From Lentisphaerota bacterium (GTDB lineage: Bacteria; Verrucomicrobiota; Lentisphaeria; Victivallales; Victivallaceae), in contig SUVY01000007.1 of assembly GCA_015061775.1 (NCBI GenBank), positions 1 to 64,000 of the forward strand: a DNA stretch of 64,000 bases. Direction: 5' to 3'. Each line of letters begins with the position of its first letter. Position 1 is the first letter of the stretch. The position numbers were made by a program, and so were the translations under genes. Under the pieces are notes generated by a model. That model was not told the DNA's origin, made no database searches, and worked only from the letters and a program-made list of their open reading frames with translations. Shown piece after piece: positions 1 to 64,000 of this stretch.

Positions 1-155
1 ACTTTTCCACATACAATATCTCCGTTCACTCCGTTCAACTCCGTTCTTCTCCGTTCGGGAGCCTTCCGTTTTCTCAAGCCGGACTGCGTGGCTTGGCTTC
101 TTTCAAACAATAGATAAAGGCTGTTGCACTCCTCTTTCGAGGTTTCGCAACAGCC
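1..155. repeat. 155-bp direct repeat, copy 1
   Basis: This stretch is repeated in the same orientation at 9382-9536 with the same length and three mismatches that I can see. It contains four closely spaced CTCCGTTC units (about 20-57) and ends in a hairpin. It holds no convincing gene. Positions 156-188 are only the short spacer to the next stop codon. The two copies bracket the sugar operon and the hairpin-rich spacer. Confidence 0.9.
112..155 (-). terminator. Rho-independent terminator inside repeat copy 1
   Basis: Read on the minus strand, GGCTGTTGCG pairs with TGCAACAGCC (one weak pair). A nested CCTC/GAGG stem lies inside, and the hairpin is followed by CTTTATCTA. It lies just downstream of the oxidoreductase stop codon and would end the sugar operon. 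Confidence 0.6.
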
Positions 156-188
156 ACTTCTGTTATAAGGGAGTGTCGAAGCGGAGTA

Positions 189-1301
189 TCATTCCTGTTC
201 GAGGGTGATGGTTTTTCCGTGGTATATCGACTCATAGGCGGCGTTCATGACGCGGACGGCTGCGTAGCTGTCGGCAAGTCCGGTCTCAGGCTTGGAGATC
301 CTTCCTTCGATGGCGGCGACAAAACTTCCGACCAGAGAGTCGTCAAGACCTCCGTCCATGCGCGGAACTCCTTCGACGATCATGCGGTTCGGAGAGGGAA
401 ATCCCGGGCCGAGAACGTAGCTGTGGCGGTCGAAGAAATCTACTGATATATAGCCTTTTGTTCCCGTGACTTTCAGGTTGCACTCAAGGCTTTTGGGCCA
501 GTAGAGACGCCTGACATCGCAACGCTCCTCAAGATTGCTGTAACTCGGGTTGATGAAATATTTCACTCCGTTGGAGAGAACTCCTGTGATCGCGGCATGG
601 TCTTCAACGGCGAGATGGCTTCTCTGATTGTCGGCACAGACGGCGTTGACGGTTTTGAATTCAGCTCCGGTGAGCCAGCGCACGACATCGTAGGGGTGCG
701 GGTGATCTGTGATGGCTCCTCCGCGCCATGTGTTCATACCTTTCCGGATGGGAATACGTTTGCCGTAAGAGAGCAGCGGGTCTCCCCAGTTCTTATAGTA
801 ATTGCACGGACTCTGGCTGATGTTTGTGAGATATATGCTTTTGATCTCGCCGATCTTTCCCTCTTCGATAAGGCGTTTGGCGTTGGCGAACTGTGGATTG
901 AAGTGCAGCTCAAGCTCGACGGCGATGACCTTGTCGTAACTTTTTTCGATCTCGATCATCTGACGGCACTCATCCTCATCCATGGATATGACTTTCATCA
1001 TGTAGATGTGCAGACCGCGCTTGACCGCCTCCTTGAACATGGCAAAGTGGTCGATGTTATCGCTGCCGATCATAACCGCATCAGCCTCAGGATGCGCGTC
1101 AAACATGGCGATATAGTCGTTGTAAAAAGCTATGGAGTCCGCTGCGCTTCCGGCACGATTTTTCGCAAGATCCAGCCTGGACTGGTCGAAGTCGGATATC
1201 GCTATCACGTCCAGCAGCCGGGTATCGCGTCCGGCTCCGTTGACGTAGAGTGCAGCGTGTGGATTGGCAAGGCCTGCGATCATCATTTTATAACGTTTCA
1301 T
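189..1301 (-). CDS. Gfo/Idh/MocA family oxidoreductase
   Basis: 370 residues, a usual length for the family. These enzymes use NAD(P) to oxidise or reduce sugars and sugar derivatives in the cytoplasm. The N-terminus (KMMIAGLANPHAALYVNGAG, then IAISDFD) looks like a slightly altered Rossmann nucleotide-binding fold. VKRGLHIYMMK sits where the family has its E-K-P region, and AITDHPHPYDVVRWLTGAEF matches the conserved C-terminal histidine helix. The start codon overlaps the stop of the upstream gene by ATGA, so the two are translationally coupled. It is the last gene of the seven-gene operon and probably processes a sugar released by the upstream glycosidase. Substrate cannot be told from sequence. 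Confidence 0.85.
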   Translation of the reverse strand: MKRYKMMIAGLANPHAALYVNGAGRDTRLLDVIAISDFDQSRLDLAKNRAGSAADSIAFYNDYIAMFDAHPEADAVMIGSDNIDHFAMFKEAVKRGLHIYMMKVISMDEDECRQMIEIEKSYDKVIAVELELHFNPQFANAKRLIEEGKIGEIKSIYLTNISQSPCNYYKNWGDPLLSYGKRIPIRKGMNTWRGGAITDHPHPYDVVRWLTGAEFKTVNAVCADNQRSHLAVEDHAAITGVLSNGVKYFINPSYSNLEERCDVRRLYWPKSLECNLKVTGTKGYISVDFFDRHSYVLGPGFPSPNRMIVEGVPRMDGGLDDSLVGSFVAAIEGRISKPETGLADSYAAVRVMNAAYESIYHGKTITLEQE

Positions 1302-1939
1302 TGTCCGAGACTCCTTTTGATGAGAGCTGCAAGTTTTTCGATATTCTGTTTTCCCGGAGCGATGAGTCCGCGCTCAAGCTTGATGTCAAAGCGCAGTTTC
1401 ATCCAGCCGAAGGGACCCTCTGCGGCGGGATAAGCTCCGTTTTCAGCGATGAGAGTTGACATGCCGTTTTCATCGGCGCAGATAAGACCCTCTTCGTTGA
1501 AGTAACCCACGACCGGCTGGTTGGTAACGTGTCCGTCTGAGTAATTCCCTTTGACAAAACAGATATCCTGCATGGTGTCCGGAAGCTCCTCGTTGAGCTC
1601 GAATTCGGCAGCCATTTTGTTTTCAAACTCTGCTACGGCGAAGATGATGTTCATTCCATCGACCTTTTCGGTGTGAAGCCGGGTGTATTCAGAGTTTGTC
1701 ACATCCTGTGCCGCATCCAGGAGCGAGAGAAAGTGGCTGTAAATAAATTCCTCTTCGCTGACCGCGTTCTTTTTGCAGCGCATAGAGGTGTAGCGCAGAC
1801 TGCAGAGCTTTCCTGAAAAGCCCTGGTTTTTGACGTTGCGGCACTTTTCTGATATCGGAAAATGCCTCCAGTAAAGCGCAACATAATAGTCTCCATCAGG
1901 GCGTTGCAGAGCCTGATATGGAGTTATGATTTCTTTCAT
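1298..1939 (-). CDS. Protein of unknown function in sugar operon
   Basis: 213 residues, not recognised. No signal peptide or membrane segment is visible, so it is probably cytoplasmic. The sequence is acidic in the middle, with ordinary aromatic content (for example YYVALYWRHF near residue 20 and GPFGWMKLRFDIKLERG near 180). It overlaps both neighbours by ATGA: its start overlaps the glycosidase stop and its stop overlaps the oxidoreductase start. That coupling argues it is a real gene whose product works with those two. I cannot assign a reaction. Confidence 0.7.
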   Translation of the reverse strand: MKEIITPYQALQRPDGDYYVALYWRHFPISEKCRNVKNQGFSGKLCSLRYTSMRCKKNAVSEEEFIYSHFLSLLDAAQDVTNSEYTRLHTEKVDGMNIIFAVAEFENKMAAEFELNEELPDTMQDICFVKGNYSDGHVTNQPVVGYFNEEGLICADENGMSTLIAENGAYPAAEGPFGWMKLRFDIKLERGLIAPGKQNIEKLAALIKRSLGQ

Positions 1940-4848
1940 TTCAACTTCTCCGTGTGGAATATTAGTGTTTCGCCGTTTTTGAGGTCGAAAACAAGTTTTT
2001 TTGCTTTGTATTTTTTGCCGGATATGATTTCGGTGAGCTGATACTCCTGATCGAAGACAAGCTCTTTTTTCCCGTCGCCCGCAGCATGGAGCATCACGAA
2101 AGATTCGTTGGCACGCACGAGGTCTCCGGACTTGTTGTAGAGGTGGACGTTGGAAACTTCAGCGGTTCCTCTGAGAAGATCGGCAGTCGGACGGATGAGG
2201 CTGTAAAAGCTTTTGCCTCCCCACGGAGCGTCGATGGCGGCGAGCGCGTTGAGCTCTCCGAATTTGCCTGAGATCTCAGCTCCGGGAGATGTTACCGAAA
2301 ACGCAGGGTCGAAGTAATATTTTTCATAATCGCGTTTAAGATACTTAGTCCATCCCGAGTTGGCGGTGACGGAAAGCTGTTTTCGTCCGGAACGTCTCGA
2401 ACAGGCAAAGTCAAAGCCGGTGAGCCGCTTCATCTGTTTGGTGCTGTACCCTCCATAAGTGATGAATCCCGGAGCGTAAAACCAGATGACATTAGCCTTG
2501 TTGCGGGCGAATTTCGCGTGGAGCTGCGCGATATTTTTTTCTGCGTTCCACAAATTTGTGAATATATACAGCTTGTAGTCCGGCATATCGGGGTTGAACA
2601 TGTCGCTGTAAAGATAGGTGTCGTAAGCAAATCCAGCGTGTCCGACCTCGGAGCGTACCATGCGGACAAAATCGTGGTTGCGCAGGCATTTGTCGTTGAC
2701 GAACACCATGCTCTTCTCATCGACGATGAGCGCAACCTCAGCCTTGCTGCGGCGCGGAGCTCCCTGATACTGCTTCTCGATCTTTGCCATGCGGGAAAAC
2801 TGCTGCATAAGCTCTTCGTCGTGGAAACTTGCCGGTCCCGCGAGCGTCAGCCATTGCAGATGAGTTCCCTGGGTGAGGGCGTTTCCGAGAGTTCTCCAAT
2901 GGACATCGACTGTCTCTTTGCGGGTCGGAGTCTTGTAAACCGCGTTGTCGGAGCAGAAACAGGTGCGCATATCCGCTTCGTCAAAGTAGAGCTTTTTGTG
3001 CAGCAGCAGACTTGCGGTGTAACCGTTGAGGAAATCTCCCTCCATTCCTGCGCGGCGGCGGTCGTAGCTGGTGGGGCTTACGATAAAGTCGATATCAGGA
3101 TTGGCGAGCACCTTGTCGAGGTTGTGGAATCCCTGACGTTCAAGATGCGGGTGCCAGAGCGTATATCCGTAGAATACTCCGATAACTTTGCGGCGTTGAA
3201 CGGCATCTTTGGCGGTCTTGACAAAGAGTGCCATCGCGTCGGTCACGCTGTCGCTGGAAAACAGCCGGTAGTCGATGACGTCGCGCGCTTTCGGGGGATA
3301 ACGGAAAAATCCCAGTTCAGATACGTCGGAACGCTTTTTCGGGGAGGGGATCTGTGCCGTTTCAAAATCAACAGTGTCATCATTCCACGCTTTGCGCAGA
3401 GCTTCAACACTTTTATAGCGTTTTTTGAGCCAGAGTCTCCAGGCTGACGTATTGCATTTTGAGTAGTCAACGCAGCCGTGATGAGTTCCCCACCAGTACC
3501 ATTCGCTTGCTCTGCCTCCGGCGATGAGGTAACCGTATATCCGGGAGGCGTAGGGTTGACTTTCGATGTGTTTGAGAAGTGCTGCGAGTGCGGCAGTTCC
3601 GTCTTTGCGCCAGGAGGGGCTGTTGAATGACGGCTGGAAGCGGTCATTTTTTCCGTCGGCGGTGACTCCGGCTTCGGCTTTGTGGCGGTTCGCCCACCAG
3701 CGCGGAACATCGACCTTGACGCGCAGCATGATACGTCCCTGCGGATTGGCTTCGAGGGCTTCGCGGATACCGTTGTCTATGCGTGAGAAATCATACTTTC
3801 CCGGAGCGACCCACCAGTCGTGGATACCGCGTTTCCAGATAGTCATGTTCTGTACGAGCCGCTCGGTGTTGGGAACTCCGGCGGCGGCAAAGTCGCGCAT
3901 ACTGGCGCGGGTCTGGTGGTCGAGCCCCTTCGGAGTCTGGCTGGCAGTCATCGACGGCATGATCTTACCGTTGCGTATCAGATACATCGCTCCGTTACGC
4001 AGTTCGACTGTTACAGGAGTGTTCTCTTCAACAAGCTGCGGAGGAAGGTTCTTTTCAAACGCTTTGGTCAGCTCAAGTTTGTTGGAAAAGTCCGGAGAGA
4101 AGTTTCCGAAATCCTGTTTTTTTACGCTCGGTATTTCGATCTTTCCGGAAGGATATTTTGCCTTCTCTGTCTCATAGATTTTTTTGATCTCATCTGCCGA
4201 AAGCGCACGGTCGTAGCAGGATATTTTTGCGATGAAGCCATTGAAAAAAGCGTAAGATCCGCCTCCGTCTCCCTGTCCAAGACCTACGGCTGCAGGAGCG
4301 TTGGTCAGAGGAAGCTGTTTTGCGCGGCTGGTACCGCGGGCGGCAACTTTTCCGTTGAGGTAAGTGGTGATGTTTCCGTTGTCGAAGGTGGCGGCGATGT
4401 GGTTCCAGGCGTGGGGAACAGCTGACGCACAATCCTTGAGCGGAACAAGCCGCGTCCCGTATTTGCCGGTGCGCAGACTTTTGTCGTAGCGCATAATACC
4501 TTCCCAGTTTCCGTTTGCCGGATTTATGAAGTTGAAGGCAGGAACAAAATTGTAGAGCTGAAGAGTGAAATCCATCATGTTGCGGGCACGGTTTCCCTTG
4601 CTGATGATGGTGCGGTATCCCGCCTTGCTTATGTCGGAGTTTCCGCTTTCAAAGCCGGGCGCTGCCCAGGTTTCGATGGTGAAGGCTTTGCCGGTAAACT
4701 TGCTTTCATCGAAACGCAGCTGCGGATTTTGGTTTGGGTTGTCTCCTGCAAGCAGAGCTTCTTCAGGAGCAAAGGTAAAAGGAGCCTGTGCCGCAAAAAG
4801 CTGTAAAAACGGCACAAGCGTGGCTATTATCAGAGATTTTTTGAACAT
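1936..4848 (-). CDS. Secreted LamG + TIM-barrel glycoside hydrolase
   Basis: 970 residues. A signal peptide (MFKKSLIIATLVPFLQLFAAQA) indicates export. Residues about 50-230 look like a LamG/concanavalin-type carbohydrate-binding domain (FTIETWAAP, then HAWNHIAATFDNGNITTYLNGK). Residues about 290-640 look like a GH42/GH-A type TIM barrel. E449 in GGRASEWYWW is the likely acid/base and E624 in LYFDEADMRT the likely nucleophile. The remaining C-terminal third resembles the beta-galactosidase trimerisation-like region plus a beta-sandwich. It lies 16 bases after the pseudopilin gene and overlaps the next gene by four bases. Exact family and substrate are inferred only by motif; a galactoside or related glycan is plausible. 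Confidence 0.75.
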   Translation of the reverse strand: MFKKSLIIATLVPFLQLFAAQAPFTFAPEEALLAGDNPNQNPQLRFDESKFTGKAFTIETWAAPGFESGNSDISKAGYRTIISKGNRARNMMDFTLQLYNFVPAFNFINPANGNWEGIMRYDKSLRTGKYGTRLVPLKDCASAVPHAWNHIAATFDNGNITTYLNGKVAARGTSRAKQLPLTNAPAAVGLGQGDGGGSYAFFNGFIAKISCYDRALSADEIKKIYETEKAKYPSGKIEIPSVKKQDFGNFSPDFSNKLELTKAFEKNLPPQLVEENTPVTVELRNGAMYLIRNGKIMPSMTASQTPKGLDHQTRASMRDFAAAGVPNTERLVQNMTIWKRGIHDWWVAPGKYDFSRIDNGIREALEANPQGRIMLRVKVDVPRWWANRHKAEAGVTADGKNDRFQPSFNSPSWRKDGTAALAALLKHIESQPYASRIYGYLIAGGRASEWYWWGTHHGCVDYSKCNTSAWRLWLKKRYKSVEALRKAWNDDTVDFETAQIPSPKKRSDVSELGFFRYPPKARDVIDYRLFSSDSVTDAMALFVKTAKDAVQRRKVIGVFYGYTLWHPHLERQGFHNLDKVLANPDIDFIVSPTSYDRRRAGMEGDFLNGYTASLLLHKKLYFDEADMRTCFCSDNAVYKTPTRKETVDVHWRTLGNALTQGTHLQWLTLAGPASFHDEELMQQFSRMAKIEKQYQGAPRRSKAEVALIVDEKSMVFVNDKCLRNHDFVRMVRSEVGHAGFAYDTYLYSDMFNPDMPDYKLYIFTNLWNAEKNIAQLHAKFARNKANVIWFYAPGFITYGGYSTKQMKRLTGFDFACSRRSGRKQLSVTANSGWTKYLKRDYEKYYFDPAFSVTSPGAEISGKFGELNALAAIDAPWGGKSFYSLIRPTADLLRGTAEVSNVHLYNKSGDLVRANESFVMLHAAGDGKKELVFDQEYQLTEIISGKKYKAKKLVFDLKNGETLIFHTEKLK

Positions 4849-4864
4849 ATTTCAACTCAGAAAA

Positions 4865-5725
4865 TCAGAGTGCTTCTGCTCCGGTGCTGAACGCCTGGTA
4901 CTTGACGAAATTCATGTTGGCGATCTTGTTTCCGAAGCTTGCGTTGTACTTGCTGGAGTCAACCGGATATCCGGCTTCGGCGATGTCTCCGAAACTTGCA
5001 GCCTTGCCGTGTCCGTCGAAGTAAACGATGTTGCATCTGTTCATCGCGTGGGCATCCCAGAAGGGAGAGAAGCGTTTTGCATCGATGCGGATGAACGGGT
5101 CATTTATGAGGAACGGGTCGTTTCTGATGGAGTCGGCAAACATCAGCAGACGGCTGGGGTGCTGGATGCGGTTGACGATGATGGTTCCATAAGATTTACT
5201 ATCGTATTTACCCTTAGCGGTTCCGGTATAAATTTTCCACGGATGGACTCCGTCCTGATGCCAGTAAACCTGTCTTCCGACAACTCCGTTACCCATATTG
5301 ATTCCGAAGAGGCAGCCGGTCGATCTCTTTTTGTCGGTATCAAAGTAGCCTTTGTTGTCGGTGGAGTACATGTTTTTCGGGCAGGAGAATTTTTTGTATC
5401 CGTTATCTCCGATAAGTTTTGAGTTGTAAAGACGCCATGACCATTCAGGCTTGCCCTTGAAAAATATGTCGTTTTCGTAGAGACAGATAGCCTGTTTGTT
5501 GCTTTCGAGATACTCGGTCATAGCCATGAAGAGACTCTTCTGGTTGGCGAGACACTGGGTCGCGCTCGCCCGGTTTCTCGCCGATTGCAGCGCGGGCATC
5601 AGAATGGAAGCCAGGATCGCGATGATGGCGATGACGACCAGAAGTTCGATGAGCGTGAAGCTCCCGAGCTTCATCTCTCTGCGGCAGAGAGATATCTGTG
5701 TGTTTTTTACAGCTTTTTTACACAT
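4865..5725 (-). CDS. Pseudopilin-like protein (prepilin N-terminal methylation domain)
   Basis: About 286 residues from the chosen ATG at 5725. The ORF track starts 49 codons earlier, inside the upstream SIS gene. The later ATG has an AAGGAG site seven bases upstream, so I prefer it. After a short basic leader comes [20 protein letters not shown], the type II secretion/type IV pilin cleavage and methylation signal with its hydrophobic helix. The C-terminal [10 protein letters not shown] resembles the H-X9-DG motif of the large Planctomycetes-Verrucomicrobia-Chlamydiae pseudopilin family (DUF1559-like). Unusually, it sits inside a sugar operon between an isomerase and a glycosidase. Its role there, perhaps at the cell surface, is unknown. 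Confidence 0.85.
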
Positions 5726-5745
5726 GTTTTTCTCCTTGTTATAGG

Positions 5746-6501
5746 TTAAAGGTTCTTGACCAGAGGACGGTATTTGGCGAGTTTCGCGGCGTTCTTTTCG
5801 TCGCCGCCGGGAACGTTTGCGCTGCTCCACAGCGGAGGCTCTATTCCACGCTCGACGCAGATGCGGACGCACTCTATTTCGAGCCAGTGCGCGATGGTGA
5901 AATCGACCACGTTCGAGATGGGAGCTATGCTATTTTCGCATCCCGGAACATTCACCGCAGCATCTCCGACCGGATTGTAGTCGTCTATGGCAACATCGGC
6001 ATAGTCGAAGAGGTTCTTACCGTTGCTGTGGCGGATGAAGTGGTCGGAAGGCATCTCATCCTGCCAGTAGCTTGAGGATACGGCGATGATTTTTGCTCCG
6101 GCTTTTTTCGCTTCCATGGCGGCGTCGATGGTGGCGGCGTTGATTCCGATATTGTGGAAGATTATCAGCACGTCATCCTTCTTGAGGTCATAGTAGCGCA
6201 TGATCGCGCTGCCGTAGTTCTCGATACGCTCAAGTTCGAGGTATTTGAGAGCCTGATTGAATACCGAGAGACCGGTCTCCATGATGGGGTTGATATTGGC
6301 AAAGCCTCCGGCGCGGAAGAACATCTCTCCCATGACGAGAGTGGTGTGTCCGCCTCCGCCGTAAACGCTTATCAGGCGGTCGTTGGCGACGGCGTCTGCC
6401 ATGAGCTCTGCGGCTTTGCGGATATTGCCTGCCTGCTCTTTTTTGACCCGGTCAAGGTTTGCCTTGATGGTGTCGAGGTATCCGAAATCATTGAGTTCCA
6501 T
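5746..6501 (-). CDS. SIS-domain sugar isomerase/phosphosugar-binding protein
   Basis: 251 residues, matching the size of UPF0309-type SIS proteins. An N-terminal helical region precedes [22 protein letters not shown] (about residues 45-66), the nucleotide-fold-like phosphosugar pocket. [20 protein letters not shown] (about 115-135) is the second SIS strand-loop-helix, and [10 protein letters not shown] follows. Such proteins isomerise or bind phosphorylated sugars in the cytoplasm. The gene has an AGGAG site before its start and is 20 bases upstream of the pseudopilin gene. Its likely job in this operon is handling an amino-sugar or ketose phosphate; the exact substrate is not shown by sequence. 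Confidence 0.8.
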
Positions 6502-6519
6502 AGGAAGAGTATCTCCTGT

Positions 6520-7548
6520 TTACTTTTGGAGCAGACGCTTGTAGTTTTCTCCGATGCGGTCCCAGAGCTCGATGGCGTGCGGAGCTGCGACCATGGTGTT
6601 GACACCTCCGCGGAAAGTCCAGGCGGCGAGGCGGTCTGCACCCATGTCGGAGTAGAGCTGGGCGACTTCATCGACTTTGGCAAAGTCTTCGGGCTCTTTG
6701 TAGTAACCCATGATCCAGCGTTCGCTGATCTTGTTGTATTTCTTCGCCATTTTGATGGTGCGCTCGGTGATATCGACGAAGAATTTTTTGGGCTGATCCC
6801 AGCCGATGATGGTGGTGGAAAATACGTCGAAGTACGGGCAGGCTCCGATAAGATCCCAGTCATCATAGCCGCGGTATCCGATGTTGTAGTAATCGTGGAG
6901 CGTGGCGTGGATGCAGCAGGTGATTTCCAGCTCGGGCTTCAGCTCTTTGAGCTGGCGTGAGCAGTCAGCGAGGGTGAAGAGAGCCTCTTTTCTGCGGAAT
7001 TCCGCGACATCATCATTCATGAAACGGGGCATCTCGTAACCGTAGTATGCCTCAAATTTCTTCATGCACTCGGGGCAGCGGCAGCTCCAGTCTTCGGAAA
7101 GCTGCAAGAAGCTTGAAGTGTGCATCGGAAGTCTGTAATGCGGCTCATCCCAGAAGAATCCGTCGGCATCGCAGTCGCGGGCGATGGTGAGACACATGTG
7201 GTTGAAGTAATCTCTGAACGCCTGACTGGTAAAGCAGGCGGCGGGAAGAGCCTCGCCGGTCAGTGCGCTGACTTGACGGTGGTTGACGTTGTTCTGGAGG
7301 AAGAGACTGACCTGCTCTCCTCCGAAAAATTTACCTATTCCCCACGGGTCGATGAGGACTCTCAAGCCCTGACGGTGCGCTTCGTCAACGACTTCCGGAA
7401 TCACGCATCTTCTGAAATCGAAGTCGAATTCGGTGACTGCGAGGATAACGGTGGTACATCCGTGTTCGACCATCTCCTTGAAGTCCGGGGCTGACTGTTT
7501 CGCGCTCTGGAAACCGTAGTAGCTTATCGCTGTCTGCGTTACTGCCAT
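6520..7548 (-). CDS. Putative TIM-barrel glycosidase-like protein
   Basis: 342 residues with no signal peptide, so probably cytoplasmic. Alternating strand and helix patterns suggest a TIM barrel: TTVILAVTEFDF near residue 32, LRVLIDPWGIG near 62, DADGFFWDEPHY near 130, and IMGYYKEPEDFAKV near 275. The WDEPHY segment carries Asp and Glu at the end of a predicted strand, as in hydrolases of the GH-A type. A CxxC in WSCRCPECMKKFEAYYG is a local oddity. It lies four bases after the regulator gene with an AAAGG site. I do not recognise a named family; a hydrolase or a barrel of other function are both possible. Confidence 0.6.
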   Translation of the reverse strand: MAVTQTAISYYGFQSAKQSAPDFKEMVEHGCTTVILAVTEFDFDFRRCVIPEVVDEAHRQGLRVLIDPWGIGKFFGGEQVSLFLQNNVNHRQVSALTGEALPAACFTSQAFRDYFNHMCLTIARDCDADGFFWDEPHYRLPMHTSSFLQLSEDWSCRCPECMKKFEAYYGYEMPRFMNDDVAEFRRKEALFTLADCSRQLKELKPELEITCCIHATLHDYYNIGYRGYDDWDLIGACPYFDVFSTTIIGWDQPKKFFVDITERTIKMAKKYNKISERWIMGYYKEPEDFAKVDEVAQLYSDMGADRLAAWTFRGGVNTMVAAPHAIELWDRIGENYKRLLQK

Positions 7549-7552
7549 GATT

Positions 7553-8590
7553 TTAACCTTTCTTTATTATTGAGCTCTGGCGTATTACAAGTTGAGGTTC
7601 AAGCAGGGTGCGCCGTAAACCGACGTCTTTGCCGGAACGTATTTCATTGAGTATATCAAGTGCTCCGGCGGCGAGCTTACGGAAGGGGTAAGCTATGCTC
7701 GAGAGCGGAGGGAGGGTTTCCGTGCATATCGGCAGGTTGTCAACTCCGACTACTGCGATGTCGTTGGGAACTTTGAGCGAGAGAAAGTGGGTCGCTCTCA
7801 ATACTCTCATCGCCAGAAGATCGTGGAAACAGAACACTCCGGCAGGGAGTTTGGAGAGGTTCTTTTTGAAGAAGTCCGCGAATTCGTTGCCCTGCATCTC
7901 GTGTCCTACCTTGAGAATGTGGCTCTGCGGAACTTTGAAACCTCTGCGTTCAAGCGCCAGGATGAAGCCCTTCATACGGTCATCGAAAATAGCCGTTCCC
8001 TCATTTACATAGAAGAAGTCGCGGCAGCCCTGAGCAATGAGGTGTTCGGCAGCGATCTCTCCGGCACGGATGTTATCCACTTCGACCACAGGAAGGTTGT
8101 GCAGAGAGCTGCGATTGCCGACACAGACAACGGGAATTGCTCCGGGAATAGATTTTACATTCGATTTATTGGGGCAGATACAGATGCCTTCGGTCTGATT
8201 TTCCCGGAACATCTGCAGTATTCTGCGGCTGCGTTCAGGGTCATCGGCACAGCCTGCTGAAAGTATCTCTATTCCGCGCTCTTCCCCCTCGCGTTCAAAC
8301 TCGTTGAGCAGACGGGAGTAGAATGGATTGTCGAGCTGGGAGACGATGACTCCTATGCGGCGCAGTTCTTTTTTCTTTGCGCTGACGATCTTCATTCCCC
8401 TGCCGTCGCGGACGATCAGTCCGGCATCGCACAAACGGTGAACAACCTTTTGGATGGTCACCGGACTTGCTCCGAAGCTTTCGCTCAAATTGCGGACGGT
8501 GGGAAATGCGTCTCCGGCATTTCCGAGCGTTCCTCCGGTGATCTCGACCACCAGCTGCTTGAATATATCATTTTGTTTGGTTACGGACAT
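7553..8590 (-). CDS. GntR-type HTH fused to LacI-type sugar sensor, transcriptional regulator
   Basis: 345 residues. Residues about 5-70 form a winged helix of the GntR type (DAFPTVRNLSESFGASPVTIQKVVHRLCDAGLIV). Residues about 75-340 resemble the periplasmic-binding-like effector domain of LacI regulators (RIGVIVSQLDNPFYSRLLNEF, then DIAVVGVDNLPICTETLPPL). It should bind operator DNA and respond to a sugar ligand. It is the first gene of the minus-strand operon and so probably controls its own transcription. Two GTGTAACAAT repeats flank its promoter and are candidate operator sites. Confidence 0.88.
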   Translation of the reverse strand: MSVTKQNDIFKQLVVEITGGTLGNAGDAFPTVRNLSESFGASPVTIQKVVHRLCDAGLIVRDGRGMKIVSAKKKELRRIGVIVSQLDNPFYSRLLNEFEREGEERGIEILSAGCADDPERSRRILQMFRENQTEGICICPNKSNVKSIPGAIPVVCVGNRSSLHNLPVVEVDNIRAGEIAAEHLIAQGCRDFFYVNEGTAIFDDRMKGFILALERRGFKVPQSHILKVGHEMQGNEFADFFKKNLSKLPAGVFCFHDLLAMRVLRATHFLSLKVPNDIAVVGVDNLPICTETLPPLSSIAYPFRKLAAGALDILNEIRSGKDVGLRRTLLEPQLVIRQSSIIKKG

Positions 8591-8622
8591 GAAAATTCCC
8601 TATTGTTTCATCTATTGCCTAT

Positions 8623-8651
8623 ATTATACAGCAGGTGTAACAATCGGGCAA
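8623..8651 (-). promoter_or_regulatory. Promoter of the sugar operon
   Basis: On the minus strand, TTGCCC (8651-8646) is followed after 17 bases by a perfect TATAAT (8628-8623), 33 bases before the regulator start codon. The AT-rich context and spacing fit a housekeeping sigma promoter. Confidence 0.6.
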
Positions 8652-8666
8652 TTTAAGTGTAACAAT
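8635..8666. promoter_or_regulatory. Two direct GTGTAACAAT repeats, candidate operator
   Basis: Identical ten-base units lie at 8635-8644 and 8657-8666, 22 bases apart start to start, or about two helical turns. One overlaps the promoter spacer and the other lies just upstream of the -35. This layout suits autoregulation by the GntR/LacI-type protein encoded immediately downstream. Confidence 0.45.
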
Positions 8667-8741
8667 AAAGATGGGATTTTTTTTGATGATATGCCGATGT
8701 ATTACATGTACTGTGCGTTTGTCTGTTCAGTTTGAAATAAA

Positions 8742-8840
8742 AGGCTCCGCTCCCTGTAAGGGCAGGTAAAAGTAAATAAAAAGTTTTTCGCTTTCTTTCG
8801 CATCATCTCCCCATATCGGGAACAAAGCTAATAAAAAAAG
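8742..8840. repeat. Intergenic palindromic repeat family, copy lacking its palindrome
   Basis: It matches both flanks of the element at 16094-16265: AGGCTC, GGTAAAAG, GCATCATCTCCCCATATCGG, then AACAAAGCT and AATAAAAAA. The roughly 73-base central palindrome is missing; the sequence passes directly from CGCTTTCTTTC to GCATC. Contains no gene. Confidence 0.75.
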
Positions 8841-9381
8841 GGGCAGTTGCAAAACCTTATTGTTTCAGCATCGTATGGTGAGGGAGTTTAAGAGGCTGCT
8901 TGCCTCTTAAAAATCTCCCGGCAGGGGAGAGTCCCCTGCACCTCAAGATACGTAAAAATTTCATTTTTCCGTATCTGCCTTTGGGGATTTTTTCGGACTG
9001 CTGTTCTTTTTATTGTGACTTTCCGCTCCCGGCTGTCCGCCTCTTCCCTGCGTTCGGCTCCGGGCGGCATAGTAGCCGCCCCTGAGCAGCCTTTTCTGGC
9101 TGCTCAGGCACTCACATCCGTGCGATGCGCAAGGGTGGATTTCATCCCCCCTTTGAACCCCCTGAGCAGGGCAGCCTGCCCTGCACCTGCCCTGCACCGA
9201 TTTTTCTATCGGTTCAGGGCGACTTAATGCGATGTGTATAGACGACTGGGTATATTTTTTGCGCTGCCGCGCAAACTCACGCGGTTGTTTGCGGCGGTGT
9301 TTGGCGCTTGGGTATGTTGCACGCTGTTGTTCGCGGCGTAATGCACGGCTAAGTTGCGGCGCAGACAATGGCGGGCGGAAT
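8841..9381. other. Gene-free, hairpin-dense intergenic stretch
   Basis: I see no credible gene here; the ORFs across it have low-complexity, Arg/Cys-rich translations. Instead there is a series of perfect or near-perfect hairpins: TTAAGAGGC/GCCTCTTAA (8888-8910), GCAGGGGA/TCCCCTGC (8921-8939), AGATACG/CGTATCT with an A/T inner stem (8946-8976), GGGCGGC/GCCGCCC (9062-9081), CCTGAGCAGCC/GGCTGCTCAGG (9081-9108), GCAGGGCA/TGCCCTGC near 9170-9184, and ACCGAT/ATCGGT (9196-9213). At 8842-8858 lies GGCAGTTGCAAAACCTT, a partial match to the terminator motif of the 155-bp repeat. It could be a structured RNA, a degraded element or an assembly of repeats. Confidence 0.65.
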
Positions 9382-9536
9382 ACTTCTCCACATACAATAT
9401 CTCCGTTCACTCCGTTCAACTCCGTTCTTCTCCGTTCGGGAGCCTTCCGTTTTCTCAAGCCGGACTGCGTGGCTTGGCTTCTTTCAAACAATAGAAAAAG
9501 GCTGTTGCACTCCTCTTTCGAGGTTTTGCAACAGCC
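9382..9536. repeat. 155-bp direct repeat, copy 2
   Basis: Same length and orientation as 1-155, with three mismatches. It includes the four CTCCGTTC units and the terminal hairpin. It lies just after a minus-strand gene, as copy 1 does. Confidence 0.9.
9493..9536 (-). terminator. Rho-independent terminator inside repeat copy 2
   Basis: On the minus strand GGCTGTTGCA pairs perfectly with TGCAACAGCC, with a nested CCTC/GAGG stem, and is followed by TTTTTCTATT. It lies 23 bases past the stop of the pseudopilin gene at 9560-10423 and probably ends its transcript. Confidence 0.75.
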
Positions 9537-9559
9537 CCGGGGGAAGACTTCTGGAAAGG

Positions 9560-10423
9560 TCAAAGGTCTTTGAGCATGACGGGAGCAGTGTCTTCTTTGT
9601 TGAGGTACACCGCGTGTTTGCTTTTGAGAGCTGTGGCGTTGGTTCTGATTTTGTACTGGATCGGCTGGTTGAGATCGACGTGACCGTCTGCCCAGAGGGC
9701 GGCACTTCTGCCGTTGTGGTTTGGCATGATTCCGGTGGAGCTGGTGTTGTAGTATTTCCAGGTCGGAGCGACTCTCTTTATCGAAGAGACGTAAGTGCTG
9801 GCTTCAACTACGCACGCCATATCGCTCGGACGCTTCATTCTGGATATCTGGATTCCGGTTCCGCCTATATCATCTTTGTTGCCGGTGAGTGCGAGCATCG
9901 AGGGGTCGGTGTCGGTCTGATTCATAAAGTGACCGTCGGGGTCGTTGAACGTCGCATAGGAGCGGTTTTTGGCTGTTCCGAGTTTTCTTGCCGCATCATA
10001 GCTTGGTGCTTCGCTCGAAGGACAGAAGAACATATCGTATTTCTGGACGTAGTTGCGGCAGATTTTTTTGGCAAGCGGCTTATCTGAGGTGCTGCCGTAC
10101 TTGTTGTAATAATTCCAGGAGATCAGACCGAAGAGCGGAATTCCCTCTTTCATAGTTGAGTCATCAACTTTCGGATACCAGAGCCAGATGACGTCTTTGG
10201 CGTCCTGGGCGTACATCGCCATTCCGAGACCGATCTCTTTCATGTTCGAGGTGCAGCTGCTGGTCTTTGCTCTCTCTCTTGCGCTTGAGAGCGCGGGCAT
10301 CAATATCGCGGCAAGAATAGCGATGATCGCTATCACAACCAACAGTTCGATCAGGGTAAACCTTGCAAGGTTTATCTGTTCATGGTGAACAGATACTTTT
10401 CTCTTTTTGAATGCAGAAAGCAT
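9560..10423 (-). CDS. Pseudopilin-like protein (prepilin N-terminal methylation domain)
   Basis: 287 residues. A basic leader of about 20 residues is followed by [19 protein letters not shown], the cleavage/methylation signal and transmembrane helix of pilin-like proteins exported by type II/type IV systems. The C-terminal domain ends with [15 protein letters not shown], the H-X9-DG motif of the DUF1559-like family. It has its own promoter (TTGCGG-17-TATAAT) and an AAGGAG site ten bases before ATG, with a terminator in the 155-bp repeat behind it, so it looks monocistronic. Which machinery it belongs to is not shown here; no secretion ATPase or prepilin peptidase gene is in the window. Confidence 0.9.
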
Positions 10424-10469
10424 AGTTGAAACTCCTTTTGTTTGGTGTGCTTCATATCGTATGCTGTAT

Positions 10470-10498
10470 ATTATACTCTATAAAGAGTGCTTCCGCAA
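10470..10498 (-). promoter_or_regulatory. Promoter of pseudopilin gene
   Basis: On the minus strand TTGCGG (10498-10493), a 17-base spacer, and TATAAT (10475-10470), 47 bases before the start codon. The same TTGCGG/TATAAT pair recurs upstream of the pseudopilin gene at 50464. Confidence 0.65.
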
Positions 10499-10587
10499 GG
10501 GGGAGTGTTAAAAAAAACACCTTTTTACAGGGAGAACAGTATTTTTTTATTGAATATTTGCTCTTTCAGATATATCTTATAACTGTT

Positions 10588-11325
10588 ATGAGTACAGCGC
10601 AACAACTTTTTACATCCATCTGCCGCCTTGCCGGAGAGGCTGCAGTGAACTACAATATGACCCGGGAGGGCGACCGCGTTCTCGTTGGGCTGTCCGGAGG
10701 CAAAGACAGTTTTGTCCTGATGCACGTGCTGGAGCATCTCCAGAAGGCGGCTCCGGTCAACTTCTCTTTTGCCGCCGCTACGTTTGACCCCGGATTTGAG
10801 GGGTTCGGAACAGAAGAGATCGCCTCATACTGCCGCGAACACAACTGGGAACACCATGTGGTCAAACTCGATATGCCGCAGATAATCCGGGAGAAGTCTT
10901 TTGAAAAGTCTCCGTGCGTGCTCTGCTCGCGGCTGAGGCGCGGAAAACTTTACGGACTCGCCTCGGAGCTCAACTGCAATATCCTCGCTCTCGGACAGCA
11001 CCTCGACGATATAGTCATATCTTTTCTTATGAGTGTCTGCCGCGGGCAGGGAATAAGCACCATGGCTCCCGTGGTGATTCCGAAACAGGAGCATTATCCC
11101 AAAATCATACGCCCTCTGGCATTGGTTCCGGAAAAACTGATAGCTGATTACGCCGCTACGCTTGAGCTTCCGGCTGCCGGAGTCTGCGCCTACAAGGAAC
11201 AGCTTCTTGCCGGAGACCGAGCCAATTTCAAGGCACTTCTTGCCCAGCTTGAGGAGCGTATTCCGGATATCCGTTCCAATATCGCCCGCAGCCTCAAGAG
11301 AGTAGAAACTGAACACCTGTTATAG
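10588..11325 (+). CDS. ttcA: TtcA-like PP-loop tRNA thiolation enzyme
   Basis: About 245 residues from ATG at 10588. The ORF track's earlier start adds 54 residues with no homologous look, and they run through a likely promoter. LVGLSGGKDSFVLMHVLEHL (from about residue 32) is the ATP-pyrophosphatase PP-loop. C110 and C113 (PCVLC) and a later Cys in GVCAYKEQ match the iron-sulfur ligands of TtcA, which makes 2-thiocytidine in tRNA. LGQHLDDIVISFLM corresponds to the conserved ALGHHxDD region. No good ribosome site precedes the ATG, and a possible TTGAAT-17-TATCTT promoter would leave only a few leader bases. A related PP-loop enzyme with another tRNA target is the main alternative. Confidence 0.75.
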   Translation: MSTAQQLFTSICRLAGEAAVNYNMTREGDRVLVGLSGGKDSFVLMHVLEHLQKAAPVNFSFAAATFDPGFEGFGTEEIASYCREHNWEHHVVKLDMPQIIREKSFEKSPCVLCSRLRRGKLYGLASELNCNILALGQHLDDIVISFLMSVCRGQGISTMAPVVIPKQEHYPKIIRPLALVPEKLIADYAATLELPAAGVCAYKEQLLAGDRANFKALLAQLEERIPDIRSNIARSLKRVETEHLL

Positions 11326-11387
11326 GTATTGTTATTTGTATGGATAGATAAAAAAGCTATATTATTAATAATAATTATTATACAAGA

Positions 11388-11504
11388 ACTTCGCTTTTCT
11401 TGAAGTGGGCAGGGGGCGCGGGGGAAGGGCGAAACCTCTTTTCTCGTGAAAAGAAGTTTCGCCCATCCCCCGCATCATCTACCCAAATCAGGAACTGCGC
11501 TTTG
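11388..11504. repeat. Intergenic palindromic repeat, copy C
   Basis: The core is an inverted repeat with arms at 11418-11443 and 11448-11473 and a TCGT loop; 24 of 26 positions pair. It is flanked by CTTCGCTTTTCTTGAAGTGG on one side and GCATCATCT...GGAAC on the other, as in the copy at 16094. It lies between two plus-strand genes. No T-run follows the stem, so it does not look like an ordinary terminator. Confidence 0.85.
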
Positions 11505-11523
11505 CTGTAAAGGAGAATATACT

Positions 11524-12150
11524 ATGAAAGTACTGTTGATCAATGGCAGTCCGCGCAACGGGAGCTGCGTGCATACCGCCCTGAGTGAAATCGCTTCGAC
11601 GCTTGAAACCGAAGGAGTGCAAAGTGAGATTTTCTGGATAGGAAACAAACCCGTTCAGGGCTGTACCGCCTGTTTCCAATGCCATACCGGCGGCAAAGAC
11701 GGCTGCGTATTCAAGGATGAGCTCTACACCTCTCTCGTATCCAAACTCAAGGAGTGTGACGGCATCATCATCGGCAGTCCGGTCTATTATGCCGGTCCCG
11801 CCGGTTCGCTCTGCGCTATCCTCGACCGCGTCTTTTTCTCCGCCGGCCCCTTTCTGCGCGGAAAGCCCGCCGCCTGTGTGGTCAACGCACGGCGCGGAGG
11901 CTGCTCCTCTGCATTCGACCGCCTCAATAAATACTTTACTTTGATGCAGATGCCGGTGGTGAGCAGCACCTACTGGAATGCCACTCACGGCACGTCTCCG
12001 GATGAGGTGAAGCTCGACCTCGAGGGTATGCAAGTGATGCGAAATTTAGCGCGTTCAATGGCGGAGATGCTGAAAAATTATGATGCCTCAAAAGTTCCTG
12101 CCGCCGAAAAGAAGGTGAGAACCAACTTTATCCGGGAGATCGCTGACTGA
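11524..12150 (+). CDS. NAD(P)H-dependent FMN reductase (flavodoxin-like fold)
   Basis: 208 residues from ATG at 11524, chosen because an AAAGGAG site lies eight bases upstream; the longer ORF start falls inside the palindromic repeat. MKVLLINGSPRNGSCVHTAL is the flavin phosphate-binding loop of the flavodoxin-like reductases. GCTACFQCHTGGKDGCVFKD is the cysteine-rich segment of the iron-sulfur flavoprotein/multimeric flavodoxin group. DGIIIGSPVYYAGPAGSLCA is the second flavin-binding stretch. It probably reduces flavin or a quinone-like acceptor in the cytoplasm. Its stop overlaps the GH2 start as TGATG, so the two genes are translationally coupled, an odd pairing. Confidence 0.85.
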   Translation: MKVLLINGSPRNGSCVHTALSEIASTLETEGVQSEIFWIGNKPVQGCTACFQCHTGGKDGCVFKDELYTSLVSKLKECDGIIIGSPVYYAGPAGSLCAILDRVFFSAGPFLRGKPAACVVNARRGGCSSAFDRLNKYFTLMQMPVVSSTYWNATHGTSPDEVKLDLEGMQVMRNLARSMAEMLKNYDASKVPAAEKKVRTNFIREIAD

Positions 12151-14966
12151 TGTATCCTGTGACGCTTTCACTCGACGGAGAGTGGGAGTTTTTCTACTCT
12201 CCGCTGAAATTTGTTCCGGAAACAGATGATTTGCCCGTCCGTTCGCTTTTTACAGGGAAAATGGTCACTCCGGGGTACTGGGACGATCACCTCGAACTCT
12301 TCGATGAGGAGGACTTTTTCGGACTTACTGCCCGCTTCAATCCGGATTACCGCAAGCCGCATTTTCCGATGGGCAGATCGCTCACTCCGCACGCTTCGAG
12401 CTGTTTCCTTGTCGGAACAGGGTTCTACTGCCGGGATTTTGATTTGAGCTGTTTCAAGCCGGGAGACCGCGCTGTGCTCACCGTGGGACCCTCCATGTGG
12501 GGGTGTTCGGTATTCTGCAACGGAGTTTTGTCCGGTAAAACCACAGGGTATTCCGTGTCAAGCAGTTACGATGTCACGGATCTGCTCGTTCCGGAAGGAC
12601 GCAATACCATAACGATCGCCGTTGACAATGTCCGCGATGACGGAGGAGCCTACTGCCGCGCAGACGGTTCACATGACGGTATTCCTTTTGGAACACGTCC
12701 GGGGCAGCACCGCGGGCTCGCCGCTCAGGGCTATCAGTCCGAGCGCGGAGGCATCGGCGGAGGCGTCTCACTCAAGGTATCAAGGCAATTTTGTATCGCT
12801 GACGCCTTTATCTCTTATGTCGGAGTCTGCGCCGTCTGGCACGCGGAAGTTGACTGCCCGAAGGGGGCAACGCTGCATTACTCTCTTAAACAGCATGGGG
12901 TGTCTGTCGCCGAAGGAAGCGTTCCCGTTGAAGAAAACAAGTTGGTGTTCGATACCTGCGCTCCTGAAAAACTCTGGAGTGACCGCGCTCCTGAATTGTG
13001 CGATGTTGAGCTTGCTCTTGAGTACTCCGGAACGCTCTGCGACAGAGTGAGTTTCAAATGGGGTGCCGTCAGTTTCGTCTGCCGCGGGACCCAGCTTGAA
13101 GTCAACGGCAGAAAAGTCTATCTGCGCGGAGCTACTGAGCACTGTTATTTCCCTGAGACAGCCAATCCGCACTTCGACAAAGAGAAGTATCTGCGCGATC
13201 TCGGAGTCCTCAAGGATGCCGGATTCAACTTTATCAGATGCCATACCTGGTGTCCTCCTGAGCCGTTCTATGATGCTTGCGATGAGCTGGGTATATTCGT
13301 TCAGACGGAGTTTCCGTCGGTTTACACTTTCGATGAGGTGCGCGATATCCTCAGGATGATACGCCGCCACACCTGCGCTGTGATCGTCTGCGAAGGCAAT
13401 GAAAAGTATATCGACGAATCCGGTATCGACCGCTTGCGCGAGGTCTGCCGCATAGCAAAAGAGATGATTCCGCAGGTCCTCTTCAATCCGCAGGAGGCGA
13501 TACGCGGAGTCGAATACGGTTTCCTTCCGGGACAGAAGACAGTTTCTTTCCCCTTTGAGCACGATGCGGAGCGTTTCAGCAAAATAGCTGAGTTTTCCGA
13601 CCTCTACGGCTCGCTCGGAGGAGGGTATTTCAGTTACAGCCACGATGAGTTTCCCGGAGTTGAGCAGGTCGAAGAGATGCACTCCATCTACCGCAAGCCC
13701 TGCCTCAGCCATGAGATAGGTATTCTGGGAGGCTACCTCGACTTTTCGCTCGAACAACGCTACTCCGGCACCTTTATCGGAACTGATCTCTTTGCCGCCG
13801 CCAGAGAAAATATGCTCAAGCACGGAGTTTATCAGTTTGCCGATACTTACTATAAATATAATACACTCTTCATATCCTCCGTCCGCAAGCAGCTGGTGGA
13901 AAACATCCGCAGCTGTCCATCCATCGCGGGGTACGATTACCTCGGAGCTATCGACACCCATTGGCATCTGGTCGGCTATCCGTGCGGAATATTCAATGAG
14001 TTTTACGAAGAAAAGTACGGAGAAAGCATCGCTGATGTCGCTGTTTACAACGGTGAAAGCATCCTGATTTCCGGAAGAGGCAAGTTCCGCAATATCACAG
14101 CGGGCAGGAGATTTGAAAACGATATCCTGCTCTCCTTTTTCGGAGACCAATCGGCGGATACGGGTTCTCTTGAGTGGTCTCTCTCCTGCGAAAGAGAGGT
14201 GGTTGCAAGCGGAAGCAGCAACTTCGCAGTGCCTGCGTGCGGAAGTGTCTCCTGCATCGGCAAAGTCGCCGCCGATATTCCGCCTTACAGCTGCGGAAAA
14301 GCTCTCGTTCTCGATGTCGAGTGTCTCATCTCCGGTGAAAAGCTCGTCAACTCCTGGAAATTCTGGGCGTTTCCGGAAGCCGCAGAGGATTCCGAAAATG
14401 GGCGTGTCCGCTCTCTCGACCGGCTCTCGGCAGAGGATGTAGAGTTCCTTGAAGCAGGTGGCAGAGTCCTTCTGACCGGAAATTTCCCCGCCAAAAGTAT
14501 GCCTGAGCGTTTTGCTCCGCACACATCCGGCAGGTCGATCGGGCACTCCGGAGCTCTCATACATCCCCACCCCGTCTGGGAAAAGTTTCCGCATGAGGGG
14601 TTCGCCGACTGGCAGTTCTATATGATGATGACCGGTTCAGAGTCGCTGGTGAGCGAACAGGGAGTTCCGGAATACGCTCCCGTCATAGAGCTTATCCCGA
14701 GCTTCAAACTCATCAAGCGCAAGTCTCTGCTCTCAGAGTATCAGGTCGGAAAAGGAAGGCTCATGATTTCAGGACTCCGTCTCGATGCCGATGACCCCGC
14801 CGCAGCATGGATGAAGCATATCCTGATCGAGTATCTCGGAAGCGAAACACTTGCCGACGCTCCGGCGTGGGACAGCTGCGCTCTGAAAGCCGCGATTTCA
14901 GAAAAACACGGAGCCATTTCAACCGGTCAGAAAATCGATGCCGGAGGTCGCCCCACAGGTGACTGA
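12150..14966 (+). CDS. Glycoside hydrolase family 2 enzyme
   Basis: 938 residues. Residues about 1-210 look like the GH2 sugar-binding jelly roll (DGEWEFFYSPLKF, TPGYWDDH), about 215-310 like the Ig-like domain, and about 310-600 like the TIM barrel (LRGATEHCYFP, GFNFIRCHTWCPPEPFYDAC). E418 in VCEGNEKY fits the acid/base in the N-E motif, and E522 in CLSHEIGILGG fits the nucleophile. No signal peptide is visible, so it is probably cytoplasmic and acts on imported oligosaccharides. Galactosidase, mannosidase or glucuronidase activities all occur in GH2; the sequence does not decide. The 300-residue C-terminal part is unassigned. Confidence 0.85.
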   Translation: MYPVTLSLDGEWEFFYSPLKFVPETDDLPVRSLFTGKMVTPGYWDDHLELFDEEDFFGLTARFNPDYRKPHFPMGRSLTPHASSCFLVGTGFYCRDFDLSCFKPGDRAVLTVGPSMWGCSVFCNGVLSGKTTGYSVSSSYDVTDLLVPEGRNTITIAVDNVRDDGGAYCRADGSHDGIPFGTRPGQHRGLAAQGYQSERGGIGGGVSLKVSRQFCIADAFISYVGVCAVWHAEVDCPKGATLHYSLKQHGVSVAEGSVPVEENKLVFDTCAPEKLWSDRAPELCDVELALEYSGTLCDRVSFKWGAVSFVCRGTQLEVNGRKVYLRGATEHCYFPETANPHFDKEKYLRDLGVLKDAGFNFIRCHTWCPPEPFYDACDELGIFVQTEFPSVYTFDEVRDILRMIRRHTCAVIVCEGNEKYIDESGIDRLREVCRIAKEMIPQVLFNPQEAIRGVEYGFLPGQKTVSFPFEHDAERFSKIAEFSDLYGSLGGGYFSYSHDEFPGVEQVEEMHSIYRKPCLSHEIGILGGYLDFSLEQRYSGTFIGTDLFAAARENMLKHGVYQFADTYYKYNTLFISSVRKQLVENIRSCPSIAGYDYLGAIDTHWHLVGYPCGIFNEFYEEKYGESIADVAVYNGESILISGRGKFRNITAGRRFENDILLSFFGDQSADTGSLEWSLSCEREVVASGSSNFAVPACGSVSCIGKVAADIPPYSCGKALVLDVECLISGEKLVNSWKFWAFPEAAEDSENGRVRSLDRLSAEDVEFLEAGGRVLLTGNFPAKSMPERFAPHTSGRSIGHSGALIHPHPVWEKFPHEGFADWQFYMMMTGSESLVSEQGVPEYAPVIELIPSFKLIKRKSLLSEYQVGKGRLMISGLRLDADDPAAAWMKHILIEYLGSETLADAPAWDSCALKAAISEKHGAISTGQKIDAGGRPTGD

Positions 14967-14990
14967 GCGTTATTGTTGATAGTGGTTGTG

Positions 14991-15111
14991 ATGAAGTGGG
15001 GGAAGGGCGAAACTTCTTTTCACGAGAAAAGAAGTTTCGCCCTTCCCCCACACCCCCATCCCACTTCAAGAAAAGCGGAGTACTTTTACTTTATTTTACT
15101 TTATTTTATTT
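14991..15111. repeat. Intergenic palindromic repeat, copy D (reverse orientation)
   Basis: It holds a perfect inverted repeat with 24-base arms at 14998-15021 and 15026-15049 and an ACGA loop. The flank CCCACTTCAAGAAAAGCGGA and the following TTTTACTTTA are the reverse complement of the left flank of the copies at 11388 and 16094. It fills the space between two convergent genes and ends at the neighbour's stop codon. Confidence 0.85.
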
Positions 15112-16053
15112 TTACTTTTTGCTTGGGAGGTCGATGATAACTCCGAGGTTGGCTCCGACGGTGCGCTCAAGACCGAAGCGGTAGGAGTTCATTTTCAAGA
15201 GCTTCTTCCGGTCGTGCAGAAAGAGGGTCGTGGAGCCGCCTCCATCCATATTGAGGGCGTCATCTGCTCCGAGAAATCTGATTATCCGTGCGGTCTCTCC
15301 CACGGTGCAGCCGTTGCTGTATCCCGGTTGTCTGCCGTCGATGACCAGGATATACATGGTTTTGCGCGCGGAGTCCAAGCCGTATGCGGTTCGCGGGGCG
15401 AGGGACTCTTTCTTTTGGATTTTCAGAAGTTTGCCATCCTTTACTATTTGCACAAAACCGCTTATAGCGTGGCGGATTTGTGATATATCTGCGTCCTTTG
15501 CGATATGCATGAAATCACATGAGCCGTCATCTTTCACCACGAATGAGGGACGGTTGCGGTGCGGATAGGAGACCAGCACTTTATCCGATATCAACAGCCC
15601 CATGTGGTCGGCGTATTTGTGTGTCCAGGGGGCTTTCCAGGGACCCCACGGAGGACCGTTGACCGCCAGAACCATGTTTTCCCCCGCTTTGCGCGACTCC
15701 CCGATAAAGTGCCGGGTCTTGCGCCGTGCCGTCCGGATGGTGTATTTCTGTCTCTTCTGGTCGGCGTCCGGCATGGGTTTGCCCCAATCTTTGTCTCTTC
15801 CTGTTACTTTGAAGCGCATTCCGGGAGTGCGCAGGTCGATTTTGACCGCGCAGAGTGCGATAAGACGCGGAGAGGTGAGCTTCATTTTGATATAGCTTAC
15901 TCCGCTGCAAAGTTGTTTTACCTCCGGATTTTTCCAGTCGAATGATGCGGAATTTTGTTCCGCAGACGGTATCGCCGCAGGGACGGATTGCGGTTCGGCT
16001 GCCAGAGTGGACAGCATGAGAAGAACCGGTAACAGATATATGGTGAATTTCAT
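15112..16053 (-). CDS. Secreted phosphodiester glycosidase (NAGPA-domain) protein
   Basis: 313 residues from ATG at 16053; the ORF track begins 11 codons earlier at a TTG, but the ATG directly opens a signal peptide (KFTIYLLPVLLMLSTLAAEP). Residues about 110-310 match the NAGPA/DUF2233 fold: MVLAVNGPPW, HMGLLISDKVLVSYP, ILVIDGRQPGYSNGCTVGET and the diagnostic ALNMDGGGSTTLFL near 275. Members cleave N-acetylglucosamine phosphodiesters or act on wall and exopolysaccharide. The protein is probably periplasmic or extracellular. It is monocistronic, between two palindromic repeat copies. The exact substrate is unknown. Confidence 0.85.
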   Translation of the reverse strand: MKFTIYLLPVLLMLSTLAAEPQSVPAAIPSAEQNSASFDWKNPEVKQLCSGVSYIKMKLTSPRLIALCAVKIDLRTPGMRFKVTGRDKDWGKPMPDADQKRQKYTIRTARRKTRHFIGESRKAGENMVLAVNGPPWGPWKAPWTHKYADHMGLLISDKVLVSYPHRNRPSFVVKDDGSCDFMHIAKDADISQIRHAISGFVQIVKDGKLLKIQKKESLAPRTAYGLDSARKTMYILVIDGRQPGYSNGCTVGETARIIRFLGADDALNMDGGGSTTLFLHDRKKLLKMNSYRFGLERTVGANLGVIIDLPSKK

Positions 16054-16093
16054 AACAGAGTTGCTCCACAGTTTTTTGCAGTTCAATTAATAT

Positions 16094-16265
16094 AGGCTCT
16101 GTTCCTGACAAAGGTAGGTAAAAGCAAATAAAAAAGTTTTTTCGCTTTTCTTGAAAGGGTGAGAGGGGCGCGGGGAGAGAGGGAAAACTTCTTTTCTCGC
16201 GAAAAGAAGTTTTCCCGCTTTCCCCGCATCATCTCCCCATATCGGGAACAAAGCTTAATAAAAAA
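16094..16265. repeat. Intergenic palindromic repeat, copy A
   Basis: The fullest copy. The left flank runs from AGGCTC through GGTAAAAG. The core is an inverted repeat with 27-base arms at 16170-16196 and 16201-16227 (two mismatches) and a TCGC loop. The right flank is GCATCATCTCCCCATATCGG and AACAAAGCTT. It lies between divergent genes and ends about 22 bases before rmuC. Confidence 0.88.
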
Positions 16266-16287
16266 TCCATAAGCAGGGGAAGTTTTT

Positions 16288-17592
16288 ATGTCTCTGATAT
16301 ATTTTATACTGCTGGCAATTACAGTAGTTGCATCAGCTGGAATTGTGATATATATTCTGCGCCGTAATGAGTCCGGAGAGGATATCGCCAATAAAATATC
16401 CATACTCGAGCATGATATACAGCGTATGGAGACCCTCATCCGCGAGGAGATGGGGCGCAGCCGTGCTGAGTTGACCAACCTTCTCGGACAGAACCGCGAA
16501 GAGATATCCCGCTCTCTTTCCGCGAACGAAAAGCGCTTCGGAGAGTTCATAATCGCCAATGCCGAAAGGTCCGACGCCTTTACATCGAGCGTCAACAGCC
16601 GTTTTGAGCACATCCGCGAGAGTATGACAGAGAACCTCTCAAAGATACAGGACAGCAACGCCAAAAAGCTCGACGAGATGCGCAAGATCGTGGATGAGAA
16701 ACTCCAGGAGTCTGTCGAAAAGCGCTTCAATGACTCCTTCAAGCTTATAAGCGAGCGTCTTGATGCGGTGCATAAGGGGCTGGGAGAGATGCAGAATCTT
16801 GCCTCCGGGGTCGGAGACCTGAAACGGGTGCTCACCAATGTCAAGACCCGCGGCTGTATCGGAGAAGTTCAGCTCGGAGCCATCCTTGAACAGTACCTTT
16901 CTCCCGATCAGTATCTGGTGACAGCCCAGGTGCGTCGCAACACCCATGAGCGTGTTGAATTTGCCGTTAAAATGCCGGGAAAAAAAGATGAAGAGGGATT
17001 TGTTTTGCTTCCCATCGACTCTAAATTCCCGACCGAGGATTACCAGCGTCTGCTTACAGCGTATGAAAATGCGTCAAGTGAGGATATCGCCGCGAGCGGC
17101 AAAGCTCTTGAAACTGCGATCAAGCGTTTCGCGGGAGACATCCGCAACAAATATATCAATCCTCCAGTTACGACCGATTTCGCATTGATGTTTGTTCCGT
17201 CCGAGGGATTGTATGCCGAGGTGCTCCGGAGACCCGGGCTCTTCGAGCAGCTGCAGCGCGATTACCGGGTGACGGTCGTGGGACCGGCGAACCTTGTCGC
17301 GTTCCTCAATAGTTTGCAGATGGGATTCCGCACGCTTGCCATCGAGAAGCGTTCAAGTGAGGTCTGGAGTGTGCTCGGAGCGGTCAAAACCGAGTTCGGC
17401 AAGTTCAGTGATGTGCTCGAAAAAATGCGTAACCGCCTCGACCTTGCGGTCAAAGAGATCGACAATGCCGGACGCCGCAGCCGCGCCATAGAGCGAAAAC
17501 TCAAGAATGTCGAGCAGCTTCCGGGAGAAGAGGCAACAGCATTGCTCGCTCTTGACGAAGAATTTGAAAATTTTTCAGCTGATGCTGATTGA
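16288..17592 (+). CDS. rmuC: RmuC family DNA recombination protein
   Basis: 434 residues. One N-terminal membrane segment (LIYFILLAITVVASAGIVIYIL) is followed by a long predicted coiled coil (about residues 30-165). The RmuC domain covers about 170-400, with VKTRGCIGEVQLGAILEQYL, LLPIDSKFPTEDYQRLL and YINPPVTTDFALMFVPSEGL all characteristic. RmuC limits DNA inversions at short inverted repeats in E. coli and has a nuclease-like fold. The acidic C-terminus is low complexity. The start has an AGGGGAAG site eight bases upstream. It stands alone, directly after a large palindromic repeat. Confidence 0.93.
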   Translation: MSLIYFILLAITVVASAGIVIYILRRNESGEDIANKISILEHDIQRMETLIREEMGRSRAELTNLLGQNREEISRSLSANEKRFGEFIIANAERSDAFTSSVNSRFEHIRESMTENLSKIQDSNAKKLDEMRKIVDEKLQESVEKRFNDSFKLISERLDAVHKGLGEMQNLASGVGDLKRVLTNVKTRGCIGEVQLGAILEQYLSPDQYLVTAQVRRNTHERVEFAVKMPGKKDEEGFVLLPIDSKFPTEDYQRLLTAYENASSEDIAASGKALETAIKRFAGDIRNKYINPPVTTDFALMFVPSEGLYAEVLRRPGLFEQLQRDYRVTVVGPANLVAFLNSLQMGFRTLAIEKRSSEVWSVLGAVKTEFGKFSDVLEKMRNRLDLAVKEIDNAGRRSRAIERKLKNVEQLPGEEATALLALDEEFENFSADAD

Positions 17593-17646
17593 AAATCTTA
17601 AATATAGTTAATATCTCAACCGAAGCAAACAAGCGTTTTGTGCATG

Positions 17647-17675
17647 TTGACAAAATATAACCAATGTGCTATATT
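17647..17675 (+). promoter_or_regulatory. Promoter of CE7-type esterase gene
   Basis: TTGACA, a 17-base spacer and TATATT, giving a predicted leader of about 110 bases before the esterase ATG. This is the best-matching -35/-10 pair in the window. Confidence 0.7.
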
Positions 17676-17790
17676 TAAATGTATAACAAAATAGCGTTTA
17701 TCATCGATTCAAAAACGCTTTCACAAAAATTGGAGCAATGCCTAAATATAATGGTATCTTAAACAAACCACTAAAAAGAAAGGTGAAAAA

Positions 17791-19125
17791 ATGAGAACAA
17801 TCAAAACTCTGGCTGTGCTGATGCTGGCGGCGGTGATATCCGCCGGAGCGTTTGCCGCCGCAAAAAAAGTTGATTCCGGAAGCCGTATTCTGGGAAAGAC
17901 TGACAAGAACCCCGTGTCTTACAAAGTGGGAGAAGAGATAACTATCACTCTTACTCCGGTCGTCAAAAACCTTCCTGAAGGCAAATACTTTGTCATATAC
18001 AATCTTGACGCTGATCACAATGCCGCAGCCAAACAGAAGGGCAAAGTCGATGCTTCCAAAGGAGACATCGTGCTCAAAGTCAAAATGAGCCAGCCCGGAT
18101 TTGTCCGCGTGGTCGCCAAGCTCGTCAATGAGAAGGGCAAGGTCGTCAAACGTTATCAGAAAGGCAAAGGCAAAATGGTTGACGTCGCATTCAACGGCGG
18201 AGCCGGAGTCGAGATCGAAAAACTTCAGGGCAAACCCGAGCCTGCCGACTTCGATGCCTACTGGGCAACGCAGAAAGCCCGTCTTGCCGAAGTTCCGGTC
18301 AAGGCTGATATCAAACTTATCAAAGAGGTCAAGGGAGTCAAGATCTACGCGGTGTCAGTTGCTTGCCCGGGCCCCCGTCCGGTGACCGGATATCTCACCA
18401 TCCCCTCCAACGCGAAAAAAGGCAGCCTGCCTGCCTCCGTCACCTATCACGGTTATGGAGTCCGCGTCCAGAAGGCTCCCGCCTCCGGAAGCAAAACCGG
18501 AATCCTCTTCAATGTCAATGCTCACGGTTACGATCTCGAAAAAGATAAAGCCTATTACACTGAGTTCTTCAAGAGCATCCGTTCCGGAAACAAGAACTAT
18601 GCAATGAATCCTGAAGACTGCAAAGACCGCAACAAACACTACTTCAACGGAATGGTTCTCCGCGTGCTGCGCAGCCTTGAGTTTGTCCGCACTCTTCCTG
18701 AGTGGAACGGAAAAGACCTCACCGTGTTCGGCGGAAGCCAGGGCGGACTTCAGAGTTTCTGGGCGGCTGGACTTGATGATAAAGTCACCAAGTGCCTTCC
18801 GAACATTCCGTGGTGCTGCGATCTCTCCGGACGCACCCTCGGCAGGATCGCTCCGAACTGGGGAGTTCCCTATACTTCCGAGATGGATTACTATGATGCC
18901 GCATACCACGCCAAGCGCGTGAAGTGCCCGGTCGTCATTCCCCGCGCCGGAATCGGTGACTACACCTGTCCTCCTTCCGGAATCGCGGTAGCTTACAACA
19001 ATATCAAAACTCCCAAGGCTATCTACTGGATGCAGGGTTCGACCCACGGTTATATTCCCGATGGAAATGGTAAGGTCAACGGCAACCATTCCGGTCCCGA
19101 TACCTTCAAGATAAATCAGAAGTAA
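17791..19125 (+). CDS. Secreted acetyl esterase, CE7/acetyl xylan esterase-like
   Basis: 444 residues with a signal peptide (RTIKTLAVLMLAAVISAGAFAA). Residues about 30-135 form a beta-sandwich-like N-terminal domain. Residues about 150-440 are an alpha/beta hydrolase of the acetyl xylan esterase/cephalosporin-C deacetylase type, starting at ADFDAYWATQKARL. The predicted triad is S316 in FGGSQGGLQS, D390 in GIGDYTCPPSG and H419 in STHGY. It probably removes acetyl groups from plant or algal polysaccharide outside the cytoplasm. The gene has its own promoter, an AAAGAAAGG site before the ATG and a strong terminator, so it is monocistronic. Confidence 0.85.
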   Translation: MRTIKTLAVLMLAAVISAGAFAAAKKVDSGSRILGKTDKNPVSYKVGEEITITLTPVVKNLPEGKYFVIYNLDADHNAAAKQKGKVDASKGDIVLKVKMSQPGFVRVVAKLVNEKGKVVKRYQKGKGKMVDVAFNGGAGVEIEKLQGKPEPADFDAYWATQKARLAEVPVKADIKLIKEVKGVKIYAVSVACPGPRPVTGYLTIPSNAKKGSLPASVTYHGYGVRVQKAPASGSKTGILFNVNAHGYDLEKDKAYYTEFFKSIRSGNKNYAMNPEDCKDRNKHYFNGMVLRVLRSLEFVRTLPEWNGKDLTVFGGSQGGLQSFWAAGLDDKVTKCLPNIPWCCDLSGRTLGRIAPNWGVPYTSEMDYYDAAYHAKRVKCPVVIPRAGIGDYTCPPSGIAVAYNNIKTPKAIYWMQGSTHGYIPDGNGKVNGNHSGPDTFKINQK

Positions 19126-19142
19126 TCTGTTTTGCACCCTCC

Positions 19143-19184
19143 GTGCCGGAGCCTGACTGAAATATCAGGTTCCGGCACTTTTTT
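19143..19184 (+). terminator. Rho-independent terminator after esterase
   Basis: GTGCCGGAGCCTGA pairs with TCAGGTTCCGGCAC (one G-U pair) around an 8-base loop and is followed by six T residues. Confidence 0.92.
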
Positions 19185-19197
19185 GTGCTGTTTTTAC

Positions 19198-19225
19198 TTG
19201 AAAAAAAGTATATTTATGATATATT
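19198..19225 (+). promoter_or_regulatory. Promoter of topoisomerase operon
   Basis: TTGAAA, a 16-base spacer, and TATATT, placed about 47 bases before the ATG at 19272 and just after the esterase terminator. Supports the later start codon over the ORF-track start at 19185, which lies upstream of the promoter. Confidence 0.65.
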
Positions 19226-19271
19226 TAGCAGAATAATTATAACTTTATTTTCGGGAGAACAGACTTTAGTT

Positions 19272-21101
19272 ATGGCAACAGACGCAGTTCAGGCATATAC
19301 AGCTGATGCTATTACCCATCTTGACCCGCTGGAGCACGTGAGAAAACGGCCGGGAATGTATATCGGACGCACCGGTAACGGCAGCCATCCGGATGACGGT
19401 ATCTACATATTGCTCAAAGAGGTCATCGACAACAGTATCGATGAGTTTATCATGGGGTGCGGCAGACGTGTCGATGTTACGATAGAGGACAACGCCGTAT
19501 CCATCCGCGACTACGGACGCGGAATTCCGCTTGAAAAGCTTGTCGAGTGTGTCTCAGTTATGAACACCGGCGGAAAATACAGCGATGATGTATTTCAGTT
19601 TTCCATCGGTTTGAACGGAGTGGGAACCAAGGCGGTCAACGCTCTGTCCATTGAGTTCACGGTGAAGAGTATCCGCGACGGCAAGTTCCGAGAGGCGAAG
19701 TTTTCGCGCGGCAAGCTGTTGGATACCGTCGAAGGGGAGTGCACAGAGAAGAACGGAACATTTGTGAGATTTGTTCCGGACAATGAGATTTTCCCTGATT
19801 ATAAATTCCGCAACGAGTATATCAGCAAGCGTCTCTGGATGTACGCCTATCTCAACAGCGGGATATCCCTTTATTACAACGGCGAGCGTTACTACTCCGC
19901 AAACGGACTGCAGGATCTTCTCGACTCCGAGACCGGAGAGGACAAACTCTACGATATCATCTATTATAAGAGCAAGGATATCGAATTTTCCCTCACCCAC
20001 AGCGACCGTTACGGAGAGAATGCCCTGAGTTTTGTCAACGGTCAGTACACCAGCGACGGAGGAACCCACCTCTCTGCATTCAAAGAGGGTGTGCTCAAAG
20101 GAATAAATGAGTACAGCGGCAAATCTTTCAAAGCAGACGCCATCCGCGATGGAATGGTCGGAGTTATTGCCGTCAAAGTCAAAGAGCCGAATTTTGAAAG
20201 TCAGACCAAAAACAAGCTGGTCAACACCGATGTTCGCGGACCTATCGTAGCGCAGGTGAGTGCTGCTGTTGCGGATTTTCTCCATAAAAATAAGGAGATC
20301 GCCGAGTGTGTGCTCGACAAAGTCCAGCGCAACGAGCAGATGCACCGCAAGATCCAGGAGGTCAAAAAGATGTCCCGCGAGACCACCCAGAAAATGGTCT
20401 TGCGTATTCCGAAACTCAAAGATTGCAAGTATCATGTCGGAGCAAAGTGGCCCCGCGGTACCGAGCCGCGTGAGACGATGATCTTCCTCACCGAGGGAGA
20501 CTCCGCCGCCGGAAGTCTGGTGAAAAAGCGTGACGTAGAGTGTCAGGCGATTTTCGCACTGCGTGGAAAACCGAAAAATGCCTACGGTGAAAATATCGAG
20601 ATGATCTACAAGAACGAGGAGCTCAACTTCCTCATACAGGCGCTCGGAATCGAAGAGAGTACCGAAAACCTGAGATATGACAAAGTCATCATCGCAACCG
20701 ACGCCGACGTTGACGGACTGCATATCCGGAATCTGCTGCTGACGTTTTTCCTCTGTTTCTATGAGCAGCTGGTTTTGTCCGGACACCTTTATATCCTTGA
20801 AACTCCGTTGTTCCGGGTGAGCAAACCCAAGGAGTCTCCGATATACTGCTATAATGAGTCCGAGCGCGATGCGGCTGCGGCAAAGCTGGGCAGCAAGGCT
20901 GAGATAACACGTTTCAAGGGATTGGGAGAGATCAGTCCCGATGACTTCGGAGAGTTTATCGGCGAAAATATCCGTTTGAGTCCGGTATCGCTCGACAATA
21001 TGCGCGGAATACCCGAGATACTCAAGTTTTATATGGGTGAAAATACTCCTGAGCGCAAAGAGTATATCATGCAGAATTTGGAGGTAGTCGATTATGAGTG
21101 A
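19272..21101 (+). CDS. parE: Type IIA DNA topoisomerase B subunit (topoisomerase IV ParE/GyrB-like)
   Basis: 609 residues from ATG at 19272; the ORF start at 19185 precedes the promoter. HVRKRPGMYIG and KEVIDNSIDEFIMG form the GHKL ATPase site, with GRGIPLEK and GLNGVGTKAVNALS as further nucleotide motifs. FLTEGDSAAGS and ATDADVDGLHIRNLLLTFF form the Toprim domain that binds the catalytic magnesium. The length lacks the extra insert of the large proteobacterial GyrB. It overlaps the A subunit gene by eight bases, so both are made together. Whether the pair is gyrase or topoisomerase IV depends on the A-subunit C-terminus; I favour topoisomerase IV because no clear GyrA-box is visible. Confidence 0.88.
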   Translation: MATDAVQAYTADAITHLDPLEHVRKRPGMYIGRTGNGSHPDDGIYILLKEVIDNSIDEFIMGCGRRVDVTIEDNAVSIRDYGRGIPLEKLVECVSVMNTGGKYSDDVFQFSIGLNGVGTKAVNALSIEFTVKSIRDGKFREAKFSRGKLLDTVEGECTEKNGTFVRFVPDNEIFPDYKFRNEYISKRLWMYAYLNSGISLYYNGERYYSANGLQDLLDSETGEDKLYDIIYYKSKDIEFSLTHSDRYGENALSFVNGQYTSDGGTHLSAFKEGVLKGINEYSGKSFKADAIRDGMVGVIAVKVKEPNFESQTKNKLVNTDVRGPIVAQVSAAVADFLHKNKEIAECVLDKVQRNEQMHRKIQEVKKMSRETTQKMVLRIPKLKDCKYHVGAKWPRGTEPRETMIFLTEGDSAAGSLVKKRDVECQAIFALRGKPKNAYGENIEMIYKNEELNFLIQALGIEESTENLRYDKVIIATDADVDGLHIRNLLLTFFLCFYEQLVLSGHLYILETPLFRVSKPKESPIYCYNESERDAAAAKLGSKAEITRFKGLGEISPDDFGEFIGENIRLSPVSLDNMRGIPEILKFYMGENTPERKEYIMQNLEVVDYE

Positions 21102-23652
21102 TGAACAGCTCAACAATGCCGTTGATCCCATGGATGACGAGACTTCCGGAGAGGTGGCGGAAAAGGGTCGCGGAACCAATGACTTCTTCCGCACCATGAT
21201 GGACCGCAACTTTCTTGATTACGCAAGTTATGTTATCGGTTCCCGTGCGATCCCCGATGTGGATGACGGTTTGAAGCCCGTGCAGCGGCGTATCATGTGG
21301 ACTCTTTACCAGGCGTATGAAAACGGACGTACCACCAAGACCGCAAACATCGTCGGCAACGCCATGCATTACCATCCGCATGGAGACGCTTCTATCGGAG
21401 ACGCCATCGTCGTGCTCGCCAACAAAGGCGGCTGCCGCGAAGAGACGATATACGACGCCAAACTGAAAGCAGAAAAGACGGTCAACGTAAGCTATCCATA
21501 CTTTATCAAGACCCAGGGAAACTTCGGAAACCTGCTTACCGGAGACCGTGCCGCTGCAGCGCGATATACCGAGTGTTCTCTCTCGCTTCTGGCTTATGAA
21601 ACGATGTTCAACAACGACATCACCGACTTTGTTCCGAACTATGACGGACGCAAGAAGGAGCCAGTCCTTCTTCCGGCGAAGGTTCCGAGTCTGCTTATGC
21701 TCGGCAGCGACGGTATTGCAGTCGGAATGTCAACGACAGTGCTTCCGCACAACTTCAATGAATTGATCGATGCTGAGATAGCCGAATTGAAGGGCGAGAG
21801 TTTCCAGCTCTATCCTGATTTTCAACAGGGCGGACTTATGGACGTCCGGGAGTATGATGACGGAAACGGAAGGATAACGCTCCGAGCCAAAATCGACATA
21901 GACGGAAGAGTTCTGGTCATCCGAGAAATTCCTGCGACCTGCACCACCGAGACTCTCGTTGAGTCGATCGAAAAAGCGTGGAAGAAGAACAAAATCAAGA
22001 TATCCAACGTGCAGGATTTTACTACCGATCGGGTGGAGATCCGGGTCACTCCGACAAAGGGACAGGACCCCGAAAAGGTCTTGCAGGGACTCTATATGTA
22101 CACCGATTGTTCGGTGAGGGTGTCTCCTAAGATGATGGTGATTTGCGACCGCAAACCGGTGCAGATGACGGTCACGCAGGTGCTCAAACGCAATGTGCAG
22201 AAACTGCTTGGATATATACGGCGTGAGTTTGAGATCGAGCTTGAGCGGCTCAACGAGCTGCGACACGCAAAAACACTCGCCCAGATATTCTTTGAGAACC
22301 GCATATATAAACGCATCGAAGAGTGCAAAAGCGTCGAAGAGGAGTATCAGGAGGTGCTCGACGGGCTTGCTCCGTTCAGAAAAGAGCTTCTCCGCGATGT
22401 GACCAAAGAAGATGTCGATAAACTGCTTGCCCTTCCTGTCAGGCGCATTGCCCGTTTTGATATCGAAAAGAACCAGAAGGAGCTGCGTGAGATCGCCGAT
22501 AAGATAAAGGAGATCAAACACCATCTGGCGCATCTGGTCGAATATACGATAGGTTATCTCGAAAGTCTCAAAGAGAAGTTCGGAGCCATGTTCCCGCGCC
22601 GTACCGAGATCGAACAGTTCGAGCAGATCGACCGCACCAAGGCTGCCCTCAACAATATCAAGATCGGCTGGGAGCGTAAAACAGGTTATATCGGAACCGC
22701 TATCAAGAGCGATGATACTCTGGTCTGCAATGAATTTGACCGCTTTATCTGTCTGGAAAAATCCGGAAAGTACCGTATTATTCCGCTTCCGGCAGAAAAG
22801 AAGGTTTTTATCGGCAAGATGTACGATTTCCGCAGATACGATGCCTCCGTTGAATTCGGAGTCATATACCGCGAAAAGAAGAGCGGGAAATATTACGGAA
22901 AACGTACCACTATCGGAGGCTTCATCCTTGAACGCGATTACGCCATGTGCCCGGAGGGATGTTCACTTGAACTCTTTACTCCGCGCTCTGACGCGATTTA
23001 TATGCTGACCGGAGTTGACGGCAGGGGACGTGAAGTTGTGACCGAACTCAATCTGATGACGCTTCCGACCCGTTCTCCCAAGGCGAGGGGACTGCTTATC
23101 ACCGGAAACAAGTTGAGTAAAATAACTCACCAGCGTTATCTCACCGATGAGGAAAAGGCTGAGTTTCTGGCAGTTTCCGCAGCAGAAGCAGAGCCGGACG
23201 ATGGAGCAGATGAATCGATTTCAACTGAGCCCGCCGTTCCCGCAGCAGAAGTTTCTCCTGAGGTTGCAGAGCCTGTGAAGGACGTAGTTTCCGAACCTGC
23301 CGGATGCACAGAAGCTCAGGCTGTTCAGGAAGCTCCAGGGGAGAGTACCGAGACCGCTTCAACAGAAGTTGCTGAGGAGCCAACAGAAGCAGAAGAGAGC
23401 ACCAAAGATGTTTCCGCGCCGGCGGATAACACGGAAGAGGTTGTCGATCGTGAGCTTCCAGAATCCGAAGAGGCATCTGAGGATGCTGTTCCGGAAACAT
23501 CTGGTGAGGATAATGTTTCCGGAGATGAGCTCTTGACGGTTGAAAAGACGCAACCGGTCAAAAAAGAGAACAAGAAGGCCGCAGAAAAGATAACATCCGC
23601 CTCAGACTCCGAAGAGGATTTCGGAATAGTTCAGCCTGAGTTCGGCTTTTGA
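21094..23652 (+). CDS. parC: Type IIA DNA topoisomerase A subunit (topoisomerase IV ParC/GyrA-like)
   Basis: 852 residues. FLDYASYVIGSRAIPDVDDG and GLKPVQRRIMWTLY start the breakage-reunion domain. Y158 in AAAARYTECS is the DNA-attacking tyrosine, in the usual R-Y pair. HYHPHGDASIGDAIV corresponds to the quinolone-resistance region. A coiled-coil segment lies around 420-490 and a partial beta-pinwheel follows up to about 690. The last 150 or so residues are a Glu/Ala/Pro/Val/Ser-rich acidic tail of low complexity that ends in a short lysine patch and DFGIVQPEFGF. The tail is unusual for ParC. The start overlaps the B-subunit gene. Confidence 0.88.
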   Translation: MSDEQLNNAVDPMDDETSGEVAEKGRGTNDFFRTMMDRNFLDYASYVIGSRAIPDVDDGLKPVQRRIMWTLYQAYENGRTTKTANIVGNAMHYHPHGDASIGDAIVVLANKGGCREETIYDAKLKAEKTVNVSYPYFIKTQGNFGNLLTGDRAAAARYTECSLSLLAYETMFNNDITDFVPNYDGRKKEPVLLPAKVPSLLMLGSDGIAVGMSTTVLPHNFNELIDAEIAELKGESFQLYPDFQQGGLMDVREYDDGNGRITLRAKIDIDGRVLVIREIPATCTTETLVESIEKAWKKNKIKISNVQDFTTDRVEIRVTPTKGQDPEKVLQGLYMYTDCSVRVSPKMMVICDRKPVQMTVTQVLKRNVQKLLGYIRREFEIELERLNELRHAKTLAQIFFENRIYKRIEECKSVEEEYQEVLDGLAPFRKELLRDVTKEDVDKLLALPVRRIARFDIEKNQKELREIADKIKEIKHHLAHLVEYTIGYLESLKEKFGAMFPRRTEIEQFEQIDRTKAALNNIKIGWERKTGYIGTAIKSDDTLVCNEFDRFICLEKSGKYRIIPLPAEKKVFIGKMYDFRRYDASVEFGVIYREKKSGKYYGKRTTIGGFILERDYAMCPEGCSLELFTPRSDAIYMLTGVDGRGREVVTELNLMTLPTRSPKARGLLITGNKLSKITHQRYLTDEEKAEFLAVSAAEAEPDDGADESISTEPAVPAAEVSPEVAEPVKDVVSEPAGCTEAQAVQEAPGESTETASTEVAEEPTEAEESTKDVSAPADNTEEVVDRELPESEEASEDAVPETSGEDNVSGDELLTVEKTQPVKKENKKAAEKITSASDSEEDFGIVQPEFGF

Positions 23653-23670
23653 AGAAAAAGAGGTATCGCT

Positions 23671-24438
23671 ATGGTAAATATGAGTTGTTCGATGAGCTCG
23701 GCAGTGCTGAGAAAAAAGGTTCATCTTGAAGTTATACTTCCATCAGAAACGCTTCCTGAGAGCGGAAAATTTCCGGTGATCTGGCTGCTGCACGGTCTCA
23801 GCGACGATGATGCCAGCTGGGTGACATTGACTTCGATCAGCCGTTACGCCCGCGAGGCGGGATTTGCGGTCGTGATGCCCGACGGAGGAAGAAGTTTTTA
23901 CGCAGATATGGCGTGCGGTCCGAAATATTGGAGCTTTGTTTCCGAGGAGCTGCCGCGGGTCTGCCGTTCACTTTTTCCGCTTTCAGACAAGCGCGAAGAG
24001 AACTTTGTCGCCGGTCTTTCCATGGGCGGTTACGGAGCTTTGAAGCTTGCCCTCAACTTCCCGGAGCGTTACGCCGGAGTTGCCGCATTTTCCGCTGTTG
24101 CAAATATCCGTGCGTGGATAAGTGAAGTCATCACTACTGACCCCATGCTCTGCCACGAGATGAAAATGACCTTCAAAGATGACAACGCAATAAGCGAAAG
24201 CGGAAGCGATCTTTTCGAGCTGCTGAATAAGCTTGTTTCCGCCAAAGCTGAAATTCCTCACATCTTCCATGCCTGCGGAAGTGAGGATTTTCTCATCAAA
24301 TACAACCGCGAGTTCCGCGATCTTGTCCGGAAAAACAACGTTGAAAACTATACCTATCTTGAGGAACCCGGAGTTCACAACTGGGAGTTTTGGGATCGCA
24401 ATATCCAGCGGGCAATAGAATTTTTCAAACAAATCTAA
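23671..24438 (+). CDS. Esterase, EstA/esterase D-like alpha/beta hydrolase
   Basis: 255 residues, the usual size of tributyrin-type esterases and S-formylglutathione hydrolase-like enzymes. PVIWLLHGLSDDDASW carries the oxyanion region, and S117 in AGLSMGGYGALKLA is the nucleophile. H236 in PGVHNWEFWD completes the triad, with an Asp near HACGSEDFLIKYN. No signal peptide is seen, so it is probably cytoplasmic. It follows parC by 18 bases and may be in the same transcript, although the functions are unrelated. Substrate, probably a short acyl or acetyl ester, is not determined. Confidence 0.85.
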   Translation: MVNMSCSMSSAVLRKKVHLEVILPSETLPESGKFPVIWLLHGLSDDDASWVTLTSISRYAREAGFAVVMPDGGRSFYADMACGPKYWSFVSEELPRVCRSLFPLSDKREENFVAGLSMGGYGALKLALNFPERYAGVAAFSAVANIRAWISEVITTDPMLCHEMKMTFKDDNAISESGSDLFELLNKLVSAKAEIPHIFHACGSEDFLIKYNREFRDLVRKNNVENYTYLEEPGVHNWEFWDRNIQRAIEFFKQI

Positions 24439-24524
24439 TCAAAATATATTGAAAAGCCTGTATGGTCGGGCTACCTTATATCAGGAAGATATTTTCTTCT
24501 GTTTCAGAAAGAGCAAAACAAACT

Positions 24525-26945
24525 ATGGATGATAAAACAATAAGTGTCGGCGGAATGAGAAAACTCGGTTCCACATCAGGGTTGTTCCTGGTGCGGAATT
24601 CGGTTGTTTTTCCGTTCAGCCTCACTCCGATAACAATAGATACAGAAGCCAACAGCAAGATCGTAGCTGAGGCGATGGCGACCGACCGCATGATCGCGGT
24701 TTTTCCCTATTACTGTTCAGACAGGGACAGTGAGCGGCCTGAGCTTCAGGAGATTCCCCACTTTGTGCTGTTCCGTGAGCGCATATCAAGTATCGGAGTG
24801 CTGTGCCGTATCGTGCGCGAGATAAATCTTCCCGACGGAACATCCCGTATCGCTGTGCGCGGGGTCAAACGAATTTGTTACGATGCCCACACCTTCAATT
24901 CAGAAGGTCTCGTTCAGGTGCATTATCACAGCATCGAAGAGGATATGGAGGCGAACTCTGATCTGGAAAACATCGCCCGCATGAGGGCGGCTACTCCGAT
25001 ATTCATGGAGCTTGCTTCAATGCTTTCCAACCTCTCCGAAGAGGTCATTCCCACGGTTGAAAACGCGACTATTCCCGGAAGAAGGGCGGATATCATTGCT
25101 GATGCGGTTCCGTTCACCCGTGAGGAAAAGATACAGCTTCTTTCCACCGTTGATATCGGTGCGCGCCTTGAACTGCTTGCTGTGCTGCTTGCCAAAGAGC
25201 TGAATATTGCCCATCTGAGCATGAATATACAGTCTCAGGTGCAGGATGCTATGGGAGACTCCCAGAGAGAGTTTTTCCTGCGCGAGCAGCTCAGGATAGT
25301 CAAACGTGAGCTCGGAGAAGAGTCAAGGGGAGGGGATATCACCTACCTTGAGCGTAAATTTGAAAACACCGAACTTCCGGAAAACGTTGCCGAAGTCGTG
25401 CGGACAGAGATCGAGCGTCTTGAATGTCTGCCGACTTCTACTCCAGAGTTCCATATAAGTTTCTCATACGTCAACTGGCTGCTCGATTGTCCGTGGTGTG
25501 TGTTCACCGAGGATCTTCTCGATTGCCGCCGTGCGCGCAAGATTCTCGATGAGGATCATTACGGACTTGAAGATGTCAAATCAAGGATACTTGAGTTTCT
25601 TGCCGTTCTTCAGCTTCGCGGAGGCGAGATGTCTCCCAGAGCTCCGATACTCTGCCTGGTTGGACCTCCGGGAGTCGGTAAGACTTCGATCGGACAATCC
25701 ATTGCCAAGGCGATGAATCGCAAATTCATCCGTGTTTCGCTGGGCGGAGTCCGCGATGAGGCTGAAATACGCGGTCACCGCAGGACTTATGTCGGAGCTA
25801 TGCCGGGAAGGATAATCCAGAATCTGAAAAGAGTCGGCAGTTCAAATCCCGTGTTTATGCTCGATGAGGTCGATAAGCTCGCGCAGGATTTCCGCGGAGA
25901 TCCCGGTTCTGCGCTGCTTGAGGTGCTTGATCCGGCACAGAACCACTCGTTCAACGACAACTATATAGAGCTCGGATATGATCTCTCCAAGGTGTTTTTC
26001 ATCGCCACAGCCAATTCGATAGAGAGTATTCCCGGTCCGCTGCGCGACCGCATGGAAATAATCCGCGTATCCGGCTACACCTCAGTTGAGAAGCGCGAGA
26101 TAGCCAAACGCTATCTTATTCCCCGCCAGATCAAAGAGTGCGGATTGCCGGAAAAGCTGCTTTCGTTCCGTCAGTCAGGAATAGATACCATAATAAAATA
26201 CTACACGATGGAAGCCGGAGTCCGCGAGCTTGAGCGTGTAATATCCCAGTTCTGCCGCAAAGTCGCTATGAAGCTCATCGAAAAGGGTGAGGATATGGAT
26301 GAAAAAATCACCGTCGATCCGGCGTGCGTGGCAGAGTATCTTGGAAAATACCGTTACCAGCCAGACGGGATCCGCAAAGACCGCAATCCCGGTTACGCCC
26401 TCGGTATGGCGTGGACTGGTGTCGGAGGTACTGTGCTGCCTATTGAAATACTCTCCGTTCCCGGAGGCAAAGGTGTGCTCAAACTTACCGGAAGCCTCGG
26501 CAAAGTCATGCAGGAGTCTGCTGAAACCGCATTTTCTTATGTCCGCAGTATCGCGAAAAAATACGGAGTCGATCCTGAGTTTTTCAATACCAATGATTTT
26601 CACATCCATGTTCCGGATGGAGCTACTCCCAAAGACGGTCCATCTGCCGGCGTGACACTGGTTACAGCTCTGATTTCGCTTATCAGCGGAAAAGTTGTGA
26701 ACGCGGCACTCTCCATGACTGGAGAAGTGACCCTTCACGGACACGTCACCGCGGTCGGCGGAATAAGAGAGAAAGTCACTTCCGCCCAGCAGGCAGGAGT
26801 GAAATATATCATCCTTCCTGAAGAGAACCGCAAGGATGCGGATGAGCTTCCTGAGGAAGTTGCATCAAAGGTCAAATTCTTTTTTGTCAAAGATTGCGGG
26901 CGCGTGTTGCAGCTTGCTTTCGCAGATCTGGAGAATGAAAAATGA
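24525..26945 (+). CDS. lon: ATP-dependent protease Lon
   Basis: 806 residues from ATG at 24525; an earlier ATG at 24462 would add 21 residues. I prefer the later one because a possible TTGAAA promoter (24449) would start transcription after 24462, but the choice is weak. The N-terminal substrate-binding domain covers about 15-210. CLVGPPGVGKTSIGQSIAKA is the Walker A motif, and VFMLDEVDKL the Walker B. The protease domain has S707 in KDGPSAGVTL and K750 in GGIREKVTSA, spaced 43 residues as in E. coli Lon. It degrades damaged and regulatory proteins in the cytoplasm. Four bases overlap with the next gene. Confidence 0.95.
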   Translation: MDDKTISVGGMRKLGSTSGLFLVRNSVVFPFSLTPITIDTEANSKIVAEAMATDRMIAVFPYYCSDRDSERPELQEIPHFVLFRERISSIGVLCRIVREINLPDGTSRIAVRGVKRICYDAHTFNSEGLVQVHYHSIEEDMEANSDLENIARMRAATPIFMELASMLSNLSEEVIPTVENATIPGRRADIIADAVPFTREEKIQLLSTVDIGARLELLAVLLAKELNIAHLSMNIQSQVQDAMGDSQREFFLREQLRIVKRELGEESRGGDITYLERKFENTELPENVAEVVRTEIERLECLPTSTPEFHISFSYVNWLLDCPWCVFTEDLLDCRRARKILDEDHYGLEDVKSRILEFLAVLQLRGGEMSPRAPILCLVGPPGVGKTSIGQSIAKAMNRKFIRVSLGGVRDEAEIRGHRRTYVGAMPGRIIQNLKRVGSSNPVFMLDEVDKLAQDFRGDPGSALLEVLDPAQNHSFNDNYIELGYDLSKVFFIATANSIESIPGPLRDRMEIIRVSGYTSVEKREIAKRYLIPRQIKECGLPEKLLSFRQSGIDTIIKYYTMEAGVRELERVISQFCRKVAMKLIEKGEDMDEKITVDPACVAEYLGKYRYQPDGIRKDRNPGYALGMAWTGVGGTVLPIEILSVPGGKGVLKLTGSLGKVMQESAETAFSYVRSIAKKYGVDPEFFNTNDFHIHVPDGATPKDGPSAGVTLVTALISLISGKVVNAALSMTGEVTLHGHVTAVGGIREKVTSAQQAGVKYIILPEENRKDADELPEEVASKVKFFFVKDCGRVLQLAFADLENEK

Positions 26946-27670
26946 AGATGAGATACACAGCTGCTTTGTTCCTCGCATTGGTTTGTTCATTCGGACTTGA
27001 TGCCGCAGTCAGCAAAGACACTTCCGCGTTTGTGGAGAAAGTCCGTTCGATGCGTGGTTCGACCTATGCATCGCTCAATGGATTGCTCCAGCACCGCCGC
27101 AGCGGAAAACCTGCCCAATCCATGCCGATATACGTGGGTCTCATAATCCAGCCGGAGCGCACAACTGGACAGATAATTCTGGATGCAGTTGAGGGCTATC
27201 TTATCGGTCAGGGACGCGGAGCGCAGGCGCGCTCTGTTGTGCCCATGCAGAAATCGACCGCCAATCTGGATAACTCCGGAGTGCGTGCTTCAGATTTGAC
27301 TCTTTCGTTTCTCTTTGACGAGGTGAGCGAAGAGCTTGAAAATGCCACTGTGTCCGGATTTGTTCCATGCCGGGTGATCTGTTTTGTCAATGCCAAAACC
27401 AAAGAGACGGCGCGGGTATATATATCTAAACAACACTATTTTCCGCTCAAAGCGGAGTTCATAAGGCAAGGGGAAAGCAAGCCTTGGCGTACACTTGAAA
27501 CCGATGGTTTCGCCGAAAAGAACGGACTCTACTATGCTTCACGCATACAGGTCGAGGGCCCGGGCTGGCGTACCAGAATACGTTTCGATGAAGCGAGGTG
27601 CGAAATGGGAAAATACGATGCCGCAAAACCTGTAAAGGTTATCAAAAAATTGCCTCCCGTGAACAAATGA
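26942..27670 (+). CDS. Exported LolA-like outer membrane lipoprotein-sorting-type protein
   Basis: 242 residues with a signal peptide (RYTAALFLALVCSFGLDAAV). The body has the alternating beta-strand pattern of LolA-like proteins: MPIYVGLIIQPERTTGQIIL, RVICFVNAKTKETARVYISK, then HYFPLKAEFIRQGESKPWRT, similar to the strand pair that reads lipoprotein or lipid properties. The C-terminus is basic. It probably works in the periplasm on outer membrane transport. It overlaps lon by ATGA and the next gene closely follows. Assignment to the LolA-like group rests on pattern only; unrelated beta-barrel-like binding proteins are the alternative. Confidence 0.6.
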   Translation: MKMRYTAALFLALVCSFGLDAAVSKDTSAFVEKVRSMRGSTYASLNGLLQHRRSGKPAQSMPIYVGLIIQPERTTGQIILDAVEGYLIGQGRGAQARSVVPMQKSTANLDNSGVRASDLTLSFLFDEVSEELENATVSGFVPCRVICFVNAKTKETARVYISKQHYFPLKAEFIRQGESKPWRTLETDGFAEKNGLYYASRIQVEGPGWRTRIRFDEARCEMGKYDAAKPVKVIKKLPPVNK

Positions 27671-27684
27671 AAGGAAAATGGAAA

Positions 27685-28350
27685 ATGAAATTTGACATGA
27701 AGCTTACAAACGACGGACGCATTGCTGTAATCGCAATACTGATGAATATTGTAATGCTGGCATTGTTTTGTGCCGGATGGTCAGCCTGGGTGCACCTTTT
27801 CAGGGATGATTATCTCCGCAATCAGAAAATGAAACAGATGGCGGCAGTTCCCAAGTTCGAGCGTCCGAAACCGACTCCGGAGCAGATCGCAGAGTTCAAA
27901 CGTATGCGCGCTGAGTTCCAGAAGAGACGCGATGCGGAAATGAAGCTGAGAGCAGATCTCGTGACATTGCTCAAGAACCAGAAGGCTCCTGCGGCAAAGA
28001 TCGCCGCTGCCGAGTGTGATCTTACTCTTGCAAAGATGAGGATGATGCGCCGCAAACGCCGTTCCCAGCAGGGATTTTCCGCAGCTGAATTTGTGGTCAG
28101 ATCATACTATGCCGCCAAAGCGGCTCCTGCCAAAGTTGACGCCGGCAGCGAGGAGAGCATCCGCGCCGCGATCGCCGATATGGAGTTTAAAAATCAGTCA
28201 GGTATGCTCCGCCGTTTTATGGCGGAAGAGGAGTTCAAATACGCCGCAACTGAGTGGCAGAAGAATCCGACCGATGCAAATTTGAAAGCGCTTTGCGAGG
28301 CAGAAGGCAACGTTCCCGAGCCAGCCCCGCGCAAGCGCATGAAAAGATAA
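27685..28350 (+). CDS. Small membrane-anchored helical protein, unknown function
   Basis: About 221 residues from ATG at 27685, which has AAAGGAAA 7-8 bases upstream. The ATG at 27667 overlaps the previous stop and is also possible; the ORF-track start lies within the upstream gene. One membrane segment (IAVIAILMNIVMLALFCAGWSAW, about residues 14-36) is followed by a highly charged Arg/Lys/Ala/Glu-rich helical region (FKRMRAEFQKRRDAEMKLRA) and a basic tail ending PAPRKRMKR. I do not recognise a family. Position after a LolA-like protein suggests an envelope role, but that is inference. Confidence 0.65.
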   Translation: MKFDMKLTNDGRIAVIAILMNIVMLALFCAGWSAWVHLFRDDYLRNQKMKQMAAVPKFERPKPTPEQIAEFKRMRAEFQKRRDAEMKLRADLVTLLKNQKAPAAKIAAAECDLTLAKMRMMRRKRRSQQGFSAAEFVVRSYYAAKAAPAKVDAGSEESIRAAIADMEFKNQSGMLRRFMAEEEFKYAATEWQKNPTDANLKALCEAEGNVPEPAPRKRMKR

Positions 28351-28380
28351 AACAATACTCAAAAATCCAAGGAGTGAAAG

Positions 28381-29196
28381 ATGAGTTTTTTCAGTGACAT
28401 GAATGCCGCAGCCGACCGCAACAACAGTCTTGTGTGCGTCGGACTTGACCCCGATTTCAGAAAACTTCCGGAGTGCGTCAAAGGCGCGGCAAAACCGTTC
28501 TTTGAGTTCAACAAGGCGATTGTCGATGCGACACGCGATCTCGTGTCCTGCTACAAGCCCCAGGCGGCTTACTATGCCGGATGCGGAAGAGAGGACGAAC
28601 TGCTTGCCACGATCGAGTACATCCATGAGAACGCTCCCGGCGTTCCCGTGATCCTCGATGTCAAACGCGGAGATATCGGTTCCACCGCCGAGCAGTACGC
28701 CCGCGAGGCGTTTGAACGTTACAATGCGGATGCTGTCACGGTCAACCCCTACATGGGATACGATACTCTGAAGCCGTTCCTTGACTATGCAGATAAAGGA
28801 GTCATCATTCTCTGCCGTACCTCAAATCCGAACTCAGGAGATCTCCAGAGTCTGGTTTGCGACGGACTTCCGATCTACAAGCATGTGGCGAAGCTCGTGC
28901 GCGACAAATGGAACGCCAACGGCAATGCAGCCATCGTGGTTGGAGCGACCTATCCTGAGGAGCTTCAGGAGCTCCGTCAGCTCTGTCCTGAACTGCCCTT
29001 CCTGGTTCCCGGAGTCGGAGCTCAGGGCGGAGATGTCGAAAAAGTCGTCCGTTTCGGCTGCACCGCAGACGGCAAAGGGCTGATGATCAACTCTTCCCGC
29101 GGAATCATCTTCGCCGGAAAAGATGACGACTTCGCTGAAGCATCCCGCAAGGCCGCAATGGCTTTGAGAGATCAGATCAACTCCTTCAGAAAGTAA
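28381..29196 (+). CDS. pyrF: Orotidine 5'-phosphate decarboxylase (group 2)
   Basis: 271 residues, the size of the longer group of PyrF. CVGLDPDFRKLPE opens the TIM barrel; LDVKRGDIGSTAEQYAREAF carries the catalytic Asp-Lys-Asp pair; DAVTVNPYMGYDTLKPFL and FLVPGVGAQGGDVE are phosphate-binding segments. It converts OMP to UMP, the last step of pyrimidine synthesis. An AAGGAG site lies eight bases upstream of ATG. It is unlinked to the pyrRBC operon at 41-46 kb and precedes der by seven bases. Confidence 0.95.
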   Translation: MSFFSDMNAAADRNNSLVCVGLDPDFRKLPECVKGAAKPFFEFNKAIVDATRDLVSCYKPQAAYYAGCGREDELLATIEYIHENAPGVPVILDVKRGDIGSTAEQYAREAFERYNADAVTVNPYMGYDTLKPFLDYADKGVIILCRTSNPNSGDLQSLVCDGLPIYKHVAKLVRDKWNANGNAAIVVGATYPEELQELRQLCPELPFLVPGVGAQGGDVEKVVRFGCTADGKGLMINSSRGIIFAGKDDDFAEASRKAAMALRDQINSFRK

Positions 29197-29203
29197 TCCA
29201 TTT

Positions 29204-30673
29204 ATGGAAGAAAACAGTTTAGAGCCGATCATCCGTTCATCTGCCCGCCGCTATCCAACAATAGCGATCGTGGGCAGACCGAATGTCGGCAAATCAAGCC
29301 TTTTCAATGCCATTCTCGGCAGACGCATGGCGATCGTCCATGAGATGAGCGGAGTTACCCGTGACCGGGTTTCCACCACTGTCCGCCGCGATGGACGCTG
29401 TTTTACATTGATCGACACCGGAGGTCTCGGACTGCTTTCCGGAGAGACCAAAAACGTCGAGATGTGGGATGCCAATATCGCCGTCCAGGTTGAAGCCGCA
29501 GTGGCTGATGCCGACGTTCTGATCATGGTGGGAGATGCCCAGGCTGGAGTTACTCCGCTTGATATGGATGTCGCCGACCGTCTGCGCGCCGCCGGAAAAC
29601 CGGTGGTCATGGCAGCAAACAAATGCGATACCGCCCAGCTTAAAGACGATGCCGCGGAGTTTGTCCGTCTGGGCTTCGGCAATGTTTCCCCCATCTGCTG
29701 TCAGCATCGCGGAGGAATAGCCGCTCTGCTCGAAAAGGTATGGGCGGCATTTCCGAAAGATGTCGAGTGGGTCAGCGAGAGCGAACAGCCTGCTGAGCGC
29801 ATAAATATCGCCGTTATCGGACGCCCCAATGTCGGCAAGTCAAGTCTGGTCAACGCTCTGCTTGGTGACGAACGGGTCATGACCAGCGACATTGCCGGAA
29901 CCACCCGTGACGCTGTCGATATCGATTTCGATATCACCTATAACGGAGAGTCTCACCCCGCCGTTCTGGTCGATACCGCAGGGTTGCGCAAGTCAGCTAA
30001 AGTTGATGAGATAGTTGAATATTTCAGCGTAATGCGCAGCAAGAGTGCGATCGAGCGCGCAGATCTGGTGATTTTCGTTGTCGAAGCCGGACTTGACGGA
30101 GCGACGGCTCAGGATCGCCGTATTGCCGGAATGATCTCCAAGGCGGGAAAAGCCTGCGTTATTGCGGTCAACAAATATGATCTTTGCCCTGAGATCGCGG
30201 TGAAGAAACTGCTTGCCGAGCTGCGTTACAGTCTTCCCGGAATGGGATTTGTTCCGGCTGTACTTATAAGTGCGGCAAAACGTCAGAACCTTGATAAACT
30301 GCTCGACCAGATAGCCGATGTCATGGAGCAGCTTGAACAGGATATTCCGACCGGAGTATTGAATCGTGTGCTGCAGTCAGCATTTGAATCAAACCCTCCG
30401 CCAGTTATGGGAACGGCACCGTTGAAGCTCTTTTATGCGTCGATGGTGGGCAGAAAGCCTCCGCGTTTCAAACTGTTCGTCAACCGGGCGGAGTTCGCGG
30501 CTGATAATTATGTGACATTTTTGAAGAACAAACTGCGCGATGCGTTTGATTTGACCGGAATTCCGATTATAATAGATGTAGTGTCCCGTCCCAAAAAGAT
30601 CGAGGGCATACGCAAAAATCAGGAAAAACGTCCGGCGATGCGCCGCAAGAAAGTTGAAAAGAGGAGACGCTGA
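29204..30673 (+). CDS. der: Ribosome assembly GTPase Der (EngA)
   Basis: 489 residues. Two G domains in tandem are diagnostic: IVGRPNVGKSSLFNAILG (about 25-42) and VIGRPNVGKSSLVNALLG (about 203-220), each with a DTxG and NKxD motif (ANKCD, VNKYD). The C-terminal KH-like domain is about 390-470, followed by a basic tail (KKVEKRRR). Der helps assemble the 50S subunit in the cytoplasm. The gene is seven bases after pyrF and is followed two bases later by a small gene, so they may be cotranscribed. Confidence 0.95.
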   Translation: MEENSLEPIIRSSARRYPTIAIVGRPNVGKSSLFNAILGRRMAIVHEMSGVTRDRVSTTVRRDGRCFTLIDTGGLGLLSGETKNVEMWDANIAVQVEAAVADADVLIMVGDAQAGVTPLDMDVADRLRAAGKPVVMAANKCDTAQLKDDAAEFVRLGFGNVSPICCQHRGGIAALLEKVWAAFPKDVEWVSESEQPAERINIAVIGRPNVGKSSLVNALLGDERVMTSDIAGTTRDAVDIDFDITYNGESHPAVLVDTAGLRKSAKVDEIVEYFSVMRSKSAIERADLVIFVVEAGLDGATAQDRRIAGMISKAGKACVIAVNKYDLCPEIAVKKLLAELRYSLPGMGFVPAVLISAAKRQNLDKLLDQIADVMEQLEQDIPTGVLNRVLQSAFESNPPPVMGTAPLKLFYASMVGRKPPRFKLFVNRAEFAADNYVTFLKNKLRDAFDLTGIPIIIDVVSRPKKIEGIRKNQEKRPAMRRKKVEKRRR

Positions 30674-30675
30674 CC

Positions 30676-31143
30676 ATGAACAAAGCAGAAGAGAGTATGG
30701 TCAAGGAGCTGCTTGCACAGCTTCTTGCAGAGGGAGTTTCTCTCTCTGATGCGCAAAACAGAATAAATGAAGAGCTGAATTTGAAGCTTACCTATATGGA
30801 TATCCGTATAATCGCTTCAACGCTCGAGGTGGATTGGAAAAAGGGTGATCCCCATCCTCCGAAAGAGGAAGAAAAAGCCGATGAAGAGCCAGCCGGAGCA
30901 GAAGCTCAGCCGGACGCTGAAAACGGAGGCAGCGGAAATACTGTCGTTGAGATCAGCAAGCTGGTGCGTCCCGGTATGGCGTTGTCCGGAACCGTCAAAT
31001 TCGCTTCCGGCTCAAGTGCCGACTGGTATCTTGACAACACCGGCCGTCTCGGTTTGGAAAACCTGGTCGGAGACAAACCGACGCAGGAAGATATCCAGCT
31101 CTTCCAGATGGAACTGCAGCGCGCCATAACCGGCGGCCGCTGA
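30676..31143 (+). CDS. Conserved-looking small protein downstream of der, unknown function
   Basis: 155 residues, not recognised as a named family. The N-terminal 45 residues are helical (AEESMVKELLAQLLAEGVSL, then NLKLTYMDIRIIASTLEVDW). A Pro/Glu/Ala-rich linker covers about 55-85. The C-terminal part (ALSGTVKFASGSSADWYLDN, TQEDIQLFQMELQRA) looks like a small beta-containing domain. The layout suggests a helix-turn-helix-like or protein-binding head joined to a second small domain. It lies two bases after der and 22 before the response regulator. Any link to ribosome assembly is a guess. Confidence 0.7.
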   Translation: MNKAEESMVKELLAQLLAEGVSLSDAQNRINEELNLKLTYMDIRIIASTLEVDWKKGDPHPPKEEEKADEEPAGAEAQPDAENGGSGNTVVEISKLVRPGMALSGTVKFASGSSADWYLDNTGRLGLENLVGDKPTQEDIQLFQMELQRAITGGR

Positions 31144-31165
31144 AAACATTATCCGGAACAACACC

Positions 31166-32540
31166 ATGTCAGACCGCTTTAAAATACTCATTGCCGACGA
31201 TGAATTCAACACGCGAAACGCTTGCACGCTATATGCGCCGCAGCTACGAAGTTGATACAGCTATCGACGGTACGGAAGCCAAAGAGAAGATCACTTCCAA
31301 CTCCTACGATCTCATACTCACAGATCTGCGGATGCCGGGAGCTGATGGTTTCGAAGTGCTTTCCTGTGCAAATACCGCAGGAAAAAACACTCCGTGCATC
31401 GTACTTACCGCTTACGGGTCGATAGTCGATGCGGTGAGGGCGGTCAAAGCTGGAGCATTTGATTTTGTATCAAAGCCGATAAAGCTCGACCAGCTCGAGG
31501 CGGTGATAAACTCAGCTCTTTCCGGAAAAAGCAAAGCTGTGCAGGAATCAGTTCCGGAAAAAGCCGAGGCCTCAGCTCCTGAGGGAACCATCGTTCCTGA
31601 AGCCGGCGACCCGATGAAAGCGGTGTTCGACAATGCTTCAGCAGTAGCTCCGAGCAGGGCGTCCGTGCTGCTCAGCGGAGAGAGCGGAACCGGCAAAGAG
31701 GTCATCGCGCGTCTCATCCATGAAAAGAGCGGCAGAAGCGGAAAATTTGTTCCTGTGCATTGTGCGGCACTTACTTCAACTATTCTTGAGAGCGAACTCT
31801 TCGGTTATGAGAAGGGAGCTTTCACCGGAGCCGCTGAACGCCGTCAGGGAAAATTTGAGATTGCTGACGGAGGAACGCTGTTTCTCGATGAGATAGGTGA
31901 GATAGATCAGGCAACTCAGGTAAAACTGCTCAGGGTGCTTGAGACGCGCAGTTTTGAGCGGGTCGGCGGAGTTGAGCCGGTTAAAAGTGATTTCCGGCTG
32001 GTGGCGGCTACAAATAAAGATTTGCGTAAGATGGCTGATGAGGGAACTTTCCGAGAAGATCTCTACTACCGCCTTGCGGTAATCAATCTTGAGCTGCCTC
32101 CGCTGCGGGAACGCCGTCAGGAAATTCCGCGTCTGGTGAAAAAATTTGTTGCCGAATTTGCTGTTGAAAACGGCAGGAACATTCCTGAAATCACTCCAGA
32201 AGCGATGGATAAACTTTGCGCATTTGATTGGCCGGGAAATATCCGCCAGCTCCGCAACTGTATCGAATCAGTGGTGGTGCTGCTGAGGGATGGAGTGATA
32301 AAGGCAGAGGATATTCCGCTTATCTCCAATCCGGTCAAAAATGAGCTTCCTGCCGCCGGAGAGCAGAGTGTGGAGCCAGCTCCGGTCAATACTCCCAAAG
32401 CGATGAAAGATATCGAGTGGGAACTCATTGAAAAAGCACTCTCCGAGTGCGGAGGCAACCGTTCCAAAGCAGCTGAAATGCTCGGAATCAGCCGCCGGAC
32501 GATCCAGAGAAGACTGCTTGAACACGGAAAAAAATCTTAA
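31166..32540 (+). CDS. NtrC-type sigma-54-dependent response regulator, apparently frameshifted in receiver domain
   Basis: The ORF track starts at 31191, but the ATG at 31166 begins SDRFKILIADDE, the missing first strand and acidic pocket of a receiver domain. That frame reaches a stop at 31253. The 31191 frame continues the domain (TRETLARYMRRSYEV). One base is missing near 31213-31216, between the two halves. The receiver has the phosphorylation Asp in YDLILTDLRMPG and Lys in FVSKPIKLDQ. The AAA domain has GESGTGKEVIARLIHEKSGR, ELFGYEKGAFTGA (sigma-54 contact) and FLDEIGEIDQ. The C-terminus (RSKAAEMLGISRRTIQRRL) is a Fis-type helix-turn-helix. No kinase gene is nearby. Either a sequencing error or a recent loss of function. 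Confidence 0.8.
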
Positions 32541-32599
32541 TATCGCGAGTATCCATACCGTTTTTTGGAATAAATATCGATTCGTGCATCCAAAAATAT

Positions 32600-32627
32600 T
32601 TGAAAAAAACTTGTTTTGATATATATT
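32600..32627 (+). promoter_or_regulatory. Promoter of AraC regulator and first beta-helix gene
   Basis: TTGAAA, 16-base spacer, TATATT, 25 bases upstream of the AraC ATG. The first beta-helix gene follows only 24 bases after the regulator, so both may use it. Confidence 0.6.
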
Positions 32628-32652
32628 TAATCAGTTCAGAACAGGTGTTATA

Positions 32653-33558
32653 ATGGACAAAAGCGAGTTTTTATCTCAGAAAATATCATATACGGTCCAG
32701 AACGGTCAGCTTATACACAAGCTGATCGGCAAGATGCCGTTGCTTCAGCAGAAGTATGGTTTCTGGATAATCAATATCTCTATAAACTGTAAGACCGCGA
32801 TAAACGGTTACAATACCTGTCCTGTCCGCAAATTTGAATTCTACTCCTTGAGCCACCTTACCGATGGAGGTGGTAAACTCTGGCTTCCGGATATCGGGGA
32901 AACTCAGCTCAAAGTCGGAGACTGGGTGCTGATCTGCCCGGGGGATATGAACCGTTACGGTGGCGCAGACGGCTTGCCTTATATCGAGGACTCTGTCCGC
33001 TTCTGTGGTCCTGTTGCGGACAGCCTGCGCGATGCCGGAGTCATAAAAAGCGGAGTGATAAGCGGTTCGAGCTGCCGCCAGCTTTTAAGTATCCACGAGT
33101 TGTCATGCGACCCGCGGGAAAACTCCCAGATCAACGCCAATATTTCTCTTCAGCGGCTGCTGGTCGATCTTTACAATATAAGGGAGCGCAACAATACTCC
33201 TCCGTCGGCAATAGATCAGCTTATCGAAGAGTTGAAGCGGCGTCCGGATTACTGGTGGACAGTATCCGAACTTGCTGAGTTCTGCCATTTATCGACAGAT
33301 CAGCTGCGCCGCAATTTTCTGCGTCACACCGGAATGCTTCCAAAACAGTATATCGAAGAACTGAAAATACGTCAGGCGGCGGCATTGCTGCTTGACTCCA
33401 GGCTGACCGTGACCGAAGTTGCGGCAAAGTTCGGATATCTCGATCCCTACCACTTCAGCCGCCGTTTCAAGCAGCGTATCGGAGTGTCACCCGAAAAATA
33501 CCGTAACGCCTATATTTTAGGGCAGGCGGATGGACATACACTTACGTTGGAAAAATAA
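32653..33558 (+). CDS. AraC family transcriptional regulator
   Basis: 301 residues. The N-terminal 150 residues look like a cupin-type sensing domain (GDWVLICPGDMNRYGG). The C-terminal 100 carry two helix-turn-helix motifs: TVSELAEFCHLSTDQLRRNF and the diagnostic VAAKFGYLDPYHFSRRFKQR with GVSPEKYR. It probably responds to a sugar or oligosaccharide and activates the two secreted beta-helix genes behind it. The protein ends with an unstructured tail (DGHTLTLEK). Ribosome site is weak. Function of the inducer is inferred only from its neighbours. Confidence 0.9.
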   Translation: MDKSEFLSQKISYTVQNGQLIHKLIGKMPLLQQKYGFWIINISINCKTAINGYNTCPVRKFEFYSLSHLTDGGGKLWLPDIGETQLKVGDWVLICPGDMNRYGGADGLPYIEDSVRFCGPVADSLRDAGVIKSGVISGSSCRQLLSIHELSCDPRENSQINANISLQRLLVDLYNIRERNNTPPSAIDQLIEELKRRPDYWWTVSELAEFCHLSTDQLRRNFLRHTGMLPKQYIEELKIRQAAALLLDSRLTVTEVAAKFGYLDPYHFSRRFKQRIGVSPEKYRNAYILGQADGHTLTLEK

Positions 33559-33582
33559 TCAACATAACACGAAAGGAACAAA

Positions 33583-36006
33583 ATGAAAAAGATCCTGTTG
33601 ATAATGCTCTGTGCCGCAGCATTGTTTTCTGTGATCCAGGCTGCTCCGAAGCGCAAAGCGCAGACTTATGAGAAGAACCGCCTTGAGTTGATCAAGCCGG
33701 TGAAAAAGGGAGTACTGCAGCTGCGTCCGACGTTCAACTCCTGCGGATTTTATTTCGGATCTTCCAAAGTGAAGTCTCCGGTTCTGGAGTACCGCAAGAG
33801 CGGAAGCGGAAAATGGCTCGCAGCTTTTACTCCTGTCCACTTCTTTGAGAATAAAAATACCGTGTCCGGGCTCGTGATGAATGAGTACCGCGGAAGTATC
33901 GTCAAGCTTGAAGAAAACACCTCCTATGATGTGCGGTTCAAAGACGGAAACAAAGTTTTGAAGCAGGGAAAATTCACCACCTGGAAAAGTAACGTTCCCA
34001 TCGCAAAAACAGTCTATATAGATACTGAAAACTTCAAAGCTCCCTATGTGATTTCTGCGAAGGGAACTCCCAACGGCTGGATACGCTATACCACCAAAAA
34101 CGGAAAAATTCTCAAAAACGATACTATCCAAAACACCATCGAGGTCAAAGACGCAGCTTACGTTCTCATCGACGATATGGTCATTCAGGGAACTGAAAAC
34201 AGCCGCAGCGTCATAACCATCACCAATTCCAAAAATGTCCGCGTGAGAAATTGCGACATATCCAAGTGGGGACGCGTTGGAGTTCCGAGATACGATTTTC
34301 TCGGTCAGTTCTATGTTTTCCCGAAAGACAAGAGCAAGATAGACTACAATCGTATGTACCGCTACCGCGTCAACTACGACGGAGCAATCGCTCTCAATCC
34401 GGGAACCAGCGAGACTGTGATCGAACGCTGCTACATCCATGATCCCTACGGCCGCGCGAACAGCTGGTATTACAGCCATCCTGCCGGACCTCAGGCAGTC
34501 ATGTGCAACAAGCCTGACCACAGCATAGTTATCCGCTACAACGACTTTATCGGCAGCGATCTGCACCGCTTCAACGACGCAGTCGAGAGCGCAGGAAACT
34601 TCCACAGCAACGGAGGTATCAACCGCGACGCCGACGTGTACGGAAACTTTATGATCTTCTGCAACGATGACTGCATTGAGCTCGACGGTGGACAGCAGAA
34701 CGTCCGTTGTTTCCAGAACCACTTTGAGGGAGCACTCTGCGGCGTATCCATTCAGGGCTGTATGACCAGTCCGGTGTATGTTTTTGAAAATATCTTCGGA
34801 GGTATCGGAGAAGAGTTCGGTATGACCAATGCCTCCATCAAGACCAGCGGAGGTATGGGAATTGCTCCTGTCTCATATATCTTCAACAACACCTTTGTCG
34901 GTCCGGGCAGTGCAATCAGTTTTAACGCCAATCTGAAGACAGATCTCAAGAACAACATCTTTGTCGATGCTCAGTACGTTGCAGGTTTCGAGCGCAACAA
35001 CGGAGGAGTCATCAAAAACAACTCTGTTGCCTGCAAAGACAATAAAGCGGTTGCGGGTATTGATAAAGTTGACTCAAAACTTGAGAATAAGGAGTTTGGA
35101 TTGTACGCTCCGGTTGACGTTCTCAAGGCTGAACGTATCGCCAACTTCTGTGAGGATACTTCCGCACGCGGAGCGATAGCCAAAGGCAGCAAAGAGCCGC
35201 TTCCTTACCGTCCGTTCCCGGTCGTTCTCGACCGCACCCGCATTGCCGGAGTTAAAGTCAAGGACGGTGCCGCAATGCCTGCTCAAGTCAAAATCACCGC
35301 GACTGTCGGAGGTAAAAACTTCAAATCCGCGTACACCATCCGCAAAAACGATGTCTTCGACTGGATCACGGTAACTCCTTCAAAAGGAGTCCTCAAATCC
35401 GGAGACAAGGTGACCTTTACCGTCAAATTCGATCCTGAAAAGATGAATGAACGCCGCATTTACCGCGGAGCCTTCAGTCTGCGTCTTGCCAACGGATTTT
35501 CACGTGTCGTCACCGTCTATGCCGATACAGACTTTGTCCAGCCGTTCAAACTTGAAAAAGCGGGAGAGACGGCAGTTTACATAGACCCTGTTCCTGCCAG
35601 GGCCTACCGCGTTAAAAACAACAAACCGTCAACCGTAACTCCGCGCGACAATCCGCTGGGAAGGGATGGAAAAGTAGTCATTCCGAGTTCCCGCAGCATC
35701 TATGAATACACCTTTGATGTTCCCAAAGACGGACGTTATTATGTGATGATCCACGGATGTATTCCCAAGTTCCGCACCACGATCTATGCGGCAGTAGATA
35801 ATGACAAAATGGAGCAGGCAATGCTTCAGGCAAAGCCCCACATGACCTGGATGCCGCTTGCACCGGCAGCAAGATTCGGTAACAGCAACCGTTACTATGA
35901 TTTGAAGAAAGGAACACACAAGCTCCGCATCAAAGCAGGAAAAAACACCTTTCACTTTGACGGAATCGTTGTGACCGATTCTCCCGGATCATTTGAGCCG
36001 CGTTAA
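33583..36006 (+). CDS. Secreted right-handed beta-helix protein (polysaccharide lyase/hydrolase-like), paralogue 1
   Basis: 807 residues. A signal peptide (KKILLIMLCAAALFSVIQAA) is followed by a fibronectin/Ig-like region to about 145. A right-handed parallel beta-helix covers about 145-510, with repeats such as VLIDDMVIQGTENS, VRVRNCDISKWG, VIRYNDFIGSD and DVYGNFMIFCNDDCIELDGG, the last resembling the Asp-Asp-Gly/Ile catalytic or metal site of polysaccharide lyases and epimerases. Residues about 560-640 look like a beta-sandwich. The C-terminus (YEYTFDVPKDGRYYVMIHG ... FHFDGIVVTDSPG) looks like a carbohydrate-binding module. The protein probably works outside the cell on a plant or host glycan; activity is unknown. 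A GAAAGGA site precedes ATG. Confidence 0.75.
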   Translation: MKKILLIMLCAAALFSVIQAAPKRKAQTYEKNRLELIKPVKKGVLQLRPTFNSCGFYFGSSKVKSPVLEYRKSGSGKWLAAFTPVHFFENKNTVSGLVMNEYRGSIVKLEENTSYDVRFKDGNKVLKQGKFTTWKSNVPIAKTVYIDTENFKAPYVISAKGTPNGWIRYTTKNGKILKNDTIQNTIEVKDAAYVLIDDMVIQGTENSRSVITITNSKNVRVRNCDISKWGRVGVPRYDFLGQFYVFPKDKSKIDYNRMYRYRVNYDGAIALNPGTSETVIERCYIHDPYGRANSWYYSHPAGPQAVMCNKPDHSIVIRYNDFIGSDLHRFNDAVESAGNFHSNGGINRDADVYGNFMIFCNDDCIELDGGQQNVRCFQNHFEGALCGVSIQGCMTSPVYVFENIFGGIGEEFGMTNASIKTSGGMGIAPVSYIFNNTFVGPGSAISFNANLKTDLKNNIFVDAQYVAGFERNNGGVIKNNSVACKDNKAVAGIDKVDSKLENKEFGLYAPVDVLKAERIANFCEDTSARGAIAKGSKEPLPYRPFPVVLDRTRIAGVKVKDGAAMPAQVKITATVGGKNFKSAYTIRKNDVFDWITVTPSKGVLKSGDKVTFTVKFDPEKMNERRIYRGAFSLRLANGFSRVVTVYADTDFVQPFKLEKAGETAVYIDPVPARAYRVKNNKPSTVTPRDNPLGRDGKVVIPSSRSIYEYTFDVPKDGRYYVMIHGCIPKFRTTIYAAVDNDKMEQAMLQAKPHMTWMPLAPAARFGNSNRYYDLKKGTHKLRIKAGKNTFHFDGIVVTDSPGSFEPR

Positions 36007-36026
36007 GTTTACCGGCAGCAAAACTC

Positions 36027-36067
36027 AGCGGAAGCAGCAGAAATCCTGTTGTTTCCGCTTTTTTTTG
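36027..36067 (+). terminator. Rho-independent terminator after beta-helix paralogue 1
   Basis: AGCGGAAGCAGCAG pairs with CTGTTGTTTCCGCT (two G-U pairs) around AAATC and runs into seven T residues. Confidence 0.92.
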
Positions 36068-36088
36068 TGTTTAAAATACTGAAATCGT

Positions 36089-36117
36089 TTGAAAACATCT
36101 GCTTGATGTGGTATTGT
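36089..36117 (+). promoter_or_regulatory. Promoter of beta-helix paralogue 2
   Basis: TTGAAA, 17-base spacer, TATTGT. It follows the preceding terminator and lies about 55 bases before the ATG at 36173, so the second paralogue is separately transcribed. Confidence 0.5.
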
Positions 36118-36172
36118 AAAACAACTTCATTTTGTGAGATGAGGCAACTTGAAAAAAGAAAGGAAAAGAGCA

Positions 36173-38647
36173 ATGTTAAAACGTTTTGCGCTTGTACTGC
36201 TTGCTGTATTCACAGTAATTGCAGTATGTCACGGAGCTAAACCCAAAAAACGCAGCCACATGGATAAAACCATGTCGGCACGTCAGAAAAAGATCGTAAA
36301 TTCACCGTTGGAAAAGAACCGTCTTGAGTTGATAAAGCCGGTCAAAAAAGGTGTGTTGCAGCTGCGTCCGACGTTCAACTCCTGCGGATTTTATTTCGGT
36401 TGTTCAAAGGTGAAGTCTCCGGTGCTTGAGTTTCGCAAGGCAGGAGAGACAGAATGGCAGCTTGCTCTTGCTCCGATCCACTATTTTGAGGATGGAAACA
36501 CCAAAACCGGACTTGTGATGAACGAGTACCGCGGAAGCATCGTCAAGCTCGATGAAAATACCGTCTATGAGATACGCTTCAAAGACGGCAGCAAGGTCTT
36601 GAAACAGGGAAAATTTACCACCTGGAAGAGCGATGTTCCTGTCGCAAAGACTATTTATATCGATCCCGCAAATTTCAAAGCTCCCTATACGATCTCTGCT
36701 AAGGGAACTCCCAAAGGCTGGATACGTTATGCGATAAAAGGAAACAAAAAACTTGCCGCCAACAGCAATACTCCGGTATTTGTGGTTAAAAATGCCGCGT
36801 ATGTCCTGATTGACGATATGACGATCACCAACGGCAAAGGAAGCCGCAGTGTCATAGATATCAGCAATTCGACCGGCGTCCGCGTCCGCAACTGCGATAT
36901 ATCCAAGTGGGGAAGAGTCGGAGTCGCGAAATACGATACTCCCAAAGGTGTTGGAATGTACTATATCAATGACTCCAAAGGAGTTCCCCGCGCGGTCAAC
37001 TACGATGGCGCAATCCAGATATTCAGCGGAAGCAAAGAGATCGTGGTCGAGCGTTGCTATATCCACGATCCTTACAGCCGGGCCAACAGCTGGTTTTACA
37101 GCCATCCGGCAGGACCTCAGGCTGTCATGTGCTACAAACCCGATCACAGCGTGGTCATCCGTTACAACGACTTTGTCGGCAGCGATGAACACCGTTTCAA
37201 CGATGCCGTTGAGAGCTCCGGAAACTTCCACAGCAACGGAGGTCTCAACCGTGACGCCGATGTGTACGGTAACTTCATGATCTACTGCAATGACGACAAT
37301 ATCGAGCTCGACGGAGGACAGCAGAATATGCGCTGCTTCTGGAACCGTTTTGAAGCCGCTCTCTGCGGAGTATCCGTCCAGGGATGCATGACCAGTCCGG
37401 TTTACGTATTCGAGAACCTCTTTGCCGGAATGTGCGGCGAGTTCGGAGAAGCCGGACAGACCATCAAAACCGGCGGCGGTAAACACGGAATCAACTCCTA
37501 CGCCTTTTTCTTCAACAACACTCTGGTTGACAAGGGCAGCGGTATTTCCATGATGCCGACGCTCAACAGCATTATCAAAAACAATGTGTTTACCCACACC
37601 CAGGGAATCAACAAAGCCTATATTTCTCCCCGTTCCAAATACGAAGCGAACTCTCTCAGCAGCAATTCCCGGAGCGGTTTCGGAGCCGGACGCGAGAAAT
37701 ATGATGCGAAATTTTCCAATGTCAAGACTGGAGACTTCACTCCTGTCGATACCGGCAAAGCCGTTGCCATCCCCAACTTCCTGCCCAACGGAGGTGACCG
37801 TGGAGCTTTCCAGAAAGAGAATACCATGAGTATCCCCTTCCGTCCTGTTCCGTTTGTGCTTGACACCAACAGGATCATCGACGTCAACGTCAAGGACGGC
37901 AATGCCGCTCCTGCCGAAGTCAAGGTGCTCTGCACCGTCGGCGGAGATAACTACCGCGCTGCGTATTCGATCCGCAAGAACGACGTCTTTGACTGGTTTG
38001 AAGTGACTCCTGCCAAAGGAATTCTCAAGTCCGGAGACAAAGTGACATTCACCGTCAGATTCAAGCCTGAAAAGATGAACAACCGCCGCAACTATCGTGG
38101 AGCGTTTCTCGTGCGTACTGCCGATGGATTTTCCAGAGTGGTTTCCATCTACGCCAAAACCGACTTTGTCCAGTCGTTCAAGCTCGAAAAAGCAGGAGAG
38201 AAGGCGATTTACATTGACGTTTTCAAAGGCAAAGCCTTCAACGCCAAGAAAAAAACTTCCACCAGTTTGAGTGTCAAAGATGACGCAATGGCAGAGGGAG
38301 GAAAGGTTGTTGTGCCGAGTTCCCGCAAGATCTATGAATATACTGTTGATGTTCCTGAGGACGGACGCTACTATTTCATGATCCACGGACGTGCCGCCAA
38401 GGATTCAGGAAATCCCCGCCTCAAAGTATCAGTCAACGACGCCAAGTTTGATATTTCCCGCCAGCAGACAGAATCTGATCGTATGACTTGGACGATGCTC
38501 ACTCCGGGCAGAGGATTCGGTCACATGAGTCAGCACTTTGATCTCAAAAAGGGAACGAACAAAGTGCGGATACAGAGTTCTACCGGAGTATTCCACTTCG
38601 ACGGATTGGTTCTCACCGATTCTCCCGGATCATTTGAGCCGCGGTAA
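36173..38647 (+). CDS. Secreted right-handed beta-helix protein, paralogue 2
   Basis: 824 residues from ATG at 36173, with AGGA nine bases upstream; the ORF track's TTG start adds eight lysine-rich residues. The signal peptide is LKRFALVLLAVFTVIAVCHG. From EKNRLELIKPVKKGVLQLRP on, it is collinear with paralogue 1 through all domains, including VLIDDMTI, YNDFVGSDEHRFNDAVE, CNDDNIELDGG and the FHFDGLVLTDSPGSFEPR end. The two differ most around residues 500-560 and in the C-terminal module, which is longer here. Same inferred role on an extracellular glycan, possibly with a different specificity. The pair points to a tandem duplication. Confidence 0.75.
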   Translation: MLKRFALVLLAVFTVIAVCHGAKPKKRSHMDKTMSARQKKIVNSPLEKNRLELIKPVKKGVLQLRPTFNSCGFYFGCSKVKSPVLEFRKAGETEWQLALAPIHYFEDGNTKTGLVMNEYRGSIVKLDENTVYEIRFKDGSKVLKQGKFTTWKSDVPVAKTIYIDPANFKAPYTISAKGTPKGWIRYAIKGNKKLAANSNTPVFVVKNAAYVLIDDMTITNGKGSRSVIDISNSTGVRVRNCDISKWGRVGVAKYDTPKGVGMYYINDSKGVPRAVNYDGAIQIFSGSKEIVVERCYIHDPYSRANSWFYSHPAGPQAVMCYKPDHSVVIRYNDFVGSDEHRFNDAVESSGNFHSNGGLNRDADVYGNFMIYCNDDNIELDGGQQNMRCFWNRFEAALCGVSVQGCMTSPVYVFENLFAGMCGEFGEAGQTIKTGGGKHGINSYAFFFNNTLVDKGSGISMMPTLNSIIKNNVFTHTQGINKAYISPRSKYEANSLSSNSRSGFGAGREKYDAKFSNVKTGDFTPVDTGKAVAIPNFLPNGGDRGAFQKENTMSIPFRPVPFVLDTNRIIDVNVKDGNAAPAEVKVLCTVGGDNYRAAYSIRKNDVFDWFEVTPAKGILKSGDKVTFTVRFKPEKMNNRRNYRGAFLVRTADGFSRVVSIYAKTDFVQSFKLEKAGEKAIYIDVFKGKAFNAKKKTSTSLSVKDDAMAEGGKVVVPSSRKIYEYTVDVPEDGRYYFMIHGRAAKDSGNPRLKVSVNDAKFDISRQQTESDRMTWTMLTPGRGFGHMSQHFDLKKGTNKVRIQSSTGVFHFDGLVLTDSPGSFEPR

Positions 38648-38665
38648 AATCAGTTGAGCATAAAG

Positions 38666-38708
38666 AGGCTGTTGCAAAACCTTCTGAATGTGAGCAATAG
38701 CCTTTTTT
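38666..38708 (+). terminator. Terminator with 155-bp repeat motif, probably bidirectional
   Basis: AGGCTGTTGC pairs with GCAATAGCCT (one G-U) and is followed by TTTTTT. On the plus strand it shares GGCTGTTGCAAAACCT and the end GCC-TTTTT-TATTG with the minus-strand terminator in the 155-bp repeats. On the other strand it can end the convergent transporter gene. Confidence 0.85.
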
Positions 38709-38738
38709 ATTGCCAGAAAGAGAGAGGAACAGCAGATT

Positions 38739-39650
38739 TTATTTTCCTGTGATGCGTCTGGAAAACGAGGCAAGGATCGCTCCGGAAACATTGTGCCAGA
38801 CGCTGAAAATCGCACCGGGCAGGGCGGAGGCAGCTCCGAAAAACTTTCCGGATATCGCTGCTGCCAGCCCGGAGTTTTGCATTCCTACTTCGATTGCTAT
38901 GGTAAGGGCTGTTGTTTTGTCACACTTCAATAAGCGTGCACAAATATATCCGAGGACAAGTCCGGCAGTATTGTGGATCATTACCGCAGTTATCGTCAGA
39001 GCTCCGCTTGAAAACAGCGTTTTTACGTTGAGGGAAACGATGATACCGATGACAAAGATGATCGAAACCACCGACAAGACAGGAGACACCTTGTTTATGA
39101 TATCGCGGTGCTTTCTCAATATCCGGTTGACCAGCACTCCTGCGGCGACCGGAATAGCTACGACAAAGACGATGCTTTTCAACATTTCAGCAGCCGGGAC
39201 ATCTACTGTTTTGCCGAGATACAGCGCGGATACCAGTGGAGTGATGAATATTCCTGCGGCGGTGGAACAGGCTGTCATGGTTATGGAGAGTGCGACATTT
39301 CCTCCGGCAAGATAGGTGATAACGTTGGAAGCCGTTCCGCCTGCGACACAGCCTACCATAACTACTCCGATAAAGAGTTCCCGCGGCAGCTGTAAAAGAG
39401 TTGATGTTACAAATGCGATTGCCGGCATAAGGGTAAATTGCAGGGCGATCCCGATGAGGACTGCCCGGGGATTTTTTGCCGCATTTACAAAATCACCGAC
39501 CGAGAGAGTTGCTCCCATTCCGAACATGATGAGGCCGAGCAGCGGAATTATCAGAAAGCCGAGATGCGACAGGGACGAGGGAAATATGCAGGCGAAAATC
39601 GAGAATAAGACCGCTCCTGCCGGAAAAATTTTAACAGCCAGTTTTGCCAT
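38739..39650 (-). CDS. BASS family sodium-dependent anion transporter
   Basis: 303 residues, almost entirely hydrophobic, consistent with about nine or ten membrane helices of the bile acid:sodium symporter family. GLIMFGMGATLSVGDF, GCVAGGTASNVITYLAGGNV and IAIEVGMQNSGLAAAIS are the family's discontinuous-helix and sodium-binding segments. Bacterial members take up organic anions such as pyruvate, pantoate or keto acids, not necessarily bile acids. It lies 50 bases behind a GntR regulator, with AGGAAG before the start. Regulation by that protein is likely. Substrate unknown. Confidence 0.88.
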   Translation of the reverse strand: MAKLAVKIFPAGAVLFSIFACIFPSSLSHLGFLIIPLLGLIMFGMGATLSVGDFVNAAKNPRAVLIGIALQFTLMPAIAFVTSTLLQLPRELFIGVVMVGCVAGGTASNVITYLAGGNVALSITMTACSTAAGIFITPLVSALYLGKTVDVPAAEMLKSIVFVVAIPVAAGVLVNRILRKHRDIINKVSPVLSVVSIIFVIGIIVSLNVKTLFSSGALTITAVMIHNTAGLVLGYICARLLKCDKTTALTIAIEVGMQNSGLAAAISGKFFGAASALPGAIFSVWHNVSGAILASFSRRITGK

Positions 39651-39700
39651 CAGATGTCTTCCTTTCTAACCAAGCAAAAGAAATAAATCGAGCAGGGAGA

Positions 39701-40792
39701 TCAGAGCGAGTCCCTTTTTATGACTCCAACATCGAGCAGTCCCGATGGGATTTCTCTGTTTTCGATTTTTGCCAGCAGCATATCAACGGCAATGCGGCTC
39801 AGAGAGGAAGAATCGACTTTTACCGTGGTGAGTGCTGGAACGGTGTACGAAGAGAACCCTATGCCTCCGAAACCGCAGACAGCAAAATCCCGCGGAATAC
39901 TGTACCCCAGGCGTACCAGGGAGCTCATAGTTTTGACTGCGGTGTAATCACAAGTTGCGATGATCGTTCCACCGACATTGCCAGGAACGGCTATACGTTT
40001 CACTGTTTCATGTATCAGGGGGTTATAGTCGCCGTGGATGTGGAAAAGCTGGTCAAAGATATCGTTTTTGATATTTTTGCTGTAATCAATATAGGTGAAA
40101 TCGACACCGGCTTTCTCCGCCGCACGGAAGAAACACTCTTTTTTCCAGCGGAATAGAGAAGTGCTTTCCTGACCGACAAAAAATATCGGACCGCTGCGTT
40201 TTACAGCAAGCTCGATCAGTCCGGTAAAACCTTTTTCCGCGTCCGGAGCTGCGACAGGCTGGCTGCACTCTTCCGGATTTCCGTCAACGTAGACGAGATT
40301 TGGAAATATATCGGATAGAAAATTGTATTTTCCGGAATCCATCTGGAAAGCTCCATCAACGATGACTCCATCGTATTTGAGCTTGGAAAACAGTTTTCTC
40401 GCTTCTGATTCAGTATGAAACTCCTTTGAAAACAGCGAGAAATCCAGCTCTCTCTCCCGGGTTGCCGCCTCAGCTCCGTAAATGATATCGCTGTAATAAC
40501 TGTCTGTGATATCGTATTGCAGAACGCGGGTATATAAGTTGAGCATTCCCAGGGTTCCGTGTATGATGCCTTTTCCGTTGCTTCGGACAAAAGTTCCTTT
40601 TCCCTGATGGCTTACAAGGATGTTTTCATCGACCATCATGCGGATAGCGCGGCGTACAGAGGTACGTGAGACTCCGAGTTTTTCGCAGAGCAGGTTTTCT
40701 GAGTAAATGGCGTCACCGACTTTGAGCGTTCCGGAGGCGATATTTTTCCTCAGGAACGCTGCGACCTGCTGATATATTTTGTCTTTAGCCAT
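39701..40792 (-). CDS. GntR-type HTH fused to LacI-type sensor, transcriptional regulator
   Basis: 363 residues. Residues about 5-70 are a GntR winged helix (YSENLLCEKLGVSRTSVRRAIRM). Residues about 75-355 resemble LacI-type periplasmic-binding-like effector domains (VDENILV linker, NLVYVDGNPEECSQP, DFAVCGFGGIGFSSYTVPAL). A GGAGG site lies seven bases before ATG. It is the second regulator of this fused type in the window and probably controls the transporter directly downstream. It follows truA by 28 bases, so it could also be the tail of the pyr transcript. Ligand unknown. Confidence 0.88.
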   Translation of the reverse strand: MAKDKIYQQVAAFLRKNIASGTLKVGDAIYSENLLCEKLGVSRTSVRRAIRMMVDENILVSHQGKGTFVRSNGKGIIHGTLGMLNLYTRVLQYDITDSYYSDIIYGAEAATRERELDFSLFSKEFHTESEARKLFSKLKYDGVIVDGAFQMDSGKYNFLSDIFPNLVYVDGNPEECSQPVAAPDAEKGFTGLIELAVKRSGPIFFVGQESTSLFRWKKECFFRAAEKAGVDFTYIDYSKNIKNDIFDQLFHIHGDYNPLIHETVKRIAVPGNVGGTIIATCDYTAVKTMSSLVRLGYSIPRDFAVCGFGGIGFSSYTVPALTTVKVDSSSLSRIAVDMLLAKIENREIPSGLLDVGVIKRDSL

Positions 40793-40820
40793 ATATTACC
40801 TCCGTGCAGCGTGTCATCTC

Positions 40821-41639
40821 TTAATGAAACGGAAGATGATCGAGCTTGAAGTTGTGCATCTCATCGTCATCGTAAAACACCTTCATCAGGAACAATCCCT
40901 GCGGAGGAGCTGTTTCCGGAGCATTTGTTCTGTCTTTTGACTCAAGGATACGGGTAACAGCATCGGGGGAGAGTTTTCCTGCTCCTGCGGCTTCGATGGT
41001 TCCCATAAGACAGCGGATCATTTTGTAGAGAAAGCCGTTTCCGACAAACGTGAGTGTGCAGTAGTCTCCGAAAAGCTGCTGATCTATACGGAATATGGTG
41101 CGGACGGCGTCGTCTATTTTGCTGCGTTCCACAACAAAGCTTGAGAAGTCGTGAGTTCCGACGAGCCTCTGGGCTGCGGCATTGAGGAGTTCAGGATCAA
41201 GCCTTCTCAGCGGACGCCAGCTGTAACGGTCGGAAAAAGGACTGCTGTCGCGCAGATTGAGAACGTAGGTGTAAGCTTTTCCCTTCGCGTCGTAGCGCGA
41301 GTGGAAATCAAACGGAACTTCGCGGATCGACATTACTTTTATATCTCCCGGAAGCTGGCGGTTGACCGCTCTCAACAGTTTGTCCGGCGCGATATCAGGA
41401 CGCTCCGGAGCAAGGAAACTTGCCACAAAGCCCAAAGCATGGACTCCGGCGTCGGTGCGGCTGCATCCGATGAGATGTATGGGCTGATCCATATACATAT
41501 AAGTCAAAATCTTCTGCAATACCCCCTGCACGGCGAGGCGGTGCGGCTGGATCTGCCATCCGCTGTAATTGGTTCCGTCGTATGCGATCTCAAGCACATA
41601 GCGGTGCAACGGGGTATATGAAGTCTCTTCTATGCTCAT
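40821..41639 (-). CDS. truA: tRNA pseudouridine synthase A
   Basis: 272 residues from ATG at 41639, which overlaps the hemW stop as ATGA; the ORF track starts ten codons earlier inside hemW. LEIAYDGTNYSGWQIQPH opens the first domain. GCSRTDAGVHALGFVASF contains the catalytic Asp in the RTDAGVHA motif. SRYDAKGKAYTYVLNL and FLYKMIRCLMGTI complete the family signature. It makes pseudouridine at positions 38-40 of tRNA anticodon arms. It is the last gene of a pyr-containing operon, a position without obvious functional logic. Confidence 0.95.
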   Translation of the reverse strand: MSIEETSYTPLHRYVLEIAYDGTNYSGWQIQPHRLAVQGVLQKILTYMYMDQPIHLIGCSRTDAGVHALGFVASFLAPERPDIAPDKLLRAVNRQLPGDIKVMSIREVPFDFHSRYDAKGKAYTYVLNLRDSSPFSDRYSWRPLRRLDPELLNAAAQRLVGTHDFSSFVVERSKIDDAVRTIFRIDQQLFGDYCTLTFVGNGFLYKMIRCLMGTIEAAGAGKLSPDAVTRILESKDRTNAPETAPPQGLFLMKVFYDDDEMHNFKLDHLPFH

Positions 41640-42718
41640 AAAATAACTCTTTCTGCGATATCGTTCCAATAGAGCAGACCATCTGGAGTAAGCCGTATAT
41701 TCTGCCCGTTTATAATATAGAACTTATCCGGCACACTTTCCATAGCTGAAGAGAAAATTTCGCTGATTTCGCGCCATGAAAGTCCGGAAAAACACCAATC
41801 CCGGCAGTTCCAGCCACGGACAGTTCTCAGATTGACCGCAAATATCTCGCGGCACCTTGCTTCCTGAGAGAGTTCATCTTTTTCTGCAGCCGCTCCGTTG
41901 AGCCATCCTGAGAGGTTTTCACAATTTATTGTGCGAGACACTCCGTCAAAGCCTGCTCCGGATGGACCGAACGCTGCGAGTTTGCCGCCCTTCCAGACAT
42001 TGATATTGTGACGGCACTCTGCTCCCGGAAGTGCGTAATTCGATATTTCGTAACGTTCGATGCCGTATTTTTTTAAAGTTTTTTCTGCATCGTGATACAT
42101 TCCGACCGCTATTTCATCGTCGATTATGAAGGTGCTGCCGAGCAGACTCTGCTCTTCAGGAGTAAGACTGTAACACGAGACATGATCGACTCCGCATGAA
42201 GCGACGGTTTCAAGATCGTTGAGCCATTGAGATCGCGTCTGACCGGGAATTCCGTATATCAGATCGCAGTTGAAATGCTTTATCGACGATTGCTGGATCA
42301 GCGATATCGCGTTTGAAAGGGCTTGGCTGCTGCAGTTTCTTCCGAGTGTCCGGCGCAGCGCGGGATCAAAGCTCTGGACTCCGAGACTTATGCGGGTGAC
42401 GTATTGTTCAAGCAGCTGTATCTTGCGGTTGTCGAGAGTTTCAGGATTGCTCTCAATGGTGATCTCACATCCGGAAACAGGGGATAGAAAACGCATTACA
42501 GCGTCCAAAAGACGTTCAAGCTGAGATGCGTCAGGAAGCGTTGGAGTTCCGCCTCCGATATACACCGTCTCAGCCTTGATGTCCGGATGTTTTTCCATAT
42601 CGCAGATCACCTTGTCGAGCCAGCTTGAAATCAGCTCTTCGGATGCTCCAGGTTCGGAGTAAAACGCGCAGTAGCCGCATTTGCTTCTGCAGAATGGAAC
42701 GTGTATGTAGCAGTTCAC
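41636..42718 (-). CDS. hemW: Radical SAM heme chaperone HemW
   Basis: 360 residues. HVPFCRSKCGYCAFY has the CX3CX2C ligand set for the 4Fe-4S cluster, C10, C14 and C17. VYIGGGTPTLPDASQLERLL, ITIESNPETLD, RISLGVQSFDPALRRTLGR and DLIYGIPGQTRSQWLNDL are the family's SAM-binding segments. Formerly called an oxygen-independent coproporphyrinogen oxidase; lack of the extra HemN N-terminal cysteine supports HemW, which delivers heme. It overlaps the upstream M20 gene and downstream truA by four bases each. Confidence 0.93.
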   Translation of the reverse strand: MNCYIHVPFCRSKCGYCAFYSEPGASEELISSWLDKVICDMEKHPDIKAETVYIGGGTPTLPDASQLERLLDAVMRFLSPVSGCEITIESNPETLDNRKIQLLEQYVTRISLGVQSFDPALRRTLGRNCSSQALSNAISLIQQSSIKHFNCDLIYGIPGQTRSQWLNDLETVASCGVDHVSCYSLTPEEQSLLGSTFIIDDEIAVGMYHDAEKTLKKYGIERYEISNYALPGAECRHNINVWKGGKLAAFGPSGAGFDGVSRTINCENLSGWLNGAAAEKDELSQEARCREIFAVNLRTVRGWNCRDWCFSGLSWREISEIFSSAMESVPDKFYIINGQNIRLTPDGLLYWNDIAERVIL

Positions 42719-43878
42719 TCTTTAACAGTTCCTGCCAGAGCAAAGTTCACGAGGAATTTTATTCCGTTTGCGAGCATCTCATCAGGAGCATCCAGTCTGG
42801 GGTTGTGCAGATCAGGAGCATCAACTCCTGTTCCTATGCGCAGGTAAACTCCCGGAGCGCGGTGGAGGAAATAGGCGAAATCCTCAGAGCTCATCGCAGA
42901 ATTGGGTTCCCACTCAAGCGGAATATTTGCGTTTTCAATGACTTGTGCTGCCATATCAACGGCGTTGTCATCATTTACAGTCGCGGGATAGCGTCCTGAA
43001 ATGTTGACATCAACTTCGACTCTGTGGAGTTTTGCTACACACTGACAGATATCCCGGAGTGATTCGATCAGCTTTTCAGCGGTGTCGTCGGTGAGTGCGC
43101 GGATGGTTCCGGAGAAGGAAGCTTCTTCTGATATGATGTTGGGAAGCGTTCCTCCGGATACGGTTGCCACGCTTATTACGCCTGACTCAAAGGGAGTTAT
43201 TCTGTTTTGAACCGCTCCCTGCAGTTCGACGATCGCGCTTGCCAGAGCTGTAATGGGGTTTCTTGCCAGATCAGGACGGCTTCCGTGTCCACCAAGGCCA
43301 TTGAATTTCACGATGAAGTGTGCGCTTGCCGCAGAGACAGTTCCTTTGCGTATGACCAGCGTTCCCACCGGGTACTTGGGGACTATATGCAGAGCAGCGA
43401 CATAGTCCGGAGCAGGGGTATTGATAGCTCCCGCCGCGATGAGGTCTTTTGCCATTGAGACGTTTTCTTCACCCGGCTGAAAGACAAAGCGTACTGAACC
43501 TGAGAGTTTATCCTGCAGTCTGCTGAGGACTTTTGCCGCTCCGCAGAGCATCGCCATGTGGGCGTCATGTCCGCAGGAGTGGGCAAAACCGGGATGTTCC
43601 GAAGAGTATTCGGCTCCGCTTTGCTCAGCAAGCTCCAGCGCGTCGATGTCAGCTCTCAATGTGACATTTTTTCCCGGAGTTCTGCCGTAAAGCATGGATA
43701 CCGTGTCAGTTTCAAGGAACGGTGATGCTGTTTCGAGATGTGGAACTCCTGAAAGAAATTTCCGGATCTCAGCACAGGTTTTGAATTCCTTTCCGGCGAT
43801 TTCCGGAATGGAGTGCAGTTTGTGCCTGAGGGCAATTATTTCAGGAGTTATCTCCTTGATTATATCGTCTGTTTGCAT
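42715..43878 (-). CDS. M20 family metallo-amidohydrolase (N-acyl-amino acid hydrolase type)
   Basis: 387 residues, the size of hippurate/IAA-amino acid hydrolase-like members. FAHSCGHDAHMAMLCGAAKV is the metal-binding motif, and QPGEENVSMAKDLIAAGA a second metal region. IVKFNGLGGHGSRPDLA is in the dimerisation domain, and AMSSEDFAYFLHRAPGVYLRIG the third. It removes acyl groups from N-acyl amino acids or peptides in the cytoplasm. Its presence between pyrC (two bases away) and hemW (overlap) is odd. A role in carbamoyl or peptide salvage is possible but not supported by any particular residue. Confidence 0.9.
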   Translation of the reverse strand: MQTDDIIKEITPEIIALRHKLHSIPEIAGKEFKTCAEIRKFLSGVPHLETASPFLETDTVSMLYGRTPGKNVTLRADIDALELAEQSGAEYSSEHPGFAHSCGHDAHMAMLCGAAKVLSRLQDKLSGSVRFVFQPGEENVSMAKDLIAAGAINTPAPDYVAALHIVPKYPVGTLVIRKGTVSAASAHFIVKFNGLGGHGSRPDLARNPITALASAIVELQGAVQNRITPFESGVISVATVSGGTLPNIISEEASFSGTIRALTDDTAEKLIESLRDICQCVAKLHRVEVDVNISGRYPATVNDDNAVDMAAQVIENANIPLEWEPNSAMSSEDFAYFLHRAPGVYLRIGTGVDAPDLHNPRLDAPDEMLANGIKFLVNFALAGTVKE

Positions 43879-43880
43879 TT

Positions 43881-45149
43881 TCAGAGCTGATATACCAGTT
43901 TGCCGTCCACGTAGGTACGCTCGATGCGTCCTGCGACGCTCATTCCGTCGAACGGAGTGTTGCGGGCCTTGGATTTGAAGAGGTTTTTGTCGATGACATA
44001 CTCTGCTGCCGGATCGAAGATCACAAGATCAGCGGGATTTCCTTCCGCGAGATTGAAGTTTTCGATACCCATGACTTCTGCGGGACCTTTGGTGAGTTTC
44101 TCGATGAGTTTGGGCAGAGAGATGACGCCTTTTTTCACGAGTTCGGTGTAGCAGAGAGAAAATGCCGTCTCCAAACCGATGATGCCGAATGGAGCAAAGT
44201 TGAATTCAACCATCTTCGCGGTAGTGGTGTGAGGAGCATGGTCAGTTGCAATGACCGTGATCGAGTCATCAGCAATACCTTCGATAAGAGCGATGCGGTC
44301 CTCTTCGCTGCGGAGCGGAGGATTCATCTTGTAGTTGGTGTCAAAACTCTTGATCTTTTCATCGGTGAGAGTGATGTGGTGCGGAGTAGCTTCTCCGGTG
44401 ACCTTGATTCCGCGTTTTCTTGCCTGACGGATGAGATCGACACTCTCTTTTACGGAGATATGCTGCATGTGGATCTTCCAATCGACCATCCTTGAGAGGA
44501 TGATATTGCGGGCGACGATCAGCTCTTCCGAGGCTCCGGAAATACCGTTGAATCCGAGGAGCACCGACCATTTGCCTTCGTTCATCACTCCGCCGGCGGC
44601 GAGGGTGGTCTCTTCACAATGGTCGAGAATGGGCAGATTGAAGCTCTTGGCATACTCGACGATATGGCGCATGAGGTCGTGATCCTGGACGCATTTTCCG
44701 TCATCGCTCAATGCGGCGACGCCCGCGCTCTTGAGAGAGCCGATGGGAGCCATCTCCTTGCCTTCGCTGTTGACGGTCATGCATCCGCATGGAAGGACTT
44801 TGACGACAGCCTGCTGCTCAGAAGTGCGGCGCAGCAGTTCGATAGCTCCGACCGTATCCGCGGCGGGTTTGGTGTTGGGCATGGCGACGATGGAGGTGAA
44901 ACCTCCGGCGGCGGCAGCCATGGTTCCGGTCTGGATGGTTTCGGCGTTGGTGTTTCCGGGCTGACGCAGATGGACGTGGACGTCAAGGAAACCGTGAGTC
45001 AGGACTTTGCCTGAGAGATCGATGACTTCGGGGTTTGAGAGTTTTCCGCAATCGGTGATGACTCCGTTGGAAACTCCGAGATCGCCTACTGTATCTATGC
45101 TGCGCTCAGGATCGATGATCCTGGCATTTTTAAAAAGAATATCGCTCAT
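43881..45149 (-). CDS. pyrC: Dihydroorotase (class I)
   Basis: 422 residues from ATG at 45149, which overlaps the pyrB stop as ATGA; the ORF track begins four codons earlier. GFLDVHVHLRQPGNTNAETI carries the first metal pair. VAMPNTKPAADTVGAIELL and DHCEETTLAAGG (metal His) follow, then VTGEATPHHITLTDE and VIATDHAPHTTT (catalytic Asp). This is the longer class I form that often complexes with aspartate carbamoyltransferase. It cyclises carbamoyl aspartate to dihydroorotate. It follows pyrR and pyrB in one operon. Confidence 0.95.
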   Translation of the reverse strand: MSDILFKNARIIDPERSIDTVGDLGVSNGVITDCGKLSNPEVIDLSGKVLTHGFLDVHVHLRQPGNTNAETIQTGTMAAAAGGFTSIVAMPNTKPAADTVGAIELLRRTSEQQAVVKVLPCGCMTVNSEGKEMAPIGSLKSAGVAALSDDGKCVQDHDLMRHIVEYAKSFNLPILDHCEETTLAAGGVMNEGKWSVLLGFNGISGASEELIVARNIILSRMVDWKIHMQHISVKESVDLIRQARKRGIKVTGEATPHHITLTDEKIKSFDTNYKMNPPLRSEEDRIALIEGIADDSITVIATDHAPHTTTAKMVEFNFAPFGIIGLETAFSLCYTELVKKGVISLPKLIEKLTKGPAEVMGIENFNLAEGNPADLVIFDPAAEYVIDKNLFKSKARNTPFDGMSVAGRIERTYVDGKLVYQL

Positions 45150-46072
45150 TTCTGCACACATCCTGACACTAAATAGAGAACTGCCATGCGAACGGCAAGT
45201 CCGTTGGTTACCTGTTCGAGAATCACTGAATTGGGACCGTCGGCGACTGCTCCGGAGAGCTCAACGTCGCGGTTGATGGGACCGGGGTGCATGATAAGCA
45301 CATCGGGTTTGAGGAATTTCATGGACTCCTCGCGGATACCGAAAAATCTTGAGTATTCTCCGGTGCTGGGGAAGAAGCTTGCGTTCTGTCGCTCATGCTG
45401 GATACGGAGCAGATTGATGACATCGGCATCGGCGACAGCCTCTTTGAGGTCGTGACAGACTTTGACTCCGATGCTTTCAAACTCTTTGGGAACGAGTGTG
45501 GAGGGACCTGCAACGGTGACCTCAGCTCCAAGTTTGAGCAGTCCCCAGATGTTGCTGCGGGCGACGCGGCTGTGGAGGATATCTCCGATGATGGCTACTT
45601 TGAGACCGGCGATACGGCCCTTTTTCTCTCTGATGGTGAAGAGGTCGAGCAGAGCCTGAGTCGGATGGGCATGGGCACCGTCTCCGGCATTGACGACTCC
45701 GCACTTGAGGTGTTTTGCGATGAAGCTCTGGGCTCCGGGAACCGAGTGGCGCATGACCACAAGATCGACCTGCAATGCTTCGATGTTGCGGACGGTGTCG
45801 AGCAGAGTCTCGCCTTTGAGCAGACTGCTTGCCTGAGCCTGCATATTGACGATATCTGCACTGAGACGCTGTTCAGCGAGCTCGAATGATACACGGGTGC
45901 GGGTGCTGGGTTCAACGAAGAAGTTGACGACGGTCTTTCCGCGCAGGGCGGGAACTTTTTTGACGCTTCGCTCTGATACCTTCTTGAATTCAGCAGCGGT
46001 ATCGAGTATGTATTCGATCTCTTCGCCGCTCAAATCATAAAGGGTGAGCAGGTCTTTGCGGGTCCATTTCAT
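45146..46072 (-). CDS. pyrB: Aspartate carbamoyltransferase catalytic subunit
   Basis: 308 residues, the size of the catalytic chain. VNFFVEPSTRTRVSFELAEQ holds the carbamoyl phosphate motif S-T-R-T-R. VVMRHSVPGAQSF and GDGAHAHPTQALLDLFTI match the second phosphate and active-site segments. IMHPGPINRDVELSGAVAD binds aspartate. No pyrI regulatory subunit gene is next to it, so control probably comes from PyrR instead. The stop overlaps pyrC by four bases. Confidence 0.96.
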   Translation of the reverse strand: MKWTRKDLLTLYDLSGEEIEYILDTAAEFKKVSERSVKKVPALRGKTVVNFFVEPSTRTRVSFELAEQRLSADIVNMQAQASSLLKGETLLDTVRNIEALQVDLVVMRHSVPGAQSFIAKHLKCGVVNAGDGAHAHPTQALLDLFTIREKKGRIAGLKVAIIGDILHSRVARSNIWGLLKLGAEVTVAGPSTLVPKEFESIGVKVCHDLKEAVADADVINLLRIQHERQNASFFPSTGEYSRFFGIREESMKFLKPDVLIMHPGPINRDVELSGAVADGPNSVILEQVTNGLAVRMAVLYLVSGCVQK

Positions 46073-46102
46073 ATTTTCAAATCCTTGCTTGAAGAAAAAA
46101 GT

Positions 46103-46639
46103 TTACGAATTCCATTCTCTGCAGAAAATTCCTGGTTCGTTGTCGAAGCTGACGACGATTTTGTTTTCGGCAGGGATATCGATATCAAATCCGGTGACAT
46201 CGGCATGGATGGGGAACTCAGGATTTCCGCGATCGACAAGGACAGCGAGACGGATGACTTTGGGCCTTCCGTAATCGGTTATGGCGTCGAGAGCGGCGCG
46301 GATGGTTCTGCCTGAAGAGAGGACGTCATCGACCAGAATGAGTATCTTGTCGTTGACATCGAACGGAATATCCGTTTCGCGTATCAGCGGAAGACGTTTG
46401 CGGTTGCTGATATCGTCGCGGTACATGGATATATCGAGTTTTGCGAGGGCAGGGGAGTAACCTGTTTCGCGTTCGATGATCTCTTTGAGTTTTTCTGCGA
46501 GCGGAACACCCATCTGCTGGATTCCGACAAAGGCGTAATCCTGTTCGAGTGCGCTGTAACGGCGGTGGATGTCGAGTGCCATCCTTTTGATTTCCGGCAA
46601 CATCTTTTCAGCCGGAACAAGCTCTTTTTGACTGGTCAT
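46103..46639 (-). CDS. pyrR: PyrR pyrimidine operon regulator/uracil phosphoribosyltransferase
   Basis: 178 residues, the normal length. ILILVDDVLSSGRTIRAALD is the PRPP-binding loop, and DYAFVGIQQMGVPLAEKLK and LDISMYRDDI match the nucleotide and RNA-contact segments. PyrR senses UMP and attenuates the pyr operon by binding its leader RNA; some also make UMP from uracil. It is the first gene of pyrR-pyrB-pyrC-M20-hemW-truA. The leader from the promoter at 46679-46708 is only about 30 bases, with no clear long attenuator, so classical attenuation is not obvious here. Confidence 0.93.
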   Translation of the reverse strand: MTSQKELVPAEKMLPEIKRMALDIHRRYSALEQDYAFVGIQQMGVPLAEKLKEIIERETGYSPALAKLDISMYRDDISNRKRLPLIRETDIPFDVNDKILILVDDVLSSGRTIRAALDAITDYGRPKVIRLAVLVDRGNPEFPIHADVTGFDIDIPAENKIVVSFDNEPGIFCREWNS

Positions 46640-46678
46640 CTGAGTGTACTCCGAAAATTGATACTGTTCCGGAGGAAT

Positions 46679-46708
46679 AATATATCATCAAACCGTTGTC
46701 TGTGTCAA
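46679..46708 (-). promoter_or_regulatory. Promoter of pyr operon
   Basis: On the minus strand TTGACA (46708-46703), an 18-base spacer, and TATATT (46684-46679), about 40 bases before pyrR. It lies back to back with the mannosidase promoter. Confidence 0.55.
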
Positions 46709-46760
46709 GTGAGAAGTGCATTTTTATTGATATATTTTTTATTATAAGTGGGGCAACTGT

Positions 46761-46788
46761 TTGAAAAAAGCAAATATAATGTTATATT
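46761..46788 (+). promoter_or_regulatory. Promoter of alpha-mannosidase gene
   Basis: TTGAAA, 16-base spacer, TATATT, about 30 bases before the ATG. It is the same -35/-10 pair as upstream of parE and the AraC gene. Confidence 0.6.
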
Positions 46789-46818
46789 TACCCAAAACAA
46801 CAAACGGAGAAAGCTATC

Positions 46819-49542
46819 ATGAAATTTTATTACTTCAATTCAACCCACTGGGATCGTGAATGGTACCAGCCGTTTCAGGAGTTCCGCAAGTATCTTGTGG
46901 ACACAACTGCGGAGATGCTGGATATTTTCAAAAACGTTCCTGAGTTTGAAAAATTCACCTTTGACGGACAGACTATTGTGCTTGAAGATGTGACTGAGAT
47001 ACATCCTGAGTGGAGGAACGAGTTGGTGAAACTTGTTTCCGACGGCAAACTCAATGTCGGCCCGTGGTATGTCATGCCGGATGAATTTCTCTGTTCAGGA
47101 GAGGCTATGATGCGCAACTTCTCAGTCGGACACCAGGTCGCTGACGAGTTCGGAGGAAAAGTCTGGAAATCCGGCTATATCTGCGATATCTTCGGTCACA
47201 TTGCCCAGATGCCGCAGATCATGGCTGGCTTCGGTCTCAAGGGCGCGGTCGTGTGGAGAGGTTTCCCGGATGACAAAGGAGGCAAAGGCATCTGGGAGTC
47301 TCCGGACGGAACCCGCATCCCCGCTCTGCGTCTGCACCCCTTCTGCGGATACGGCAAGTTCAGTCTTGAAGTTCGCGGCTGGTGGAATGAAAAACTTGAT
47401 GAAAAATCAATGAAAGAGCGTCTTTCCAAATGGATAGAAGAGAACCGTTATTTCTTCGGAGACACTTTTGTTCTCAGCGATGCTCTCGATCATGCGGTTC
47501 CGTCGGCAGACACTCCGAAGCTGCTCAAATGGGTGAAGGAGCTTTATCCTGACGCCGAGGTCGTACACAGCGACTTCCTTGATTTCTTTGCCGAAGAGTT
47601 TGAAAACAGCGCGGAGCTTCCGGTTTTTGCCGGAGAGCAGATATATACCGCGAGCGGCAATCAGAACAACGGCTATCAGATACCCTATACTTTGAGTTCC
47701 CGTTACGATGTCAAACGCGCCAACGACCTCTGTCAGAACACGCTTGAACTGCTCATCGAGCCTGAGCTCGCCCGCCGCGCTGCCGACGGAGACACCAAAA
47801 GTCTGCCGTTCCTGCGTTGTCTCTGGAAAACTCTGCTCAAAAACCATCCGCACGATTCGATATGCGGCTGCTCTATCGACACCGTGCACCGTCAGGTGCT
47901 GGGGCGTTTCGAGGAAGTTCAGCAGCTTGCTTCCCGCATGGAGGAAGAGTTCCGTTTCATCGAACGCAAGCGCATTTCAGGCAAGACCATTGCCGAAGAG
48001 CTCAAAGGTTCGGACGGAATAGATAAATCCGACAAAGAGATCGCTGAAGACGGTAATTACACTCTGCGTCTCTACAATCCGCTTCCGTATGCAATGGATG
48101 GAGTCCGTGAGCTGACGATAGCGTTTCCGGCGATCACCCCCTATGTGTCGCGTCCTGAGGGAATGTTTATCAAAGATACCATTAACGCCTTCCGGCTGTT
48201 CGATGCCGACGGAGCTGAATTGCCTTATGTGATAAAAGCGCTCAAGCGCAATCAGGTGCGTCCATTCTGCCGTCAGGATGTCAGAAGATACGATGTCTAT
48301 ACCGTGGCGGCGAAGTGCCGTCTTGCTCCGTCATCGTGGACGAGCATTTCCATAAAGCCCTCAAAGTTTCAGGTGCGCAACTGGGGAAGTCTCGTTACCG
48401 GAGTCCGCTCAGCCGAAAATGGTATCATCAAACTTGAGATATCCAATGATGGAACATTCAGCGTGACTGATCTGCGTTCCGGAAGAGTTTACTCCAACCA
48501 GAACGAATACCTTATCGACCGCGATTGCGGAGACGGCTGGTATTTTGTCTCTCCGGCGGTCAACCCGACCGTTTGCGGAACCAATGACGTGACAGTCAGA
48601 CTTCTGCATAATATGAGCGATTACGCTGAGTTTGAAGTCATCAAGCGCTACCGGGTGGCAAAAGAGCTGGTCTGGAAAGGCAGCATAAACGAGTCATACG
48701 TCGGAGCTTTTGAGAGCGAAGAATATACCACGCTTGAAATAAAAAGTTATATCTCTCTTTCTTCATCAAGCGACAGCGTGAATGTCAGAACCGTGGTGGA
48801 TAATACCCTCTGCGACGCGAGAGTGCGTTTGAGAGTGCCGACCGGCATCGCGGGAAAATATTTCACAAGTCAGGTGGCGGCGATCCTTGAAAACAATATG
48901 GGTCGTCCGCATGGAGACGCTTCGATAAACATCGATGAGCCTGAGGTCATCGAACGCAACTTCGACGGAATTGCCGGAAAACGCGATGAAAAGGGCGGAA
49001 TCGCCTTTATCTCCAAAGCTGGCTTGCATGAGGTCGCCGGAATTCCGTACAGCAGCGATGAGGCACTTGCGGTCACTCTGTGGAGAAGTTTCCGCCGAAC
49101 CGTTATGACCAACGGAGAAATCGACGGACAGCTTTTGAAACGCCTTGAATTCAATTATTCGTTGAAGTGTTTTGATGCCGGCGTCTCTTACTCCGATATG
49201 GTGCGCGATATGCAGAAAATGCGAGCCGATGTTCCCAGCGATATCATAAAGAGCTGTGCGGTAAAGGAAAAGGATGCCGCTCCGTTCTTCGAGGTCAGCG
49301 GAGATCTGCTGCTCTCAGCCTGCAAGCCTGCCTGGAACGCGGAAGAAAACACCATTATCCTGCGTCTTGTGAACTACTCAGACGTTGAGGTCTCTTCAGA
49401 GGTCAAGTTTGACAGAAATATCCGCTCCGTGATGCTCTGCCGTCTCGATGAGAGCGAGATATCGGATGTCGAATTTTCCGCAAACACCTTCAAGGCAACC
49501 GCCGGCAAATGGGCGTACGTCACGTATAAGATAGCGTTCTAA
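46819..49542 (+). CDS. GH38 alpha-mannosidase
   Basis: 907 residues, the usual size for bacterial GH38. The N-terminal metal site is H10 and D12 (FNSTHWDREWYQPF), D123 in SGYICDIFGHIAQMPQI (also the nucleophile), with HPHDSICGCSIDTVHRQV supplying a further metal His. The rest is a large beta-sandwich region typical of the family. No signal peptide is present, so it is probably cytoplasmic and trims mannose from imported oligosaccharides, perhaps high-mannose or mucin-type glycans. GGAG lies about 11 bases upstream of ATG. It is monocistronic, with its own promoter and a terminator after the stop. Confidence 0.93.
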   Translation: MKFYYFNSTHWDREWYQPFQEFRKYLVDTTAEMLDIFKNVPEFEKFTFDGQTIVLEDVTEIHPEWRNELVKLVSDGKLNVGPWYVMPDEFLCSGEAMMRNFSVGHQVADEFGGKVWKSGYICDIFGHIAQMPQIMAGFGLKGAVVWRGFPDDKGGKGIWESPDGTRIPALRLHPFCGYGKFSLEVRGWWNEKLDEKSMKERLSKWIEENRYFFGDTFVLSDALDHAVPSADTPKLLKWVKELYPDAEVVHSDFLDFFAEEFENSAELPVFAGEQIYTASGNQNNGYQIPYTLSSRYDVKRANDLCQNTLELLIEPELARRAADGDTKSLPFLRCLWKTLLKNHPHDSICGCSIDTVHRQVLGRFEEVQQLASRMEEEFRFIERKRISGKTIAEELKGSDGIDKSDKEIAEDGNYTLRLYNPLPYAMDGVRELTIAFPAITPYVSRPEGMFIKDTINAFRLFDADGAELPYVIKALKRNQVRPFCRQDVRRYDVYTVAAKCRLAPSSWTSISIKPSKFQVRNWGSLVTGVRSAENGIIKLEISNDGTFSVTDLRSGRVYSNQNEYLIDRDCGDGWYFVSPAVNPTVCGTNDVTVRLLHNMSDYAEFEVIKRYRVAKELVWKGSINESYVGAFESEEYTTLEIKSYISLSSSSDSVNVRTVVDNTLCDARVRLRVPTGIAGKYFTSQVAAILENNMGRPHGDASINIDEPEVIERNFDGIAGKRDEKGGIAFISKAGLHEVAGIPYSSDEALAVTLWRSFRRTVMTNGEIDGQLLKRLEFNYSLKCFDAGVSYSDMVRDMQKMRADVPSDIIKSCAVKEKDAAPFFEVSGDLLLSACKPAWNAEENTIILRLVNYSDVEVSSEVKFDRNIRSVMLCRLDESEISDVEFSANTFKATAGKWAYVTYKIAF

Positions 49543-49562
49543 CGCAATAAAACTCAAAAAGC

Positions 49563-49601
49563 AAAACGGTACCGCGTCCATAAACCGCAGTACCGTTTTT
49601 T
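49563..49601. terminator. Bidirectional terminator between mannosidase and pseudopilin genes
   Basis: AAAACGGTAC at 49563-49572 pairs with GTACCGTTTT at 49590-49599. T-runs follow on the plus strand, with four T residues on the minus strand, so it serves both convergent genes. Confidence 0.8.
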
Positions 49602-49621
49602 GTTTGCTTTGAATTCCGGTG

Positions 49622-50464
49622 TCAGAACGTTGAGTCCGGAGTCTCTCCGATGGCAGATGAGAAATATTTTTTGCCTTTGATGAAATTGTAATTGGAGGTT
49701 TGGATAAACTCTCCCGGAGTGATGAGCGCAGCGTGACCATCAAGGAAGAGGGTACTGTTGCGTCCGTTATGCCTGAAGTTCGGGTAGCTGTTTCCTCCCC
49801 AGTAACACTTCCAGCTGGGAGTCTGAGGACGTCCTGCTTCGAGAATCATCTTGAATGCAGAGGGGCGTTTTACTGTTCCCGGAGGAATATGGCAGCCGAG
49901 GGTCGCGGTCGGGTGCATTTTGTATAAATCACGGTTGGTGTCAGAAGGAGTACCCGGAATCCAGGAGTAAAGTCCGAAAGAAGCGTAAGTGCTGTCCTTG
50001 GGGTTGCCTCCGCGTCTCTTGATCTCTTTTATTGTTGCGTATCCGCCGACAGACGGGCAGTAGAACATATCGGTTTTGGTAAGATAATTTCCGCAGAGCC
50101 TGAGAGTGATCTCACGGGATGCTGTGTTTCCGCCGATCTCCTGAACCAATTTTCTGCTGATCAGCATGGAATACGGAAGTCCGTAAACATCACTCTGCGG
50201 TATATCTGTGTTGGGGTACCAGATGACTACGGTATCCCGGTTGTTTGCGGCATATTGTGCCATACCGAGACCGATCTCTTTCATGTTATTGACACAGGTT
50301 GCAGACTTTGCTCTGTCTCTCGCACTTGAAAGCGCAGGCATCAGTATTGCGGCAAGGATAGCGATGATGGCGATCACGACAAGCAGTTCGATAAGCGTAA
50401 AACTCCGGAGTTTTATCTGCTCACCTTGAGCAGATAAATAACGTTTCCCAGCAGATGATTTCAT
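49622..50464 (-). CDS. Pseudopilin-like protein (prepilin N-terminal methylation domain)
   Basis: 280 residues. After a basic leader comes [20 protein letters not shown], the prepilin cleavage/methylation signal. [19 protein letters not shown] closely matches the protein at 9560-10423, so the two are recent paralogues in this part. The C-terminal [16 protein letters not shown] holds the H-X9-DG motif. It has a TTGCGG/TATAAT promoter like that of the paralogue, an AGAGGA site before ATG and a terminator, so it stands alone. Role presumably in a type II/pilus-like surface system, which this window does not encode. Confidence 0.9.
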
Positions 50465-50501
50465 AATATCCTCTCAAAGTTGTTGATGTAGGTTTACAGT
50501 A

Positions 50502-50529
50502 ATTATACGCATGAAAAACTTTACCGCAA
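50502..50529 (-). promoter_or_regulatory. Promoter of pseudopilin gene
   Basis: TTGCGG (50529-50524), 16-base spacer, TATAAT (50507-50502) on the minus strand, about 38 bases before the ATG. It matches the pair upstream of the pseudopilin gene at 10423. Confidence 0.6.
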
Positions 50530-50551
50530 CCCCCGGCATGAAAAAAAACAG

Positions 50552-50586
50552 AAAAAAATCCCCTGCCGCGGTTTACGGCAGAGGAT
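50552..50586 (-). terminator. Rho-independent terminator after 1305-residue protein
   Basis: On the minus strand ATCCTCTGCCG pairs with CGGCAGGGGAT around a short loop and runs into TTTTTT. It lies about 20 bases past the stop codon of the large gene. Confidence 0.85.
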
Positions 50587-50606
50587 TTATGACGTTAGAC
50601 GGAATA

Positions 50607-53600
50607 TTATCTGCTGTTTCCGTGAGCTTTGATTTTCCAGGGCTCATGGTTTATTCCGCAGAGCACTTTGACCATCTCACAGCGGAACTCATAGCTGGTT
50701 TCCGGAATTATCACCACGGCGGCGATTTCGGCAGTGATATCGCGCATTGAGTGCAGGGTGATACCGTCTCCGGCGGAGATTCTGGTGAAGCGCGGAGAGT
50801 GATAGGGATATTTGTTCTGATCTCTATCGAGAGCGGCATCCCATCTGAAGCGGCTCCATCCTTTACCGTACTGAGCTTTGTAGAAGTCGTTTCCGGCATG
50901 GATGCCCTGCATGACTCCGAACATTTTTCCATCGGCGAGTTTGATTCCGATGATCGGATTTCTTTCGCACATGGTGGGAATGCGGCTGAGGGTCCAGACG
51001 AGATAACTGCCTTCGGCAAAGGGTTTGAATCCGAAACGCGCCTGCTCTCCGCGTTTGCTCAGGGAAACGCAGTCCTGGACGCGCTCTTTTCCGGCAGGAG
51101 CGGTTTTTCCGCCCTTGAGCAGTTTGGCATCTCTGGCAAGGGACATCTGGACGCCTTGAGCGACGAGGACAGTCAGTTCTTTCTTTGCTCCGTTGTCGTC
51201 GATGACCACGTTGTCAAAGCGCGGCAATGAGCCGCTGTTTTCAGCGGTGATGGTGAGTTTTCCATCCTTGAGTACAGCGGTCACTCCGTTGGTTGAGATG
51301 ACTTTTGCCTCTTTACCGGCTCCGGCTATTTCGTGAGTCACGCTCTTGCCGGGCTCGACCACGGTGAGCTGACGCTCGTTACCGGGAAGGGTTCCGGCGT
51401 AGGGAGCATCTTTTATCTCTATGCTCTTGACATCGCTTCTGTATGCCACAACAATATCGGCGGGAGCATTGTTTCTGCTCTTGAAAAGCAGGGAGTTCTT
51501 TCCGCCCTTGAGCTGGCAGTTCTGGAGGCGGCTGTTGAACATCACTTCAGTCCAGGCATCAAATTTTGCGATCTTTGCGATCGGAGCTTTGACTTTGATA
51601 ATATATCCCTGGCGGGCTCTCACAGCGTAGGTTGCAACTCCGTTGGCATCGGTGATGAGTTTGCGGAACGTTTTTGCTCCATCAGTTGATATCTCGATAT
51701 CAGCAGTTTTTCCATCGAGCGTAACAGCCTTGTATCCTGCTGCCACGATCGGGTAGGGCAGATCGACCTGATAACAGAAATCTTTGGGTGTCACGCGGGA
51801 GAAGGTGAGCTTGTTGTCTGCGGGCTTTCCGCTGAAAGAGAGGTAGGCGTTCGAGTAGTGCGGGAACGGCCTTATGACCTTGTAGAGCTGCTCATTTGCG
51901 ACAACTTCGGCAGGAGCCTTGGATATGACGGACAACTCCTTGGGGTAGGGGAACTTGTCATGCGGATGCACGGCGTTGGGGTCGATGCAGCGTTTGTTCT
52001 GGATATCGTTGTAGGCTCCGTCATTGTAGAAGTAGAGACGCATTTTCTCTCCCGGACGCAGGTTGTAGGCGATGCGCTGCTGCATGACAGGAGTGTTTCT
52101 TGCATACCAGCGGGATACTCCCTGACGGGCAAACGCTCCTCCTGAGTTTTTGTAACGCTGGAAGGGACCGTTTTCGATATCAAGCTGTCTCAGGCTGGCA
52201 GCGGTCTCGTTGTCATGGGCAGGGAAAAATCTCTGGGCAGAGAGGTCATAAACGTGGTTTTTGCCATCGTAGAAGACCTGCTCAAAGGCGTGACCGTAGC
52301 CTCCGATCATCGTTGCGGGAAGCATTCCGGAGCAGGTGAACATATTGGCAGTCATGTTGTTCAACGGACCGCACTCAAATCCGCAGTAGTTGTTGAGCAT
52401 GGAAAGTGCCTGATAGTCGGCTCTGCGGGCAGCGTTTGAGTGGGGAATGAAACTGACCTGATTGGTCATGAAGTAATCACTTGCCTTCAACACCAGATTG
52501 AAGAGGATATTGGCGCGGTCTTTTTCGCTGACTTTATCCATTTTGAGACTGTCGGCGAGGTCTCCGAAGCTGCGGGTATCGAGTTCATCGTTGGCGATGA
52601 GCACGGGGTGTGACACTCCCTTGACTCCGGAGGGGCAGGCTATCTCGACATAGTCCATGTAGGTGTTGGCTGGAACGCTGACGACTTTGCTTTTTCCGTG
52701 TGAGGCACGGAACTTGATGACTCCTGATTTTCTCGCCGCCTTGAAGTCTTTTACCGAAGGCAGCACGGGGTAGTTGAGTGTATTGAGGACGATGTCCGGA
52801 TTTGAGTGGTCCTGCAGTTTGGCAGGATAATACTGGATGACCTTTTCTCCCAGTTTGAATTTGCGGGATGAGAGCGGAAGATATTTGTGGTTGACTGATG
52901 CGGAAATATTTCCCTGTCCCCACGCGCTCTTTCCGTCTATATTGTGGTCGAAGTTGAAGAGGGCTGCAGTCCTGCTGTCGCACTTGAACTCTTTTGCCGG
53001 AGTGAAATCTTTATCGTAACGTTTTCCCTCAGAGATACGGACAAGATCCATTTGGAAAGGTGCCAGCGGAGCCGCTTTGGTCTGGTCGAAGCTTTTGCGG
53101 TGCATTCCGAGGTTTCCGCCGAACTCTACCTGCTGGACAGAGAGACCGTTGGGTTTTTTATCGCTGAAAATATCGCGGGGCTTGTAGCTGTATTTGCTGT
53201 CGTTGAAAATCCTTTTTCCATTGATATAGCAGGAAAATCCATCTTTACCATATTGAAAAGCGAGATGGCTCCAGCTGTTGAGTTCCACCTTGCCGGGGAA
53301 AGTGAAGGTGCGGTTTTTGAGAGTTGCATCTTTGACCTGAACTTTCCATCTTCCTCTTGAGGGAAGGTAGGTGGCTGTGAACATTGCTCCGAAAGGAGAT
53401 TTGTAGTTTCTGCGGTCTTCTCTGTCGCGGTTCATCGCGGTAACGACGATGAGTTCACGTTTTTCCCCCTTGTTCCACGTCGGGCGGAACCAGAGTTCGA
53501 CAGTGGCATCATTCTGGGGCCAGCAGGTCTCATGCTGTCCGCGCAGCTGTTTGCCTTCTGCGTAAACCGAGTGGCTGTTCGGAGTATAGAAAAATATAGT

Positions 53601-54524
53601 TCTGCCGTCGAGATTGAATGCGGTATCTCCGTCTTTTCCGGAAATACCTTTGGCGAAAAAGTGTTTGTCGTAAGCCGGGAACGGCAGCTGAGCCGCCTGT
53701 CTTACTGCGAGCTTGCTCAGCTCCACTTCAGCGAGTGAGACGGAGTGGTCTTTGATTCTGATACCATAGTTGTCAAAGGCGTATTTCGGAGAGACCATCT
53801 CAAAAGCGAAGGCGATCTTTACCGCGTCTTTGTGGAAATATCCGGTTTCGATGTGATGAGTGACGACTCCCGGAGCGCGCATAAGGCTTATCCAGCGCGG
53901 ATCGGTGAGGCTTTCGGCGAGCAGTTTGCCATTTTTGTCATACTGTTCGACTTTGGTTCCGTTGCCCCAGGTGAGTTTTGAGAGTGACTTGACGGTGAAT
54001 TCAAGTTTAGCCGGAGTTCCTGCGTATCCGGCAGGAAGGGTGACAAAATATTTGACGGTGCTGGTACCGTGGGATTTGATTTTAAATGACACGCCGTTTG
54101 CAGTGACTTTTGCAGCGGTATTTTTGGGAACGCTCCACTTGGAGGTGCTTTTCAAAGCTCCGGCAAAGAGATTGTCAGTCGAGTTTGCACAGGATTTTTT
54201 GACTTTTGCGCTGCCGGCTCTTCCAATCAGACGGACAGTTCCGGCGGGGACTTTGAACCGGAGTGTTTCAACTCCTTTGACGTTTGAGTCGAGTATAGCG
54301 GTATCGAGCTTTGTTTCGCCTTTTTTGCTGACAGCGAAGACTTCGATAGCCTGATCTTTGCCGACTACGGCGAGTTTTTCGAGTTTGTTTCTGTCGAGGA
54401 CAGTCTCGTAAGATAACGTAGTGTCGAAGCGTGGATTCCACTCAAGCGGAATATCGTTTGCGGCGGCAAACAGCGTTCCGGCGGAAGCTGCTGCGATAAA
54501 GATAGATAAAAGTTTTTTTACCAT
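50607..54524 (-). CDS. Very large secreted LamG/transglutaminase-like protein
   Basis: 1305 residues with a signal peptide (KKLLSIFIAAASAGTLFAAA). Residues about 1-300 are several beta-sandwich-like stretches. A LamG domain lies about 330-490 (NDATVELWFRPTW, LNSWSHLAFQYGKDGFSCYI). Residues about 690-800 resemble a transglutaminase/papain-like core: C718 in FECGPLNNM, H745 in GGYGHAFEQVFYDG and D760 in VYDLS, in the order and spacing of the family. The C-terminal 450 residues look like more beta-sandwich modules. It probably acts outside the cell, cross-linking or cleaving a protein or glycan-linked peptide, or is an inactive scaffold. It is the last gene of a four-gene operon and has AAGGAG before ATG. 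Confidence 0.65.
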   Translation of the reverse strand: MVKKLLSIFIAAASAGTLFAAANDIPLEWNPRFDTTLSYETVLDRNKLEKLAVVGKDQAIEVFAVSKKGETKLDTAILDSNVKGVETLRFKVPAGTVRLIGRAGSAKVKKSCANSTDNLFAGALKSTSKWSVPKNTAAKVTANGVSFKIKSHGTSTVKYFVTLPAGYAGTPAKLEFTVKSLSKLTWGNGTKVEQYDKNGKLLAESLTDPRWISLMRAPGVVTHHIETGYFHKDAVKIAFAFEMVSPKYAFDNYGIRIKDHSVSLAEVELSKLAVRQAAQLPFPAYDKHFFAKGISGKDGDTAFNLDGRTIFFYTPNSHSVYAEGKQLRGQHETCWPQNDATVELWFRPTWNKGEKRELIVVTAMNRDREDRRNYKSPFGAMFTATYLPSRGRWKVQVKDATLKNRTFTFPGKVELNSWSHLAFQYGKDGFSCYINGKRIFNDSKYSYKPRDIFSDKKPNGLSVQQVEFGGNLGMHRKSFDQTKAAPLAPFQMDLVRISEGKRYDKDFTPAKEFKCDSRTAALFNFDHNIDGKSAWGQGNISASVNHKYLPLSSRKFKLGEKVIQYYPAKLQDHSNPDIVLNTLNYPVLPSVKDFKAARKSGVIKFRASHGKSKVVSVPANTYMDYVEIACPSGVKGVSHPVLIANDELDTRSFGDLADSLKMDKVSEKDRANILFNLVLKASDYFMTNQVSFIPHSNAARRADYQALSMLNNYCGFECGPLNNMTANMFTCSGMLPATMIGGYGHAFEQVFYDGKNHVYDLSAQRFFPAHDNETAASLRQLDIENGPFQRYKNSGGAFARQGVSRWYARNTPVMQQRIAYNLRPGEKMRLYFYNDGAYNDIQNKRCIDPNAVHPHDKFPYPKELSVISKAPAEVVANEQLYKVIRPFPHYSNAYLSFSGKPADNKLTFSRVTPKDFCYQVDLPYPIVAAGYKAVTLDGKTADIEISTDGAKTFRKLITDANGVATYAVRARQGYIIKVKAPIAKIAKFDAWTEVMFNSRLQNCQLKGGKNSLLFKSRNNAPADIVVAYRSDVKSIEIKDAPYAGTLPGNERQLTVVEPGKSVTHEIAGAGKEAKVISTNGVTAVLKDGKLTITAENSGSLPRFDNVVIDDNGAKKELTVLVAQGVQMSLARDAKLLKGGKTAPAGKERVQDCVSLSKRGEQARFGFKPFAEGSYLVWTLSRIPTMCERNPIIGIKLADGKMFGVMQGIHAGNDFYKAQYGKGWSRFRWDAALDRDQNKYPYHSPRFTRISAGDGITLHSMRDITAEIAAVVIIPETSYEFRCEMVKVLCGINHEPWKIKAHGNSR

Positions 54525-54547
54525 TTTTTTCTCCTTGTTATATCAAA

Positions 54548-55207
54548 TCAAAGTTGTTTTTCAAGCTGCCAAGAGAAAGTGTTTCCGATATGGTCGGTCG
54601 CGCTCAGGGTGTCTCCGGCAGAGAGCGAGCCGACACCGGGAGGCGTTCCTGTATAGATGAGGTCACCGCTCTTGAGTTCCCAGTATTTGGATATCTCCAT
54701 GATGAGTTCAGGGATCGGGAATATCATTTTTGCGGTGTTGCCCTGCTGACGGAGCGTTCCGTTGATGCTTCCGGAAAATTGCAGAGCGGCAAGATCATCT
54801 GCGGTTCCTGAGAATGCGGAAAAGTTTCCGATGGGCGCGCTGTCATCGAATCCCTTGCAGATATCCCACGGGAGAGCTTTGGAAAGCAGACGGTTTTGGG
54901 TCTCACGCAGGGTGAGATCATATCCAACTGCGAGGGCTCCAACGAAAGAGACAGCTTCTTCCGTTGACGCCGGAATTCCGTCTTTGCCGATAAGCACCAC
55001 AAGTTCAATCTCAAAGTGCGGAGTCTCTCCGCAGCGGGGAAAACGCACTGTTTTTCCCGCAGGAACAAGGGAGGTCGGAGGCTTGGAAAAAATCACCGGA
55101 CTTGCCGGCCGGTCGTTTCCCAGCTCTTCAATATGTTCCACATAGTTTCTGCCGATACAGAATATCCTGCGGCAGATATACTCATTCCGGTTCACAATGA
55201 ATTTCAT
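54548..55207 (-). CDS. Fumarylacetoacetate hydrolase family protein
   Basis: 219 residues, the size of the short FAH-domain enzymes. IFCIGRNYVEHIEELGN and VIFSKPPTSLVPAGKTVRFP open the domain. HFEIELVVLIGKDG supplies metal-binding Glu residues, and LIYTGTPPGVGSLSAGD closes the family signature. These are cytoplasmic divalent-metal enzymes that cleave C-C bonds or act as acylpyruvate hydrolases or oxaloacetate decarboxylases. The start overlaps the MBL gene stop as ATGA. The substrate is not indicated. Confidence 0.9.
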   Translation of the reverse strand: MKFIVNRNEYICRRIFCIGRNYVEHIEELGNDRPASPVIFSKPPTSLVPAGKTVRFPRCGETPHFEIELVVLIGKDGIPASTEEAVSFVGALAVGYDLTLRETQNRLLSKALPWDICKGFDDSAPIGNFSAFSGTADDLAALQFSGSINGTLRQQGNTAKMIFPIPELIMEISKYWELKSGDLIYTGTPPGVGSLSAGDTLSATDHIGNTFSWQLEKQL

Positions 55208-56010
55208 AATGGATCACTTTCGATAAGTTGTTTGAATTTTTCTTCAAAATTATTGAGCATACTTATCCACGACTGCGGATCGATAAATGCATCGGTTTCT
55301 CCGTTCAGAACTCTGTTTCCGCGTCCGATGGTGTCGTTCTGGGAGCAGTGGTTGCCGACGTTGATATGAACGGTTCTGGTTTTGCAGTAAGCGATAGATT
55401 TTATGTATGCCTCCCGCCAGTTTTCAGCTTCAAGATTGTACTTCTTTATATACGGAGTGCGGAGCGTATTCAAACCGAGTCCTCCCATCATGGCTGATGT
55501 GAGAGTTCCGGCGGGAGTTTGAGTTTCCCAGAAGAACGAGAATGTTCCAGGAGTATGTCCCGGAGTTGACACACATTCTATTTTGGTGTTTCCGAGCTCG
55601 AGGATATATCCGTCTTCCATGACGATGTCCGGAGTGAATGTCTGGAAATCCATTCCCAGGTCTTTAGCTGCGACGAGATCATTTTCTCCTGTTACCATTC
55701 CGCAGTCATCTTTGCCTACGATGGTTTTTGCTCCGGTCAATTCGGCGAGGGCGCGGGTCGCTCCCGAGTGGTCGATGTGACCGTGGGAGTGCAGGATATA
55801 TTTTATGTCATGCGGATCGAATCCGAGCTTGTATATGTTGTCGATAACTCCGTAAAGAGTCTCAAAGTATCCTGAGTCTATGAGGATAATACCGTCTCCG
55901 GTATCAATGATGTGGGTCGATGCCGGAACGGTTCCGACAAAGTAGATGTTACCGCACAACCTGAACGGAGTTGCAATATTTCCCCATTTGTGTTTTTTAG
56001 TTTCAGCCAT
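55204..56010 (-). CDS. MBL-fold metallohydrolase
   Basis: 268 residues from ATG at 56010, which has GAGG seven bases upstream; the ORF-track ATG at 56025 adds five residues and lacks a site. IKYILHSHGHIDHSGATRAL carries the HxHxDH metal site. CVSTPGHTPGTFSFFWE and VHINVGNHCSQNDT supply further metal ligands. Length and the THIIDTGDGIILIDSGYFE start fit the subclass that includes B3-like lactamases and general hydrolases. No signal peptide, so cytoplasmic. It lies in an operon between a lipid-modifying fusion and a FAH-family enzyme. Substrate unknown. Confidence 0.9.
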   Translation of the reverse strand: MAETKKHKWGNIATPFRLCGNIYFVGTVPASTHIIDTGDGIILIDSGYFETLYGVIDNIYKLGFDPHDIKYILHSHGHIDHSGATRALAELTGAKTIVGKDDCGMVTGENDLVAAKDLGMDFQTFTPDIVMEDGYILELGNTKIECVSTPGHTPGTFSFFWETQTPAGTLTSAMMGGLGLNTLRTPYIKKYNLEAENWREAYIKSIAYCKTRTVHINVGNHCSQNDTIGRGNRVLNGETDAFIDPQSWISMLNNFEEKFKQLIESDPL

Positions 56011-56040
56011 CGTATGCCTCTTCATTCGTGATTTTCAGTT

Positions 56041-59000
56041 TCAGTCATTATATTTTGCGGCTTCCTGATTGAGTGACGCAAGATCGAGTTTCCCGTTTCC
56101 GAGCAGCGGAAGCTGGGGAATATATATAAAGTTTTCCAGTTTGGGTATCCACAAGTTCGGAATCTGTTTCTCTCTCAATTTTTTTACTACCTGCTCAGGA
56201 GCAAGTTTTTCGCGGTTGCAGTAAAACACTATGAGTTTTTCACCCTTCACAGCGTCATTTGCTCCGCAAACGGCGAGCAGCCGGTCTTCAGGACAGAGGA
56301 TGTTGTTGATCTCTCTCTCAACGAGCTCATGAGGAACCATTTCGCCGGCGATCTTGCTGAAACGGGACAGACGTCCGGTGATGGTGATGAAGCCGCGGCG
56401 CGACATACGGGCGATATCTCCGGTGATATACCAGCCGTCACGGATGACTTCGTTGGTCTTTTCTGGCTCTCCGAGATAACCCTTCATAACGATCGCACCC
56501 TTGACGATGAGCAGACCGTCGGTGTTTTCCGGCATGAGTTCAAAGGTGGATGGATCGACAACTTTTGCACAAACACCGATGAGCGGCGGTCCGATGCTTC
56601 CGGGTTCGACGACGTGAGTACCCATCTCGTTAACTGAGGCGGCGAGGTTGATGGAGACCACGGGAGAAAGCTCCGTGCAGCCGTAAGCCTCGGTGATGAC
56701 AAGACCGGTCATGTTCCGGAATCTCTCTGCAACATCATCGCGGAGCTTTTCCGCTCCGGTAATGACTATGCGGATATTTTTGAAGTCCTCCGGAACACAT
56801 TTTCTCATATAGAGCTGGAGAAATCCCGGAGTTGCACTCAAGACTGTGAGATTTCCATACTTCATGGACTCTGCAACGCTTGCTGCATCAAGCGGGTTGG
56901 GGATAAGAACGGTTCTTGTTCCAGTAACGATCGGCATCCAGAAGCATACCGCCATTCCGAAGGAGTGGAACAGCGGAAGATTGCCGACGACACCGTCGTT
57001 CTTGCGGTAGCTTATTGAGTTGCTTATGGAGAGCACATCAGCAATTATATTGTGGTGGGTGAGCATGATTCCCTTGGGAATACCGGTCGAACCGCTGGAA
57101 AAAATCAGAGCTCCGACCCGGTTGACGTCGTTCCAGTTTTCCGGAGAGACCTGTTTCATCAGCTCATCGGCGGGGAATACCGTTGCAGCGATGAACCAGC
57201 AGAATTTGCTCCAGATGGTGCAGCAGTTCTTTTTTGCATCCTCGATAAAGATTATTTCAGCATCAGTTTCGAGATGTGTCTTCTCAAGAACTTTTCTTGA
57301 GGTGATGATACGTTTCAACTGAGCTTTTTCGATGGCTATTTTGAGCGATTGTATTCCGGCGGTGTAGTTCAGGATCGCCGGAGCCTTGTTCGCCATTTGT
57401 ACTCCGAGCATGGCGTTCGCAAAATCCAGGGAGTTCGGCAGCATGATTCCGACATATTCCGACTCGTTTTTCGGAGCTGTTCGGCGCAGATATCTGCTCA
57501 GAAGCAGCGACTTCATAAAGAGTCTGAAATTGCCCTGTTTTTTCCATTCCGGAGCGGTGCACTCTGAAAATATCCTGCTGAACGGATTTCTCTTTGCCTG
57601 ATAGCAGAAAAGCGTGTGCAATGGTTTTGCGGAAGCGTCCGGAATAAGTTCGGTATCAGCCCCGAGTTCCGCCATGATGATACGCATTTCATAAGCGTTT
57701 GTCTCTTTGGGAATGGGGTTTCCGATGGTCACGGAAGCCGGATGTCTCCGCAATCCCGGCAGGCGCAACTTGAATCTGCCATCCTGACTGCATGAAAAAA
57801 TGCTTCCCCAGGTCATGCCTATGCGCATCGGAATGACCGGAATATCCATATCCTCCGGAAGCCAGTTGCCGATACCGTTTCTGAAGCTCGACATGGTTCC
57901 GTTGCGGGTGATGTCGTCTTCAGGAAATACGCAGATGAGTTCTCCGCTTTTGAGCAGCTGCCGGGTGTTCTGGATGAGCTCTTTGTGTTTCTGCACCCGT
58001 TTGCTCGGAACTTCAAGAAATCCAATGGATTTATAGAGCGTGTGCAGGACAGGTACCCGGTAGTAGTGTTCATGCATCATAAAGCGGATCGGACGGCTGG
58101 TGCAAGCCGATATAAAGAGGATATCCACGAATGAAGCCCGGTTGGCGACCAGCAGGGCTGGACCGCTTTCAGGAAGGCGTTCTGCGTTGTAAATATTGAG
58201 CCGGTATATAGTGTCGAGCATGATTCTGAAGAGCATACGCAGCAGGAATTGCGGCATGAGAGTAAAGCTGACTATTGAGAGCGTCAGAGTGAGCAGCGCA
58301 ACGACGAGCGATACGGTGAAGATGCTGACGTTGAAGTAATACATGAGGAACGCAAGGACGATAGCCAGCAGGATACCTCCGGAAAATTGCAGATAGAACC
58401 AGCTGAAAAAGCGCGGAGCGAAATCCTGCTTGATAAAGTATGCCTGATAACATTGCAGCGGAACGAGTATGCTTCCTGAAGCAAATCCGAAGATAAAGAG
58501 CAGAATGACCAGAAAACTGCCTTCGGCGTAGCGGTCTCCGGCAAAAGGAAGCATTCCGACGGCGAGTGCAGAGAGGATCATGAAGACGATTCCGGTGGGC
58601 ACGATACCGATTTCAACGTTGCCTTTGGAGCGGCAGCCTGAGGAGATTATTCCGAGAACGCTTCCGATGATCGGAGTCGCCATGAGAAAGTATTGCAGGT
58701 AGAGATTATCGGTTACTGTGGTGAAGTGCAGTCCGAGATATTGTACTGCGATAGAGGATATGAGTATCAATGCGGCAAAGACGTAACACTCTCCGACGCC
58801 GGTCATGACAAGTTCGCGGTATCTCTGCAGCTTGACCATTCCTTTGGGAAGCTTTATTTTGAGCTCGAGCTTGAGTTCATCAACATCAGCCTGCGGAGCC
58901 GGAGTTGATTCGAGAAGAGAGGAAAATATCATTGCAGCAGCAGCCGGGATGATGGCAAGTCCGAGTGCGAGACTTCCGTCAAGATGGCATTGTACAGCTG

Positions 59001-59517
59001 CGATTCCGCTGATGGTGCCGAGGGTGATTCCGGAAAAAGTGGCACATTCAGTTGTCGCGCAGATGGTTGCAAGCCGCTTCAATTTTACTGTTTTTGAGGT
59101 GTAAACTTTTAGGGCAGGGCGGTATATGGACAAATTCAATCCCATCAGCACAGCGATCACAAAGAGTGGAATATAGCCTGTGATATCGACAAATCCAATT
59201 ATGACAGTTGCTGCCGTCGCAATGAATATCTCGATCAACCGGCTGTAAAACATCACATTGCGCGCCGAGAAACGTGCCAGAAATCCGCTCGATGCCGCGC
59301 TGCTGCACAGCCAGGGAATGGTATAGAAGGCGGACAGTACGAGCACGTTGAGTGCGTGCTGTTTGAATATCGGAGCGTTTCTGTACATCAGAAGCGCAAC
59401 TATAGTGCAGAAATATACCGGATTGAATGAACTGAAGAAGTTCATGCAGAATATATTGGCTGCACTCACATTATATTTGTTTTTCTCATGGTAGTGTGGC
59501 ATATACTCAAGTTCCAT
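56041..59517 (-). CDS. LplT-like MFS / PlsC-like acyltransferase / acyl-ACP synthetase fusion (Aas type)
   Basis: 1158 residues from ATG at 59517. The ORF-track TTG at 59541 lies upstream of the transcription start predicted from the promoter at 59545-59573. Residues about 20-420 are a twelve-helix MFS domain like lysophospholipid transporter LplT. Residues about 460-640 resemble PlsC, but motif I reads ANRASFVD, with Arg where the family has the catalytic His; motif III (VFPEDDITRNG) is present. Residues about 660-1150 are an AMP-binding acyl-CoA/ACP synthetase: LIFSSGSTGIPKGIMLTHHN, WYITGDIARM and the catalytic Lys in GNGKLDLAS. Fused versions remodel lysophospholipids in the inner membrane. 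The altered acyltransferase site is odd. Confidence 0.85.
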   Translation of the reverse strand: MELEYMPHYHEKNKYNVSAANIFCMNFFSSFNPVYFCTIVALLMYRNAPIFKQHALNVLVLSAFYTIPWLCSSAASSGFLARFSARNVMFYSRLIEIFIATAATVIIGFVDITGYIPLFVIAVLMGLNLSIYRPALKVYTSKTVKLKRLATICATTECATFSGITLGTISGIAAVQCHLDGSLALGLAIIPAAAAMIFSSLLESTPAPQADVDELKLELKIKLPKGMVKLQRYRELVMTGVGECYVFAALILISSIAVQYLGLHFTTVTDNLYLQYFLMATPIIGSVLGIISSGCRSKGNVEIGIVPTGIVFMILSALAVGMLPFAGDRYAEGSFLVILLFIFGFASGSILVPLQCYQAYFIKQDFAPRFFSWFYLQFSGGILLAIVLAFLMYYFNVSIFTVSLVVALLTLTLSIVSFTLMPQFLLRMLFRIMLDTIYRLNIYNAERLPESGPALLVANRASFVDILFISACTSRPIRFMMHEHYYRVPVLHTLYKSIGFLEVPSKRVQKHKELIQNTRQLLKSGELICVFPEDDITRNGTMSSFRNGIGNWLPEDMDIPVIPMRIGMTWGSIFSCSQDGRFKLRLPGLRRHPASVTIGNPIPKETNAYEMRIIMAELGADTELIPDASAKPLHTLFCYQAKRNPFSRIFSECTAPEWKKQGNFRLFMKSLLLSRYLRRTAPKNESEYVGIMLPNSLDFANAMLGVQMANKAPAILNYTAGIQSLKIAIEKAQLKRIITSRKVLEKTHLETDAEIIFIEDAKKNCCTIWSKFCWFIAATVFPADELMKQVSPENWNDVNRVGALIFSSGSTGIPKGIMLTHHNIIADVLSISNSISYRKNDGVVGNLPLFHSFGMAVCFWMPIVTGTRTVLIPNPLDAASVAESMKYGNLTVLSATPGFLQLYMRKCVPEDFKNIRIVITGAEKLRDDVAERFRNMTGLVITEAYGCTELSPVVSINLAASVNEMGTHVVEPGSIGPPLIGVCAKVVDPSTFELMPENTDGLLIVKGAIVMKGYLGEPEKTNEVIRDGWYITGDIARMSRRGFITITGRLSRFSKIAGEMVPHELVEREINNILCPEDRLLAVCGANDAVKGEKLIVFYCNREKLAPEQVVKKLREKQIPNLWIPKLENFIYIPQLPLLGNGKLDLASLNQEAAKYND

Positions 59518-59544
59518 CGTTATAAATAAAGATACAATCAATAT

Positions 59545-59573
59545 AATATAACATGGAAAACGGATATTTTCAA
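59545..59573 (-). promoter_or_regulatory. Promoter of MFS/acyltransferase/synthetase operon
   Basis: TTGAAA (59573-59568), 17-base spacer, TATATT (59550-59545) on the minus strand. Transcription would begin near 59538, leaving about 20 leader bases before the ATG at 59517. Confidence 0.6.
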
Positions 59574-59666
59574 CACATCACGAAGCAGACAGGAGCAAAG
59601 AACAGGTGTTTGCCGGGGTGGAAAAATGCTCCCGGCACGACCGCAATATTTTTGGGGAAACAGTTT

Positions 59667-60497
59667 TTACAGCTGTTCGGAATTGGTGATAGTCACCTGT
59701 TCAGCGGAGCTGATCCTGTCGCCGAAAAAGCGCGATGCGCTGCTGAGAAATTTTTCCGTAGTATCGGTCACGCAGAAACGGTATTCCGGAGTTTTTCTTC
59801 CGGAGTTTGCGAGGACATCTCCGCTGTTTATGAGTTTTTTAACATACTCTGCAGCGGCAGATGCACTGGATATGATTTTGACTTTTCCCGAAAAGAAGCG
59901 GTCAAATTCCTCTGTGAACAACGGATAGTGGGTACAGCCGAGCAGAAGAGCCTGCGGCATATTGGCAAGATATTTTCCGAGATATATATCAAAAACGCCG
60001 CCGAGGATGTTCCAGCTTTTGATCCCCTCTTCGGCGAGCGGAACAAGCAATGGGCAGGCGATGCACTCGACATCGGTGTACGGAGAGATCCGTTTGATTT
60101 CCTGCCAGTATGCTCCGCTTGATATGGTGGTCTTTGTTCCGATGACCGCCACGGTGCCCCTGATTCCGGATGCTGATGCGGCTCCTGCTTCGATGACTCC
60201 GCAAACCGGAACGGATATCTTCTTTTTCAACTCTCCGAGTGCGACAGCAGACACGGTATTGCAGGCGGCAATGATGAGTTTTACATTGCATTTTTCGAGA
60301 AAGGATGCGTCTTCGAGAGCGTAACGGATGATGGTATCTGATGATTTGTCTCCGTATGGAACTCTTGCTGTATCGCCGAGATAGACGATAGACTCCCGAG
60401 GAAGCTGGCGGGTCAACTCGGACATTACGGTCAATCCTCCTATCCCGGAGTCAAAAACTCCTATCGGACGGTCGTCGTGTTCTTTTGCGGAAGTCAT
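59667..60497 (-). CDS. murI: Glutamate racemase
   Basis: 276 residues. PIGVFDSGIGGLTVMSELTR carries the first catalytic region. LIIAACNTVSAVALGELKK holds one catalytic Cys and LLGCTHYPLFTEEF the other, the two-cysteine pair that racemises glutamate without a cofactor. VVYLGDT-type motif (SIVYLGDTARVPYG) also fits. It supplies D-glutamate for peptidoglycan in the cytoplasm. It follows the antiporter gene by four bases, so they share a transcript. A spacer of about 150 bases follows, with a GCCGGG/CCCGGC hairpin. Confidence 0.95.
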   Translation of the reverse strand: MTSAKEHDDRPIGVFDSGIGGLTVMSELTRQLPRESIVYLGDTARVPYGDKSSDTIIRYALEDASFLEKCNVKLIIAACNTVSAVALGELKKKISVPVCGVIEAGAASASGIRGTVAVIGTKTTISSGAYWQEIKRISPYTDVECIACPLLVPLAEEGIKSWNILGGVFDIYLGKYLANMPQALLLGCTHYPLFTEEFDRFFSGKVKIISSASAAAEYVKKLINSGDVLANSGRKTPEYRFCVTDTTEKFLSSASRFFGDRISSAEQVTITNSEQL

Positions 60498-60501
60498 TGT
60501 G

Positions 60502-62124
60502 TCAACGCTCCGGGGTGGACTTAGCTTGTTTTGCCGGAAAATTCAGTATTCGCGGGAACGGAAAACTCTCATCGTTTTCAGGATTGAGAGTCATCTCTTT
60601 GTACTCATCCGGAAAGTGTTCAGCGGCAAATGCCGAAAGCTCTTTGACTTCACCCATGACAGTCATTCCGTCGCCGCATTCGATGATAGTTGCTCCGCGA
60701 GGCTGGATGATGCGGTTTTTTCTGCGGATCATCGTGACCAGAAGCTCTCTGGGAAGTTCAAGCTCAGCGAGGCTTTTTCCGGCAAGCGGAGAGTCCTCCG
60801 GAATTATGAATTCAAACATGGAGCTGCCTTTGCTTACTGCAGTTTGTTCCAGCTCAAGCGGGCTGCGTTCACGCTCTGTAACGTGTTTGTCGAGCTTGAG
60901 TTTTCTTGCCAGCGGCATAAGGGTAGTACCCTGTATCACAAGCGAGAGCAGAACCATAATGAATATCAGGTTGAAAAGGATCCTGCCTGCCGGTTCTCCC
61001 GGAGTGTTGTCGAAGTTAGCCAGCGGAAACGTTGCAAGCACGATAGGAGCTGCTCCGCGCAGTCCGACCCATGAGACAAAGAGTTTCTCTTTGAAGGAGA
61101 GCCAGCGCGGAGGCATGGTGATGAAAATCGATACCGGACGGGCGACCAGCATGAGGAAAACTGCAAGCAGAGCTCCGGTGCCGAGGAGACTCGGAAGAAG
61201 CTGAATGTCGATAAACAAACCGAGCGTGGTGAACAGTGCGACTTGCATGAGCCACGAAACTCCGTCGCTGAAACGGGTGATGCTTTTCTGGTAGTTGAAG
61301 CGGCAGTAACTCATGGTGACTCCGCAGACGTAACACGCCATCATTCCGTTTGCGTTCAGCAGTTCGGCAAAGCCGTAGGTCGAGAGGACGATCGCCACAT
61401 TGAAAACAAAGTAGAGTCCATCGTATTCGAGTTTGATGTTGTAGAGAAGTTTTGCCAGCCTTCCTGCGAGCCATCCGAAAAAGACTCCAGCCGCCATGCG
61501 GTAGATCAGAGAGATGATGGTCATTGCTCCGAAGGAGTTTTTTCCGAGCAGGATATCGACCATGAGGACGGTGAGGAAATAAGCCATGGGGTCGTTGCTT
61601 CCGGATTCAAGTTCGAGCATTGGACGCAGTTTGCCCTTCAAGCCGACGCTCTTTCCGCTCAATATAGCGAAGACTGCGGCGGCATCTGTCGAGGATATCA
61701 TTGCGCCAAGCAGCAAGGCTGTGCAGATGAGTTTTGCGGAAGAGTTTGCAGCGGTAGAGCCGTTGGGATCTGGTATGAGCAGCATGTCTCCGGCAATAAG
61801 ATATGCGCCGATGCCGAGCAGGAATGCTGTTATCAGAACTCCGATCGTTGAGAGGACGCCTCCGGGAACAAGGACATCGCGTATTTTTTTGTATGAGGTA
61901 TCGAGCCCTCCGGAAAAGAGGATGAAGCTCATCGCAACTGTTCCGAAGATATTTATGCCTTGAAACCCTTTGTCTGATGGCATATAGCTGTAACCGAGCA
62001 CTCCTCCGAGTATGAGAAAGAGTATCAATATCGGCACATTGAATCTGCTCGAGAGTTTATTGGATAATGCTCCGGCAAGCAGCATTACTCCTATAAGCGC
62101 AAGAATAAAACTCAGATCAAACAC
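60502..62124 (-). CDS. CPA1-type cation/proton antiporter, NhaP2/CvrA-like
   Basis: 540 residues, starting at GTG. The first 400 residues are about twelve membrane helices of the monovalent cation:proton antiporter family (ILGGVLGYSYMPSDKG, AAVFAILSGKSVGLKGKLRP, LELESGSNDPMAYFL, the last with the conserved Asn-Asp). A cytoplasmic TrkA-C-like domain follows (MFEFIIPEDSPLAGKSLAEL, IQPRGATIIECGDGMTV). Layout fits the potassium/proton CvrA/NhaP2 branch. It probably regulates pH or potassium in the inner membrane. It is in an operon with murI. No strong ribosome site or promoter could be assigned. Confidence 0.88.
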   Translation of the reverse strand: MFDLSFILALIGVMLLAGALSNKLSSRFNVPILILFLILGGVLGYSYMPSDKGFQGINIFGTVAMSFILFSGGLDTSYKKIRDVLVPGGVLSTIGVLITAFLLGIGAYLIAGDMLLIPDPNGSTAANSSAKLICTALLLGAMISSTDAAAVFAILSGKSVGLKGKLRPMLELESGSNDPMAYFLTVLMVDILLGKNSFGAMTIISLIYRMAAGVFFGWLAGRLAKLLYNIKLEYDGLYFVFNVAIVLSTYGFAELLNANGMMACYVCGVTMSYCRFNYQKSITRFSDGVSWLMQVALFTTLGLFIDIQLLPSLLGTGALLAVFLMLVARPVSIFITMPPRWLSFKEKLFVSWVGLRGAAPIVLATFPLANFDNTPGEPAGRILFNLIFIMVLLSLVIQGTTLMPLARKLKLDKHVTERERSPLELEQTAVSKGSSMFEFIIPEDSPLAGKSLAELELPRELLVTMIRRKNRIIQPRGATIIECGDGMTVMGEVKELSAFAAEHFPDEYKEMTLNPENDESFPFPRILNFPAKQAKSTPER

Positions 62125-62227
62125 TTTGCAGAAAAAACCTTAATGTGAATTAAAAATACACCCCTTTTATCTCCATTGTATAATATAGGTGTATATATCT
62201 GTTTTTTCCACAGTATATTTGCTGAAA

Positions 62228-62821
62228 TCACCCTCTTTTTTTGATGACTTTTGCCGGAACTCCGACTGCAACGCTCATTGGAGGTATATCTTTGGTGACG
62301 ACAGCTCCTGCACCGATGACGCTGCCTCTGCCGATAGTGACACCGGCGTTGATGTGGACGCCGCCTGCGATCCAGACGTCATCTTCGATGGTGATGTGTC
62401 CGGGCTTCATTCCCTGTTCGCGTATCGGTTTGTTGGGATCAGCAAAAACGTGGTCTGACGCGATGAGCATGCAGTTGGGGGCGATCCGGGTGTTATCGCC
62501 TATGGAAATCAATCCGGACGGCTCTTCACAGGTTCCGTAGCCGACAATGATGGTGCGCACCTGGACGGATACGTTATTGCCTATTTTGATATTTCCCTGG
62601 AGAACAGCCTGCGGAGAGATGATGCTCTTTTCTCCGATGGTGATTTTTCCGGAACGGGGATTTATCATTGCGTCAGGGGATATCGATGCGCTCTTTGCTA
62701 TTTCGACATTTTTGTTCCTGAGCGCGAGATATCTGCCTATTTTAAGAGCCAAACGTTCACCCCAGGTTGCCCGGCGCGGCTGATTGTAGCCGCGGCGCAG
62801 AAAGTTGAGGAAAATACTCAT
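62228..62821 (-). CDS. Left-handed beta-helix (hexapeptide) acetyltransferase
   Basis: 197 residues, typical of WcaF/NodL-type sugar O-acetyltransferases. Hexapeptide repeats are plain: SISPDAMINPRSGKITIGEK, GNIKIGNNVSVQVRTIIVGYG, then GHITIEDDVWIAGGVHINAG and VTIGRGSVIGAGAVVTKDIP. The active-site His is probably in LIASDHVFADPN. It would transfer an acetyl group to a sugar on a glycan or antigen precursor in the cytoplasm. The start overlaps the beta-propeller gene stop as ATGA, and about 100 bases separate it from the antiporter gene downstream. Confidence 0.88.
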   Translation of the reverse strand: MSIFLNFLRRGYNQPRRATWGERLALKIGRYLALRNKNVEIAKSASISPDAMINPRSGKITIGEKSIISPQAVLQGNIKIGNNVSVQVRTIIVGYGTCEEPSGLISIGDNTRIAPNCMLIASDHVFADPNKPIREQGMKPGHITIEDDVWIAGGVHINAGVTIGRGSVIGAGAVVTKDIPPMSVAVGVPAKVIKKRG

Positions 62822-64000
62822 TTTGTCAGCTCCTCCGGTACTTTGATTTTGGCGATACAGCAGAGGTTGTCTTCATCAAAGAAGTTGCTCAGGATATATC
62901 TGCCGTCCGGAGTGAACCTCGGATGGTGACAGCAGCGGTTGTGGTCGCGTACTGTTCCCTGGGGAACGAAGCCCGGAACACGGCAGGGCAGCTCGATGGA
63001 GTCAACTGCTGAATTTCTCTTCTTGTCCCACAATCTTACGATCTGGGGATGGTTTTCATCGTTGACACAGATATCCGGACGCACCGGAGAAAGAGACGGG
63101 TGTCCTCCTCCGAACTCCGGGCTGGCGATACGTGAGAGTTTTTTGTCTTTGGGGTCAAAGAGGTAAATGTGCTGACGGTCATCCCCGTCTGCGCGGTAGA
63201 ATCCCATGAGCGAGCCGTTATCCTGAATGCTCCAATGGCATCCCCTGCCGCTGACATCGATTGCGAAGTGCAGCTCTTTTGAGCCGCGTTTTCCGTAGAA
63301 TATGTGGCTGATCCTCGGCTCATTGCGATCCGGAACAACGCAATGGTTTCCGAAATAGAGCAGAAAGTGTTCTCCGTTTGGAGAAAATCTCACGCAGTAC
63401 GCCATCAGGCTCAGTCCGCAGACACGGCTGTATTTTTCAGCCAGCTCTCTATCGAGAGAGAGCAAATCATCTTTCATCGGGTGGAACGAGAGGATATCAT
63501 TGATGCTGTATTCGAGCTGCGGCTCTTTTCCGTCGAAGCCGAACTGAAAGATTCCGTGACGGTCTCTCTCTTCAAAGGGAATCGGGCAGAGGGAGGGATT
63601 GTAAACGTTATATCCATATCCGGCAGCATAGAGCATACCCGGAAGTCCTCCGAGAATAGGTTCTCCTGAGGGCGGAGCTCCTTCGAGATCGACTCCATCG
63701 AGCGTGATTACACTCTTTTTCTCTATATCGTACCTTGAAACAGACGGTTTGGTAAGAGTTCCGCTCTGATAGTAGATATAACGGCAGTCGGGACTCCAGG
63801 ACTCCCAGCTTCCTGTATGGTAAAACATTGATTCAGCTTTGCGGTGTCCGAAATTATCGAGGATTTTACCATCTTCATCGAGAATAAAAACGCTGCACAC
63901 CTGAGTTTTTAAATCACAAGCCGCAAGGGTGAGCCGTCCAGAGTTATCCGGAGCAAGCGGCATAAGAGTATAGTAACTGCTTATGGTCCATTGGCCCGGA
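62818..64000 (-). CDS. Beta-propeller-like protein, truncated by the window edge
   Basis: At least 381 residues after the ATG at 63963, but that frame continues without a stop to the right edge (preceded by PGQWTISSYYTL), so the true start lies outside the window. Repeated blocks such as SWESWSPDCRYIYYQSG, YCVRFSPNGEHFLLYFGN, GGGHPSLSPVRPDICV and CCHHPRFTPDGRYILSNF are the SPDG-type blades of TolB/oligogalacturonide lyase-like propellers. It could bind or cut an acidic oligosaccharide. The overlap with the acetyltransferase gene suggests they are cotranscribed. Function not determined. Confidence 0.7.
   Translation of the reverse strand, partial: PGQWTISSYYTLMPLAPDNSGRLTLAACDLKTQVCSVFILDEDGKILDNFGHRKAESMFYHTGSWESWSPDCRYIYYQSGTLTKPSVSRYDIEKKSVITLDGVDLEGAPPSGEPILGGLPGMLYAAGYGYNVYNPSLCPIPFEERDRHGIFQFGFDGKEPQLEYSINDILSFHPMKDDLLSLDRELAEKYSRVCGLSLMAYCVRFSPNGEHFLLYFGNHCVVPDRNEPRISHIFYGKRGSKELHFAIDVSGRGCHWSIQDNGSLMGFYRADGDDRQHIYLFDPKDKKLSRIASPEFGGGHPSLSPVRPDICVNDENHPQIVRLWDKKRNSAVDSIELPCRVPGFVPQGTVRDHNRCCHHPRFTPDGRYILSNFFDEDNLCCIAKIKVPEELTK

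Follow-up and report, generated by a model that had tools for sequence, protein, structure and literature searches.

The question raised by this locus is what a large secreted protein might do when a LamG domain is followed, in one chain, by a cysteine, a histidine and an aspartate in the order of transglutaminase-like enzymes. The window, by which we mean the whole stretch of 64,000 nucleotides that was analysed, encodes such a protein (Table 1) in a reading frame that begins with ATG and holds no internal stops. By eye, its N-terminus is a typical Sec-type signal sequence (MVKKLLSIFIAAASAGTLFAAAN), hydrophobic N-termini are alike in other copies of the family, and neither a lipobox nor a sorting signal was seen by eye in the 1305-aa protein, so that nothing in it points to anchoring at the cell surface. 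The LamG match scores 46.6 bits against a cut-off of 27.6 and lies N-terminal to the triad, whose context reads NNYCGFEC(718)GPLNN ... GGYGH(745)AFEQVFYDGKNHVYD(760)L, so that the three residues and their placement after LamG, as given in the initial annotation, are borne out by the sequence and by the PF13385 model. From the N-terminus onward, the modules would be a beta-rich region, LamG, a Cys-His-Asp core of the transglutaminase superfamily and C-terminal beta-sandwich modules. When the C-terminal sandwich was compared by Foldseek, GOLD, collagenase collagen-binding and CBM35 sandwiches were returned, none of them significantly (E at least 0.01).

Table 1. Features of the locus and of related genes in the window.
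Feature	Coordinates	Strand	Basis or remark
Gene for secreted LamG/transglutaminase-like protein	50607..54524	-	ORF, 1305 aa
Signal peptide (MVKKLLSIFIAAASAGTLFAA)	54462..54524	-	residues ~1-21, read by eye
LamG / concanavalin-A-like domain	53199..53528	-	residues 333-442, Pfam PF13385, E 5.2e-12
Transglutaminase-like catalytic core (predicted)	52089..52592	-	residues 645-812; AlphaFold2, Foldseek, hhalign
C718, predicted nucleophile	52371..52373	-	invariant in 47 sequences; first residue of helix in model
H745, predicted catalytic His	52290..52292	-	invariant in 47 sequences; start of second strand in model
D760, predicted catalytic Asp	52245..52247	-	invariant in 47 sequences; end of third strand in model
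C-terminal beta-sandwich, possibly accessory module	51537..51860	-	residues ~889-996, AlphaFold2 pLDDT mostly 90-98
Pseudopilin-type secreted protein (N-terminal methylation motif, DUF1559-like), next downstream gene	49622..50464	-	Pfam N_methyl
Beta-helix partner-family member, non-adjacent	33583..36006	+	61% identical to beta-helix gene beside C97 cluster
Second beta-helix partner-family member, non-adjacent	36149..38647	+	59% identical to C97 beta-helix protein

The catalytic region is named by no Pfam or NCBIfam model, and its recognition in the initial annotation is therefore a find that routine annotation had missed. Transglut_core (PF01841) gave no Pfam match in the window protein or in 24 members of the family, and sequence searches of the PDB with the full protein and with a family profile returned nothing meaningful. 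We predicted the structure of the region with AlphaFold2 in two models, one of residues 555-1010 (456 residues, built with the 47-sequence alignment, pLDDT 86) and one of the core (pLDDT 80.8). In both, C718 opens a helix and three strands come after it, the second beginning with H745 and the third ending with D760; as judged from the secondary structure of the two models, this is the order of PF01841 and of the superfamily.

Foldseek searches with the 456-residue model placed no transglutaminase among the best 50 matches, which were dominated by weak beta-sandwich ones, and for this reason the core was modelled alone. With the core model, ranks 1-5 against the PDB were all members of the transglutaminase superfamily with solved structures, at probability 1.00 and with modest E-values from 3.6e-3 to 3.3e-2, none below 0.001: a TGase (4xz7), a putative cysteine protease (3isr), TglA and TgpA, the last with two entries. 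Lower ranks held PNGase, arylamine N-acetyltransferase, menin and XPC-complex entries, which we take to have the transglutaminase fold, to contain such a fold or to belong to the wider papain-like fold. By hhalign, the alignment of the core compared with 22 PF01841 proteins gave 92.9% (P 3.8e-7) with the Cys, His and Asp in register; the value was 42.7% (P 2.5e-4) when the bridging rows were left out and 0.1% in a control with an unrelated profile. A bridging homologue of 505 aa (G063), found with the family profile, itself passes the PF01841 cut-off, with the match covering the same C-H-D. The initial annotation had called for a fold prediction and a fold search over residues 690-800, and what was seen there is a predicted transglutaminase fold and no unrelated one. 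Given the Foldseek matches, the hhalign comparison, the bridging homologue, the triad and the predicted fold, the family almost certainly belongs to the transglutaminase superfamily, and the transglutaminase-like core proposed at the outset stands. The family is a superfamily member outside Pfam family PF01841 as modelled, and the predicted fold class and putative triad are well supported.

Conservation is concentrated on the same three residues, beyond what chance would give. C718, H745 and D760 are invariant in 24 homologues, and in an alignment of 47 sequences from 23 genomes, the most distant rows of which are 16-25% identical, they are the only invariant columns; the invariant Cys-His-Asp order is the one expected of the transglutaminase superfamily. 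The other nearby cysteine, C714, is replaced by alanine in two of the 24 homologues. Compared with its closest homologue in the congeneric sister genome (G052), the window gene is under purifying selection (dN 0.24, dS ~1.2), with the tightest constraint on the transglutaminase region (dN 0.14).

The window gene is one of 12 family members in its genome (G000; 2.7 Mb in 107 contigs), the other 11 being 32-55% identical to the window protein and five of the copies lying on one 27-kb contig (C97), all in the same orientation. The LamG model PF13385 matches all 12, in 11 of them over its cut-off. The sister genome holds 11 matches to the transglutaminase core, and in a tree of cores most copies of the two genomes pair as orthologues, which places most of the expansion before the split between them. 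The family is otherwise patchy, with matches in 20 of 198 genomes of the class and in 17 of 388 genomes sampled from the phylum, distant ones counted in both cases. A public relative is present in the MAG RUG12478, of presumably rumen origin, to judge from the RUG prefix. In one G052 copy (L026, C76:3683-7546), the aligned stretch contains an in-frame TAG and the open frame begins past the usual signal peptide, which may reflect either a lost signal or an assembly error.

The neighbours and fusions of the relatives point to carbohydrates. A family of secreted right-handed beta-helix proteins of ~800 aa, with matches to PF13229 that range from weak to significant, recurs beside the transglutaminase-like genes: a gene of this family directly adjoins a family member at two loci in the window genome (C97 and C22), at one in the sister genome (C90), at both loci of G136, in G042 (~10 bp apart) and in RUG12478, and at a further locus of the sister genome (C76) it is one pseudopilin away. 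G136 has only three genes of the beta-helix family, and two of the three adjoin its only two transglutaminase-like genes. Over four genomes, six such adjacencies were observed against 0.15 expected, for which a rough Poisson estimate, with gene numbers approximated from genome size and events that are not fully independent, gives P ~2e-8. The beta-helix-linked copies are spread over several branches of the core tree. The start of the transglutaminase-like gene of G016 is directly bordered by another, different beta-helix gene. Two fusions add weight to this association: a 1949-aa protein in G052 has an N-terminal beta-helix (PF13229 just under the cut-off, 1.3e-5), and a 2116-aa family member in G417 has an N-terminal GH28 domain (8e-21). 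Furthermore, the C11 copy has a GH106 alpha-L-rhamnosidase gene as its direct neighbour, the C72 copy has a GH35 gene in its vicinity and the G191 copy is preceded by the gene for a protein with weak rhamnosidase similarity. Taken as a hint only, GH28 and GH106 would point to a plant polysaccharide rich in rhamnose and uronic acid. The assemblies are fragmented, and the gene neighbourhoods are incomplete to that extent.

Within 10 kb of the window copy itself there is no beta-helix gene; the tandem beta-helix pair of the window is on the opposite strand, at a distance of 12-17 kb. The family to which this pair belongs is itself expanded, with ~14 copies in the window genome, and carries the strongly conserved motifs HDP, NDD and ELDGGQQN.

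The gene next downstream of the window copy encodes a pseudopilin-type protein, with N_methyl above the Pfam cut-off and a weak match to SBP_bac_10. Pseudopilin genes adjoin six of the 12 copies in the genome against 0.6 expected (P ~5e-5), an adjacency that we read as a link to secretion or to the surface. The genome holds 61 genes with this N-terminal methylation motif above the Pfam cut-off in 2.7 Mb. Together with the gene content, the DUF1559-like pseudopilins suggest that the host belongs to the Lentisphaeria/Verrucomicrobiota. Other nearby genes were considered as partners and set aside. The FAA hydrolase and metallo-beta-lactamase genes upstream (54548-56025) are likewise found ahead of the homologue in the sister genome; they are beside no other copy examined and for that reason look like local synteny. 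A GH38 alpha-mannosidase gene (46819-49542) lies on the opposite strand, and no other copy was seen with such a neighbour. Elsewhere in the window, a further large LamG protein of 970 aa (1936-4848, reverse strand; LamG at 4183-4440) falls outside the transglutaminase-like family, and an ORF of 1166 aa (56041-59541, reverse strand) appears by eye to combine a transporter-like (MFS) part, an acyltransferase and an AMP-binding ligase, a layout that is presumably that of lysophospholipid repair proteins of the Aas/LplT type.

Based on these observations, we favour, with a rough probability of 0.55, a secreted Cys-His-Asp amide-bond hydrolase, either a peptidase or an amidase, that works with polysaccharide depolymerases. 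That relatives are beside or fused to carbohydrate-degrading proteins suggests that the enzyme helps to dismantle complex glycans or glycoproteins by way of their protein (amide) bonds. LamG folds can have glycans or proteins as ligands, and LamG together with the sandwich modules would tether the enzyme to its substrate, a complex glycan or glycoprotein. C718 would then attack an amide carbonyl to form a thioester, which water, helped by H745 and D760, would resolve, giving peptidase or amidase action. The target may be the protein part of glycan-rich material, such as a plant cell-wall glycoprotein or a mucin-type glycoprotein of the host, the beta-helix depolymerases would take the polysaccharide part, and the many divergent copies may serve different substrates. 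In this form, the proposal of the initial annotation, an enzyme that is anchored to a glycan and acts on a peptide attached to it, is plausible from the sequence, with LamG present and carbohydrate-active neighbours and fusions among the relatives. Bacteria of this kind, from gut and rumen, break down glycans of great complexity, and few of the enzyme systems involved have been described. That a multi-copy family of secreted cysteine enzymes recurs beside putative polysaccharide-active beta-helix proteins suggests a regular role for amide or peptide chemistry in their glycan breakdown, and the family provides a defined protein with a predicted nucleophile, together with a partner, on which this can be tested.

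We infer the substrate, and likewise the choice between hydrolysis and cross-linking; hydrolysis over transfer is a prior, preferred on account of the degradative partners and because the transglutaminase-like cellulosome proteins of Ruminococcus flavefaciens were classed among the peptidases (PMC2930009). A possible, more tentative formulation is that of a new class of accessory enzyme for glycan breakdown, of transglutaminase fold and with a Cys-His-Asp triad, paired or fused with beta-helix depolymerases, that cuts the protein-glycan or amide/ester linkages by which complex polysaccharides stay together; substrates might then be rhamnose-rich pectins or glycoproteins, with copies each tuned to a different one.

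The protein could instead be a true transglutaminase, an acyl transferase that cross-links proteins, or that links glycan-associated proteins to surface proteins or pseudopilins of the same cell, and so serves adhesion and not digestion. Fold and triad are as in the protein cross-linking transglutaminases, the best Foldseek match (4xz7) is described as a TGase, from Streptococcus (PMC10318531), and half of the copies in the window genome have pseudopilin genes beside them. Pseudopilin genes are, however, common throughout this genome and may reflect export and not substrate, and fusions and neighbours are of glycan-degrading types and not adhesins, so that we regard cross-linking as unlikely.

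It is doubtful that the enzyme acts on the glycan itself, where its target would be an amide or else an ester cross-link of the polysaccharide. PNGases, which share the fold and strip N-glycans from proteins, are in the Foldseek list for the core, one member is fused to a pectinase-type GH28 enzyme, others are beside beta-helix proteins, and the GH38 alpha-mannosidase gene is close to the window copy. PNGases are nevertheless not the closest structural match; at ranks 8, 11 and 12 (E 0.07-0.15) they stand below the TGase and cysteine-protease structures, and the position of the GH38 gene, on the other strand and seen beside this copy only, also speaks against a role on the glycan. Finally, a catalytically dead scaffold, in which the transglutaminase fold is kept as a binding module beside LamG, has precedents in non-enzymatic folds of this type (menin and the XPC/TFIIH complex entries of the Foldseek list) but is very improbable, given that the triad alone among all columns is unchanged across 47 divergent sequences and that no part of the protein is more constrained than the core.

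The amide-bond hydrolase that we prefer can be set against several known systems. In the searchable literature, we found no description of an architecture of LamG with transglutaminase, nor of the pairing with beta-helix proteins and the scale of the expansion; the superfamily itself is known. The initial annotation had taken the layout to be undescribed, which holds for the combination of LamG with transglutaminase and does not extend to secreted transglutaminase-like proteins as such, known from fibre degraders (PMC2930009). According to that paper, R. flavefaciens FD-1 carries a head-to-tail cluster of five dockerin-bearing transglutaminase-like ORFs, which its authors counted with peptidases, and with this run of five, secreted transglutaminase-like enzymes in fibre degraders are not new (PMC2930009). 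Compared by description, the proteins of FD-1 and the present family are alike in being secreted and in several copies, in FD-1 in a fibre-degrading gut bacterium, and they differ in that the former are attached to the cellulosome by dockerins; neither a LamG-transglutaminase protein nor a beta-helix fusion turned up in the accessible part of the account (PMC2930009). The GH28 and beta-helix (PF13229) enzymes, fused to or beside family members, are partners and not the same enzyme. The closest predicted fold is that of TgpA of Pseudomonas aeruginosa and of bacterial transglutaminase-like structures (PDB 6g49, 4xz7, 3isr, 9crn; Foldseek probability 1.00). TgpA sits in the inner membrane, with its transglutaminase domain in the periplasm, and to our knowledge has neither LamG nor glycan-enzyme partners. 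With Transglut_core PF01841, the present family shares the cysteine at the start of a helix, the histidine and aspartate on the following strands and a triad in register, and it differs in having YCGFECGPLNN around the cysteine, inside a LamG protein of 1300 aa.
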